A DNA stretch of 64,000 bases from [Phialemoniopsis] sp. UDSM-2020 (lineage: Eukaryota > Ascomycota > Sordariomycetes > Thyridiales > Thyridiaceae): the NCBI GenBank assembly GCA_018873225.1, contig JAEILZ010000002.1, positions 4,340,001-4,404,000 on the forward strand, read 5' to 3'. The translations under genes and the position numbers were made by a program. The notes below the pieces were generated by a model that did not search any database, was not told where the DNA came from, and was given only the letters and a program-made list of their open reading frames with translations. Below, piece by piece: positions 1 through 64,000 of this stretch (position 1 is its first letter; every line of letters begins with the position of its first letter).

Positions 1-170
1 GTTCTTGTCAAAAAGTATTGAGAGTCCAAGACAGGCTCCTGCCGATAAAGGCTGCAACAACATAATCATTCTTGTTCTCTGCTTCCTTGAATACTAAACA
101 TCAAAATAGCGACTGACTCACGCTTCCAAGAAGTTCAAATACCCCGAGACAAGGGCTCATAATTGCCAAC

Positions 171-720
171 ATGCGCTTCTCCGCTGTAGTTCTCCTCGGA
201 GCCTTGACAGGGGTCCTGGCCATTCCCTCCCCCGACAAAGCTGCCCTGCAAGGTAGATCTGGCCATTGTTCTCGTGAGTAAGCTCTGAGCTAATAATTGA
301 TCAACAGACCGCGAAGAACGATGCGAGATAGGCGCGATGCATCGTACCAACTGGATCGAACTGGGCCTGAAGCGCTTCCGCACCGAGTTCCGCGCCACCG
401 GCACCAAGCCAGAGCGCTTCTGTCACTACTATTATGAAGCCACCAAGAAAGCCTTGGTGCGGACCAATACTCAGTGGTTTGTGGAGAAGTTCAAGAATGG
501 CGACACCCGATACCTAGTCGACTCGAGCAGACTGAATATCGGCGACCCAAAGGGGAATCTCGAAGACGACATTGCCGATGCCCTACGCGCATGGAATAAC
601 GGCATTGCAGAGCACGAGAAGAAGAAGTGCGGAATTATGGAGCCGTGGAAGCCTGACCGCTCAGATGGCGGCGGGAGGCTGTCCCGTGAAACCCTTCCGG
701 GAATCAAGGATCCGTGGTAG
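171..720 (+). CDS. small secreted protein, unknown function
   Basis: Two exons, 171-252 and 308-720, joined across a 55-bp GT-AG intron, give a 164-residue protein. It starts with a typical signal peptide (MRFSAVVLLGALTGVLA, probable cleavage after Ala17), so it should enter the secretory pathway. The remainder is hydrophilic, has only three cysteines, an aromatic FCHYYY patch about a third of the way in, and a charged Lys/Asp-rich C-terminus. I recognise no domain. A stronger-looking donor (GTGAGT at 274) would leave an intron of only 34 bp, so the donor at 253 is preferred; both keep the same frame. Size and secretion fit a candidate effector or secreted accessory protein, but nothing in the sequence assigns a role. 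Confidence 0.72.
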
Positions 721-886
721 AATGCGGAGAGCGGTGCCTCAAGACACTGATGAGTGTTATGTTTGGGTGATATCGGCAGCAGTGGATCTTATGGGTGATT
801 TACAATGCGGGTGAGACGGATTTCAATACAATATTTCTACACACTTGCGTTGATACTCTATCTCCCACGTCCCATTGTAAAGTCTT

Positions 887-3598
887 TCAGGGGAACTGAT
901 GAGGAAGTGACCCAAAATCACCAAGTTGCGACGTCCCGACCCAGGGCAGCAACCCTTCCCCCTCCATACCCGACCCGAGCACCGTCTCAGCTGGCTGCCA
1001 GTCCCACGCGAGGTCCGGCATGAAGAACATATCGAGGCTATGCTCGAAGTCGTCTGTGGTTTCGTAGAGACTGGTGTCTGGAGTCGCATGTTGCTCGTCT
1101 GTTGTGATATTGCGAAAGGCTGGTACTGCACGCGTGGTCTCGTCCGGGCTTTGCGTGTGCGTAGACGGCGAGATGGTGTTCTCTGGCGCATGTCTCTCGG
1201 GTATGTCGTTGCGAGCCATACGGTATATCGACAGCGGATTCAGTACGTAGTCCGGTGCAGTCTGGGCGGGCGTACCCGGTGCTGTTCTCCTTGCTGGGTC
1301 GAGCACGGCCAGGTAAGGATCGTCTAGGACGATGCTCGGCCAGGGTCGAATACTGGTCGAGTCAACTCCCAACTTCTCGAGCATTGCCTCTGCTGCATGG
1401 GCCTGTATGTTTGAGTTAGATGCGAGGAGCAAAGCCAAGGACTAGCGGTCATGAACTCACGAGACCATCCGCGACTGCATTGGTAGCCCTCATCGCTTTG
1501 AGGGCTTTGACGTTGCTCTGCAGATACGGTATGGTTTTGATGACGAGCTGTTTCTTAGTCTGGTCTGTCGGATCGACCAGCTGGGTGAGGTAGTAGAGCA
1601 TAATTCGGTTGCTGTCATAAGCGATAGTGGGCAGCCATGTATCGCCAATAACTTGGGGTCCATGCCTCTCCGCCTCGGCGATGATGGCTGCAAGAGTCCT
1701 CGCAGCCTTGAACAGTCTCCACTGCAACTCTTTCTGGAACTCGCTCTGGTCAGGCGGAAATTGGAACGCTGATCTGAGCTTGTATAAGGCTGGTGCCCCC
1801 AGCCGATAAAGGTCACAGAGAGTTTGGTGGAAAGCGCAGTGCAAGAGACAGAGTGCCCCAAGTTGCGAAGACTCCTCGCGTATGTAAATGGCCGCAGGGG
1901 TGAATTTGAGGTTGTCCGGCAGGCACTCGTACCAGCTCTGCAACTCCCGGTCCAGCAGTGCATACTCCGAATCCGGAAGCCACGGCACCTTTGCCTTATC
2001 TAGTTGTTTGATGTAGCGCAAGACTCTTCTGCGAATCTCTATGTGCTGCACAAAGTAGGCTGCGATGCCGATATTGTCATCCAAGTCCACCGGTATGTTC
2101 TCCTGTGGCACAAAATCCAAGGGCGGTCCGTCGAGCGTTCTTGTAATGCTGGAATACTCATGCAGGAAGCTCCTCTCCTTGCAGGGCAGCTGGATCTTGA
2201 GATCCTTCTCATGGATCAGTGTTAATTGGTCGACGCCGCTTCCACAGAGCGCATCGGTCACATAGCAACTCCACATCAGTCGTCGTCGACACTCGCGAGT
2301 GGTAATGGACAATGCAGCAGCCTCGGGAGACTGCCCGAGCAGGTCGACCGAGTACTCGAGGTTGATCTGGAGTGCTTGTGCCATTCTGGCCATGATACCG
2401 CCAAGCATGAAGGCTTGGGTAAAGTTGGCCATCCGGAGCGCGTAATCGTAGAGCAGCTGTGCTGTCTGTAGAGAGTGGGAAGTCAGTAGTGGTAGACGGC
2501 AAGAACAGCTAAGAATAACGGACCATGAGGTATTCGGTAGAGACCTTGTCAAGATTATCAAACAAGATTCGCTGCGCGGTCTTTGCCCAGTGACAGCCAG
2601 CCAACAGAATAGACTTGACTGGAAGTGGCTGGACCGTATCACTATAATCCAAAGCATAGAACCTGGAAGATGGTCTGTGTCAGCAAGACTCCGAAGCCTA
2701 TACTACATGTATACCGTATACGTACTGAGCACCGAGAGCACACATGATATGTAGCAGGGCATTGCTTTGCAGATCGACAATTGAAAGATCATTATCGAGC
2801 CTTCTGAGAAACGTTGGCCGATGGATAAAGGCGTAGCAACGCAGTGGATGGATATGGTGAAAGTAGTGGTTCACCAACATGCGAACCTGCTTGATATCAG
2901 GTAATTCGATAGCGGAGAGCCTATACAATAGTGTCAGACTCGAGCCGAAGTAGAGAAGGAACTCTTCCTAACGTACCATGGTGGGCACAGATTTGAGCTG
3001 GAACTGGCTAAGCCGTGATCTTCCCCTTGTGCGAGGCTCGCCTGACCAGCTGTCCAGTCTTGCAGCATCCCAGCTTGGTTGCTGCGCTCTTCTGAAAGCG
3101 GCTTGATGGTTTTGGGGTTCACCTGGAGTTCATCCTGATAAGAGCAGCGAAGACTACTCTCCCTGCATCTTTTGCAGACAGGTCGCTCTCCAGAGCACTT
3201 GCATCTCGTTACACGGCATCCCTCACATGAACGATAGGTCCGGCGGCCGCTCCGACGACTCGTTGTAGAAGACTGGTCGGAGATACTCGATCGTGTGCCC
3301 GGGCGTGCATAGCCGGTACACTCGAGGTGCAATCTCTCGCAATTTGCACAGCCATTTGCGCGTTCATCACATTTCACCTACCCATAGATTAACATCTTCT
3401 AGTAGCAAGGTCCGGCCTTTGATATCCACTCACTTTGCGGGCACGGCACGTGTGGCATCCTGGTTCGGTTCTGGTCAGCAATGTTGTCTCCTTACAGACT
3501 TACAGACAGATAGGTGTGGCGAGCGACGACTCACCAAATCGGGACCGCTTTTTCTTCTGGCCCTGGCGCTGACTGCTGGATCTCGGTTCCGGCTCCAT
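887..3598 (-). CDS. fungal transcription factor with two tandem Zn2Cys6 clusters
   Basis: Seven exons (3598-3535, 3459-3434, 3377-2977, 2920-2726, 2662-2524, 2465-1461, 1402-887) give 781 residues. Two complete binuclear zinc clusters lie near the N-terminus: C23-X2-C26-X6-C33-X6-C40-X2-C43-X6-C50, and C81-X2-C84-X6-C91-X6-C98-X2-C101-X6-C108. Most Zn2Cys6 regulators carry one. A basic stretch (QKKKRSR) precedes the first, and a Ser/Thr/Arg linker of about 30 residues separates them. The rest is a fungal-specific transcription factor middle-homology region (blocks HYFHHIHPLRCYAFIHRP and RECRRRLMWSCYVTDAL). The first cluster is itself split by an intron, so gene callers starting at exon 3 would miss it. 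It is divergent from the aldo/keto reductase at 4248 and probably shares a promoter with it; regulation of that gene or the locus is inference. Confidence 0.88.
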
Positions 3599-4247
3599 CC
3601 CATCATCTCGCGGAGCCTGCAAGGGCCTAGATAGGTCTGGATTTACACAGTCGCGCAACACGCATGTGTAATGCTGAACGCACCAATCTTAACTGGCCGA
3701 TCCAGTCGGTCGGCTGGAACAGGTCGGCTACGCAACTTTGACGCAGGTAAGCACGCAGAAACGGCGCCAAGAGTGGCCCGTTAAAGACCAAGAGGACACC
3801 CGATCGGGTCGGGAGGATAATTCCGCCAATGACCGCGCCCGTCTTGGAGCAGCGTCGATCACCCCTCATTACTCCATGGCACGCTCGCTAGGGAGTGGTA
3901 ATTGTTAGTGCAACCCCTTCTCTGCGCCGGAGTGCGGAGCAATGCGCGGCGCCCGCAACCCGTGTGGCCAGGACCTCTACCGCAATAAGCAGTGATAATA
4001 TGGGGAGAGCGTTTGTTTAACCAACAACCGAACGGAAGAAATGCCCAGCGTGGGGGCTGCGGCGCACTCGGAGCAATGAGACACCGGGCGGCCGCCGCGG
4101 TGGCTAGGATTTCTATGGCACGCTCATATTGGATGTATCCTCCCAGGAAACCTTCCTCTCTCATTTCGAACCGAGTTCCGGTTGCGATCAGTGTGTTACA
4201 CAATCATTGACTATACCTCGAAACTTATCACTACAATCGAAAACGTC
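3599..4247. promoter_or_regulatory. divergent promoter, zinc-cluster regulator / aldo-keto reductase
   Basis: This 649-bp gap separates two head-to-head start codons and has no supportable ORF. It contains GTCGGCTA at 3723-3730, one base away from the GCCGGCTA word found in other promoters of this locus, with a second TCGGCT about 18 bp before it. A GC-rich stretch with several CGG/CCG triplets lies at 4083-4105, as expected for zinc-cluster binding. No clear TATA box was seen. Confidence 0.5.
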
Positions 4248-5598
4248 ATGTCTCTGGGTAGGAAGTTCAAGCTCAACTCGGGGTACGAGATCCCCGCAGT
4301 TGGGCTCGGGACCTGGGTACGTGTGCCCCTCCACCCCTCGCGTGATGCCCCTCATGCTCTGGCTATACGCTCTTACTGACGTTCTGTGCCCGGTGTTTAT
4401 AGCTGGCCAAGCCCAATGAGGTCGCCGTGGCCGTCGAGAAGGCCCTGCGGTGCGGCTACCGACACATCGACGCCGCTGCCATCTACCAGAATGAGCACGA
4501 GGTCGGCGAGGGCTGGAAGAAGTCCGGTGTCCCTCGCGAGGAGATCTTTGTACGTTCCATGACTCTGGAGAAAGGCATGCACGGCATCAGGAGCGAATAT
4601 TGATGTTTGGCATACCTAGATCACGAGCAAGCTGTGGAACAACAACCACCACCCGGACCACGTCGAGGCCGCGCTCGACAAGACCCTCAAGGACCTCCAG
4701 ACTGAATATGTTGATCTGTACCTGGTATGTGGGCCTCGCAAGATTTGAAGCTCGCGTTCTCGGACGTAGTAACTAACCCTCTCCAAGATCCACTGGCCCG
4801 TCTGCTTCATCCACCAGGGCGACGAGCTGTTCCCCAAGGATCCCAAGACCAACCTCTTCCTGGAGAAGGAGGTTCCCATTGCGGACACCTGGGCCGCCAT
4901 GGAGAAGCTAGTAGCCACCGGCAAGGTCAGGAGCATCGGCATCAGCAACTTCACCATCGAGAAGACGGAGGAAGTGCTCAAGACGGCCAAGATTCCCCCG
5001 GCAGTCAACCAGATCGAGGCGCACCCTTGGCTGCAGCAGCCCAAGCTCTTTGAGTACCTCAAGTCAAAGGTAGCGCTTTGCTGGTCTTCCTGGGAATAAC
5101 CTCAAAACTAACTTGGATGTGCGTACTAGAACATCTTGATCGAGTCTTATAGCCCCCTGGGCAACAACATCTACGGCCAGGCTCGGTATGTCTCTGCAAC
5201 ATCAGAACCATTCAATAGAATTTTATACTAACCAGCTTCATAAGTGTCATCGACGACCCGACGATCCAGTCCATTGCCAAGAAGCTCGATCTGGACCCCG
5301 CGAGGATGCTCATCTCCTGGGCCGTTCAGCGTGGCACCGTTGTTCTGCCCAAGAGCGTCACCCCGTCCCGGATCGAGTCCAACTTCAACGGTAAGTCTAA
5401 GCCATCCTTCAATAGAGGCTGATCACTAATATGTGCACAGATGTCATCCTCCCCGACGCCGAGTTTGAGGAGCTCAACAAGCTCGACAAGCACAAGCGCT
5501 TCAACCTGCCGTTTGACTGGGGCGTCGACATCTTTGGCGAGGTGGGTGATGCCGAGGTCGAGAGGATGGCCAAGGAGGAGGCAGCGAAGACGGCATAA
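4248..5598 (+). CDS. aldo/keto reductase (NADPH-dependent, glyceraldehyde/aldose reductase type)
   Basis: Seven exons (4248-4316, 4403-4549, 4620-4724, 4788-5069, 5130-5185, 5245-5390, 5441-5598) encode 320 residues, normal for the AKR superfamily. The catalytic tetrad is present: D46 and Y51 (in [11 protein letters not shown]), K76 (TSKLW) and H109 (LIHWP). The GISNF signature, the EAHPW segment and the C-terminal cofactor motif ([14 protein letters not shown]) all follow in the expected order. AKRs of this type reduce aldehydes to alcohols with NADPH in the cytosol. In fungal galacturonate breakdown a GLD1/GaaD-type AKR reduces L-glyceraldehyde to glycerol; a similar role, taking the aldehyde from the nearby aldolase-like protein, is inference. 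It is divergent from the dual-cluster regulator. Confidence 0.93.
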
Positions 5599-6800
5599 AA
5601 GGGGAGACCCAAGTGTGCGGGTCCAGAGAGAAAGAAAAAGCGATAGCTGTGCCTCACCTTAATTGAACTCGATTAAAACTCATTGAAAATCTGAGTTGTG
5701 GTCTGATCTTCAATGTTGGTAGGTATTTTCATTTGTCCAAGTCTGAAACAGAGGCCCAAACATGGTCTCGCCGGCGCTTGCGCCTCGTTGAAGCAATCGT
5801 AGCCGAGAATGCCGCGCGATCTACAAAGTGAAGACGGAAATAACACTTTGCTCATGGAAATGGGGCCGTTGCCTTATCAATCACGGGCAGAAAATTACCA
5901 AGATAGTCTTCTTGAAGGCCGCAACCCTGGGAAAACTGCTGATGTGTGGTGTCTAATCCCTGCATCAGATCCACGCGCGTCACGATGGCAGCGGGCGGGT
6001 AAACCTGCCCCTGAAAGAAGATCCACCAAGAACCCTGGATCGTGTTTCTAAATTGGCCGATTTTCGCAGCTTCTCGTCACACTACACCCACGATACGGTG
6101 GGCTTTCTCTTCATCTAACACCGATGTCTGTTTCAACGGATTGACGCATACCCACTGGGATGCGACACCAGGATGTCGTCGGCCAGGCTGCCCATTGGCT
6201 AGAAGGACTGTCTGTGGCCAAATTGGTTCTTTTGTTTCTTGGCGCGAGGTTCTCAACTCCATCGCCGGCCATCGTGACTATGTCAACCATGCACTAGCAG
6301 TCGTAGAGATGCCCCGACACAGAGCAAAAGAGGAAATATGCCCCCTTTTCCATGTGTGACATCAAGTGCGGGCACTGTCGCAGCATGGGTTGTTTGAAAT
6401 GCGACCGCCCACCCAAGGAAAATGCTCAATTGGGGCTCGATATAGGTCGGAGCCAAGGGGCATATCGGACGATGGTATCGTCGAGCAGTGCCCGCGGACG
6501 GCGCTGGGGGTCAGATCCTCTCGGAGCAGTGCCGAGATGCATCGTGCATCCTCTGTGTATATAACATAGTTGGGAAGCCGGTCCCAGTATCAACCAAATC
6601 TACCTTCACAACCAAGCTAACTTCCGTCCTTTTTTTCTTTTTTCTCTCAGCACGCACACCGAGCCTGGGGCTTGCCTGTTTTCTTCTTGTTCCCCTAGTT
6701 GACATTCACTTCTTCAGCGCCCGGTGCGTTCTTGCTCTTTTGCTCTGTTGCCTTGATTGAATAAGAGCTTTTGTCCTCGATCACGATCTCTACCTCCATC
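5599..6800. other. intergenic, promoter of the Gas1-like gene
   Basis: About 1.2 kb with no supportable gene. A TATA-like TGTATATAA lies around 6556-6564, followed by a pyrimidine-rich tract (6625-6655) and a CT-rich leader up to the start at 6801. The proximal half looks like an ordinary RNA polymerase II promoter and 5' UTR. Confidence 0.5.
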
Positions 6801-8054
6801 ATGTCTCTATCATCAGTCCTTTCCGTTGCGGCATTGCTCGCGGTGGCCAACGCCCACGGGGTCATTCTCGGTGCTCAGGGTCTCAAGGACTCACCAGCCA
6901 GTATCGGCTTTGCAGGTAAGCACGCCCCGGCATCCTAGTCTTCTCTTGCAGGCACTAACTGACTTATCTCTGGATCAGTCGACGCCGGAATCGCTCGCAA
7001 CTGCACGACTATCTCTCCCTGTCAGCTAGACGCCACCATCATCCGTGACGCCGAGATCAACGCCAACATCGTCAACGAGTGCGGCCGCACTGAGCTCGCC
7101 GGTAACATCGACGTGGGTGAGAGCACAGAGGCCGCGCTGCGTCTGGGCCAGGTCACGCAGGTCCAGTCTGGCAGCCAGATCACAGTGACCATCCACCAGG
7201 TCAACGCTGACGGCGCCGGACCTTACGTGTGCGACCTTGATGAAGAGAGCAACGCCGGTGTCATTAGCCAGAACCTGACAGTGACAAACAATGTTCCCGG
7301 TGTAAATGGCTTCTCCGAGGCCAAGGCCCAGGACTTCAACATTACCGTGACGATGCCTGACAAGTTCACTTGCACTGGAGGTAAGCGTCCCTTCGACAAC
7401 ACCCATCCCTACCTGTCCGTCAAAACCTTTTCACTGACTCGGTCATGTACAGCGTCGACCGGCAACGTCTGCACAGTGCGCTGCCGCAACACGGCCGTGG
7501 CAGGCCCCTTTGGTGGCTGCTTCGCCGTGCAGCAGACCGACACAAAGGCCAAGACCAACACGCCCGGCAACATTGCGACGGCGCAGTCGCTCGACGCGGT
7601 GCTGGCGCAGATCGAGCAGAACAAGAAGGACCTGCCGGCGGCGATCAAGGCGAACCAGAACGCCGGGTCGGACCAGGCGCTGCAGAACGCCGCGGCCGTC
7701 AGCGCGCTGCTGGGCCAGTCGGCGGCACCCGCGCCCACGGCCACCGCCGCGCCGGCCGCCGGGAACGGCACGGCTGGCGGCAACACCGGCAAGGGACGGA
7801 CTGGGGGCAACCGGAATGGCAATGCTGGCAATACCAACAATGCGGGCCAGGGCAAGGGGACTACGCGGGGCGGAAATGGAAATGCCCAGCAGGGCAACTC
7901 TCAGGGTAACGCCCAGCAGGGCAATGGAAAGGCTACTGGCCAGGATAACGCGAACAGTAACTCGCGACAAGAGCAGCAGAGGAGCACCGGAGCTCTCCGC
8001 CGTGCCAAGCGCTATGTTGTTGAGGGTCTGGACTTTAGCGACAGCGACGCGTAA
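6801..8054 (+). CDS. Gas1/Egh16-like secreted protein
   Basis: Three exons (6801-6915, 6979-7380, 7453-8054) give 372 residues. An 18-residue signal peptide ends in ANA, so the mature protein begins His-Gly. The core matches the Egh16/GAS1 family of appressorium- and infection-associated secreted proteins: ARNCTTISPCQ, VNECGRTELAGNIDVGE, IHQVNADGAGPYVCDLDE, TGNVCTVRCRN and AGPFGGCFAVQQTD, with the family's conserved cysteines. After about residue 230 follows an Ala/Pro stretch and a Gly/Asn/Gln-rich low-complexity tail (GNGNAQQGNSQGNAQQGNG) that ends in a dibasic RRAKR segment. Known members act outside the cell during host surface penetration; their biochemistry is unsettled. The N-terminal His resembles that of copper-dependent polysaccharide monooxygenases, which is only a structural suggestion. 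Confidence 0.92.
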
Positions 8055-8554
8055 GGAGCACGCGCACACGCAGTACAGCTTTCTTCTGTCACTTTATACC
8101 TACCTAGAGTTAGAGTTTTCAACATTCAATATCAAGGCAACATTGCAAGAGAACCTTCGTTTTGAAGTGATATTTCAATTGTGCATGTGGAAGTGTAAGA
8201 ATTCCCTTGAAGGCAAGGCACGTGCTGACTGAGCCGGAGCTTAGTCTCCTGCTGATAAGAGGAAGCGCCCGATCCTCGATCGTGACGTCACTTTTGGGAG
8301 GACCAACCATGCAGCCCAGCTTTCCATGCATCACACGACCCCGCGCAGGAATGACGACGCCCGCCGCCCTGTAAGCCTGCCTACTGCCTGAAACCTGCCT
8401 ACCTTAGGACAAGCCTGACATACCGAACATACAAAACCAGAGAGGCTGGCTGACTCGAATACATCTCAATTACTCCCTCCTCTTTGCACCTCTTTAGATC
8501 TCGACGAACCTCGAATACCTTCCAAAAGACCATCGCACTCAAGACCTAGCAAAG
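8055..8554. promoter_or_regulatory. promoter region with CRE-type palindrome
   Basis: Non-coding gap of 500 bp before the small PLDc_N gene. TGACGTCA, a perfect cAMP-response-element palindrome bound by Atf1/CREB-type bZIP proteins, lies at 8283-8290, about 265 bp before the start codon. A repeated CCTGCCTAC-like element lies at 8377-8404, and the leader is CT-rich. Confidence 0.45.
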
Positions 8555-8943
8555 ATGATGCAATTCACCGCCCTCCTCCAGCTCTGCCTGGCTGCTCTCG
8601 CCTTCGCGGTTCCCATCGTCGATGAGTCCCTGACTACCACGACCTCACCGCCCCCATGGCAATATGGCACTGGCGGTGGCATCGTCGGTCTCATCGTCCT
8701 CATCCTTGATATCCTTGTCTGGAGTAAGCTAACACCGTCCTCTCCTTCCTGTCTGCCTTGGTTTCCGTGCTGACTGAACTGCTTTTTCCAGTCGAGGTGC
8801 TCAAGTCCAACCGCCCTCCCAGCCACAAGCTCCTCTGGTGCCTGATCGTCTTCCTCTTCCCCATCGTCGGCATGATCATCTACTTCCTCTTCTCCAACCG
8901 CTCCGCCCACAACAGCGGCGGCTCGTATGAGCCCCTGCCCTAA
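8555..8943 (+). CDS. small membrane protein with PLDc_N domain
   Basis: Two exons (8555-8723 and 8792-8943) encode 106 residues. An N-terminal hydrophobic segment ending AFAVP looks like a signal peptide or first membrane helix. A second helix (GGGIVGLIVLILDILVW) leads into KSNRPPSHKLLWCLIVFLFPIVGMIIYFLF, which carries the phospholipase-D-nuclease N-terminal (PLDc_N) signature: a helix, a polar loop with a conserved W, then a second helix with Pro and Gly. The domain is common in small fungal and bacterial membrane proteins and has no known catalytic activity by itself. A short cytosolic or luminal tail ends SYEPLP. The function is unknown. Confidence 0.8.
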
Positions 8944-9219
8944 TTCACACATGCGACTTCGGAATGAATGATATGTGAGACACGGACCGAGTGGTGACGG
9001 AAGGGACGCAGCTGGAACATAGCTCGTCGGTATCGATGGCCGAGATCATGGCGTTTTGGGGGGATGAGTTGAGCAGAGATAGCATACACGCGAACAACAG
9101 GAACACAGCGCTTGCTTTATGGGGGCGTAATAGTCATTGTTTCCTAATGCTTGGAACGGAGTTTCTCTATATTGAAATTACACAGCAATCACCGCCATCA
9201 AGTTGGCGATTGAAATACA

Positions 9220-10398
9220 TTACTGATCAACAATGAACCCATCCCTATGCGGCCTCATCTTGATGGGCTGCACCAGCGGCGGCCGGATCTCTTGAGCGTT
9301 GGGCAACAAGTTCATCCCCAGCCCAGGCCCAGACGGGATATCCACGAACCCGTCCTTGGGGAGGGGCACGTAGTCGACGATATCGCTGCCCAGGTGCTCC
9401 GACTTGCTCTCGAACACGCCGGCCTCGAAGCCCGTGGCGTACTCCTGGATGGCGAAATTGGGAATGGCGGCCGCGACCTGCAGGCACGCCGCAAGCCCGA
9501 TGGGCGACAGCGGGTTGTGCGGCACGACCTGCACCTGGTGCGCCTCGGCCATGGCCGCCACCTTCTTCGCGCCCGTGATGCCGCCGCAGACCGCGACGTC
9601 GACGCGCGCGTACTCGACGGCGTTACGCGCCAGCAGCGCCTGGAACTCGTAGATGGTGCAGAAGCGCTCGCCCGTGCCCACCGGCACGGAGATGCGGTCC
9701 GCCACGCGGGCCATGGCGTCGGCGTTCTCGGGCCGGATCGGGTCCTCGACGAGCATGGGGTGCGTGTCGGCGATGCCGTTGCAGAACGTGACGGCCTCGG
9801 CGGGCGTCAGGCGCCGGTGCAGCTCGACGAGCAGGTCGACCTTGTCGCCGACGACCTCGCGCATGCGGCGCACGTTGTCGATGGCGTCCTGCATCTTGGC
9901 GACGTGCGTCTTGAAGTAGACCTTGTCGTTGCCCTCGTCCAGAAAGGGGTTGATGTGCCCAAACGCCGTGAAGCCCATGTCCATCTTGCGCTTGCACTCG
10001 GCGAGCACGCCCTCGATGGTCGACTCGTAGATGTGCCCGTAGATGCGGGCCTTGGTGCGGCAGGCGCCGCCGAGCAGCTCGTAGATGGGCACGTCGAGGG
10101 CCTTGCCCTTGATGTCCCAGAGCGCGATGTCGACGGCCGAGATGGCGGCGTTGATGGCGAGGCCCTGGAAGTAGCTGAAGCGGTGCATCACGTTCCAGTG
10201 GTGCTCGATGTCAAAGGCCCGCTTGCCGACGAGGTACTCGGCGAACCGCTTGATGCAGGTCGCTGCCGCCTCGATGTGGCCCCAGATGCCGGCCTCGCCG
10301 TATCCGACGATGCCCTGGTCGGTGGTTATCCGGCAGAACATGAACTGGCCGATGTGTAGAGGCTCGACGGCCTTGATGATCTGCTCCTTGGGCGCCAT
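9220..10398 (-). CDS. enolase-superfamily sugar-acid dehydratase (mandelate racemase/muconate lactonizing type)
   Basis: An intronless reading frame of 392 residues from the ATG at 10398. The open frame runs 99 bp further upstream without an ATG, and that segment holds GT and AG sites that could form a 5' UTR intron. The N-terminal capping domain precedes a TIM barrel with three metal ligands E192, E218 (VEDP) and E244 (GTGERF), plus D267 and H294 (VVPHNPLSPIGLAA) at the positions of the catalytic His-Asp dyad. H194 lies in the ELH motif where related D-galactonate and D-mannonate dehydratases have D-x-H. Such enzymes remove water from an aldonic acid to give a 2-keto-3-deoxy acid. The SPIGLAAC and AIQEY motifs are typical of galactonate-dehydratase relatives. 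Substrate is not readable; D-galactonate, L-rhamnonate or a similar acid is inference. It is followed on the same strand by no other gene for 276 bp. Confidence 0.88.
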   Translation of the reverse strand: MAPKEQIIKAVEPLHIGQFMFCRITTDQGIVGYGEAGIWGHIEAAATCIKRFAEYLVGKRAFDIEHHWNVMHRFSYFQGLAINAAISAVDIALWDIKGKALDVPIYELLGGACRTKARIYGHIYESTIEGVLAECKRKMDMGFTAFGHINPFLDEGNDKVYFKTHVAKMQDAIDNVRRMREVVGDKVDLLVELHRRLTPAEAVTFCNGIADTHPMLVEDPIRPENADAMARVADRISVPVGTGERFCTIYEFQALLARNAVEYARVDVAVCGGITGAKKVAAMAEAHQVQVVPHNPLSPIGLAACLQVAAAIPNFAIQEYATGFEAGVFESKSEHLGSDIVDYVPLPKDGFVDIPSGPGLGMNLLPNAQEIRPPLVQPIKMRPHRDGFIVDQ

Positions 10399-11110
10399 CT
10401 GCGGCAAAAGGACCTGGTCAGCAAACGTTTGCAGCTTGAGGAGCTCAATCGTTGTAGGATGTAGTCCCTGGGTCACGTACCTTGTCTGTTCTGTCACGTC
10501 TGAAGCTTGTAAGTCGAATGGAAGCTCTTGAGTAGATCAAAGCGAGTGCATGGGAGGACAGAAAGCATCTCGTTTGCACAATCTGCAAGAAATACTAACA
10601 CGTAGCTCTTCCATGAATGCCGATATCGCAACAAGCTCCGACTTGTGCCCTTGACATCACTTTCACATCTTCCTCTTTCTACATGGCATTCATGGGTCTG
10701 GGGTTGAAGTATCCACTCTTTTCTCCTCAAGGGGTACCACGGCGCCGGCTATCTCGACTGTCATATCCGGGAAGTAGCCGGCGCCCTGAGAGTACCTCAA
10801 CCCCACCACCACCAATACCCCTGGATATGATATCCCGGGACAGACTCCTGGAGGGGCGTGCCCAATCTAATTCGGCAGTACATTGCTGAGCCACTAGTTC
10901 AGGAGTCTTGATGTCTACTCGGCCGAGATCCCACTAAAATGCAAGATGGCGCAATGGCGAAAGTCAATCCTGCTAGTGTGCAAAGCTGATACATGCGAAG
11001 TGTTCGATGTGTCCTCTAGAAGGTGTCATGAAAAGGAAGTGGAGGTGCTCGCCTTCGTCGTGGAAGCCGAGCTTGTAATGTGAGATAACATATTGCTATT
11101 GGAATTATGG
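10399..11110. promoter_or_regulatory. dehydratase promoter region
   Basis: This 712-bp gap lies upstream of the minus-strand dehydratase and downstream of the 2-hydroxyacid dehydrogenase, so it chiefly serves the former. It holds the 11-bp inverted repeat at 10741-10785. A pair of GT and AG sites at 10430-10485 could form a 5' UTR intron. No other coding sequence is supported. Confidence 0.5.
10741..10785. repeat. perfect 11-bp inverted repeat, candidate operator
   Basis: GGCGCCGGCTA (10741-10751) is mirrored by TAGCCGGCGCC (10775-10785) with a 23-bp spacer, about 345-390 bp upstream of the dehydratase start. Each arm contains GCCGGCTA, the word also present near the second zinc-cluster regulator and three times in the aldolase/transporter promoter. 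Inverted CGG-containing half-sites are the usual target form of dimeric Zn2Cys6 factors. Binding is inferred. Confidence 0.55.
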
Positions 11111-12340
11111 TTACACTATCAAGCTTGCTTGCTCAGGGACAACGTCTTGTAGTCTTCCGGTCTCTAGTGCAGAGCGCACGTTGGCGATGCATCGCTCCTC
11201 CATCTTTGCATGCGTCTGCAACAGTTTATTAGTGGTCAGATTTGACCCAAGAGTCAGTGAGAGAAAACGAACCTCAACAGTATAAGTGCCCAAGTGAGGC
11301 AATAACAGAGCCCGTGGGTGCTTGCGAAGTCCCTCGTGGATCCGAGGCTCGTCTTCGTAGACGTCTAGGCCGCACGACCACACTTTACCGCTCTCGAGAG
11401 CATCCACTAGAGCTTTCTCGTCCACAATCGGGCCGCGTGCAGTGTTGACGATCACCACACCCGTCTTCATCTTTGCAAACTCTTTGTGCGATATAAAGTG
11501 CCGTGTGCCGTTCTGCAGCAAGTTAGCAGTCAACTTGAATACAGTCGAATAGGAAAGCCTACATTCAGTGGCAAACTAATGGCAATAACATCGCTAGTTT
11601 CCAACAGCTCGTCAAGCTCGACGTACGTAGCTTCTGTAACCTGATCTGACCTGCGGCGGTTGAAGTAGACGACCTTCATGCCAAAAGCAGCGGCCTTGCG
11701 CGCCAGGTTGCGGCCGATGCTACCACAACCCACGATCCCCAACGTCTTGCCCTGAGGATCATGTCCGAGAGGTGGTGGGGGGTCACTGCGCCACCCGCCG
11801 CCCTGGACCGCAGCGATACTCTGTGCAAAGCCTCTCAAGGCACCGAGCATAAGGAAAATAGCTGTGTCGGCCGTCGCGTCGTCGACAGCCGCAGGGACGT
11901 TGGAGACGCGGATGCCACGTGCAGTGCAAGCAGCGACGTCAATCTGGTCATATCCAGCCCCTGAGATTGTAAGCTACAACACATGCTAACGGATCGAATC
12001 TTAGGGAAAGTATTACCATTGTGGGAGATGAACTTGAGATTGGGAGGCAAGGCTTGTATGAGCTCTTCGTCGATGTTGCCCATAATATTTGCGCTGTACC
12101 ATGTCCTGTATATGGCGATGACATTGTCAAAGTCGCCGTTTCTACATTTTGTGAGGAACTGAGAGCGGCTGGTCACCCCGGGAGTGACGAGGTCCGCCAA
12201 GGCCGAGAGCGACTGCCAGGATCTCTGTGCACTGATAAAAAGAACAAGGTCGTCAGTTTCGAGGTCCCATCTCATCCGAAAGGAGAAGGCCCGACACACT
12301 GATGAATATCTCCTAGAAGTAGTACTTCACGTCTTGACAT
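11111..12340 (-). CDS. D-isomer-specific 2-hydroxyacid dehydrogenase (glyoxylate/hydroxypyruvate reductase-like)
   Basis: Five exons (12340-12300, 12231-12017, 11960-11563, 11512-11273, 11215-11111) give 332 residues. The first exon is only 41 bp (MSRREVLLLGDIHH) and was located because it restores the family's N-terminal LLLG..H..W motif; simple ORF finding misses it. The Rossmann motif GIVGCGSIGRN, the NTARG loop with catalytic R244, E273 (DVYEDEP) and H291 (LLPHLGTYT) make an intact active site. These NAD(P)H enzymes interconvert 2-keto acids and D-2-hydroxyacids such as glyoxylate, hydroxypyruvate or 2-ketogluconate. Position between the dehydratase and a regulator suggests it reduces a keto-acid product of the same pathway (inference). 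The last intron (57 bp) has no in-frame stop, so retention would add 19 residues. Confidence 0.9.
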
Positions 12341-12603
12341 GTTGATTCAAGCTGATGTTGGAGTAGGTGCTCTATGTGAATCGACCTTCATGTATGAGCA
12401 AATGAAGGAAAAGGATAGACTGATAAGGCCCCACCACCCAGCTAATTGTTTGTTCCGGTTTCGGCTGGGTCCCGATACGGAGGGCAGCCGACGTTGGGGT
12501 TCGGTGTACTCGACCCCTGAGTCCAAAATTTCGTGGTTCAATGTAAATACCATGGAGTATGAAGGACTATCAGAATATCTGCTAGTAAGCTGGATGTTAA
12601 TTA

Positions 12604-15070
12604 TTATCCTCCAAAGTTTGGAGCTGCGTTCATGAGGTCGAAGTCCGGTAGAATATCGCCTAAATCAAGTGCCTGTGGTTTCTGGTCAGCATATGTTCGC
12701 TAGACTCCCCACAATGAATCGCAGACTCACAAGTGTGTCAAGCTGCTCCCAATTAGGGAGATCCATGAAGTCCCAGGACGACGACTCTTGGCCAGTTCCC
12801 TCAACACCGAGCCACGGAACCGGCATACCAGCCGTCTCAAGGGAGGTGGCCATTGGCAATGCGGCCTCCTGAGGTTGATGTCCCGTGCCAGTCGTGCCGA
12901 GCTGCTGAACAGGTTGTTGCTGCTGTGATGGTAGTGGATCATTCTGCAGCTGTCTCACCACTTCGAGGCGAAACTCTTCCATGATGACGAAGAAGCGCTG
13001 CGCCAGCGAGTCGGCGTCGGCCACCGTAGCAATCAGCCCCTGACAGCGTCCCGCGGCCCGAAAGTACTGCAGCCAGGTCGACGGATCCTCGAGGCGGTTG
13101 CGCAGGGCATACGTGTATAATACGACCACTGCGCAGAATGCCTGATAGTGAGAGAACCACGACGCCGCATAAAGCTGGCCTACCTCAGCCATGCAGTCAA
13201 TGACGGTGACAATGCTCATAGCGGCATCCAGGCAACGGCGGACGTTTCGTATGACTTGGTCCGAGTTCCGCCAGCGGTGGTAGTCGTTGAACAGGCACGG
13301 GCGGTAGATGAGGATGAGGGCGTGGCCTGCGGCTAGGCTCAGGAGGGTGCTTTGGCGCTGGACTAGAGGAATCAGGAGCCGAGCATCAACTTTGTCCGCA
13401 TTCAGAAACACTGGGAGATTCTCCTTCCATTCGTCGACCTCGGCTCCAAGCTCACTCATGACTCGGTACTGTGCTGCCCTGTCTAGTGCCTTGATGCCGT
13501 AGAGCAGGCGCAGTGTCTTGCTCAGGATCCGGCCCATCTTCTGGTGGTTCAACGGACCGAGCATGACGTTCATACTATTTGATCCGGTGGATATGTTGGA
13601 AGTGGCCGTTAGGTCGCTGTCATCAACCAGAGCGGGCATGTCTTGATCAATATCATCGTCGTGAAAGGCGCATGGTCGGCCAAAGATGGCGCTCAGGTAT
13701 TTGTCAAGGTTGTAGGCGCACCAGAACAGTCGCTTCCGACATTCCAGCTCGATGTAACCTCCGCCATTATTATCCGTCTCGAACTTGGTCTTTCTGCGAT
13801 GCAGTCCCAGGGCGAGGATAAGTCTGGAAGTGGTGCCAAAGAGACTCCAACAGTGATTAAGTCGTGAACGAGTCAAGATGTAGAAGCAGCAGCCAAGCAG
13901 CGCCTGGACGCTCGTCAATATTGCAGGCTCGGTCTCTTGGTTGAGCTGCCACTCTGCAGCTTGGAAGTACAGTGTCCTGATCTGGGTGTAAGCAGTGGTT
14001 TTCTCGACTTGTGACCGGACTAGAGTCGGGCGCACCCATTATCAACGCCCTCTGTACCAGTAGAGCCTGAAGGATATCTGCACGCCTGAGAAAACATGCT
14101 CAGGACAACTGCGTATTTACTATGCGAATGAGGCCCTTCGATACGGCCGTTCTCGTAAAGTTGTTGAACCCACGCCTCCACAGTCGGTCTGTGAAGGAAG
14201 CGATAGGTAGGACTCGACAACTTTGGCAACCGGTCATTTTCCTGTAATGAATGTTTGATTACATTGACCGACTCACCTCGAAATATCTTTTCAGCAGCGC
14301 TTCTGCTTCTAGACGTGATGGTGGCATAAAAGTTGTTTCATCGAACCTCGGAAGAACCGGATCGCCAAGTGTGAAAACGGATGTCTGCGTAGGAATCACG
14401 CCTTCTACATCACGATCACGCCGTAATCTCCGCTGGAGACGCAGCAAGAAACTCAACCCAGATGAAGCACCGACAAAGTGACCTTGCCTATCACTTTCCC
14501 CCGGCTCTGGAGAGGCGCGAGAGGACTGCCCAGTAGGGCCCTCATTCTGGAGCCTTCTCTCGCGTTCAGTAGAGTGGGATATCGTGTTCTCGCCAGGCAA
14601 CTCCGTCCCTCCGATAGGCACCAGTACGGCTTCCAGGTTAGGCGTGCTCGGTGCCAGATGTGCGCCGCCTGTCGCTGGGCTATGTGGGAAGCGAGATGAG
14701 GCGGTGGAAGAAGGTGTATCCGGGTGGGTACGGCTCTTCCTCTTTCCCCTGAGATAAGGGGCCTTGTACTCGCAATCGAGTTCTTCTTCCACGCACTGCA
14801 AACACGGCTGCTTTCCCGTACATCTGATCTTCTTCCTGATGAAAACGGCTTGATTAGCAGACAAGGAAACAGCGACTCTCAGGCACCGGGACGAGCACGG
14901 CCGCCGGCGTTGATGGCAACTGACTTTTTGCAGTAATCGCATGCCCGGCTGACACGGATCCGCTCACCAAACCCCTTGTTTCTCCGTGAGGATGTCCGTG
15001 CCGGCGGCGGTGGAGGCAGCAGCGAGTCCGCTACCGCAGGCGCGTCATCTGCCAGTCCAGAACGTATCAT
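12604..15070 (-). CDS. Zn2Cys6 fungal-specific transcription factor
   Basis: Five exons (15070-14925, 14835-14277, 14241-14058, 14019-12731, 12672-12604) give about 748 residues. The zinc cluster is C44-X2-C47-X6-C54-X5-C60-X2-C63-X6-C70, split by the first intron inside the lysine-rich loop. The middle-homology region is clear (YFQAAEWQL, LTSVQALLGCCFYILTRSRLNHCWSLFG, RLILALGLHRR, ECRKRLFWCAYNLDKYLSAIFGRP), and the C-terminus is Gln-rich then acidic (LDLGDILPDFDL), which may be the activation domain. The junction between exons 3 and 4 is uncertain: the only in-frame GT-AG pair I find at the right phase with a usual donor is 38 bp, unusually short. It lies between the hydroxyacid dehydrogenase and the aldolase-like gene on the same strand, so it is a likely local regulator (inference). 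Confidence 0.85.
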
Positions 15071-15611
15071 AACCGATATTGATGCGTAATGGTCCGTGGA
15101 TTATTGCTCGAGAAGGCGCTGCATGTTGTCCGTGAGCCGGGTATCGTGAGTAGATATAGCCGGCGAGGGATGGGAACGTTTCCAAAGACATTGCCGATTG
15201 CGGGGAAAACTGGAGCTTGGAGGAAAAGTTCATGACTAGCGTAGTCAACCTGGGAAGTTATGGAGTAATGAGGTGGTCATACCCTTTAGACTCAACCCAT
15301 CAACATCCCTAGACCCCGTCGCTTTCCAACACGAACTCACTCGGTTGTCTACAGTTGGCTACATAATAGTGGAGAAGTGGAAGGTATCGGATCTGTCATC
15401 CAAGACCACTTGGCTAGCATAGTCCAAACCTTCAACCTTCATATGATCCAGGGGGAAATAGTTGCCAAAGAACGTCATTGCTTAGACAAGATTTGAATTA
15501 TGCTACAATCTTCTAGAGTGTACTTCACGCTACTTGGTCGCAAATATTTCCCATGCCAATCGTAAATCAATATGCTTAATATTAGATGTCTAAATATTGT
15601 TTTGTGCCCTC
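15071..15611. promoter_or_regulatory. promoter of the second zinc-cluster regulator and 3' flank of the aldolase-like gene
   Basis: This gap has no supportable ORF. TAGCCGGC (reverse complement GCCGGCTA) lies at 15157-15164, 87 bp upstream of the regulator's start codon. The part from about 15400 to 15610 is AT-rich and is the aldolase-like gene's downstream flank. Confidence 0.5.
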
Positions 15612-16665
15612 TTAATCCGTCCTTGGAAGCTCTTTACCAGTGAACATGGGCAGCTCGCCGTTGGATGCCCTTACCACATCCTCGAAACTGCAAAGTAGAA
15701 GCTGTGTTAGCCAGATATTCTTCACTATTGTAATGAGACCGTGCAGAAGCTTACCATGACTGAAACATCGTGTATTCCATCTCGTCTGTGTAGATGCGCC
15801 GCGTGTATTGTGCCTCCTCGTGCCCGACCTTGATCGTCGGCGTCCCCCGCCCGGCGGCCGCAGCGTCAGCTAGCAATTGGGCCTGAATGCAGCGGTCCAT
15901 AGCACCAAAGAGAAAAGTAGCGCCATCGACAGACTTTGCTACCGTGAGAATACCGTGGTTAGCCAGGATGACTGCCTTGTTGTTGCCCAGCGCCTTGGCG
16001 ATCCGGCGTCCTTCCTCAGTGGCCAGCACGATGCCGCCGAAGCCCTCGTAGATGGCGTGGTCCTCATAGAAGCGGCACGCGTCCTGGTTGATGGGCTCGA
16101 GCTTGCACCCCAGCGCCGAGAAGGCCTTTGTCGGCACCGAGTGGCAGTGGCACGCGGCGACGACGTCGGGTCGCGCCTTGTGCACGGCGACGTGGATGGC
16201 GAAGCCGGCTGGGTTGACGGCGTGCATGTTGCCCGGCTCGACGACCTCGCCGCTCTCGTTGACGAGGACCAGGTCTTCGGGTCGCATGTGCGAGAAGGAG
16301 ACGCAGTGCGGGTTGATCCAGAAGTGGTCCTCGAGGATGGGGTCGCGGATCGTGACGTGCCCGCCCGCGCCCTCATTGTTGTAGCCGTTCATGCCCAGCC
16401 ACCGCAGGGCGGCGGCGTGGTGCAGCTTGCGCCACTCGCGCTCGTCCTCGAGGCTGGCGAATTTGGGGATGCGGATCTGCTTGATGGGCTTGGTCTGGTG
16501 GCCCGAGATAGGGTGGCCGCCGTAGGTGAAGACATCGAGCGGCCGGTCCTTTCCGTTGGACTTGAGCGCAGCTGCGCGCTCGTCGCCCGTCAGTTGTGTC
16601 GACTTGGAGCCCGGCACCTGCGACTCGGGCAAGTGGGCCACGGACTCGACAGCAGAAGGCGCCAT
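15612..16665 (-). CDS. class II aldolase/adducin-domain protein
   Basis: Two exons (16665-15755 and 15687-15612) give 328 residues. The second exon replaces a premature TAA read through at 15751 and adds the C-terminal FEDVVRASNGELPMFTGKEL. The fold is the class II aldolase/adducin head: the metal site is H173 and H175 (ACHCHS) with H237 (ILANHGIL), after N/G-rich loops (GYNNEGAGGHVTIRDP). In bacterial fuculose- and ribulose-phosphate aldolases a Glu serves as acid/base just before the HxH motif; the aligned place here is NPAG, so that Glu is missing. Fungal relatives share this. It may therefore cleave, decarboxylate or epimerise a keto-sugar acid rather than act as a classic aldolase. It is divergent from a transporter gene. 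Confidence 0.88.
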
Positions 16666-17454
16666 GATGAAGGGTGAGGATGAATTGAGACTGCTAGATT
16701 TCTCGGATGCTCATGTGTGCTAGATACGTGTCTGCTAGGTCGATCGAAGAGGTGCAATGCTGTGTTCTGATGATATTGATAATTCAAGCAAGGTCGTCTT
16801 AGTTGCAACACAGACAGTCTGCGTGCCTTTATCTTACGGGTGGCAGGCAAGGGGCCCACGAGATCAAAGTGGCGTAGGATCGTCTTTGCCACCACATATC
16901 GGAAAGACCACGGTCCGGAGTCGGTGCTGTATGTTCTCGCCCTCGATTCTGGGGTCATATCGTACGGTTCGTGTCTTCCAAAGCATGGGGCTATCCAACC
17001 ACGAAGGCCGCTTATACCGGGCGATGGTAGGCCGTGGCCGGAAGCTGCCGGCTACATCACAGGTGCCGGCTATAAAACTCTACCTTCGGGTCTCGGCCGG
17101 CTACTTCCCCAGACCTTTCTCCGCAACCCCGCAGGATCCCTCACCGTAACTAGCTCGCACCCTGATACAGGTTCGGTTCTGGCTAATGTCTCAATCCTGA
17201 GTGGCCAACGCCTATGTCAAGGGGGCTTCTTTGGGTAGTCCCTGGTATCCGACAAGATTCGCCGTCCTGTGACCTTGACCATCCGCAGGCAAGGATAAGA
17301 GGTCCGCCGAGATTATAAGCAGATCTGGTTCCCCAAGGATCTGGGACTGGGGACATAGCGAACCACTCGAGTGACGAGATTCTCAGCAAGATCTCCTTCA
17401 GAACTCCTACCTCACGCTCAAGGTTCTGTTTGTCCTCCTGGACCCAACCCCAAC
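16666..17454. promoter_or_regulatory. divergent promoter, aldolase-like gene / transporter, with three GCCGGCTA boxes
   Basis: This 789-bp region has no supportable gene. GCCGGCTA occurs three times in the same orientation at 17047-17054, 17065-17072 and 17096-17103. The middle one runs directly into TATAAAA (17071-17077), a possible TATA box. A GATAAG motif, the usual target of AreA-type GATA factors, lies near 17294. AAGATTCGC at about 17254 is also found in the promoter of the second transporter. Confidence 0.6.
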
Positions 17455-19452
17455 ATGTCTGATCGCATCACGCACACCAATGCCGACGCCCCCATCGTCC
17501 CGGTCGACGACAAAGACCTCGCCGCAATGCATGTCGAAAGCAAAGATGGCACCAATATGTCGCCAGAGGAGCGGTTTGTTGCCTCCTTTCCCGAGAAGTC
17601 TCGCAAGAAGCTTCTGAGAAAGATGGATCTCCACATCATCCCATGCCTGATGCTCCTCTACGGTAAGTTGCCCGGACCCATGTTCCTCAGTAAATGCTAA
17701 CGTCTCCCAACAAGTGATGTCCTACATCGACAGAGCCAATATCGGCAACGCCAAAATCGAGGTACGCAGTCTAGCCAATAGCACTTGAAGTTTAAGCCGC
17801 TCGACTGACAGCATGAGTGATAGGGCATGGCCAAGGATCTAGGACTTCAAGAGACACAGTACAACGTGGTGCTGTCGATCTTCTTCGTCACCTACATTAT
17901 CTTCGGTAAGGCCACCATTGCACTAGTTCTATTGTGATTTTTTTCTAACCTCTTAATATCAGAGATGCCCAGCAACTTTGTCCTTGAAAAGTACTTTAGC
18001 GAGCGCCCGTCGTGGTGGATTGGCATCATCACTGTGCTCTGGGGCATCTTCATGGTTCTTGTATGTTCCAGCGACTTCCCACTTTCCTAAGAGATCAAGG
18101 GTTAACAGATGGTGATGTTCAGCACGGAGTCGTCACCAACTATGGGGGTATCATGGCTGTGCGCTTGTTGATGGGCGCGTTCGAAGCAGGTCAGTACAAC
18201 GCTGAACAGACGTCATCCAAATTCTGATATACGAGCTTTGGGGCTAATATCAACTGCGGCACATAGGTCTTTTCCCCGGTGCCATCCTATTCATGAACAA
18301 GTGGTACACCAAGTATGAGCTAGCCACCAGGTTCTCGCTTTTCTACGTCGGCTCGGCACTCTCGGGAGCCTTTTCCGGTCTGTTAGCCTACGGCTTTGCA
18401 CAGATGAATGGCGTGGCTGGTGTTGCAGGATGGCGCTGGATTTTTATCATGGAGGTTCGTTCTTCAATCTATCATTTTCTCTCAAACCAGCTCTAACTCT
18501 TCATTCGCCATAGGGAATCATCACAGTCATCCTCGGGGTTTTAACTCCTCTGCTCTTGGCCGATACTGCAGAACGCGCCACGTCGTGGCTAGATGAAGAC
18601 GAGCGCCGGTACCTCAGCCTCCGAATGATGATCCAGGATGGCGGATCCAAGGTTCAGAAGGCCGGATCTCACTTCAGCTGGGCCCTCCTATGGGATGTAG
18701 TCAAGGACTGGCAGTTCTACCTGATGGTCTTCAACTACTGGTCCAACACTATTCCCACCTACGGCATGAAGTTTACTATGCCTCAGATCATGAAGAACAT
18801 GGGCTTCACCAACAACAACGCACAGCTTATGTGAGTCAACCTTTGCTGTCTATCCGGGGCCGGCATGTTAAAGTCAATGTACTGACAACGCGGTTTTCAC
18901 AGGACCATTCCTCCATACGTTGCTGGTGCAATCAGCGCCTATTGCTTTGGTCGCCTCTCGGATAAGTTCCGCCGCCGGTCCTACTTCCTAATCATCCCGC
19001 AGACCCTTCTTATCATCTCGTACTCGATCATGACACCTCTCGCCCCTCGGATCAAGAACAACGTCGGCATCTGCTACTTCACCATTGTCCTTGCCAACAT
19101 CGGACTCTACCCGATCAACCCCGGCTCCAGCTCCTGGATCAGCAACAACCTTGCCGGCCCGGCCAAGCGTGCTCTCGGCATCGCGTACATGACCTCTCTG
19201 ACCAACCTCGGCGGCATCGCTGCGTCCTACATCTTCATTGACTCCGAGTCGCCGGCGTACCCGACCGGATTCGGTGTGTCATTGGCCTTTGGAACCATGG
19301 GTGCCATCGCCTCCATCCTGCTCGACGTCATCTACATGCGCATCAACAAGAAGCGCGACCAGGTTTCCGAGGCTGAGGTCCGCGAGAAGTATACCGAGGA
19401 GGAGCTTGCCGCCTTGGGAGATCGCTCGCCTCTTTTCAGGTACACGCTATAA
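17455..19452 (+). CDS. MFS transporter, anion:cation symporter (allantoate permease) family
   Basis: Eight exons (17455-17662, 17715-17761, 17824-17905, 17963-18060, 18123-18189, 18267-18454, 18514-18830, 18903-19452) encode 518 residues with about twelve membrane segments. Family hallmarks include KMDLHIIPCLMLLYVMSYIDRANIGNAKIEG in the first helices, EMPSNFVLEKY, the NYGGIMAVRLLMGAFEAGLFPGA block and GWRWIFIMEG. Members of this Dal5-like family carry organic anions such as allantoate, nicotinate, pantothenate or sugar acids across the plasma membrane with protons. The central loop (WLDEDERRYLSLRMMIQDGG) is also typical. Divergence from the aldolase-like gene, with shared promoter boxes, suggests it imports the locus's substrate (inference). 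Confidence 0.93.
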
Positions 19453-19707
19453 GTCAAGAATCAGAGCGGGTTGTATCGATAGATCGCGAGCATGAGTGGT
19501 CAAGGAAGTAGGCTTCCTCTAGAAAGATATATCCAAGCTCAAATAGCTAGAAATAGAATGGTCTAATTTTAGACGGAACAATCAAGAACTTATTCTAAGT
19601 CTCATCATTCGTGTATCCATGACTATGAATTGTATTATAAGTAACAGCCCTCTCCAACTCACAGCAAAGGAGCAAAAACTGAGCTCGCCGGCTGTTGAAC
19701 CAGATAA

Positions 19708-21765
19708 TCAAGAGCCTGATGTCGCCTGTATCCAATGCTGCCTTCCCGTATCTGGACACGTTTCGGGCCAAACAAACCCCTGGAGGGCTCGGCAGGCATT
19801 TTCCCACCCACTCATTTCTCTGATCTGAGCCCATGTGCTGACATGTCTATAAAGGCTTTTGCGCAGCTCGATCCATTGTCCCCGGTCGTCTTCTGGGCTT
19901 TCTATCTTGTCCAAGCTACAACACGCAGACATAATCAGCCAGAACCAAAAGTCGGCCGCTCGAGTGTCTTGCTCCTGACAAAAATGCTGCTCCCTTTCGT
20001 CGATCTCCGTCTTCAACAGCATGAGGATGTGCCGCTGGTACTTGTAGTCCATAGTCTCTCCTGCGTAGGAATACCCTAGCACCGCATGTATATAGAGAGC
20101 AATTGCGGATGCGAGGGAAGAATAGGATATGCCCGGCCACCCTTCTTGCGGCTCAGGGCTTGGTGTCGGAACTTGCAGCCCGGTCTGCTTGCCCAGTGTC
20201 TGAGCGTGTAGTATCACAAAGGCGATGAGGAGCCTGTTGGGGCCGCCGTCGTTCCACATCTCTTCTCGCGAGCTTTGTGTGATTCCGTCACGGGCCCGAT
20301 TCTTCCTATCTACAAGGGCCGTAATGTCCCGCAGCGGTGGAAGTGCCAGGGCCGGATCGACATCCTGGGGAAAGGACTTAGGCAAGGTTGGGCTCAGGAA
20401 GTAAGGAAAGAGTCTTAGTGCTAGTAGTCGATTCTTGAGCCCGTCAAATTCGTACTGGTAGCGCGAGTGCATGATGGAGATATAGGTAGGGCTGGGCTGG
20501 CCGGTCTTGTACGCTCTCGCCTCCGGCATCGGCACATCGTTGAGTCGTGCCTTGATGCCGTACACAAAGGTATGTACCCTATAGTTTTGCGGTCGTAAGT
20601 TATCCCGATGCTGTCACAACATGGTCTTCTTGGGTCAGGGTGCACTTACATGATTAGATAGCGGTCTATCAACTCCCTTGTAGCTCGATTGTCGCTAGTC
20701 TTCTCAGTTGCCTTTTCGGTTGCGTTCTGCTCGTGGTTTGCCCAGCTCTCACGAAGAGCCATCAGTCCTCCCAAATGGAATTGGGCAGCAGTCAAGTTTC
20801 CAATGCAGGCCTGCCAGATTGTCATTAGCCATGGGCTATGTAAAATACTTCAGCTGCATCCTCATACCTCAACCAGACTCAAGGTCGTGACCAGCTGCAA
20901 ATTTCCAAGAAGCTCCTGCCGTGTCTGCTTGTCAATAGTACTTCGCACCGTCTCCAGGCTCTGTGCCTTGTGCATGAGATACGTGGGCTGAAAGCTAGCT
21001 AGTCGTCCGGTATTCCAGCAGTAGTGGATGCTAGCAAGTAGAAGCGTGCAACGAAACGATGCGGGGTTGTGCAAGGAGACCACGAGGCTGTCCTTATCCA
21101 TAATCGGGGCAATGGAGCCATGTATAGACTGTATCGCGACTGGAAAACCCACTTAGCCAATTGCCATTGCGCACGGCAGAGGCTTTCATCTACAAGCAGT
21201 CGCAACTTACAGTATCGGTACAATTCTTGGGATCTGGCGGGCATCGAGACAGGGAGGACATCGAATGGTTCCGTCTGCGAGGACGGCACGCCCGGCCACG
21301 GCCCAGGAAACGCCGCTTTGAGAATGAGTGTAGAAGAATGCTGGCGTTTTCCGAGCGTCGGACCTTGCTCTGTTTCCTTGGGCACTACCCACGGCTGCTG
21401 CTCACCTGGGAACAGACCCTTCATCTTCCGCCGCTGATCCCGGAGCGGGACGGGCGGTGCCGCGTAGACGCACGTCTTGTTCGAAGACGTACACATCAGA
21501 CTATTGCTACTGGTCAGCCGATCTCCAAACCCATCTTGTGCTCCAGCAATACCCTCGTGGCATGCCGGCGTCCCCACGCGGGCCCGTGTATCTGACCCGA
21601 TCGGGTAACAAGGCGGGAGCCATACCAGTTTGGATGCGCCTCATCGCACCTCACGTGTCTCTGCCGGCATGTAACACACCCATTACGGCTCCGGCCGTGG
21701 GTCGTCCTCCTTCTCTTTTCTTCCTGCTGTTGCATCGCACTCGAATTCCCGTTCTCCCGAGCCAT
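19708..21765 (-). CDS. Zn2Cys6 transcription factor with fungal-specific domain
   Basis: Five exons (21765-21626, 21500-21211, 21139-20868, 20810-20650, 20578-19708) give 577 residues. The zinc cluster is C30-X2-C33-X6-C40-X6-C47-X2-C50-X6-C57, preceded by a basic KRRRTTHGRSR segment; C47 sits on the first splice junction. The rest matches the fungal-specific transcription factor family 2 type: SIHGSIAPIMDKDSLVVSLHNPASFRC early, then ALRLFPYFLSP and a helical region with LYIHAVLGYSY. Its 3' end faces the 3' end of the transporter (255 bp apart). It may regulate the neighbouring transporter genes, but no direct evidence is visible. Confidence 0.87.
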
Positions 21766-22669
21766 TCCTATATGTCGAGGCGTGAGTAGATCCCGAGAGG
21801 ATTATGTAGCAAGCAGCAGCGTTATGGCTTGCTGGTACTCGGTGCGGCCGGATGAAGCTATGAGCGGAGCTACTTCACGACTGGGTGAAAGCAAAGGGAA
21901 TTTCGACTTTATGGCGCCGGTCCTCGTTCACAGAAAGCTTTACGCCATTGCGAATACCCAGAGCAAGCATCGATGCGCCTCTCGTGAATGCAAGGATGAA
22001 GATCCGCATGATATTACTAACCTTCGCGGCTGGTCAGATCTGCGACATGGCCTAAGCACTGCCCCGATCTTTTTAGTGGCGCTTGTGCTTTTTGGGACGA
22101 ATACACGACGAGAAGTGGAGTCAAACCTGGACGATTATCATCAACTATCAGGGCTTCACCTACATTATTCACCTTAACTTTATTGCTTAGTTGTTGAGTC
22201 AGTGGAAGGAGGACTTTTAAATGTCGGACAAAGGCCTATCGGACATCGGACAAGCCAAGCCGCCTTTAGTTGACCCATGGGGATATCTGTATCTAATATC
22301 GCCTCGGTTCAATCTCCAGGTTCCTATCTGGCCATGATGCTGATTTAATCACAGCCTCTTCAACCAAAAGCTGTATCTAGACCTATCCAACATTCCCAAC
22401 CAGACTGACCGCAGGTATGGACGAGGACCGTGCTACTTTGTGTGTTCAAGATCAACGATGTCTTTAGACTTTGCAATAACCTCAAAGACCCCAGCAGGCA
22501 AGTAAGCACTAACTTCAAAAGTTTCATGGTTTGCAAGCGTGTCAGCATGATCTTTACCCCACCACAGCAAACGCAACCCAATTTCACTAGCGGCACAGTT
22601 CTTCACCGGTCCTTCTCCTCCTTGATCAAAGCGTTTGTCTCGTCGAGCGAATATTACGTGCAGTGAAAC
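21766..22669. promoter_or_regulatory. divergent promoter, zinc-cluster regulator / small unknown gene
   Basis: About 0.9 kb with no supportable gene. TGAGTCA, the AP-1/Gcn4-type bZIP site, is at 22195-22201. The section 22100-22660 is clearly more AT-rich than the flanking genes. Nothing else was recognised. Confidence 0.4.
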
Positions 22670-23174
22670 ATGGCTTCTCCGATCCCTGTTGTGCTATTCG
22701 GCCAGACCGCCGAGGTCGGCGCGATGGTGACGAAGCAGTTACAACCCGAGTTCGAAGGTCTGTTTCTCAACCGAACCGCCTCTCATTGCCGCGAGCTGAC
22801 AGTAAGGACAAGTCATCCACTTCATCTACGGCGACTCGTGGCAAGCCGCGTCAGACGCCGAGCTCGCGCCTATCCTGCAGGGCCAGGAGCCCAAGCCGGC
22901 CAACCCCAACGACATCGGCACGCACAACTACACCCGGGCCCCGCGCGCCGTCATCTTCGGCCGGGGCTACTCGGCCGAGCAGGCGCAGCAGGTGCACGAC
23001 CAGCACGCCGGCGTGGCCAAGGAGCCGATCGTCTGGGTGGTCGGTGACCCGTCCAAGAAGCCGACGCTGCCTCTGCCGGCCGACTACGCAGAGCGTCGCG
23101 CACAAGAGGTCAAGGACGTGATCAAGGGGTGGCTGGACCAGGGCGCTACGGAGAGCAAGGTATTGCTTTATTAG
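22670..23174 (+). CDS. conserved hypothetical fungal protein
   Basis: Two exons (22670-22757 and 22813-23174) give 149 residues. The start PIPVVLFGQTAEVGAMVTKQL looks like a first beta-strand and glycine turn of a Rossmann-like fold, and later hydrophobic strands (RAVIFGRGYS, EPIVWVVGDPS) fit an alpha/beta layout. The middle is Pro/Asn-rich (QGQEPKPANPNDIGTHNYTR). It ends in a charged helix (AERRAQEVKDVIKGWLDQG). There is no signal peptide or membrane helix, so it is probably cytosolic. I cannot name a family. It is divergent from the third regulator and convergent with the second transporter, 132 bp apart. Confidence 0.7.
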
Positions 23175-23306
23175 ACTATCCAAAAGCTTTAACTTGGTGT
23201 GTTTTCCCGGCGCGGTCGGGACTTGTCAGTTTCTTACAGGAATAGCCTCCCTTCTAAACGCCAACTGCAGTAGCCAGTCACCATAGAAGTACAGTCCTCT
23301 CCAGTT

Positions 23307-25132
23307 CTAATACAAATATCTGAAGCCTCTGGGGGCATGACCGTGACGCTGGGCAGCAACATCCGTCTCCCCACTGGCATCCACATCATAACCTTCCTCC
23401 CTGTCCAACTTCTTGTTGAGCCTCCAGAGGTACATCCTGAAGAAAGTTGCCACAACGATGGACATGAGCGCTGTGCCTGCGTTGACGCCCATGGCAATGA
23501 GATACCGAGGAGCCGTCGAGGCGGGGTACAGGTAAGGGCCGTAGATACTCGAGCAGTTGGCGCAAGCATTGCACAGGGCCAGGAGCGCCGCACGCTTGGC
23601 CGGAGGGCGGGGCATCGTGTTCGCAGCCCAGGTCAGGCCGATCGTGAAGGCGGTGTAGACTCCGGGAAGCATGATCATCATGGAGAAGTAGCGCGCGGCA
23701 AGGCTGGTCGTGGAGGCGGAGATGATGAACCCGGCAATCGAGATCCAGACAGGAACTGTGAAGTGGAAGTATCGCTCGCCCGTGCGGTCGGCATTGAGGG
23801 CGACACCAAGGGCGACAATGCAGGACAGAAGGTACGGAGGGGCGGTCAGGAGGAGCGTCTCGGTGCGCCCGTAGCCCAGAGTCGACACGACGGAAGGGAA
23901 GTAACTGTTGATTGTTCCCGAGGACACGACGCCAAAGACCAGCGGGATAGTGATGTACGTCTTGGGGTCGCGCAGGCACTGCTTTAGGCCCGTGAAGAGC
24001 GATTCGTGCTCCGAGTCGATCCAGTCGTCCTCGCCGACGTCAGCAAAGAGCCGCCAGGTGGCGAGCTCACGCTCGGCGGGGGAGATCCATTTGGTGTTGA
24101 TGGGAAAGTCGGGGAGGATGAAGAAAACACAGAGGGCGATGGCAACGGTCACGGCTCCTTCGATGATGAAGAGCCATCGCCAGGCCTTCAGACCCATGGC
24201 ACTGAACATGCAAGTTAGTGAATTGCGCACTTGTATCGCTTCTCCTTTTCTTGTTACTTACCCTTCCAGATCGTGCGTGATTCCGGCAGCAATAAGGCCG
24301 GAGAACGCGCCAGAAATCAAGGAACCGCAGTACAGCAAGGCAGTGCGGAAGGCAAGTTCCTTTCGTGTGTACCAAGCAGTTAGGCAGACCATGCATCCAG
24401 GCTTTTAAGTGTCAGTCATTCAGTTATCAGTCAGCTAGGAGAGCCAACTTACGAAGTATGCCGCTTCCACAAAGCCCAATAGGAATCGCGCGGCGAGAAG
24501 CCCTCCAAAGTTGTGAACAGCTCCAGCACACGCACAGAGCACGCCCTGTAGTACATTGCGTCAACAAATGAGTTGTAAGTGGTGTATTCCATGTCTGACA
24601 TACCCATACGGCCATACACGCCGGAAGATATGTGGCCGGCCGGCCAATCTTGTTAAGAATCAGGTTGGAGGGGACCTGCATCAGGATATAGCTTCCTTAG
24701 GCGTCAGTCTACAACCTGGACATTGAGGAAACAATAGGTGGGAAGGTACTTACCCGACAAAGAGAATGCTAACACAAGTCTGGAATTGCGAGTCGGTGAG
24801 CTTCAGATCATCGACAATGCCCGAGATTTTGGCTGCGGCGATGGCATTCCTGTTTGTACATCAGCACATGTTTGTCGCAGAAGGGAATAATCGAATAACA
24901 TGAAGACTCACCGATCGAGGTAGTTCATGATGTACATGAGAATCAAGGGTCCCATCAGCCGTATGTCAAGCTTTCGAACAAGCTTTCGCTTCATCTTCTC
25001 CAGTTCTTCCTCTGGGAGATCGCGCAGGAGGGGAGGCAGCTCCCTTGCTCCCACGACGTCTTGACCTCCTCTCTTCTGGTGAAGGCTCTCGTGGGTGGTC
25101 TCGTTCTTCATGTCGGTGTTGGTCTCGGCCAT
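23307..25132 (-). CDS. MFS transporter, anion:cation symporter (allantoate/nicotinate permease) family
   Basis: Six exons (25132-24912, 24849-24754, 24691-24604, 24545-24453, 24401-24262, 24201-23307) give 510 residues. The ATG at 25132 is chosen because the frame upstream opens only with non-ATG codons. Signatures match the Dal5-like family: KLDIRLMGPLILMYIMNYLDRNAIAAAKISG, QVPSNLILNKIGRP, NFGGLLAARFLLGFVEAAYFPG and WRWLFIIEGAVTVAIALCVF, with a C-terminal ANTMPRPPAKRAALLALCNACANCSSIYGPYLYP stretch seen in plasma-membrane members. It is a second, distinct copy relative to the transporter at 17455. It is divergent from the FAD amine oxidase, so it may import that enzyme's substrate, such as a glycated amino acid (inference). 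Confidence 0.93.
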
Positions 25133-25887
25133 GGTGTCGCGCGAAGGGTCGTCTGCGTGCAAAGGCGAGAGATGGGCTGATTGAATGAGTCGAACACACG
25201 AGGTGTGGACATGACTTTATACACTATCTGAAGAGTTTGCCCAGACAACTCCTGGCTGGGATCTGGCATCAAGACCCCAGGTTCAGACCCCACCGATAAG
25301 GCTTGTCGCACGGGGTAAGGTCTTGCAAGATTCGCAAGACTCGGCCGCTAACGGTGCTGGTCCATGGGGTCGGGGAGCATGCTCTATGGGGTTCTTGGTA
25401 TCGATGGTTCTGCTTCGGCCGCTAAAAATTCAGTACTCATGACCAGCCGCAGACACTTGATTGGCATCACTCTCCTCTCTCTCTCATTTGCGAGCTCCAG
25501 CACGTCCGCCATGTTATGGTCGATCTCAATGGTCGCGGATGATATCAGTAGTCGCCGGACGGCGTCGGTCTCGGCGAGCTCGGCCACTAGTGCTAGTCGC
25601 CGAATCGAGGCCGAAAGCACAACCAATTGTGGGATAGCAACATCACTGATGCGGAGACGCTTCTTCCTGGAGAATTGGGGAAGCTGCTCCGCCGTGTCAT
25701 GATAGACAAGCTTGACAAGTTCAGATAAGGTAGTGATACGACATGGAGGCGCATCCCACCGGCATCGAGAGTTGGCCACGCGCCACCCTCCAGTGCCATT
25801 GTTGATGTTGCCTATCTACAAAAGAGTCGCGCTCATGTCGCCCTACGCGAGTCTCAACCAAGCTCGCGTCTCTCTATCGCCTGCAAA
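25133..25887. promoter_or_regulatory. divergent promoter, transporter / FAD oxidase, with repeated CGGCCGCTAA
   Basis: A 755-bp gap between head-to-head genes. CGGCCGCTAA occurs twice in the same orientation, at 25342-25351 and 25416-25425. A GATAAG motif lies near 25294, and AAGATTCGC at about 25328 is shared with the other transporter's promoter. A 131-codon minus-strand frame (25384-25779) lacks a recognisable domain and is not called. Confidence 0.5.
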
Positions 25888-27256
25888 ATGTCTGAGCTTG
25901 TGAACCCGTCAATCATTGTCGTAGGCGGAGGCGCCTTTGGCACCTCGACGGCCTACCACCTGTCTAAGAGGGGCTACACTCGTGTCAGAGTCTTTGACCG
26001 GTTCGCAGCGCCGTCCAAAGATGCCGCTGCTACCGATCTGAACAAGATTGTACGCTTCGACTACCCGAACCCGCTGTACTCCAAACTCGGGCTGGAGGCA
26101 ATGAAGATCTGGAAAGAGCCTGGCAACCTGCTCTCGGGCATGTTCCGGCCTACGGGCTGGATTATGGCGGCTCACGAGATGACGCAGGACTTTTTGAAGT
26201 CAGCTCACGAGACGAGCCAAAAGGCAGGACACAAAGGGGTCAGGTTTGTCGACGTCAAGGAGATCAAGCGCATGTGGCCAGAATTCACAGGTTCGTTCCC
26301 TGGCTGGACCACCCTCTGGAGTCCAGCTGCGGGATGGGTAAGTTCTCTGGACTGGCAAACACAAGAGACCAACTAGCTAATACCGAAACCAGGTTCCATC
26401 GGGACAGGCACTTCTTCGAATGGCTACCGCAGCCCAAGCCAGTGGCGTCGAATACGTGACAGGAGATCGTGGCTGGGTACAGAAGCTTCTATACGACGAG
26501 AAGGGCACGTGTATCGGTATCCTAAGCAAGAACGGCGAGGCTCACTTTGCCGACGCGGTGGTTCTCTGCACCGGAGCCAACACTGCCGCATTGATCGATG
26601 CCAAGGACGAGATCGTCGCGCGGTCACACTGCGTCGGAGTCATTCAGCTCACACAAGAGGAGGCGGAGAAATACAAAAGCCTACCCATCGTGGACGACTT
26701 TGAGCAGGGCATCCTCTTCCCGCCCGACGAGAACAACCTGTTCAAGTTGTGCAGCTGCCGGTTCATCACAAACTACTACAACTCCAAGGTCAAAGGCGCC
26801 TCGCTGGGCCATTCGCACGAGGACTTTCCCGAGGACGGCGTGCCGCGCCAGATAGAGGAGGAGATGCGCGAGTTCGTGCGCGACCAGATCCCCGAGCTCG
26901 CCGACCGCGAGTGGGTGTCGACGCGCATGTGCTGGGATGGCGACACCAAGGACGTCAACTTCCGCATCTGCCCGTCCCCGACCAACAAGAACCTCTTCAT
27001 TGGCACCGCGGGCTCGGGCCACGGGTTCAAGTTCCTGCCGGTGATTGGCAACTATATCGTAGACATGATGGAGGGCAAGCTCAGTGATGACTACGTAGAC
27101 CTCTGGAAGTGGCGATTCGGTGCGACGCCGCCCAAGACGGGCAAGGAGCCTCACCCTTGGCCGGCTCGCGACTTGGGCGAGCTAGACGGTTGGAGAGGGA
27201 GAAACAAGCGTACATTACGGACTTCGAAGAAGCGGTCTGAAGGAGCGCGATTATGA
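25888..27256 (+). CDS. FAD-dependent amine oxidase, fructosyl amino acid oxidase / sarcosine oxidase family
   Basis: Two exons (25888-26337 and 26393-27256) give 437 residues, the normal length for amadoriases. The dinucleotide motif VVGGGAFGTSTAYHL binds FAD. C330 in TRMCWDGDT sits where monomeric sarcosine oxidase and fructosyl amine oxidases attach FAD covalently. The GSGHGFKFLPVIGNYIVDMMEGK block near the C-terminus is the second cofactor and active-site motif. These enzymes oxidise secondary amines, for example fructosyl amino acids, saccharopine or sarcosine, making hydrogen peroxide. The C-terminus is basic without a clear SKL-type peroxisome signal (it ends GARL, which could be read as a degenerate ARL tripeptide). 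It is divergent from a transporter and next to a regulator, suggesting an inducible three-gene unit. Confidence 0.92.
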
Positions 27257-27713
27257 TCTTGTAGATTCGAGAGTAGATTGCATTGACTAACAGCGTATGA
27301 TTCCGTGAAAAGACAGTTCAACTAAGTCTTCTTGTAAATTGGGCTTGTCAACAACTTAACAGCCCTGGTAATAAAAGTCTTTGATGCGACTCTCACTGGA
27401 ATGGTTATCTTGCTATGTTTCATTATGTACGCCAGAACAGCCCGTGTAAGTCAAGTTGGTGCCATTGTGGTCGACCGCGCACAAGCTGCACTAAACCCCC
27501 GGAATAGTGGAGCGAAGCTGGAAAGTACCGTGTCATGTGTGCCCTATTTGTTCTGCTATCTTGTGAGGGGTTTAGATTTAGCTCTTTGACGTACTTATAT
27601 ATGCGGAGTCGTTCAAACCCCAACCAACACATTTTCCACACTCCACACACACGCTTTGATGAACCGGGGTTCGCTCGGCATCCTCAGATGTTCTTCCCTC
27701 CCTTGCCACGGCC
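27257..27713. promoter_or_regulatory. intergenic, promoter of the fourth zinc-cluster regulator
   Basis: A 457-bp gap with the oxidase 3' flank in its first part. CTTATATATGC at about 27595-27605 is a TATA-like element roughly 115 bp upstream of the start codon. No gene was seen. Confidence 0.4.
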
Positions 27714-30013
27714 ATGTCCACCGGCAAGAGGAGAGCAGTGGCTTGTCAGAGATGTCACCAGAGGAAGGTGAAGTGTTCCAAAGGTTGGACAGAAATTCTC
27801 GACCCCGTAGATTCTGTGGTCACCTAGCTAACCGCCGCCGTTAAAGAGTCGCCCTGCCAGAACTGTTCTGCTGCAGGAACAGCGTGTTTGTACCCGGTCC
27901 GGGACAGGAATGTCTTCATCTCGGAGAACTACCTGAACAGCTTGCAGGCACATGCTGCTCCATCACTCCAGCAGTCCATGGCCACGGCTACCAACACCAC
28001 AAACCATGACCAGTTTGGTATGGTCCAGAGCCCTGATACGGCCATGCACACTCATGTGCAGCCTCCCGCGCCTCCTGCCCGGGCCGCATTGAGACAATCG
28101 TCGACCGCTGCGCCCGTTCTCAAGAATGCCACAGCGGAAGCTTTCGTCTCCGGGCTGAAAAAGCTTGGTGGCTCTCCTACCGCCGCGGACCCGTTTAACA
28201 ACAACATCTGGACCATCTCAGGCTCAGATGCCCAGGACGACGGTTCTCAATATGATTATGTTCCATTGGACTTTGACACGTCTTGTAAGAGCCTTCTGGT
28301 TTCCATGATGTTGTGTGCGGTCTCCCTCGTACTGACGAACAATCGATAGCTTCCAAGGTCACCATCAAGCTGCCCCCTTATCCATACGCCATCCAACTAG
28401 CCAGCCAGTTCGAGACGTTCATCGGCTACGAATACCACTGGTACCTCCGGAACACCTTCAATGCAGGCCTAGAGTCAACTTATAGAAACCCTCATTCGGC
28501 GGAGTCAAGAGACCGCGTCTGGCTCTGCAAGCTGCTGACCGTCTTTGCGCTCGGCGAGTCATACAACAGCTTCAACGCCCCCTCGATCGAAATAGCCGAC
28601 AACGCACGGCACGCTGACCAGCCCGAGCCAGGTGCCGCAGACTCCCGGCCCCAGTCACCACCAGGAGCTGGCTTCTTCGAGCAAGCCCTCGCCCTATTCA
28701 AGATCCCCTCCGAGGAACCGACAGTCGCACATGTCGAAGCCCTCAATCTCATCGTGGGTTCACATCCTTTCCCTTGCTAACATACAAATGCTCACTCTCA
28801 CACGCAGGCCTTCTACTGCTACTCCCTCAACCGCCGCAAGACAGCCTACACCTACTCGGGCCTCGCCGTCCGCCTCGCCTCGTGCCTGACCCTGCACAAG
28901 CCGCCCGCGCCCTGGAAACCGCCCCTCCTCGCCGAGCACCACAAGCGCGTCTGGTGGACGACCTTCCAGGTCGACGCCATGACCTCGGCCGAGGTGGGCC
29001 TGCACCCGACCCTGCGCTACGGCGACGCCGAGCTGCCCTTGCCCTCGGACGAGTCGCTCGCCTCACCCGAGGACCGCGCCGAGTTCCACGACGCGCAGAT
29101 ATTGGCCGCGTACCTCGGCCTGTGCAGCATCCGCAGCGACATCGCCGAGACGGCGGGCCGCCTGCGCGAGGAAGACTTTGCCGACTACGAGCAGGTCGTG
29201 CGGGAGCCGCTGGGCCGGCTCGAGCGCTGGAGGGCCGGGCTGCCGGCCGAGTACTCGTTTGACTTTGCGTTTGGCCTGCCGCCGGCCATGATGGCGCTGC
29301 CTTCAATGAGATCGCTGGCGTCAATTTACCTCCGGTATCATCAGGTGCGTATTTACTCTGCTACTACTGATCTTCTTCAAAAAAATGTGTTGGGGAGGAA
29401 AAGCGGCAAAGCTGATAGATGATCCATGTTGCTAGGGTTACATCATCCTAATCCGCCCCGTCTTCTTCAAGCTTCTCGCCACGGCTCTCGGCAAAGGCGT
29501 GAGTGATGAGTCGTCGGTCGACAACCTCATCGGTCTCAGTAGCCGGTGCTTAGAAGCCGCCAAATGCAACACGAGAATCATGATGGGGCTGTCTAATGCT
29601 GATAGGATAGGTATAGCCTGCAAACTCCTTTCTATATCGAAAGACATGGACAGCTAACGCACCCTATCATTGTAGCAAAATATGGCTTCTGGGAGTCCCT
29701 CCACGTCTTCTCAAGCGTCAACATCTTCTCCCTCGCCCGTCTAGTCTACGCCATCCGGCCCTTCAGCCCGTTCCCGGACCCGGAGGACCTCTCCCTCTAC
29801 TCCTTCGCCAAGGACCTGCTCGTCTCCATGGCCGGGCACGGCAACGCCGCCTCCAGGGGCCACCTCCGACTCATCGAGGAGACGGAGCGCCTGCTCGACG
29901 CCGTCTCGTCGCAGAGCCAGGGGACCGCCGAGGCCATGGTCGGCCTCGAGAACGACATTTTCCAGTGGATCGAGTCGATCGGCGACATGGACAACTTGCA
30001 GTCGGCTTGGTGA
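27714..30013 (+). CDS. Zn2Cys6 transcription factor
   Basis: Six exons (27714-27783, 27847-28284, 28350-28753, 28808-29344, 29436-29610, 29676-30013) give 653 residues. The zinc cluster is C11-X2-C14-X6-C21-X5-C27-X2-C30-X6-C37; its second half is in exon 2, so it is missed if translation is begun there. A disordered Ser/Thr/Pro/Gln region precedes the middle-homology domain (FETFIGYEYHWYLRNTFN, AFYCYSLNRRKTAYTYSGLAVRLASCLTLHK, HHKRVWWTTFQVDAMTSAEVG), and the C-terminus is acidic (ENDIFQWIESIGDMDNLQ). It follows the FAD oxidase on the same strand, 457 bp away, and is the last accessory gene before the core block. A role in controlling the oxidase/transporter pair is inference. Confidence 0.88.
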
Positions 30014-31019
30014 ACAAGGATCTGAGAAGAAACTGAAAAAAAGATGAAATAGGCAAAAAAGAAAAGCGAAAAATTAATTACAGGCAAGGTTCGAAAGGAT
30101 GACCCCTATCAAGAACCCAGAGTTGGCTTTCGTAGGCTCAGGCATCGGGCTAATCACTCATTCTCACCGCTAGGCCATATGGCCTTTGCGCTGCTATTGT
30201 TCGATTCGACCTTATTACTGAATATATAGCTTAGTCTAGGCACTGGGGATACTATTGCCTACCCCCGCCTACAATCTCAGGATTCTTTTAGGCGCTTGAG
30301 TGACCTCTGAATAGATCAAAGTCGTGATGCCCCCAGGCGCCCCACCTGCAGCCTCATCCACTCAGTCCGTCATCCCTTCTGGTCCTTTCATCATTTTCAT
30401 GCAGTCATTCTGTATTTGACAATCGTCGCTTCAGTATCACTCAGCAGGACTAATGTAGCCCCGTAGATCATAAAAATAGAGTTGAAAGCCACACATATTT
30501 GAGAACAAGCCGTGCATGAGCAAGACCCCCGTCAACTAGTCTGGCGGATCAGACCGTGGACTGGCTGATCACGACACTTGTTGAAGACACGGGAAAGCTT
30601 ACTACTAAAGATTTACAGGGGGGCAGTGCTGTGGTCGTGTTCACAAAGCATAGAATAGCATCATCAAGGTAGCACCGAACAAAATGAAGATTAATATGTG
30701 TGTGAGCACAGCACAGTCCAGTGAGCAGAGAAACATCATAATGCCCATGTTTCCGCTTCTGGTGTCGTCGAGATGAGAAATCCCAAGTGCTGATCGCAAT
30801 GACATATGTACACCGTTTAGTATGACTGCCTCCCTTGATTTCCCTATTTCAATAGCAAAACAGACCAAGCCGGCTGGTTCCAAACTCCTCAACCTTGCCG
30901 CCTCCGAGAGAAGGTTCCCAGTTTCTTAGACCAAGGAAAACACGTTTTGGCCATGAGTTTGTTTATTCTGAAGGCCACTCGCGTCCTCCATGCATCAACC
31001 TTTCCTCGATCAGCGCCCT
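30014..31019. other. intergenic spacer at the accessory/core boundary
   Basis: About 1 kb between the 3' ends of the fourth regulator and NUP133. It is less GC-rich than the genes. Frames up to about 90 codons exist (for example 30641-30892 on the minus strand) but show no domain or codon pattern of a real gene. No repeat or tRNA was recognised. Confidence 0.4.
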
Positions 31020-34000
31020 CTAGACACCGACACCGTTCACGCCGTTCACCTCCCCGTTGACACCGTTGACAGCCTGCGCAGCACCGTCCTCGGTCCGCGC
31101 GTCCAGCTCCGCTTGGCACTGCTTCTCGGCAGCCTCGACGACGGTCCGCCACCACTCGTCCAGCCTGCTCTTGTCGATGAAGCGCCTGAGCAACGTATCC
31201 TCAGCCTTCATCGCGTCTCGAAGCTTATTCTGAAACGGATTGTCCATCTCCTCGAAGCGCTGGTCCAGCTCGGCCGTGTACACGCCAAGAGCCTCAGAAG
31301 GCTTTAGCAATGGATAAAAGTCCTTCTCGTCTTGTACGCCTACATTCAGAAGTAAGTCAGTTCGTCGTTCAGTGAAGAGCAAAAGTATAGTAACTTACGG
31401 TTCGCGTAGAGGGCAAAGACGGCCGCGAAGGGTGCCGTGCTACTCACAGCGGCCGTGGTGGACTCGTCGCTTTGAAGTTCTGTATTGTTGATGTGTGCCC
31501 AGTCGTCCCGGGTGAAGCAGCGCCTCCAAATGAGACGCTGGGCCTGCCTGCGCTCCTCGCCAGAGAGGGTGTACTCGGCAACACGCAGGGCAAGGAAGAA
31601 TGGATCGTACTCCACAAGCCTCTCGTCGTCGTCCTTAAGGGTGATGAGAGTCAAGAGGTCGATCAGCGTAAAGGGATCAAGGGCCTCATGCTTGAGCAGC
31701 CGGCCCATACCATCCTCAAAGACCTGGTGCAAGGCCTTCTGCTTTTTCGGTATCCGCCCGCCATGAGTCTCCATAGCGAGGACCAGTTCGGCCGACTCGT
31801 CGACCGCCATGCTGACGGTAGGGAAGACCCAATTGTACACCATATCCTGGATCTTGATCACGCTGAGCTGCTGATCAATCTTGTCCATATCGTCATTTCG
31901 GTTGTTGGTTCCATTTGCACCGTCAGCCACTGATTCAGAGGACTCGGCCAAGAGTGCCAGCTTGCCCAAACTCAGTTCAATCTTCTTGTTCCAGGCTTGC
32001 TGCTCGCGTGTCAGACCGAGGTCGAGGAGGGTCTCGGCAGCGTGCTGGATATCGTTCTCGCGCTCGACGTCGTTGATCCACGAGATCTTTGCTAATTCGG
32101 GCTTCGTCCTCAGGAACTTGGTCGCATAGCAGAACTGATCGCCCGGGAAGTCGAGCACAGCCTTGACGCCTTCGTCGCGAAGCAGAACGTCGTAGACTGC
32201 AAAAGCAAAGTCCTCCTTGTACTTATCAAAGTATTCCGCGATGCGTTTCTCCTTGGCGGTAGCGGTCGTCCGCATCTCGGAGGCTCTGCTAGCTGGCAGC
32301 TCCCTGCTCGTTGCCTTCATGCGCATTGCTCGCACTTCTTCGACCATGAGCTCGGCCAACGCCCGCGTACGCTTGTGCTTCTCGGCAACAGCAATGGATT
32401 CGTCCCACAAACCAAAGTCCTTGAGCCGGTAAGGTTTGGCGTAGCTGTCTTCCTCGTAAATTTCTAAACAGCGTTGGCTGAATTTTGAATGCCTCTCGTC
32501 CTCCTGCAAGGCGCCCCAACGGCTCTGTTCCTGCAGAGAGATGAGATACTGGTCCACGAGCTTCGGCATGTCCTCCCTGATTGACTCTATCAAACCCGGA
32601 TCCGGTGAGCCAGCTGAAGCTTGAGGAGGGTAGTACTGGTCAAGCCAGGTGCAACAGAGCTCTAGGAGGCGCTTCTCGTTGTTGATGATGAACGAGGTCG
32701 ATGTCCATGGCTCGGTCAGCCCGCTGTAGTCAGCCACAAGAATGCCGTTTTCCATCTTCTCGTCGCCCAAGCCGTAGAACTGTAGCTTTGTCTTGCGGTA
32801 CTCCAACGCGCCGTGCAGAGCGTGGTAGTTGATCTGCACAGCCTCGAACAAGAGCCTCGTGATGCCCCGGTCATCAAGTAAGTGATCTCGGTAGACATAC
32901 TTGATGACTTCGTACGCCCAGGCAACAAAGATTTCTAATCGCCAGACATCGTTGATGAAGAAGTGCCGCACACGATCCACCTCGCCCTTAGCCTTATTGG
33001 GGTTCTTCTTTTCGTCCTCGTGAATGTACTCGACAATCTCCGAAACCATGCTCTTGCGCTCGTCGCCCTTAGCATCAGCGCGGTCGGCCAGGAATTGCTC
33101 GTGCTGTAACCATATCCTGGTTGCGCTAGTCATCTTCTCGGCGTTCCAAAGTAGCGACCATCTGGTCTGCCGATCAAGATCGACCTTGAGGGCGTTGAGG
33201 TGAGACATCAGTCTCTCGAGAAGGTTCGTCCGAGTCCGTAGGTTCTGTTCGAGTGAAGCAGGCAGGCTTGCTATATAGGGTGTCTGCGAGCTGAGGATCT
33301 CATGGCTCAGTTGCAGGGCGGCCTCTCCGATCTCCTTGCTCGAAAATTGTGTTTCTCTTTGCCCCTCGAATACGAGAGGGTTGTCGCTCTTGATTCCAAA
33401 GAAGACGGCCTGCTCAAGCTTGCTTTTGGCGGTCACTTTGGGCGGCTTCTCACTCGCAAAGCGATCGATATCGGTTGTGGCGACGCGAACAATGCCGACC
33501 CCACGAACCATGAGCACCGCAGTAGGGTTCTTCGTCTTGTGTCGGTGAGGCCGCGGCCCCTCGATATCTTTCTCGGCGCCCTGGGCTTCTTCGATGCCGG
33601 AGCCCACAATCTCTAGGTTGTCGTCGTTACGAAGATCGACGACATCTTCAAAGGTAGCGGGGAAGACGTGGACATCCTCTTGCAGTTGCGAGTCGGGCGT
33701 ATCGGGGGGCGTCGCGAGAGAGGCAATGACGACTGCGCGGTTGAACACGAGGTAGGCCACGAGGGCAGGCTTAGGGAGGTATAGGCGAGGTCGGTGGAAG
33801 GCTTGCTTATCGACGGGAGCAGAATAAGAGGTGATTGGCCGGATCATGCCGACAGAAACCTCATCGCGCGACATGATAACCTCGACGAGGGCGTAGGCTG
33901 GCCGCTTCGACGTGAAGGATACAAGAACGAGGATTTGCAATGCGGATTCGTCTTCGAGCTCGACGTAGTTGCTGAGGCGCGTGGCGTCCAGGTATTTCCT

Positions 34001-35302
34001 CTCGATGCCCTTGGGCACAAATGTGAAGTCCATCACCTCCACAGAGTCGGAGGCAGCCCCAGTCAGTGTGGGTATGGACCGCTGTACATTTTCGATAATT
34101 GTCTCGCGTGCGTCGGTCTCGATAAGGGCCTCGTGATGACCGCCTCGGTGAACTCTCCAAGCGTGGATCTTGCCCTTGGAAGTGGCGGCGACGATGGTGC
34201 GCTCGCCAACCCTGGTGACTGGCCCAGCCCTTACGGCAGCGAGGTCGCCGCGAACAGCGGAGTGCTTGAGCACGTGGCGTATGCTGCCGAGGAAGCCGCC
34301 CGATACGGCCCCCAGTCCATTGCGAAGAAATTGCACCGAGATTCCAGGCCTGCCATGACCATCGCGAACACTGAGGTGAGCAAGCCGACCACTACTGAAT
34401 GCCAGAACGAAGCCTGCCGAGTCGGCGTTCACGATCTGTGTAACGTATTCGCCAGAGAATATACCGGGAACAGTCTCCTCGACGCCGTTGCGTTGCTGTC
34501 GCATAAAGTCGAGGGTGGCCGCACTGGAGATGGACTCCCAGTAGGTGATCTTTCCGGTAACGGGCATGACGACAACTAGGCCAGGTTCTTCGGAAGAGGC
34601 AGAGGGGCTCACAAGGGCACCAAGAGGCAGCGGGTCGGACACATGTCGAGATGGGTAGGGAAGCGTGAAGGTGAATGTTTCGGGGGAGGTGTTGTTCGCA
34701 GTATAGGGCCAGACGAGGGCGTGGGTATGAGTGAGGCAGAGCGCGTACCCGCTGGATGAGTAGACGATACCATGTTGTCGGCCTAGAGCAAAACCAAGGT
34801 CAGTCAAATTGGTAACGACAACGAGGGCAGCAGAAACGTACTGGAAAAGTCTGCACGGATTCTATCAGGCAGAGCTGGCAGCTTGCTCACGGTGTAGGCA
34901 GTATTTGTGGTCTAGAAATTCACTTTGTTAGTCGACAAGAAGACGACATCCATTAGGCTGCATCGTGAATGGGTAAGACTTGATGCGTACCAAAACAACG
35001 CTGCCGTCGCCCTTGCTTATCCTCTCGCCAGCTTTGGGCTTCTTGGATCGCACGCTGAGCTCCCTCTTGGAGGCCGGGACGTTCTCGATGCCGTCGGGCT
35101 TGGCGCTGAGCTTTGCGACCTTGTCGGCTTTGACCTCGTACATCTCGGGGGCAGCATCTGGATTGACAAATGTCTGCTCGGTCAGGGGAACCCGTTGTCG
35201 CTTAGCTTTGGGCTGCTGGATGGAGTTGTCGGAGGAGAGAGGACGCTGTCGGCGGCGGCTGCGGGTGGCCATGGCCGGCCCATCGTGCTGGGCAGAAAAC
35301 AT
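31020..35302 (-). CDS. NUP133: nucleoporin Nup133
   Basis: Four exons (35302-34991, 34911-34842, 34782-31399, 31339-31020) give 1361 residues, close to other fungal Nup133 proteins. After a basic disordered N-terminus (TRSRRRQRPLSSDN) comes a beta-propeller of the Nup133/Nup155 type, beginning with TAYTVSKLPALPDRIR and GYALCLTHTHALVWPYTANN. The second half is a long alpha-helical stack (HALHGALEYRKTKLQFYGLGD, YAKPYRLKDFGLWDESIAVAEKHKRTRALAELMVEEVRAM). Nup133 is part of the Y-shaped scaffold complex of the nuclear pore. The start at 35302 is the first ATG; an alternative Met lies ten residues in. The C-terminal tail has an odd run of VNGVNGEVNGVNGVG. It is divergent from the AFG1-family gene. 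Confidence 0.92.
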
Positions 35303-37103
35303 GGTTGAACACGACGTAAGGCGTCAGGGACGCCTGGCGCTGCGAAGCAGCCAAAATGCGCTAGGATGATGAGGGTAGAAACTGTTGATGATGGTGGCGA
35401 TGACGATGTTGTCTGCGTTAGGGCCCCCTGATGGTCGGTCGCAGATTGAGGGCTGCGATGCAGGGTGTTTGAAGCGAAGGAAGGGGAAAAGGGCGGCGCG
35501 CTTGACCGACAATGGAACTGTGGTGAAGAGGAGTCTTGGTGTGGTTGCTTCTGCCTTCTTTTTTCGCTGGTGACGACTTTCCTTTGTTCGATTGGCCCCT
35601 TGTTGACTTTTGGCCAATAATTTAGCAGATCCTACTGGTCAGTGCTTGGTCGTCTGAGCTGGCATTTGGGTCTATTTTGGCGGTGTTTTGCAGTGTTTTG
35701 CAGGGCGCCCCACAGTCTGTCCAGCACAGCAACTCCACTAAAGCAACACCGCCTTTCCAGGGCCTTCGTTTTGTGCCTGAATTTTGGCTGGGCGTTTCCG
35801 CAGACATACCCAGACCGCCCTGGAGCTGGGAGCTAGGCGCACCTGCAGCTGCAGCTGTAGCTGTAGCTGTAACCAGCCCAGCTGTACTTGTACCACCAGT
35901 TTTCTGTGCTTGGTTCTCAACGCACGCCTCAGGTCGTTGTTGTCCACGTGAGATTTCCCACGCCTGAGGCTGTTTGCTTTCCCCGCAAAATTCAGAGCTC
36001 AGCTAAACTCGATCCCAGTGCACGGACATCAATCCGTCCAAGGACTGCAATACGAATAAAATGGTTGCCTCTCGATGCATGTGCAAACTTCAAATGAAAC
36101 GGAGTCTTGAAACTATGCATGCACGACTCAGACTTCGTTTACTCTCGGTACGGGATTGTCCCACTGCCTACCTGATGTCTGACCCATGACCATGATGAGC
36201 TTGCTCGGCTTCGGATGAACCTTACATTCAACATCTAAGGAGAAAGCGATGAAGAATCTGCAATGAACATTCCAAGGCCATCATCTTTAACCAGTAAGGC
36301 CCGATACAAGCTTAGAAGAAGAGAAGTATCGCAGTATTGATATGTGAACTTACTGAATATCGAACTCAAATGATAGATACAGATCAGAGTGCAGGGGAAA
36401 GCAAAGCACCCGTCATGAAGCTTGCTATCATGCCTGTTTTTCAAGTGGAACAATACGTGCAGCAGTAGAGCGTGGGATTGCGGCGAATGCAATTCATCCT
36501 AAGGTCCATGGTTGAATGCCGCGTTGCTCCTTTCTTTTTGCTTTTCCCACCCCTTATTTAGACAGCCAAAAGATACTGTACGAGCTAAGGTATCATTTGC
36601 AAGACCATGCAAACTTTTCGAAGTGTACTTTACTTTATAGAGTTGGCCATTCATCAGATGTGTTGGTGAATGATTCTGCAGAGGGAATGATGCCCGAGTT
36701 TCAGAAAGCATCTGGCAATCGCGCGCGTATTGTCTCTCAGCGTTGCAAGGCCCTAAATCTCCCCCAAGACTGACGACAATAGCTAGCGCCCTTCCGAGCT
36801 CCACTAGCACCCGCGCCGCCTCTGAACCTCTGTCTCCGTTCAAAGTCATGATGCGATGAAACTCCAACAAACCACAGCCCATCTTACCAGGGTCTTCTCG
36901 ACCTTTCTTCGCGCATGGCACGTGAGATTCTGTATGTGTGAGATCAATAAAGGCGGTTTTATTCGCTGTGGTCCTATACGTTAAGGCAGGCGTTGAATTG
37001 GGATCTTGACTTCGGCTATCATGTCTGCATCGAGCCGAGGGCGGTAGACAAACAAACGGCAATTTCAGATGTTTGACAATAGGCAAACATACGCATCTTG
37101 GAG
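35303..37103. other. long divergent intergenic region, NUP133 / AFG1
   Basis: About 1.8 kb. It contains a hexanucleotide repeat at 35843-35871 and a tandem duplication of TGTTTTGCAG around 35683-35703. A 195-codon minus-strand frame (36499-37086) has no recognisable domain and starts without the context of a gene. The half nearest 37104 may hold an additional 5' exon of the AFG1-like gene, because a mitochondrial presequence is not evident in the called start. Confidence 0.4.
35843..35871 (+). repeat. hexanucleotide microsatellite (CTGCAG/CTGTAG)n
   Basis: Nearly five tandem hexamers: two CTGCAG, two CTGTAG and a partial fifth. The unit change is a single C-to-T step. It lies in the NUP133/AFG1 promoter and is likely polymorphic between strains. 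Confidence 0.75.
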
Positions 37104-39119
37104 ATGAGTGTACACAACATCAGACGAGGTATTGGCACCTCGGTTGCCATTACAGATCCTCTTGTCAAATATCGCGCCTTGCTCGCAACCGGCGTCTACT
37201 CCCCGGATCCGGCCCAGCATCGGCTCGCCCGCCATCTCCAGAAGATCTACGCCAGGCTAAAAGACTACGAGCCACCGTCCGAGTACCGCACTCGACTGAA
37301 TGAGCTCACTTCAGCTATTGACAAGGCCAAGGATGAGGTGACCGAGGAGTTGGCCGTCAAGAGCCATCCCATCCGCAACAACCCTCTCTTCGCCAAGTTC
37401 TTCCGGACCACAGAAGGACCGACGGACAGTCTGGCACTCACCAGAGTCCTGACAAGTCATCAGGCTGCCCTCGATGTCGACTCTCCCAAAGGCCTCTTCC
37501 TGTCTGGCGAGGTTGGGACGGGTAAGTCCATGCTGCTAGATCTCCTCGCCGACGGCTTGCCCACGAACCGCAAGAAGAGGTGGCATTTTAACACCTTCAT
37601 GCTATACGCCTTTTCCAAATTGGAACAGTTCCGCAAGTCCAACCCCCAAATATCACAGTATGGCTCGCAGTACTCCCTATTGTGGATGGCCAAGGAAATG
37701 GCCGAAACATCTCCAGTCCTGTTTCTCGACGAGTTTCAGCTCCCAGACCGGGCGGCCAGCAAACTTCTTAGCCATCTTTTCATCGCCTTCTTTCAGCTTG
37801 GTGGTGTGCTCATTGCGTCGTCAAATCGCATGCCAGAAGAACTCGAAAAGGCAACGGGTGTCCATTACTCTCCGCCTCCAGGAGGTCGAATCTTTGGCCA
37901 TCTGATTGCCATGGCCCGCCGCTCGAGGGGAGAGCTTTACGGCCAAACTAGCGATTTTGCAGCTTTTTTGGATGTATTAAAAGCCAGGTGCGACTTCTGG
38001 CAGATGGAAGGCGCGAAAGACTGGCGAAGGCGCGACGAGAACAGCCCGTTACTCGTGGCCAAGCCGGAGGCAGACGATGTTGCCGGAACAAAGTTCGGGA
38101 TTGGTGGCACCTCATCACCGAAAGCTACCGGTCCAATCATTACAGAAGAGGAAGAAGTTACAGGAAGTCAATATAAGGAGGCGAAGAGACCGCTCAAATA
38201 CCTGACACAGGAGGACGGGGATCAAGCTTGGCTCGACACGCTCGCAGGAAGCCTCGATGGAACTCACCACGCGACAGTGCCGTGGGAACCGGCCAAGCTC
38301 GTGGTTTACGGTCGCTATGTTACGATCCCAAGGCAACACAACGGCACTGCATACTGGGACTTCTCTGACCTGGTCCATTCTTTCGGGCCAGCCGACTACG
38401 TGACCCTCGCATCAACGTTTCACACATTTATCGTGGACCGGGTACCAGTCCTAGAGATGTCGATGAAGAACGAGGCGCGACGCTTCATCACCTTTCTGGA
38501 TGCAGCCTACGAGGCCCGCTGCAAGCTGATCATTAGGGCCGAGGCAGGGCCAGACGACCTGTTCTTCCCCGAGACCCGTGCGTCACCCTCGAAAACACCC
38601 ATAGCTTCGACTGGCCAGTCCGACACAGAGAGCCCAGAAGAAGAGACCGACGACGCGACGTATTCGGAGACCATCTCCGAGGTCTACCAGGACCAAATGT
38701 CGCCCTTCCGGCCCAACATCTCGACATACGCCGACTCGCGCAACGCCAAATACGACCCGGACCAGGACTCGGACTTCAAGCTCGACCACGGCGCCGGCGC
38801 CGCCAAGGAGGCCGCGGTCAACTTTAGCAACACGTCGGCCTTTACGGGCGAGGATGAGCGGTTCGCGTACAAGCGCGCGACGAGCCGTCTGTGGGAGCTC
38901 TGCGGCGCGCACTGGCACGCGCGGGCGGGCGGGGACTGGTGGCAGCCGCTGCCCGCCGAAGCGCGGCACTGGGAAGGGTCCGCGCCGTCCGTGCCGTTGG
39001 CCGATGCCAAGATCCAGCCCGCGTCGAGTGACATCTCGTTTGGCCCGTCCGTGGAGCTGGAGGAGCCGGCCGGGCTGGAGCGGTTCAAATTGGCGGCCAT
39101 GAGAGGCGGCCGTCGCTGA
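37104..39119 (+). CDS. AFG1: AFG1/LACE1-family mitochondrial ATPase
   Basis: A single open frame of 671 residues from the ATG at 37104. ITDPLVKYRALLATGVYSPDPAQHRLARHLQKIY is the family's N-terminal motif. The Walker A GEVGTGKS (135-142), the Walker B LFLDEF (206-211) and the SNRMPEEL segment identify the AFG1/ZapE-like P-loop ATPase. Afg1 is a mitochondrial inner-membrane protein that helps clear or assemble respiratory-chain subunits. The yeast protein is about 510 residues; this one is longer, chiefly from acidic Ser/Asp-rich insertions around residues 310-370 and 480-570. The final IRRGIGTS-like start is short for a presequence, so an upstream exon joined at an AG just before 37134 is possible. 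Start confidence is lower than identity confidence. Confidence 0.87.
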   Translation: MSVHNIRRGIGTSVAITDPLVKYRALLATGVYSPDPAQHRLARHLQKIYARLKDYEPPSEYRTRLNELTSAIDKAKDEVTEELAVKSHPIRNNPLFAKFFRTTEGPTDSLALTRVLTSHQAALDVDSPKGLFLSGEVGTGKSMLLDLLADGLPTNRKKRWHFNTFMLYAFSKLEQFRKSNPQISQYGSQYSLLWMAKEMAETSPVLFLDEFQLPDRAASKLLSHLFIAFFQLGGVLIASSNRMPEELEKATGVHYSPPPGGRIFGHLIAMARRSRGELYGQTSDFAAFLDVLKARCDFWQMEGAKDWRRRDENSPLLVAKPEADDVAGTKFGIGGTSSPKATGPIITEEEEVTGSQYKEAKRPLKYLTQEDGDQAWLDTLAGSLDGTHHATVPWEPAKLVVYGRYVTIPRQHNGTAYWDFSDLVHSFGPADYVTLASTFHTFIVDRVPVLEMSMKNEARRFITFLDAAYEARCKLIIRAEAGPDDLFFPETRASPSKTPIASTGQSDTESPEEETDDATYSETISEVYQDQMSPFRPNISTYADSRNAKYDPDQDSDFKLDHGAGAAKEAAVNFSNTSAFTGEDERFAYKRATSRLWELCGAHWHARAGGDWWQPLPAEARHWEGSAPSVPLADAKIQPASSDISFGPSVELEEPAGLERFKLAAMRGGRR

Positions 39120-39732
39120 GGGAAGAGCAAGGTCATTTTGGATTTAGCATCAATACCCAGCCTGGTGGTTCATAATTGCATTGCATTTTCACACAAGAGT
39201 ACATTTCTTAGACAAGAATCTTGATCTTTCAACTGCATTTTTCGAAAGAATTGCAATCCAATAGACTCTGAAATTCGGGTTGGCGCCTCCCAAGGTCACA
39301 TCCAGACCATCTAGAGTCAACTCACTTCCTCAAACATGAAATTGGGTTCTCACCGAATGTTCGACACCCAGCACTCCCGACAACATTCGAGGCATTCCTG
39401 GTCGCAAATTACCGGTTTTACCGGCCCCCTCCCCGAGAGGACCAATGACGTCCGCCGGCCGCCGACCAGGGGATGCCACACACCTTTGCCGGAGCCACAG
39501 GCACCGTGATGCTATTGCCTGCAATAGGTATAAGGTACAACGGCGGCCACGCACAAGCGTCGCCGTCCGGTGTCACCCTCCGCCCAGGGACCAGGGTCTC
39601 TTGTCCTGTCTGTTACCCTTTTGGGGACTGTCACTGTGTTCTCATCATTTTGTAGGAGAGCAACTGTTTTTTTGTCCGTAGCTGCGCGATGAACAGTATC
39701 ATCTGCGCCTCTGCTGTCGCCGTTGGGCTAAG
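39120..39732. other. intergenic, promoter of the GT90 gene
   Basis: A 613-bp stretch with the AFG1 3' flank in its first third and a GC-rich promoter section after about 39400. No gene, tRNA or strong repeat was seen. Confidence 0.4.
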
Positions 39733-41168
39733 ATGATGAAGCCCAGACCCAGACACAGATCGCGCCTACGGCAGTTAGTGCTGGGGTTTGGAGCATGTTT
39801 GGTGCTCTACTGCCTCTTCTTCGTCCTGCGCAGCCCCGGCAGGCCCGAACTCACGCCGGAGATACTCGAGTCGCTCTCCCTGACGGAGCAGGAGTGCCAA
39901 GATGCCTTCCCCGGCCTCACCAAGTCAATTGACGATGTGGTCGCCGAGGGGCCCTTCAACATCAAGGACACGGGCGACCTAGGTCCTCTACAGGGAAGGA
40001 TCAGAGATGGCAAGGTACAAGAACGTCGTCCTAGCAGCAGAGCAGCACCGGTAGCTAACGTCCTTGGCAGATTTACATCATCAATGCCCAGAGGCGCAAC
40101 GACCTTTCCGCAGAGATGCTAAACGCAAGTCTTCTCCCCGTCACATCAACCCAAGTATAATTCCTAACATCTCCCTCCCGGTCAAAACAGTCCCGCACCG
40201 CCGCCCTCCACCAGCTGCACCGCGCCCTCCTCACCTCCCCCGAGCCCGTCCCGGATACTCTCTTCACCATCAACTTCCAGGACTCGCCCTTCGGCACGTC
40301 CTGGGGCTACTCGACGCCCGCCAACCCGGCGCACCGCTCGCGCCGCCCGGACCGGCGCCACTTCCTCATGCCGCACTTCTCCTTCTGGGCCTGGCCTTTA
40401 CCCTTCGTAGGCTCCATCTCCCGCGGGGCGCGCGCCATCGCCGCTGTCGAGGATTCCCTGTCCTGGGCAGACAAGAGCCCGCGCGCGATCTGGCGCGGCA
40501 CCAGCTGGTTCAACAGCGTGCACGCACCGCGCCTGCGCCAGGACCTGCTGGCCGCCGCCAAGGGCCGGCCCTGGGCCGACGTGCAGGCGCTGCACGGCAA
40601 CATGAGCAACGTGATCCCCATCGAGGACTTTTGCCGGCACAAGTACGTCGTGCACACCGAAGGGGTGGCGTACTCTGGCCGCTTCCAATTCTTGCAGATG
40701 TGCCGCAGCGTGACGGTCACGGCGGCGATCCAGTGGGTGCAGCACACGACGCACCTCGTGAAGCCCGTTTTCGTCGCCGAGATCCCGGGGCTGATACGCG
40801 ACCCGGCCGTCGCCGAGAAGAGCCGGGCGGCCAGGGAGCGCAGCAGAGCCGCGTGGCCGGTGGGTTACAAGCCTGAGGAGGCTAATATCGTGTTTGTGTC
40901 GCACGACTGGACGGATCTCGAAGACACGGTGCGCTGGCTCGAGGAGAACCCGCGCGTGGCCGAGGGGATCGCGTCGCGGCAACGCGAGACGTTTGTCGGG
41001 GGTGGCTACTTCAGCCCCGCCGCCGAGGCGTGCTACTGGCGGTCGCTGGTCCGGGGCTGGAGCTCGGTGGCGCGCTGGGACGAGGCCGAGTGGGCGGGCA
41101 AGGAGGAGGTCACCTTTGAGCAGTTTGCGCTGACGCAGGAGATGCCCAAGCCGAAGCCGAAAGGGTGA
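39733..41168 (+). CDS. GT90 / CAP10-like glycosyltransferase, type II membrane protein
   Basis: Three exons (39733-40014, 40071-40124, 40191-41168) give 437 residues. A basic cytosolic tail (KPRPRHRSRLRQ) and a single helix (LVLGFGACLVLYCLFFVL) make it a type II Golgi-type membrane protein. The luminal part has the CAP10 signatures FTINFQDSPF, the AIWRGTSWFNSVHAPRLRQDLL segment, EDFCRHKYVVHTEGVAYSGRFQFLQMCRSV and the FVSHDWTDLEDTVRWL end motif. GT90 proteins include the capsule-associated Cap10 of Cryptococcus and transfer xylose or related sugars to glycans. The donor and acceptor here cannot be read. The second intron has a GC donor; no GT donor at that spot gives the correct frame. Confidence 0.9.
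40125..40190 (+). other. non-canonical GC-AG intron in the GT90 gene
   Basis: The intron starts GCAAGT and ends ACAG, 66 bp long, between MLN and SRTAALHQ in phase 0. GT sites inside it lead to the wrong frame for the downstream domain. The GCAAGT context is the usual one for GC-AG introns. Confidence 0.75.
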
Positions 41169-41437
41169 TCAACCCGCATTTCTAGAACTCAACGCTCGCC
41201 CCCGGGGCGCATATCCTCGGGCGTGATGGCGAAGCGATATCTCTGTAGAGTCTTGGAATAGATATACATACAGCCAAATCGTACGGGTAGAGATCTGAAC
41301 AGGACATCGTGCCAAACCGAGGCGCCGTTAATGAAGATCGAAGACTCCTGAAACTCCATGCAAATGTGATCCCTAGCAATATCCTCATGACTGCTCTTTC
41401 TTCGTCTCTTTTTCCCTCCCCTCGCCGACCAGCCTTA

Positions 41438-42189
41438 TCATAACAGGTTCGTCACTCCAGGCGCCCATTGCTCCCCGATCCGCCGCATGGCCTCGCCAAA
41501 CTTCCTACTCGTGATCCTCTGCCCTCCCCGGCCACCGGGCGGTGAGTGCTCGTCCGGGTCGAAGAAGGGGTTCTGTAGCAGCTGTATGTATGCCGCCTGC
41601 ATCGCCTTGAACACCTGCAACCACAAACACCCGTCAGACCACTTCCTCCTCTCTTCAATGGGCTCTCAGCAGAATACTCACAGGCTTAACCTCCCCTTCC
41701 CTCAACCCAACCCCCGCCCCAGCAACAGGCCCCGTCACAGCCCGGCTGCTCCGGCCCCTCATGTCCACGACGGCGACAAACTTGACGCCCGTGTTGGTCT
41801 CGAACCCGTACGCGGCGAGCCTGTCGTCCACGGCGTGCAGCAGGCCCAAGTCGCCGCTCAGGCGCGTCGCGCCCCCCGGCCCGACGACGGCCTGGGTGCC
41901 GTCCTGCTGCGCGGCCTGGGCGCGGGCGCGCAGCTCGAAGACGTCGAGGGTCGAGGAGAGTAAGAGGGAGAACTGCAAGGGTGTTCGGAGCGGGGCGGCC
42001 GGCGTGTTGGCGCCCGCGGGTTCGTGCGAGGGGAAGATGGAGATGTGGAGGGGGTTGTTCTGTGACGTCGAGAAAGAGAGGTGGTGGTTAGCTTTGGGAG
42101 CTCGTAGCTTGGGGTTTGATGGCGTGGTGGGAACATACATTCCTGCCTATCACGCCTAGGCAGGCTATTGATGGTACTGTTGTCGCCAT
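41438..42189 (-). CDS. TRAPP-complex sedlin-like subunit (TRAPPC2L/Tca17 type)
   Basis: Three exons (42189-42139, 42059-41682, 41614-41438) give 201 residues. The first exon (MATTVPSIACLGVIGRN) joined to NNPLHISIFPS is the sedlin N-terminal pattern; it is not found without splicing. LGLLHAVDDRLAAYGFETNTGVKFVAVVD and VFKAMQAAYIQLLQNPFFDPDE are the second and third family blocks. This profile fits TRAPPC2L, Tca17 in yeast, which helps assemble the TRAPP vesicle-tethering complex at the Golgi. It is longer than yeast Tca17 through two insertions (HEPAGANTPAAPLRT and a Gly/Ser/Arg loop before the last exon). It ends 269 bp from the end of the convergent GT90 gene. Confidence 0.86.
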
Positions 42190-42716
42190 CAGAGTAGTTG
42201 GGGCGCCACAAGGGGATTTGCGTGCTTCTTGTCGACGAGGTCGAAGGTTGAAGTGTAGGATGTGGATGGGAGAGCTACCTCATCCAGAGTGTGGAGGTTG
42301 CCGTCCCTGACTCCACGGTGGGGCAAACTCCAGGTGTGTGCGCTCACTGAGCAGCAAGCAACTCAACCCTCGACAACAAGAAGATAATTGTATCTTGGGG
42401 GCATGGATCATTTTGGAAGGAATCATTGATTAGGAAAGTCAAGTAATGACTGTAACGTTTGTCTCTCAAATACACTCGGGTATAAAACCTCATCTACCAG
42501 ACACGAAGCCCTCTTCCTGCCGACCTGATGAGCAATCCCCATCCTCAATGGACAAGCATCCATGCTACACCAGCATGCCTTTTCTGACATCAGAACAAGA
42601 CAAATGCTATTTTTAAGGGCCGGGAGAGCAGACTCCAATCACACATACGTTATTATACACAACCTGGCTACTGCCAGGCCTCCAGATTCATGTTACAGAT
42701 GGTTCAAGCCCGCTGC
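42190..42716. other. intergenic spacer, TRAPP subunit promoter and ALDH 3' flank
   Basis: A 527-bp gap upstream of the TRAPP subunit and downstream of the aldehyde dehydrogenase. It has no supportable gene or motif. Confidence 0.4.
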
Positions 42717-44405
42717 TCACCACGGCCTCCTAAAAGACGACAAAGTCAACCCCTGATACCGCATCCCGACGAAGCCTACCAGCAGCACCGCACACCACCG
42801 AAGAAACGCACCTTTGGCGCCACCACCAGTACCGCTCGCGCCCAGCGTCAGCACAAACTTGAGCCAGTAGCCCAGGCCCTTGATGACGTTGCCGTCGCGG
42901 TCAAAGCCGGGGCTGCCGCCGTTGAGCAGGCGGAAGCGCTTGAGCTCGCCCCACTTGTACGGCATGTAGCGCACGCGCAGGAAGGGCTCCATCCACGAGG
43001 GCACGTCGGCGACCACGCGCTCGTGGGTGAAGCAGTCGAAGGACGCCTTGCCGCGGTACGAGCCGGTGCCGGATTCGCCGACGCCGCCAAAGGTGACCGA
43101 GCCTAGAGAGGCGTGAGTGAAGGAGTCGTTGAGCGTCGTGCCACCCGATATCGTCTGGTTAAGCACTGTAGAAAGTCTGGATTAGTTTGGTGCATGATGT
43201 GATTGACAAGTACAGGGCTTACCAGTCTGGTGGTCCTCCTTGGATCCAAAGCTGAAGGACGCGAGAGGTGTTCGGTAGACCCGGTTGGCTATCTCGATAG
43301 CCTCAGCGAGGTTGTTGACGGGAAGGATAGCGAAGACAGGGCCGAACGACTCTTCCTGAACCGTGATGTCGTCTACAGAGTCTACCAGCACCGCCGTCGG
43401 CTCCATGAAGAGCGTGGACTGGTCCATCTTGCCGCCCATGACGATCTTGCCCTTGGTCTTGTCCAGCATGTTCTTGAGCCGGAGAAAGTGCCGCTCGTTG
43501 ATAACGTGCGCCAGCTCGCTGTCCTTGGCGCCATTGGGGAAGAAGGACTCGAATGCCTCGTTGAATCCCTTGATCAACTCTTCCACAATGGGTTTCTCGG
43601 CCAGGACGTAGTTGTGGGAAAGGCAGACCTGGCCGGCATTGAGGGACTTGGACCAGAGCATTCGTCGGGCGGCCAATTTGACGTTGGCATGGCGGGTGAC
43701 AAAGGCCGGGTTCTGGCCACCGAGCTCGAGAGTGACGGGTGTTAGGTGCTCTGCTGCCTTCTTGGCGATGATCCTGGCGACAGAGGCGCTGCCAGTGTAC
43801 AGGATCTTGTCCCACTTCTCGTCGAGCAGGGCGCTCGTCTCGGGGACCATGCCATTGACAACACGAAACGCGTCGCGATCGAGACGGTCCTCAATCATCT
43901 CCCTGATGACCATGGCTGAAGCAGGGGCACTCTCGGATGGCTTGATCACAGCCGTGCAGCCTGCTGCTATGGCGCCAACGAAAGGAGAGAGAAGCAGCAT
44001 GACGGGGTAATTGTAGGTGCCAATGATGAGCGCGGCACCCAGAGGTTCCTTGCGCAGACGCATGCGGGTCGGGGCAAAGGCGATCGAGACATCAGGAGAG
44101 CCGTATTTGGTATCCTTCGCGTACTTGTCCAGCTGCTTGAGCAGGAAGGTGCAGTCGTTCTTGACCCAGTCAATCTCGCTGAGGTAGGCCTCATACTCCG
44201 ACTTGTTGAGGTCCCTCTTGAGAGCAGCGACCAGCTTTGGCGAGTAGTCGGTCAGAGCCCAGTAGAGCTTGCGCAATTGGACCTTTCGCCATTCTAGGTC
44301 CTTGGTCTTGTTGGTGAAGAAGGTACTGCGGACAGTGGCGCAAACTCCCGGGATGGAGTCGACCGGTGTCGCCTCGTACTCTTGGATCTGGATTTTGGAG
44401 TCCAT
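42717..44405 (-). CDS. HFD1: fatty aldehyde dehydrogenase, ALDH3 type, membrane anchored
   Basis: Two exons (44405-43223 and 43165-42717) give 543 residues. Catalytic C261 (AGQVCLSHNYV), general base E227 (LELGGQNP) and N132 (GTYNYPV) are present, and the C-terminal block SFDCFTHERVV is typical of ALDH3. A hydrophobic helix (FLRWCAVLLVGFVGMRY) lies at the extreme C-terminus, as in fatty aldehyde dehydrogenases anchored in ER, mitochondrial or lipid-droplet membranes (yeast Hfd1, mammalian ALDH3A2). It oxidises long-chain aldehydes to acids with NAD. Compared with most members the motif GGK is GGQ. The start at 44405 is the only nearby ATG in frame. Confidence 0.91.
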
Positions 44406-45633
44406 GATGAATGTTGTGCGGTGGAGGAATGAAAGAAGTAGATGTCAAGACCAGCTTGAGGTACTTCAGTGCCCGAATTAATGTACTATGGAATGGTTGA
44501 GGAACGTGACTGATGAGAGTGTGTCGACAATGTGAGAGGGTGGTGATGGCGACGTATAATCCCTAGTGGTCTGTGGTCGAGCCGAGGTAGGTGGCAAGGG
44601 TTTGACGACACACTCAGGTTACCCCTCAGCTCTGCAGTGTGGTCGGAGTGAGAATAAGTGAAGCGGGAGACAAAGAACGGATGAGTTGAGACGAATGCAA
44701 GCGCATTGAGAGAGGGAAAAGTCAGTGATGTTCTTGTCGGACCTGACGGGAGTTTGGGCGCCCCCTCTTCGCTTTTGGCTGGTGATGCATGTGAATCTTG
44801 GAAGCTTTTCAAGGAGCTCCGGGTGGGTCCGGCACTGGGCAACACCAAACTACGCCCAATTCGGTGCTGGCCGCCTACCAAACCACACTAATTTCCGGGG
44901 TCAAGCACTCTGGGCCGAGGCATCAACAAGCTCTATTCAACACGTCCATGCTGGTGTGGTAGTCTAAGGCTATCACTGTTGGTATCGACTACCAACTTGT
45001 GTATATGCCTGTTTTGATTCCTAAGTGCTTTATGTGAAGACATTGTTGCACACTCAGTCCTGTTCATACTTGATATGAGTAAGCTCAACTCATCAATTTA
45101 GTTGCACACCATGGCAATGACTGTGAAATATGTTATGACAGTCAACATGAGATGTACATCCTGAATGCATATCAATGGAAAAATCCATTTGATGATTCAC
45201 ATAGTTCTATACTGAAGAAAACCAGAGATGTGAAATCCACATGTTTGAAACCTGTCTGCAAAGATGCCATATAATTTGTAGGTTTTGTATTGTCTCAAAA
45301 AGATATATTTGCCAATCATTTCAAATAAATAGTCACTTGAAAAGGGATTCCACGTTCATTAATCTTAAAGTCCCAGAAGAAACACAAGACCTTCATATTC
45401 ATATGTAATCGTTGCAGAGGAAGAGTAGGATCTTCATAAAATATATTTTTCCTATTCATGCTGTTTCATCGATCCTCCTCAGCTGTGAACCTTGGCGGGG
45501 TCCACTCTTCAAAGTCAACAACATAAGCATAAATCCTCAATGCTTACTTCGACTTCTTGCCGATTGCCCAGCCCCTTGCGACAGACTTCCCGTGGTAATC
45601 TTTCAAAAAGAATCGGTTATCTACTGAGGCTTT
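44406..45633. other. intergenic region with AT-rich, CpG-poor tract
   Basis: About 1.2 kb between divergent genes. From about 45000 to 45430 the base composition drops to roughly one-third GC by eye, with only two or three CpG dinucleotides in about 400 bp, unlike the rest of the window. TpG and CpA are common. It could be an old, RIP-mutated or methylation-decayed transposon fragment; I could not recognise any element protein or terminal repeat in it. Confidence 0.5.
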
Positions 45634-47122
45634 ATGCTGAGCATGTTGAGCTTCTTCTCGAAGTTGGCAAGAAACCGAAACTCCTGCTATCGCGGATATA
45701 TCCCAACGCGTCAGGCGACACTTACTTGCCACAGATCGACCTACACCACAGCATCTCTACCTCAGTACAACTACATATCTGATGTAGAGTCCTTGGAAAG
45801 GTATGAGCCAGGCGGATATCATCCGATTCACCTCGGAGATACAATGCACGACCGATACCATATTGTTGATAAACTCGGGTATGGAGGCTATTCGACTATC
45901 TGGCTATGCCGAGACGCGGTTACCAATCGCTATGTTGCTTTGAAAGCTGGCACTGCCTTGTCAGACGAGCATATTGTTCGGGAAGCCAACATTGTCCGAA
46001 GTCTATCTCGGACAGCAAGCACTTACGTCCCGGCGATCCTCGATGAGTTTCAGGTCCGTGGGCCAAACGGTTTGCATGATATCTACGCCATGCCACCGGC
46101 TCGGTGCGACTTGAGAGCAGGAACAGAAACAGGGTTGCTCCTTCTTAGTGTAGCGCGGGCTATATGTGCAAAGCTCATCACGGCTGCTTCCAATTTGCAC
46201 TCTCAAGGCTACGTACATGGCGGTAAGTAAAGCACTTCATCACTCCTTCTTGACTAGATCCGCTGATGCATAGCGAACTTCCATAGATCTGCGTCTGAAC
46301 AACGTCTTGATAACGCTCCACCCTAGCTTCGATGATCTCTCCATTGACCAATACTACGAGAACTACGGGCTTCCAATGACGGAACTGATCACGCGTCGCG
46401 ATGGAAAGCCGCTTACTCGGCACGCCCCGATAGAAGCGGTCTTCCCACGCGATTTCAGCTTACCAGCGGAGGAACTGAAGCTGTCCGACACCAACATCGT
46501 ACTCAGCGACTTCGGCGAGTCCTTTTCTCCGTCAACAGGCGAAGTACGGCTCGGGAAGGACTCCCGCACCCCGCTCAATGTACGACCACCCGAGTGCTCA
46601 CTTGACCCGGCAGTGCCGCTGTCCTTTGCTGCAGACATCTGGCAGCTGGGGCTTGCATTGTGGGCCATGGTGGGTATGAAGCCCCTGACTCTCTCGATGT
46701 GGCTTGATCCCGAGAACATCATTGCACATCTGGTCGACATGATCGGACCTCTGCCGCCGGCGTGGCGAGACGCATGGGCGTCTGAATATTCCCGGTTCTA
46801 CGATGAAGCTGGGAACCGACATCGTCCCGACTATGTGATGTGGTCATCATTGGAAGAGGCATTCGAAGACGGTGTACAGAAGCACCGCAAAGATTCCGAA
46901 GTCGGCTCCATAGGGGAGGCAGAGGCAAAGGCCTTCATCGATTTGATCAGACGCATGCTGGTATTCCGCCCAGAGGACAGACTGTCAGTTGACCAGGTCC
47001 TGCAGTCGGACTGGTTCGTCAAATGGGCAATGCCCGACATGAAACGGAGTATGCTGGGTGAGCCTAGACAACTCATCGTTGCTCCCCCCGAGCAATGTCG
47101 AGATGTGGCCGTTGTCACTTGA
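45634..47122 (+). CDS. SRPK-like serine/threonine protein kinase
   Basis: Two exons (45634-46222 and 46287-47122) give 474 residues. The kinase fold is visible: glycine loop LGYGGYSTIW, K104 (YVALKAG), the catalytic loop at H195-G196-D197-L198-R199-L200-N201-N202 and D271-F272-G273. The first SRPK segment ERYEPGGYHPIHLGD with DRYHIVDKLG is the hallmark of fungal SRPK-like kinases, a group expanded in some plant-associated fungi. The catalytic loop reads HGDLRLNN where HxDIKPDN is usual: the Asp and Asn remain, but the Lys is Arg or shifted, so activity is not certain. The N-terminus before residue 45 is basic and could be an organelle signal or a wrong start; an AT-rich tract lies just upstream. 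Confidence 0.84.
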
Positions 47123-47370
47123 GCTGAGCAACGTGGTATTGCGGCCCTTGAGACCATGTATACTTATTGCTGTACCTTCTAGCAAGCATCATGATACCCG
47201 CCTCCTTAGCGTCATTGACTCTTGAAGTCTATGTAGTTGTGTGTGTTCGAATGATTTATATTCACATGTGTTGTACATATTTAGTCCAATACAAGACCTC
47301 GGCTATAGTGTATCAATGGTATACAGGTGATGCTTTTGTAAAATGAGTCTCCGCAAGGTAGCTCCCACTT

Positions 47371-48633
47371 CTACCTCCGAATCGGCTTTCCCTTGGCGGC
47401 TGTTCGCGGCGCGGCGACAAGCTCAGCGACCTTGTCACGCAGTTGGGACGTCGGCGCGGCCAGGGCGTGCTGGATGCGCTGCACACCATCGACGAGACTG
47501 CCCTCGGCCTCCTTCTTCTGGTCCGCGAGGAAAGCCTGTGCACGGAACGCCTGCAGCTCCTTCTTTCGCTCCTCAGTCATGCGCCACTCCTTGGGGAACT
47601 TGGGCTTGTTCTTAAACTGGTGGTGCCTCGTGTCAAGCGGAATGTCCGCAAAGGTCTCCTTGGGGTCCTGTGACATAGTCTGTTAGCATGCTGTTTCGTG
47701 AGTTGCACTCAGAGACACAATCCTACCTTTGCTGCAGCAATCAACTTCCCGACCAGATCGCCCAGATATCGCTTGTTCTGCGCCTGCTGCTCGTACATCT
47801 CGCAGCTCATGCGCACGATCTCCTTCTCGGGGTTGTATCTCGGGCCAGCCAGCTTGATAAGCTTCAGCTGCTGCTCCTCGGTGAGCCCGAGATCGGTCGG
47901 GCAGAACTCAACAACGACCTTCTTCTCGGCAGGATGGAACTCGCCGAGGTAGGAGGTGTAGCGGAATCGTAGCGGCATATCCTTGGCAGGCGGTACGAAC
48001 GGCTTGGCGAACTCTGTAACAGGATTCCAGTCAGTCATCGGGCGTCGGGATAGTGACTCTACACAATCACTTACTCGCAAGCAGCGGCATCTCCCACGCT
48101 GTTACGCGCGCGTACTGTCTGTGGTCCCGGATCTCGTCCAGCTTGCCGTGGGCCATGCTGGTGATGTCGTCCTCCTCAAAGTCGTCCTCGTGCATCTCGT
48201 CGGAGATTAGCTCCAGATCCGGCTCCTCGCTGTTCCAGAAGCTGTCCTTCTTCTTCATCATAACAGGCCTCCTGATCTCGCTCATCTCTGACTTGACGTC
48301 GTTCATCATGCGGTTCAGCATGTCGGCCTCCTTGCCGCCCTTGAGGCCGGCCTTCTCGTAATCCGCGCGCTCCTCGGGGGTCATGACTTCGAGTAGCGAC
48401 TGCTCAAAGGAGCCGTACTTCCTCTTGTCCATGCCTTCGAAGTCCTCGACGTATTTGTTGAATGGCGAGGCCTGGTCGGCGGCCTTGGTTGCCTCATCAT
48501 CGGCTCGGCGCGCTGGGGTCGTGGATAGGGCTCGCCCGGCAAGGAATTGACGAGGGGCCAGATCCCTGATAGCTGGCTGGTGATGCCTGCAGCTGCGATA
48601 GCACAGCCGCAGTGATCTTGCCGCAGAAGCCAT
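47371..48633 (-). CDS. RSM24: mitochondrial small-subunit ribosomal protein Rsm24/mS35
   Basis: Three exons (48633-48075, 48013-47727, 47667-47371) give 380 residues. An arginine-rich mitochondrial presequence (MASAARSLRLCYRSCRHHQ) ends near RALSTTPARR. The family domain follows: KYGSFEQSLLEVMTPEER, RQYARVTAWEMPLLAKFAKPFVPP, PLRFRYTSYLGEFHPAEKKVVVEFCPTDLGLTEEQ and ETFADIPLDTRHHQFKNKPKFPKEWRMTEERK. The MRP-S28-like domain identifies Rsm24 of the mitoribosome small subunit. It is divergent from ALG13 with a 414-bp shared promoter. Confidence 0.92.
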
Positions 48634-49047
48634 CTTGATTGTTGTGAAGGCAGCTCACAGGTCATGGAGCTCTCCTGGTCTGATTTCAATCCCAAATATC
48701 GGCTACCAGAAATTTGATGGTCCCCAAAAGACATGCGACCACCAATGGCCCGTGCATGAATGTACGCTAGCACCAAAGAGGTGCTAGCGCCACTCACCGC
48801 CCAGATCATCTTATCACACAGCTCTTATCGCCCTTTTCTGCCGCCCACCTTCTCGTGAACTCACTCCCCTCATTGTGGCCTTTTCATCTTGTCAAGCGCA
48901 ATCACTTTCCAAACCACAAACTTCTCAAGTTTGGGGGAGGGAAACAATCACCGGCTCTTCCTTTTCTTTTAAGCGCCTCTCAGTCTCAAAAATTTCAGAA
49001 CTGCAAGACCAAAACTATCTATCACCACGCTCAACTACAACGCGATC
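48634..49047. promoter_or_regulatory. divergent promoter, RSM24 / ALG13
   Basis: A 414-bp gap between two housekeeping genes transcribed away from each other. GCTAGC-containing imperfect duplications of ACCAAAGAGGTGCTAGCGC type lie near 48766-48790. There is no obvious TATA box. Confidence 0.45.
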
Positions 49048-50004
49048 ATGGCGCCGAAACCCCGAGTCCTGGTCTCTGGTGCCACTACGCCCGATCAACT
49101 CGACGACTTTGGTCGTATCGAGCTGGGTATTGCACCTGATGCACCTAAGATGATGCTCCCGCGCTGCTGCTTTGTCACTGTTGGCTCCTCCAAGGCTGGC
49201 TTCAAGCCCCTCCTTGAAGAGATTATCAGCGAGAGCTTCCTCAAGTTCATGAAGGAGGCTGGCTATGGTGAGATCACCGTCCAGTGTGGACCAGACTATG
49301 AGTGGTTCAAGGAGGAGATCAAGGGACGAGACCTGCTCGGCATAGACTTTGAGTATTTCGACTTCACGGATAAGATTGAGGATTACTACCTCTCCTGCCG
49401 TGGAGAGTACCGCGCTCGACTGGCTGGCTGTGTCATTTCTCACTGCGGTAAGCAAATTTGCCTTGAGACTGAGTTGGCACTCAGATTGAGTCACAGATGA
49501 ATTAACTTTATAGGTTCTGGCACTATTCTCCATGTCACAAGAGTTGATGTTCCTCTGATCGTGGTTGTCAACCCGACCTTGTTGGACAACCACCAGCTGG
49601 AGCTGGCTGAGGAGGTCGATGCCCGTCACTGGGCTGTTCATGGCGAGCTAGGGTATGCTGACACCATCTCATTCCCCCGCTTTACCTTTCTGTGAATACT
49701 TACTAACAAGACTCGCCTCAGACATCTCACTAAAGCTGTCCAGAAGTCGCGCGTACGCGTTGCAGAAGGTCGGCTAGATGACCTTCCGCCCTTCGAGGAG
49801 CCGGCGTTCCCGCCTGCCGAGGAGGACCGGAGCACCACACTGTTTGACTGGATGGTACTAACGTGTTACCCAGACGCTATGGCCAAGGCCGAGCAAGTCA
49901 GAGCTGTCGAAGAGCACGCCCGTCAGCTCCAGCGTGAGTTAAACCCTGGGGGCACCGCTCCAGTCGGTGGCGCCCCGGACACCGCCGGGCTCCTGATGGA
50001 CTAG
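49048..50004 (+). CDS. ALG13: UDP-GlcNAc transferase subunit Alg13
   Basis: Three exons (49048-49447, 49514-49652, 49722-50004) give 273 residues. CCFVTVGSSKAGFKPLLEEII is the Alg13/GT28 C-terminal domain start, and [40 protein letters not shown] carries the UDP-GlcNAc-binding GSGT and HQ motifs. With membrane partner Alg14 it adds the second GlcNAc to dolichol-PP-GlcNAc on the cytosolic face of the ER, an early step of N-glycosylation. About 35 residues precede the domain (MAPKPRVLVSG..), and a C-terminal acidic/Pro-rich tail is present, so it is longer than yeast Alg13 (about 200). Confidence 0.93.
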
Positions 50005-50625
50005 GACTCTCTACTTTCCTTTGTTCCCCTTTTCATTTGTTCTCTTTCTTACTCACCATTTCTTCTTTCCTTTTTGGCTAGGCATGCTTCATAGAAAACG
50101 CCCCTTCCCAGGCTAGGCATTTCTTTCACCTTCTGTCCCACTCAAGTGGAGGATCTCAAAGTTTCTTTCAAGTCAGCACAAGTGGAGGGTCTCAGTTTCT
50201 GTCCAAGGGCCTGTACCGTCTCAGGCGATCTGAGCAAATTTCCTGCCGAGACTAACACTGTATGTAAAGGGTCTGAGGATGATAACGACGCAGAAATGGC
50301 TTTTACGGAGGCTTACGGTACAGGGAATGAGACTACAGAGATACCCTGCAAGGAGGACAAGGTTGAACAGGACCACGACTTGGACGGAGGAAAGTGAGGA
50401 GGACTGAGGGAGGGTGGCAAGGAACAGGCTTTCATCAAGGGAGCCTCATCGAGGCAAAATGGCATGGGCAGATTTGGCATCATACGGGCGCAAAAGTTAT
50501 TGCATTTCTTCCTTTTCAAGAGATACCCGAATCCCCAATCATCATCAAGATGGTGGAGGTTTCATTAATTCATTTCTCTGTTTTCTCCTCCGCACTCAAG
50601 TACGGCTCTACTCCAGTCGGAAAAT
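50005..50625. other. intergenic spacer between convergent ALG13 and AIP1
   Basis: A 621-bp 3'-3' gap. It holds a short imperfect tandem duplication: CAAGTGGAGGATCTCAAAG near 50143 is followed by CAAGTGGAGGGTCTCAG about 40 bp later. An 83-codon plus-strand frame at 50146-50397 has no recognisable features and is probably chance. Confidence 0.45.
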
Positions 50626-52611
50626 TTACTGCAGCCCGCTCACGCTCCAGACCTTGACGGCCGCGTCCCCGCCGCTGCTCGCCACCTTGGTCCCGCCCTC
50701 GACCCACGCCACGCCGTTGACGCCGTCCTTGTGCGCATTGAGCGCCTTGACGCGGCTGCCCGGCTTGGCCAGGCTCCAGACGAACACGTTGGTGTCGAGC
50801 CCGCCCGACACGGCGTGCGTCCCCTCGGCGTGCCACGCGATGCTCGTCACGCGCGCCGTGTGCGACGACCACCGGTCCGTCGCGAGCGAGAAGTCGGCCC
50901 CGGACTTGAAGACGTAGATCTTGCCCGACGAGTTGCCGGCCGCGAGGTGCGCGCCGTCGCGCGAGAAGGCGAGCGCCGAGATTTGCGCCGTCGAGTTGGT
51001 CAGCGTGTGCGCCTCGGACAGCTTGTGGCTCGACGAGTCGGCCTTGTAGACGTGCACGGCGTTGTCGTCGCCGCCGACGGCGACGTAAGAGGATGACGCG
51101 GCGATGGAGGTAGGGGTGTAGGGCGTCTTGAGCTCGGATGCGAGCTGGTCCTTGACGTAGACCGCGACGCCGTCAGCGAGGGCGACGAAAACGCGACCAT
51201 CTGAGGTGGGGGCGACGCCCTTGGGTTGGGCGGCGAGTTTTAGGGATGAGCCGGCAAAGGTGGAGGCGGACTCGTCGATAATGCGCAGGGTGTCGTCCCA
51301 TGCGACGCTGTAGGCGCGGCCGGAGGAAGGCGCGAACTGTGTGACTTGGTTGGTGTGGCTCTGACCGTCGACAACGGAGCCGATGCCGCTGCTGATGTCC
51401 CAGTGGCAGACGCGGCCGTCGAAGCTACCGGTCCATATGCTGTTACCCTTGCCATCCGACCCAGAGCCTAGAGCCGTGACACTCTTGTTGTGGCCTTGTA
51501 CGATCTTGATGGGCTTGTCGCTGCCCTCCACCAGATAGCTTAGGTCGCCATTGAGGTTGACACTGATGATCAGGCCGTCGCTACGACCGTGAGGCCAGAC
51601 CACGCCCACCTGCTGGTCGTGGATACTGACGCTTCCCTCCTCGCCAAGGCGCCACGACTGCACAACCTTGCCGGCCTCGACGTCCCAGATCTTGACCGTC
51701 TGGTCCGCACTCGCCGTGACGAACCGCTTAGAGTCCTTAGCCCAGCTGACGGCAAAGATGCTGCCCGTGTGCTCGCCCTCGCCAATCTCTTTCGTCGGCT
51801 CCCCCGTCTTGCCATCGTATAGTTGTATCCGCTTGTCGGCGCCGACCGTGACGAGCAGGCTGCCGTCGGGGGAGAAGGCGGAGCCGAAGACGAAGCCCTT
51901 GTGCAGGCCGGCGGCCTTGGAGTTGAACTTGAAGGGGGCGCCGTGCAGGAAGCACATGGTGGCATCGTCGGAAACGGTGGCGGCGCGCAGGGGCCGCTGC
52001 TGGCGAATGGAGACGGCGTTGACGACCTTGCTGTGGCCGCTGACCTCGCCGACGCTGTTGCCGCTGTCGGCGGTGATGCAGTGGCCGAAGCGCTCGCGGC
52101 CGTCGCCGACGGCGATGATGCGCTGCGAGTCGCCGTCCCAGGCGATATCGTTGATGCGTCCGTTTATGATGTGGTACTCGCCTGCGCTCGGGGGGAAGGT
52201 TCAACGGTCAGCTTCGGGATTCGGTACGTCCTCTCGGGCCTCCAACGGGGTTTTCTTGGATTAACATACCCTTAGTGTTGATCGCCTCGACAGCGTCCCA
52301 TACTCGCACCATGCCCGACGCATCTCCACTGGCAATGTAGAAGCCGCTCGGCGCGAACTTGGCCACTGTAGTCTGGGCGGTATGGCCGGTGTACTGTTTG
52401 CATTGGGCGGGGTTGTCGATGGACCTGACGAAGACGGACTTCCCTGACTGTTGGAGATGTTAGCATTGTTACTGAAGGGGCTATGAGGATAAGTTTGCAA
52501 ACTTGCAGCATATGTAATGCGCTCTCCCTTGGCATCGCAGGAAAGCTGCGTCGGCTGGCCTCGGGTTGTGGCCGGCGCCGCCGCCAGGATCTTGTCGATG
52601 GTGATAGACAT
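50626..52611 (-). CDS. AIP1: actin-interacting protein 1 (WD40)
   Basis: Three exons (52611-52507, 52447-52270, 52181-50626) give 612 residues, near yeast Aip1 (615). Repeats of the WD40 kind run throughout: GHTAQTTVAKFAPSGFYIASGDASGMVRVWD, then AFSPDGSLLVTVGADKRIQLYDGKTGE, FAVSWAKDSKRFVTASADQTVKIWD and the final GVNGVAWVEGGTKVASSGGDAAVKVWSV. They form two seven-blade propellers in known Aip1. It acts with cofilin to disassemble actin filaments. The first intron has a GC donor (see separate entry). Without it the frame would be lost between ITYA and SGKSVFVRS. Confidence 0.94.
52448..52506 (-). other. non-canonical GC-AG intron in AIP1
   Basis: The intron begins GCAAGT and ends ACAG (59 bp), phase 0, joining ITYA to SGKSVFVRS. 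The GT two bases further on would break the frame. It is the second GC-AG intron with the same GCAAGT donor in this window. Confidence 0.75.
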
Positions 52612-53377
52612 GCTTTCCCGGACTGCTCAGTCCAACCAAGATGAAGAACGCTCAGGAAACGATTGTTCAATCTAAAAGGAGGAGTATTCTAGGTAGGCTT
52701 CTTCAGGAGTGATCAGGATAATAATGCTGTTTCTTCACAGAATAGGCAGCTGTATTTCTTCATGTGAGACCAAGCATCTCCAACACCGCAACTACGTATG
52801 CGCTGGCCCACCTGTAAACAGCTATCAATGGTGGGGTCCAGTTGCGCGGGGCAGCGGCCAGGCACAGCTCTTCCAAAAGGTGGCGCCTGATGCGGGTGGA
52901 AAGCGGTGGCTGAAACCCACCTGGAACAGCTGCCAGATTCAGCACTTGGCTGGGGGCTTCTGGAACGTGGCTCAGCCCGCTGCAAAAGGTCCGCCTCGGC
53001 TGCAGCTGATGCATCGTGTGTGCACCAAAAGCTCCGGGCGTTCCTTAGCCTCGATCACCAAAAACCGGTTTGGTCTCCATTTCAGGTGCCCGAAGCCTGT
53101 GCCGGGATGCAAGGATTGACCATTTCATAACTCATAAGTGATTAGAAGGACACGGTACATGAACTGAGGTCCAGGCCTAAACCCCACTTAGAATAAGAGC
53201 CTCATTGTTTCTCTCGTAACCCCCAACGTACTTGATATAAACCTGCTTGCTCCCACAGCGGCTGAGTGCTGAGATGTGCTGCTGGCATTCCCTTGTTACT
53301 CCACGCCAGCTCCCGTTTCGCCTCACCAAGATACCTAGGTAGGCAGCTTCATATACAGTCCTACCCACCTCTTCTTT
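52612..53377. other. intergenic, AIP1 promoter and hydrolase 3' flank
   Basis: A 766-bp stretch without a supportable gene. TACCTAGGTAGG at 53332-53343 belongs to a palindromic motif seen twice more downstream. Confidence 0.4.
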
Positions 53378-54207
53378 TTAGGTATCTGTGGCCCTGGTCA
53401 CATTCTCCAATGCTTCCAGCAACTCATCGCGAGCGCTCAAAAATGGGTAGTGGCTACTCTTGACAATCGATCTCCCGGACGTCGAGCCGAGCAGGTCTGC
53501 CATATTCTGCTGGATATCATATGGCAACACTTTGTCTTCTAGACAGAAGATGTATGCGCAATTGATGCCGTGATCCCAGGGGGCGTAGTTCGTCTTGCCT
53601 GAGAAATGGGTCGTTGAAGTGTGTGTCATCTGCCCGGCCCATCGGTCCTGATCCTTCTTGGACAGGTCGTTGAAAGCGACGCTGGGGAACATCTCTGCCA
53701 AGCCCGTCACTCTGTCGCCCTGGGTCGGTGGGACGATAATTAGCATGGCTCATCCCGAGATCGATCCGCATTTCTTGCGAGCAGAGGGCTTACCTGCACA
53801 TGCATCCATGGCAAAGGCTCGCCGCCCATTACGTCCAGCAAGGACTGGCCTGGGGGCGCGATAAAGCCTGCGAGGAAGACCACCTGGATCACGCCGCCTG
53901 CGAGCCCGAAGCCTGTCCGGCTCGGTTGATCGAAGCCGATCACAGCGTTGCTTCCTACGATGGCTCCGGAACAGTGGCAGACGAGAATGATGTCTTTGCC
54001 TTGGGCCACCAAGGTGCCAATATAGGACCTCACGGCGGCGACATCCTCGGTCAGGCCTGCGAGAGGCAAAGCCTCACCTCCCACCGAGGGAAGAGCAACA
54101 AACTGAGTTGGATAGCTGGCACGTTCAAGAGCAGCGCAGAATTCTTCCCATACGGATGGTAGCTGCCAGGCGCCCGGAATGATGATAATTGTCGGTCTTC
54201 TCGCCAT
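53378..54207 (-). CDS. alpha/beta hydrolase, nucleophile position Cys
   Basis: Two exons (54207-53794 and 53719-53378) give 251 residues. The start at 54207 (MARRPTIIIIPGAW) is preferred because the longer frame opens at TTG. The oxyanion motif IIIIPGAW, the strand IILVCHCSGAIVGSNAV, an acid at E199/D200 (FCLEDKVLP) and H228 (KSSHYPFLS) give the fold. In related fungal hydrolases the nucleophile elbow reads HSYGG; here the aligned text is H78-C79-S80-G81-A82, putting Cys in the nucleophile place as in dienelactone hydrolases. Substrate is unknown; it may be an esterase, a lactone hydrolase or inactive. Confidence 0.83.
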
Positions 54208-55628
54208 GATTTTGGCGGCGTAGCTACGGACGGAGGGGCATCCCGCCGACAACAGTAGGGAGACTCGAGGTAGGTTTACCTTGCACCCCGCTGGCAAGGG
54301 CGGGCGGGCGGCGGTGATGGATGATAAAGCATCGCTCTGGATTTTACAACCCGAGCTGAATCAAAGCAAAATAAAACGCTCACGGCTACTTAGGTCTGAC
54401 AAAGTCGCACCATACTTGCGTACACCCCGCACCCCGTGCCTGCCTTCGATTGATGTGTTGTTTTCTGCGGGGCCGTGGATCGAGATCCGGGACGCAGCAT
54501 CAACTTGCGCTGAGCAGGCATCACGACTGTGTTGGGTGTGTCACGAGAGACAGAGGGATGCCGCCAAAGTCGCCTCCTCAGCCTACGTGAACTCGAACCC
54601 TGTGCCGAGACACGTCTTGCCGCCTTGCAGAGATCTTCCTTGCATTGCAGAGTTGCGACGGACCAGTAACGGCGCTATCTAGGAGGTGCTTTTCTGGCCA
54701 TTTTTTGCCTCCGGCGGGTTTCACAAAGGGCATGGCCGTGCTCACCGTTGCAGTTGTAGGCGATAGCTGGCCCCGGATTGATGTGCAGGTCGGCTGTGCC
54801 CCGCGCGGGTACGACAGCCACTCCGTTTTGGTGTGCCAGACGCCCACCGCCTGCATTAGTATTTAAGTATCTAAGTACTAAGTACTAAGTACCTAGGTAG
54901 ACTTGCCGTCATCCGGGGGTCGAGTATTTGCTTTGCGATCAACAATCGCACTGTCTAGTCTCGATGACAATTCGCCGTGGAGTGTCACAAGAGCTTGGAG
55001 CTCATAAAAAGGACTAAGGTGTTAACCTAGCTACCTAGGTAGTCCTCATTCAATGGCACACGGCTCGACAACATTGTTTCCTTGGAGGCCAGTGACAAGC
55101 AGTAAAGACAAAAATGTGTGAGCTGAATCAAGTAGATTGAGTGACATGCAGTTCAGCAAGGTGATTCATGGAGTGTTTGCTTGGCTTGGTACTCCATGTT
55201 CGCTCAGAAAGGCCCCACGTGACTGTGCTCTTATCTTATCAGCACGACGCCAGCCCAGCCAGCACTGTTTTGCGCATTTCATCATTTGTCCAGACAGATC
55301 TAAACCCAAAGCGGCCGCAATTGTTGCTCAAGTCCCTAATCCTTGTGTTTCTTGAGCATCACCTCAGGACAACCTCGTCCTCTTTGTTGAAGCGTGTTTA
55401 GATCTACTCTGTGAGTACTTTCATCCCTGTCTAGAACTACCACAAGTTTGGTCTCCAGCTTGAGGCAAGCATTTCGCAGCTCTTTCCACGACTGGTCAAG
55501 CTGCCCCTCCCACCACTACGCGCGCTTGATCGCGACTCCATATCGGAACTGACATTTCCTGGTTTAGAACCTTTCCGTTCATTCGAGAACTTGGAGCGTT
55601 ATATAACGATCTACTAACCACAGCAGAC
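54208..55628. other. intergenic region with palindromic TACCTAGGTA motifs
   Basis: About 1.4 kb before the poly(A)-binding gene. It contains CTAAGTACT-type tandem units at 54868-54889 running into TACCTAGGTAG at 54890-54900, and a perfect 12-bp palindrome CTACCTAGGTAG at 55031-55042. No gene was recognised; the proximal 300 bp is a CT-rich leader. Confidence 0.5.
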
Positions 55629-56435
55629 ATGGCGGATGCGCAACCTGAGGAGAAGGCCCCCGAGGTGAAGGAGCCGGCCACGGCCGAAGAGGAGGGCAAT
55701 GATGAGGTACGATAAGACTTAAAGCCTCAAGATCGGGCGAAAATACACAGTGGACATGACAAGAGCGCATACTGATGCGAGAAACAGGAGGAGATATCAG
55801 AGATGAGGCGCAGAGTCGCGGAGATGGAGCAGGAGGCTGCCAAGCTGCGGGAGATGCAGGCTACCCTCGACAGCCAGAGCCAGGAGCTTTCGGAGAGTAA
55901 GGAGGATGTCGATAGCCGCAGCATCTTTGTGGGCAATGTCGACTACTCGGCGTCGCCCGAGGAGATTCAGGCTCACTTCCAGAGCTGCGGCTCCATCAAC
56001 CGAGTCACCATTCTTCTGGATAAGTTCACTGGCCAGCCGAAAGGGTTCGTATTCCTTATGGCCCCTCTTCTTTCTATAACAACACCTGCTGACACATTGT
56101 CTCACAGATACGCGTACGTTGAGTTCACCGAGCCAAGCCTTGTTGCGCAAGCTCTCGTCTTGAACGAGAGTGTCTTCAAGGGCCGTAATATAAAGGTTCG
56201 TTTGCCCCCTTCCGGACTGACCCGACACAAGTCATGGAGGGCGCCGCTGACTGGATACCACACTCATACATAGGTCGTACCCAAGAGGACCAACCTTCCC
56301 GGCATGAACCGTGGCCGAGGACGAGGTGGCTTCCGGGGTGGAGGCCGAGGCTTCCACGGCCGTGGTGGATACCCGCCGCGCGGCGGATACCGTGGTGGCT
56401 ACCGCGGCCGCGGGCGTGGCTTCACCCCGTACTGA
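55629..56435 (+). CDS. pab2: nuclear poly(A)-binding protein, PABPN1/Pab2 type
   Basis: Four exons (55629-55706, 55788-56044, 56108-56195, 56274-56435) give 194 residues. An acidic N-terminus ([20 protein letters not shown]) is followed by a coiled coil ([20 protein letters not shown]), one RRM with RNP2 SIFVGNVDY and RNP1 KGYAYVEF, then an arginine/glycine-rich tail ([13 protein letters not shown]). This layout is that of nuclear poly(A)-binding protein 2, which binds growing poly(A) tails. The RNP1 motif is cut by an intron in phase 2. The tail is a likely site of arginine methylation. It is 2 kb upstream of RSP5 on the same strand. Confidence 0.93.
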
Positions 56436-58468
56436 GAGCTGGCTTGTCTTGGCGAGACGACAAACCTGACCCATGATACCCAGTCTCCCTTTCTATTCCT
56501 CTTCTCTTTCTCAGCCTATGTAATTTTATACATGCCTAGTGGCAGCGATCGGATTGGAGCGGGCAAGAGTGGTGTGAACAAGGCCATTGTCACCGGCCCC
56601 TCATCTTTGTCTGATTGGGGGTCATGATATGCAAGGACTCGAATACTCAAATAGGAAAAATTTCAGCGAAATAATGATTAGAACCAGTGTCACACCTCCT
56701 ATGATCTTCTAGAAGGGCCCTAGAAGCCGGACAATGGCTGTCAAAGTGGGACATGGGTCGGCATCACGACAGCAGTCTTGGTCAGCTTGCTGGGCAGCTA
56801 TGTATGGAAACTCGACGTGTGATTGATGTGATCGGGGTGCATGAGCGTGAGAACCAAAATAGCCTTCCAATGCGAGGTTGAGAATGCTTACCCGGAAATA
56901 CGGTATCGGGGTTCGTTGGCGCTGCCCAACAGGGGTTGCAGCTCCCTGCGTACCTTTGTGCTTCAAACATGCAAGGTCGCTGCAGATTCCCAAAGCATGA
57001 CTTGCTTGAAGCTTCTCCAAGGAGGCCTCATGATAAATGTATCCATATCCACCCGGAATATATCACATTTCATGGTGCTATTTCTAGACACATCTTATAT
57101 ATAACTTGAATCAAAGAGTATGAAGCTGTCTCTTTTCCGTTGCGGAAAGAATAGCAAACCCCCTCCAGAGTGATAGGGGGTTGCATGTAGATCGCGCCTC
57201 TGTCCTTTCTAGACCGATCATTTGCTTCTGCGCCAACGTCCTTGCGTCAATATACTGTTGGCTGGTGATCAGGGTCATCGATGATGACAGTGAGTCTGCG
57301 GCACCAAATGCGCGCCCTGCTAGGATCTAGTCTAGCGAAGCACTGCGCCTGAAAAGGACGCGAGTACGGTTTTGTTCATGCAACCTGGAACTCTCACAAG
57401 TGCGAAATATGGGAGGAGGTATCCCTGGTGGTTGGAATCAGGTACCTGGACTGCTGCCAATGCGGGGGTTTTTGGGCAGGGATGTACCAACTTCTCTGCT
57501 TGAAGGTACTCGCACCGCCTGGACTCCACTCACTCTGTCCAACCACGGGCTATCGAGCCTGCTAATCCTGGCTGGAGCGTCGTCCCCCTCCATCCGCAAT
57601 CGGTGGTTCTGCCAAAAGATTTAGGCCCAGAAGCCCTCATATGTCTCTCGTCCTCCAGTCCAGTACAGTCATACCTGCAGGCCTACCTTTACTAGTACCT
57701 ACAGTAGTGGCATTGAAGGGCGCTACGATAAGTACCAAGTATGCGAGACGGTTTGTCTTGTGTGTGAGTGGAGAGAACAGAGACAAGAGACACGGTGAGT
57801 AATGCTTTACTGAGAGAGCCCGCGCGCGATCCCACAGTGCAACTCGACGTTGGAAGTGTCTTGGTGTAAAGTAAAGTACTTTACTTGTAGTGAGTGGTGT
57901 CTGGCTGCGCATGGTGCGCATGTGCCTGTGAGCCGAACCAGCCAGCTTGGGTCTGCCTGACGCTACCAACCAAGAAATCACATATTGCAACCATCCTTAA
58001 CCTCCCACTTTTCGACCCTACACATTTGCCTGCCTTGCACCACATCACGACATCTTTTGGTACGAATCCGCAGTCGAGGCTGGTTCCTGGAGGGCAATTC
58101 TTTATTATCAAGCAGGTGCTGGTTCTGCGCCCTTTTGCCATTTCTCCTCCCAAGGTTCGGGCATTCGCCACATTGATTTGAGTCTTGTCTTCGCCGCTCC
58201 AGTAATCATCCGTTGCAGTAGCCTCCGCCCATTTTCAAAGCGGGGAGGCCGAACCGAGCGAAAGCACAGCCTCAGCCCCTACATGCCCCAGTTGCGCGTC
58301 ACTCTTATCGTCGCCCCGAATCTTTTCCAAACCTCCTCGCTTCAGGAGCGAACATAGGCAGGCCGCGATACTACTTGGGCATCCCAGTGTCGCAATTCGA
58401 TCCCATCCTGCCAGGCGACCATCGATATCGACACCAGAGGCTCGCGTGGCCGTTTGCCCGAGGCCAAT
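56436..58468. other. long intergenic region upstream of RSP5
   Basis: About 2 kb without a supportable gene; only short open frames below 120 codons occur. A pyrimidine- and CC-rich segment from about 58180 to 58468 looks like a promoter or a long 5' UTR. A GTGATAGGGGG-like GC tract lies near 57170. An unannotated non-coding RNA cannot be excluded. Confidence 0.4.
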
Positions 58469-61301
<2,833 letters not shown>

Positions 61302-62246
61302 ATGAATGCGGTGGCGGGTTTGAGCGTAGCTTGGGCAAGCGTCTGGGGAACTGCCTCAAGGCGGGGCAGCCTAGTAAACATGCCACTCAAAGATCGTTTC
61401 CGGTCGATACGGGCCAAAACAATTGTATACAAGGCGCCAACAAGATCGTTTCGAAGGCATAGAGGGCCCGCTCGTGCCAAGACAAGATTGACTTGCAAGC
61501 TAGATCGACCAGGTCCCGCGTCCAAGGGAAAGACCTCTCGTGCCGGATCTGAGTGATGTTTGGGAGACGGTGGACTGGATAATGAAGAGTGGAGGCGATG
61601 TCGGGGATGGCGAGAACGTGGTATTATGACGGAGTCGCGAGAGGGATGGGAAAGTTGCAGTACAGGGATCGCATGCATTCGGTACCAACCAAATTTGCAC
61701 ACACACACACCCAGCTGGCGTGTTTCTTTTTCTTGCAGATCCAGCACAGTTTTACCCTGGTTCTTTCTCTGCAACTATATACCTGCATCAATCTGCGTTA
61801 TGCTTATCACCTCGTACACACAAGGGCCTCGCGCGCGTGCAAACAGACTCGGATCTCAGAGGCCTTGTCGAACGTGACGGGGATTCATACGGAAGAGCTT
61901 GGAAGGATATATACGATACTTTCGTTACTTCTCTTCATGAACCGGCGTTGGATGGCGAATTTGTCGAAGTTACTTCCTTCTACTGCCCATTCCTCTCCCT
62001 TTATCCTCGTATCCATTCCCGGGCGTACCAAGGATGTTTTTTTGTACATATATTAGAAAATACAGACCATTCTGCTCCAAGCCCAGTGTGCTCATATCAT
62101 CACTTAGAAGTTAATCATGTTTTGAACAAGAGCGATATTGGCATCGACGATGTGCATCTGGTCCCATGATATGGATCGTTTATGTCATTAAGCTATTCTT
62201 CCTCTTGCTTTTTTACTGCATCTATGCCTTCCTCCCCTAGCGGCGC
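61302..62246. other. 3'-3' spacer between RSP5 and AP-3 mu
   Basis: About 0.95 kb between convergent genes. A (CA)n microsatellite lies at 61698-61711. Plus-strand frames up to 155 codons (61589-62169) overlap each other, lack a domain and look like 3' UTR noise. Confidence 0.45.
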
Positions 62247-64000
62247 TCAACACCTCACCTCGACGCCGCCCTTGCTGATGGTCAGGTACTTGACGCCCTT
62301 GTAGGGTTTCACCCCCTCGCCGAGCCCCCGGCTGCGCTTGGTGTCGAGGACGATACTCTCGATCTTGATACCGCTCGGCAGCCACCCCTTGACCCCGAAG
62401 CTCACCGACGCCGAGCTCGGCATCAGCATGCGGTTCTGCTGCGCCAGCTTCTCCGGCGCCGATGCTTTCTTTTCTTTCGCGGCCTTGTCGTCGTCACCAG
62501 CCCCGGAGTCGTCCTTCTCGTCCGCCTGGTACGGCTTGTACTCCCTGAAGCCGGCACCGCCAAAGCCCATGGGGTCCCCGCCGGCCGCCGCGTCCTCGTC
62601 GGTGGCGGACTGCTGGCCCACGACGGTGCAGCGCAGCCCAAAGTAGGTCGTGCCCGCGGCGAGGTCCTTATTGGAGATGTGCCACTCGAGGAACTGGTCG
62701 CCCGGGTTGTACGTCGCGTCGCCCTTGCTGGGCCGGATCTCGGACAGGTTGCGCACCTCCGCGGGCAAGGGAATCATGATCCTGACGTCCTCTAGTAGCG
62801 GGGCCCCGAGGGTGCCCGGGTGTGGCCCGCTGCCGAAGCCGCGGCCCGACATGCCTCCAGCGCCGCCCCCGATGCCACCACCACCACCGCCGGCACCAGT
62901 GCTCAAGGACGACGTGAACGTCCGGCTGATATGCACGCGCGCCTCGAAGTCGGACCCCGCGGGGCCCAGGCCCGTCTTCATCTCGATGTTGACAGGAAGC
63001 TGCAGGTTGTTCGCGGTCAAACTTCCGCTCTTGCCGCTGTCAAAGGGCAGCAGGTCGACCTCGTAGCCGGCGAGGATGAAGCGTCCGTCTGGCGGCACGA
63101 AGCTCAGCTCGCCGGGCCGCTCCTTCCACCGCGCGAGGCGGACGCACGGGTGGAAGACGGGCAGCTCCATGATGTTCTTCAAATTGTGCCGGCCTGAGGG
63201 ACTCGTCAGCGAGAGGACGACGTCCGGCACGCCCGAGACCTTGGAGGTGAAGGCGATGGTGCCGTAGGCAAAGGCTGCGATGGGCCGGCCCGAGGGCGCG
63301 AGGGTGACGGAGAGCGTCTCGACTACGTCGGCGTACATCTCATTTGACGTGTGGCGCACGTTGGCGCGGCGCCAGGGGAGGGCGGGTGCGTTTTGTGCCG
63401 ACAGTAACGAGGGCGTGTTGCTTCCCGAGCCAGAGGAGCCAAAGGGGCTCGGGCCGCCGGGCCTGCTGGTGCTGCCCGGCAGGGTGATACTGCCGAGGAG
63501 CTTGCCCATGAAGCCCTCGACCTCGACGAGGTCGCGCAGGGCATTGGGCTCGGTGGTGGCGACGGTGCCCGCGTCGCAGAGCTCGGTGAGCAGCTGGGCG
63601 GCGACGTCGTAGCTGTTCTCGATCTTGGAGGGCAGGAGGGGCGCGCCGAGGAACTCCTCGAGGGCGTCGACGACGCGGTGGAGGAACTCGAGGACGAGCA
63701 AGGGTTCGACCTCGGACGAGGTGGTGAGGAGGAAGAGCAGGTTGGCGTGGACGAGGCTGAAGACGAGGGCGGGCGGGTTGGTCGTCGAGAGGTAGATGAG
63801 GCTCGGCCGGGGGGTCGGGTGCTCTAGGTAGAGGGGGAGAAGGTGGGCAGCCGAGAGGGGGCGGGAAGTGTAGGTGTGCGAGAGGATCGGGGTGCTGGGG
63901 GAGATCTTGGGTTAGCAAGGCTTGTTATTGGGACGAGTATCGAGGGAGGGAGTGCTCTCTTACTTGCGCTCATCGTAGATGTGCAGCGCCTCGATGACGC
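62247..64000 (-). CDS. APM3: AP-3 complex subunit mu, 5' end cut by window
   Basis: At least two exons: beyond 64000 to 63964, and 63894-62247. The visible part is about 561 residues and starts at VIEALHIYDER, so only a few N-terminal residues are missing. The longin-like N-terminal domain (TPILSHTYTSRPLSAAHLLPLYLEHP, LLVLEFLHRVVDALEEFLG, IENSYDVAAQLLTELCDAG) is followed by a linker and the mu-homology domain (NEMYADVVETLSVTLAPSGRPIAAFAYGTI, LPVFHPCVRLARWKERPGELSFVPPDGRF). It sorts cargo from the Golgi to the vacuole. A glycine-rich insertion (GAGGGGGGIGGGAGG) and a DEDAAAGGDPMGFGG loop with acidic repeats sit in the second domain; otherwise it is intact. Confidence 0.92.

Follow-up and report, generated by a model that had tools for sequence, protein, structure and literature searches.

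A candidate locally regulated fungal gene cluster for organic-acid breakdown with a possible O2-dependent decarboxylase

In a 64,000-nucleotide stretch of fungal DNA (the window), we found a gene neighbourhood that looks built for the import and breakdown of an organic acid, which is probably sugar-derived. Based on its sequence features, we tentatively propose a locally regulated catabolic cluster in which the class II aldolase/adducin-family protein ALD would act as an O2-dependent decarboxylase. From the initial annotation, which had described a sugar-acid cluster with regulators, we retain an acid-catabolic neighbourhood with common promoter elements, its own regulator and an importer. No described pathway with this gene combination was found among the papers listed from an open-access library, and the available parts of PMC4855365, PMC4870679 and PMC6419801 contained nothing on this gene set.

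Genes and promoter elements of the neighbourhood

The gene families claimed by the initial annotation (AKR, DEH, HADH, ALD, MFS and two zinc-cluster regulators) were all found with Pfam and hand-built models. The features are as follows.

887..3605 (extent approximate), minus strand: TF1, second Zn2Cys6 regulator (PF00172, PF04082), divergent from AKR
3710..3730, plus strand: direct pair of CGGCTR relaxed half-sites between TF1 and AKR
4248..5598, plus strand: AKR, aldo-keto reductase (PF00248), 7 exons, 320 aa
6963-8054: Egh16-like gene (Pfam) between AKR and DEH
8539-9045: small open frame between AKR and DEH
9220..10398, minus strand: DEH, MR/MLE enolase-superfamily dehydratase (PF13378/PF02746), intronless (one exon), 392 aa
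10744..10782: inverted pair of TAGCCGGC upstream of DEH; 14-mer GCCGGCTACTTCCC at 10769-10782
11111..12340, minus strand: HADH, D-2-hydroxyacid dehydrogenase (PF00389/PF02826 in the longest open frame), 5 exons, 332 aa
12462..12490: relaxed half-sites in inverted orientation (CGGCTG...CAGCCG) upstream of HADH
12604..15070, minus strand: TF, Zn2Cys6 regulator (Zn_clus and Fungal_trans), 5 exons, 748 aa
15157..15164, plus strand: single TAGCCGGC site upstream of TF
15612..16665, minus strand: ALD, NovR/TqaM-branch member of the class II aldolase/adducin family (PF00596), 2 exons, 328 aa
17047..17109: divergent promoter region of ALD and MFS, with three TAGCCGGC sites and the 14-mer GCCGGCTACTTCCC
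17455..19452, plus strand: MFS transporter (PF07690 in the frame of the last exon), 8 exons, 518 aa

The exon models were built by hand from sequence alone, and two TF introns of just 35 and 38 nt are the least certain joins of all. In TF1, PF00172 matched in two stretches within 2934-3377 and PF04082 within 1449-2702, and its start lies near 3605, so that the gene is mostly beyond the interval 3599..19452. The top PDB matches of AKR were aldehyde, xylose and aldose reductases, HADH is of the type of 3wnv (glyoxylate reductase), and MFS was assigned by eye to the anion:cation symporter type. AKR is present as claimed, but its membership in the cluster is weak, with relaxed half-sites as its only promoter elements and two genes lying before DEH. 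These two, the Egh16-like gene and the small frame (which had no match in a Pfam search), interrupt the gene set and were absent from the initial annotation. Rfam at gathering thresholds gave no match in the window.

Among the candidate promoters, strict TAGCCGGC was found only before DEH, ALD/MFS and TF, which share it as a locally enriched element, in a motif that was first spotted by eye in two of these same promoters. The 14-mer GCCGGCTACTTCCC has three copies in 44 Mb: one upstream of DEH, one in the shared promoter of ALD and MFS, and a third at another place. Its reversed control occurs zero times in the same 44 Mb. The genome-wide search for inverted TAGCCGGC covered one of the two inverted orientations, and a direct-pair control was as frequent genome-wide as the pattern itself. 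The HADH promoter has no strict TAGCCGGC and contains only relaxed half-sites, which were spotted post hoc; the count of relaxed pairs is not unusual, being reached in 59 of 200 simulations. The common elements support a predicted co-regulation of DEH, TF, ALD and MFS, and the single TAGCCGGC site before TF makes autoregulation possible.

When we counted ALD-HADH pairs within 5 kb, four were found in the genome (this locus and three more) against 0.12 expected. The count used 17 ALD genes (from 22 matches) and 31 HADH genes (from 51), with exon matches collapsed by hand; seven HADH matches were excluded as weak (C2:443500, C7:804404, C8:338481, C4:3602298, C7:14576, C1:939674 and C6:3768999), of which C2:443500 and C7:804404 score above the Pfam cut-off. 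The other pairs are accompanied by Asp/Glu-racemase-like genes, or by an aminotransferase and an FMN dehydrogenase. In addition, a second TF-DEH-MFS trio, with the dehydratase copy DEH2, lies on contig C1 as a duplicated core. No MR/MLE-ALD pair within 10 kb was found elsewhere in the genome, outside the window, among 13 MR/MLE genes from 16 matches (C1:7369819, below the cut-off, being excluded). Near DEH2 and near each of the other ALD-HADH pairs, the strict motif was absent from the stretches read (5/5 loci). In a crude look at co-location, where paralogues and differing assemblies may play a part, the longest contigs differed in all six other fungi with two of three homologues among the best 120 listed. 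Judged by the promoter elements with their controls and by the recurring ALD-HADH pairs, the neighbourhood appears to exceed chance.

The aldolase-family protein ALD

We compared ALD with what we take to be the FucA sequence, in an alignment of 24% identity whose column assignments are uncertain. The metal-binding residues H173, H175 and H237 of ALD correspond to H92, H94 and H155 of FucA and are invariant in all 26 aligned sequences. The position of the catalytic Glu73 of FucA is occupied by Gly in ALD and by Gly, Ala or Ser, never Glu, in 26/26. Of the FucA site residues listed in PMC5216522 (N29, T43, G44, S71, S72, Y113 and G132), the first six are replaced by H, H, C, P, A and Q, respectively, and G132 alone is kept.

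By both sequence and fold, the nearest relatives of ALD are NovR and TqaM, which are non-haem iron oxygenases (NovR/CloR/TqaM branch), with a model that spans 303 of the 328 residues (exon 1) and has low confidence before residue 60. Against an oxygenase reading, 4xxf, which was deposited as a fuculose-1-phosphate aldolase, is as close to ALD as NovR. NovR/CloR and TqaM share with ALD the fold, the three metal His residues, Gln at the position of FucA Tyr113 and the lack of Glu at that of Glu73. However, their known members serve the biosynthesis of antibiotics or non-protein amino acids, whereas the ALD gene shares its neighbourhood with an importer gene and with genes for a dehydratase and a D-2-hydroxyacid dehydrogenase. 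Fungal genes in this branch bear class II aldolase names. No paper joining TqaM with "class II aldolase" was found in an open-access library. ALD itself passes the cut-off of PRK06208, "class II aldolase/adducin family protein" (NF004855), with 293.9 bits against 255; this name is generic and implies no function.

The initial annotation had treated ALD as an aldolase and left "cleavage or decarboxylation" to follow dehydration. Because Glu73 is not kept and the nearest structures are iron oxygenases, O2-dependent decarboxylation is the more likely of the two steps, and cleavage by an ordinary aldolase is disfavoured. Thus, ALD is more likely to be an iron- and O2-using decarboxylase than an ordinary aldolase.

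The dehydratase DEH and its relatives

The best model for DEH was D-galactonate dehydratase (NF010624), in keeping with the claimed enolase-superfamily dehydratase for an aldonic acid, but its 294.2 bits remained below the cut-off of 311. DEH resembles DgoD (NF010624, PDB 3rr1) in its domains, and 3rr1 is tied among its best folds. Its residues E192, E218, E244, H194 and H294, which we take to be catalytic, align with the metal ligands and the His pair of 3rr1 and are invariant in 22/22 sequences. Likewise, MFS best matched the D-galactonate transporter model TIGR00893 with 208.7 bits, below the cut-off of 395. Since both proteins fall below these cut-offs, we assign no particular substrate.

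In a tree of 91 sequences, DEH grouped beside Burkholderiales enzymes. The tree contained two genes of this genome, 25 named fungal proteins from the best 120 listed, 6 of 11 named bacterial proteins and bacterial loci L009-L066 (58 of 61), with three partial loci and unnamed metagenome proteins excluded; nine distant bacterial loci served as its root. Based on this grouping, the DEH gene looks to be of bacterial origin, from Burkholderiales kin.

The 61 bacterial DEH loci came from one scan, and their genes were called with a crude ORF caller and then clustered. Among the neighbourhoods listed, frequent neighbours were TctC-like (20 loci), LacI (15), ABC ATPase (14), LysR (13) and MHS-type MFS genes (9), all named by eye except LacI in L009 (Pfam). 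Enzyme clusters other than DEH were present in at most 4 of the 61 loci each, one of them class-II-aldolase-like (by eye, 4 loci). Against our preferred reading, matches in these crude ORFs were weak, with three for ALD (32-34%) and two for HADH (32-36%). An isocitrate/isopropylmalate-dehydrogenase-family gene was found in L035 and L043 (Pfam) and L051 (clustering), and an arylmalonate-decarboxylase-like gene in L031 and L052. Deducing the substrate from bacterial operon logic was rejected, with too few informative loci and tartrate-like and aldonate substrates not separable.

In known fungal pathways, LGA1/GaaC is of the DHDPS type. The D-galacturonate / L-fuconate pathway (GaaA-D, LGD1, LGA1) is similar in its dehydration to a 2-keto-3-deoxy acid and its reductase steps, according to the accessible part of PMC12370193, but differs in that the downstream enzyme here is a PF00596 protein without the FucA catalytic residues. 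L-fucose was rejected as a substrate, since LGD1/LGA1 are proposed for it in the same part of that paper, which deals with T. reesei FUR1. In A. niger on galactarate, AKR, MR/MLE and D-2-hydroxyacid dehydrogenase genes, which match this locus at the level of gene family, are co-induced; galactarate use survives single deletions of the MR/MLE or the D-2-hydroxyacid dehydrogenase gene, and the strongest deletion effect was that of gene 39114 (aminoadipate-reductase-like), as given in the accessible part of PMC5153877. The A. niger gluD-gluE cluster also has divergent clustered genes and a member of the D-2-hydroxyacid dehydrogenase family whose substrate is a 2-ketoaldonate; in contrast, its partner is L-idonate 5-dehydrogenase, and the accessible part of PMC5306355 mentions no dehydratase or ALD.

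Proposed route and alternative readings

In the order and direction of steps that we suggest, MFS would take up the acid and DEH would remove water from it to form a 2-keto-3-deoxy acid. HADH would interconvert 2-oxo and D-2-hydroxy acids, and ALD, as a putative three-His non-haem iron enzyme, would use O2 to decarboxylate a 2-oxo or D-2-hydroxy acid to a product one carbon shorter. TF would control the gene set by binding TAGCCGGC/CGGCTR sites, and AKR might perhaps reduce an aldehyde by-product.

The pathway of the initial annotation, in which ALD is a true retro-aldolase that cleaves the 2-keto-3-deoxy acid from DEH to pyruvate and an aldehyde, with AKR/HADH as reductases of the products, is consistent with the gene set, with the galactonate models nearest to DEH and MFS, with the deposition of 4xxf as an aldolase and with the relaxed half-sites preceding AKR. 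We nevertheless consider it unlikely, given the iron oxygenases nearest to ALD and the replacement of Glu73 (absent in 26/26), Ser71/72, Thr43 and Tyr113. The limits of the cluster may also be drawn more narrowly, with TF, DEH, ALD and MFS as the only regulated unit and AKR, HADH and the second regulator as functionally unconnected neighbours. The restriction of strict TAGCCGGC to the promoters of these four genes, the TF-DEH2-MFS core on C1 and the two unrelated genes separating AKR from DEH argue for such a unit, but HADH sits between DEH and TF with relaxed inverted sites and is paired with ALD again elsewhere in the genome, and we regard this arrangement as unlikely too. It is very improbable that ALD resembles pyruvic oxime dioxygenase (oxime and O2 to nitrite and an oxo acid) and that the role of the locus is to break down oximes or nitro compounds.

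Returning to the O2-dependent decarboxylase that we favour, a broader idea, which we hold as speculative and rather doubtful, is that the ALD-HADH pair is a portable module of fungi, placed behind varied entry enzymes, which uses O2 to shorten 2-oxo/D-2-hydroxy acids by one carbon. Here it would be fed by a Burkholderiales-derived dehydratase, giving an oxidative sugar-acid route without retro-aldol cleavage.

The class II aldolase names carried by fungal genes of the ALD branch prompt retro-aldol pathway assignments. If the branch consists of iron oxygenases, such assignments would be mistaken, and a route in which plant-derived or microbial acids are decarboxylated aerobically would have been overlooked. 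With three enzymes and a single regulator, promoter element and importer, the cluster offers a compact test case, and DEH would be an example of a bacterial catabolic gene recruited into a fungal regulatory circuit.

Gene content of the locus

The genome from which the window was taken comprises 44.18 Mb in 11 contigs. We built the gene order from open frames, splice sites and domains, and all the genes proposed in the initial annotation were found, namely an aldo-keto reductase (AKR), an enolase-superfamily dehydratase (DEH), a D-2-hydroxyacid dehydrogenase (HADH), a class II aldolase/adducin-like protein (ALD), a symporter (MFS) and two zinc-cluster regulators (TF1 and TF). From left to right, the order is as follows.

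Genes of the locus
start near 3605, minus strand: TF1, Zn2Cys6 regulator
plus strand: AKR
6963-8054, plus strand: Egh16-like gene (family PF11327), lying between AKR and DEH
minus strand: small open frame
minus strand: DEH, no intron
minus strand: HADH, four introns
minus strand: TF
minus strand: ALD, one intron
plus strand: MFS, seven introns, divergent from ALD

Two PF00172 stretches lie in one frame at 2934-3377 (minus strand), and TF1 is possibly a double Zn2Cys6 protein. Just past the cluster lie an additional MFS transporter (23307-24257, minus strand) and a DAO-family FAD oxidoreductase (25729-27256, plus strand), and beyond about 31 kb the open frames of at least 260 aa resemble, by eye, ordinary housekeeping genes. 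HADH resembles glyoxylate reductase 3wnv (E 1e-107), and its closest relatives among the matches listed come from Fusarium (71%).

Placement of the aldolase-like protein

Sequence comparison, a 26-row alignment and fold comparison of the predicted model (mean pLDDT 79.2) agree in indicating that ALD belongs with the oxygenases NovR and TqaM and with 4xxf, whose PDB label is aldolase, and not with the fuculose-phosphate aldolase FucA. From this kinship, ALD may use iron and O2. Pyruvic oxime dioxygenase is like ALD in having lost the same FucA residues, and it requires Fe(II) (PMC5216522). In published accounts, NovR/CloR act on a 2-oxo acid by a route via a 2-hydroxy acid (PMC13111500), and TqaM is an enzyme that carries out oxidative decarboxylation with non-heme iron (PMC12192607). 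In Clonostachys rhizophaga, a single annotated protein of 510 aa (P0001) contains two domains resembling class II aldolases, the second recognised by eye.

Recurrence, conservation and promoter elements

The genome holds 17 PF00596, 31 PF02826 and 13 MR/MLE genes, counts from which some matches were left out. ALD-HADH pairs at most 5 kb apart number four against 0.12 expected (three with the window excluded, P 2.6e-4), and MR/MLE-HADH pairs within 10 kb number three against 0.18 expected (two with the window excluded, P 0.015). MR/MLE-ALD pairs within 10 kb are confined to the window. The ALD-HADH pairs on contigs C6 (L113) and C10 (L114) each lie near a gene resembling an Asp/Glu racemase, with a score below the Pfam cut-off in both cases; the former pair neighbours a regulator with Fungal_trans (Pfam) and a transporter with Sugar_tr, and the latter a Fungal_trans regulator (by eye) and a transporter whose MFS match is just under the cut-off. 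The pair on contig C1 (L112, C1:8543500-8551500) lies near a class III aminotransferase, an FMN dehydrogenase and a RidA-like frame (by eye). A DEH paralogue (L083, G000:C1:8572750-8573925), 79% identical to DEH, is flanked by a Fungal_trans regulator and a divergent MFS-like gene (the latter by eye), and the TF-DEH-MFS core is thus present twice.

In six species, the best 120 listed matches of each search include homologues of two of ALD, DEH and HADH: ALD and DEH in Exophiala mesophila and Plenodomus lindquistii, DEH and HADH in Fusarium vanettenii, and ALD and HADH in Fusarium keratoplasticum, Trematosphaeria pertusa and Lentithecium fluviatile. The longest contigs differ in all six. This argues weakly against the cluster being conserved as a whole, since ALD identity is just 46-53% in three of them and assemblies may differ. 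Among bacterial DEH loci, an isocitrate/isopropylmalate-dehydrogenase-family gene lies near DEH in L035, L043 and L051, and an arylmalonate-decarboxylase-like gene in L031 and L052.

The window contains eight copies of the motif TAGCCGGC, where 1.9 would be expected, and none of 100 shuffles reached this count. Three copies lie in the promoter between ALD and MFS, DEH is preceded by two and TF by one, and the other two are far away; the window binomial of 2.5e-7 is inflated because the motif was first spotted by eye in these promoters. The strict motif was not found around the C1 paralogue. The 14-mer GCCGGCTACTTCCC has three copies genome-wide, one upstream of DEH, one in the ALD/MFS promoter and one at C5:1489076-1489089, where no gene was recognised in the surrounding 3-kb locus (L109); its reversed control gave none. 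The inverted pair GCCGGCTA-N0-30-TAGCCGGC has just two genomic matches, one upstream of DEH and the other at C10:57287, and its control gave none. Direct pairs of TAGCCGGC spaced 0-40 bases gave two overlapping matches genome-wide, both in the ALD/MFS promoter; since the reversed control likewise gave two matches somewhere in the genome, their count by itself is not unusual, unlike their location. All five pairs of the relaxed half-site CGGCTR at most 45 bp apart fall within the AKR/TF1, DEH, HADH and ALD/MFS promoters, which with that of TF make up 4.6% of the window, and the number of such pairs is not unusual (reached in 59 of 200 simulations).

Proposed working of the cluster

The locus is possibly, if not quite probably, an acid-catabolic cluster, in which MFS would import the acid, DEH would then dehydrate it, HADH would reduce or oxidize C2, and ALD would carry out an O2-dependent loss of CO2. 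This last step could be reached by either of two routes, and the evidence favours neither. The 2-keto-3-deoxy acid might be the direct substrate of ALD, by analogy with the first step of NovR, or HADH might form a D-2-hydroxy acid that ALD would then decarboxylate, as in the second step of NovR.
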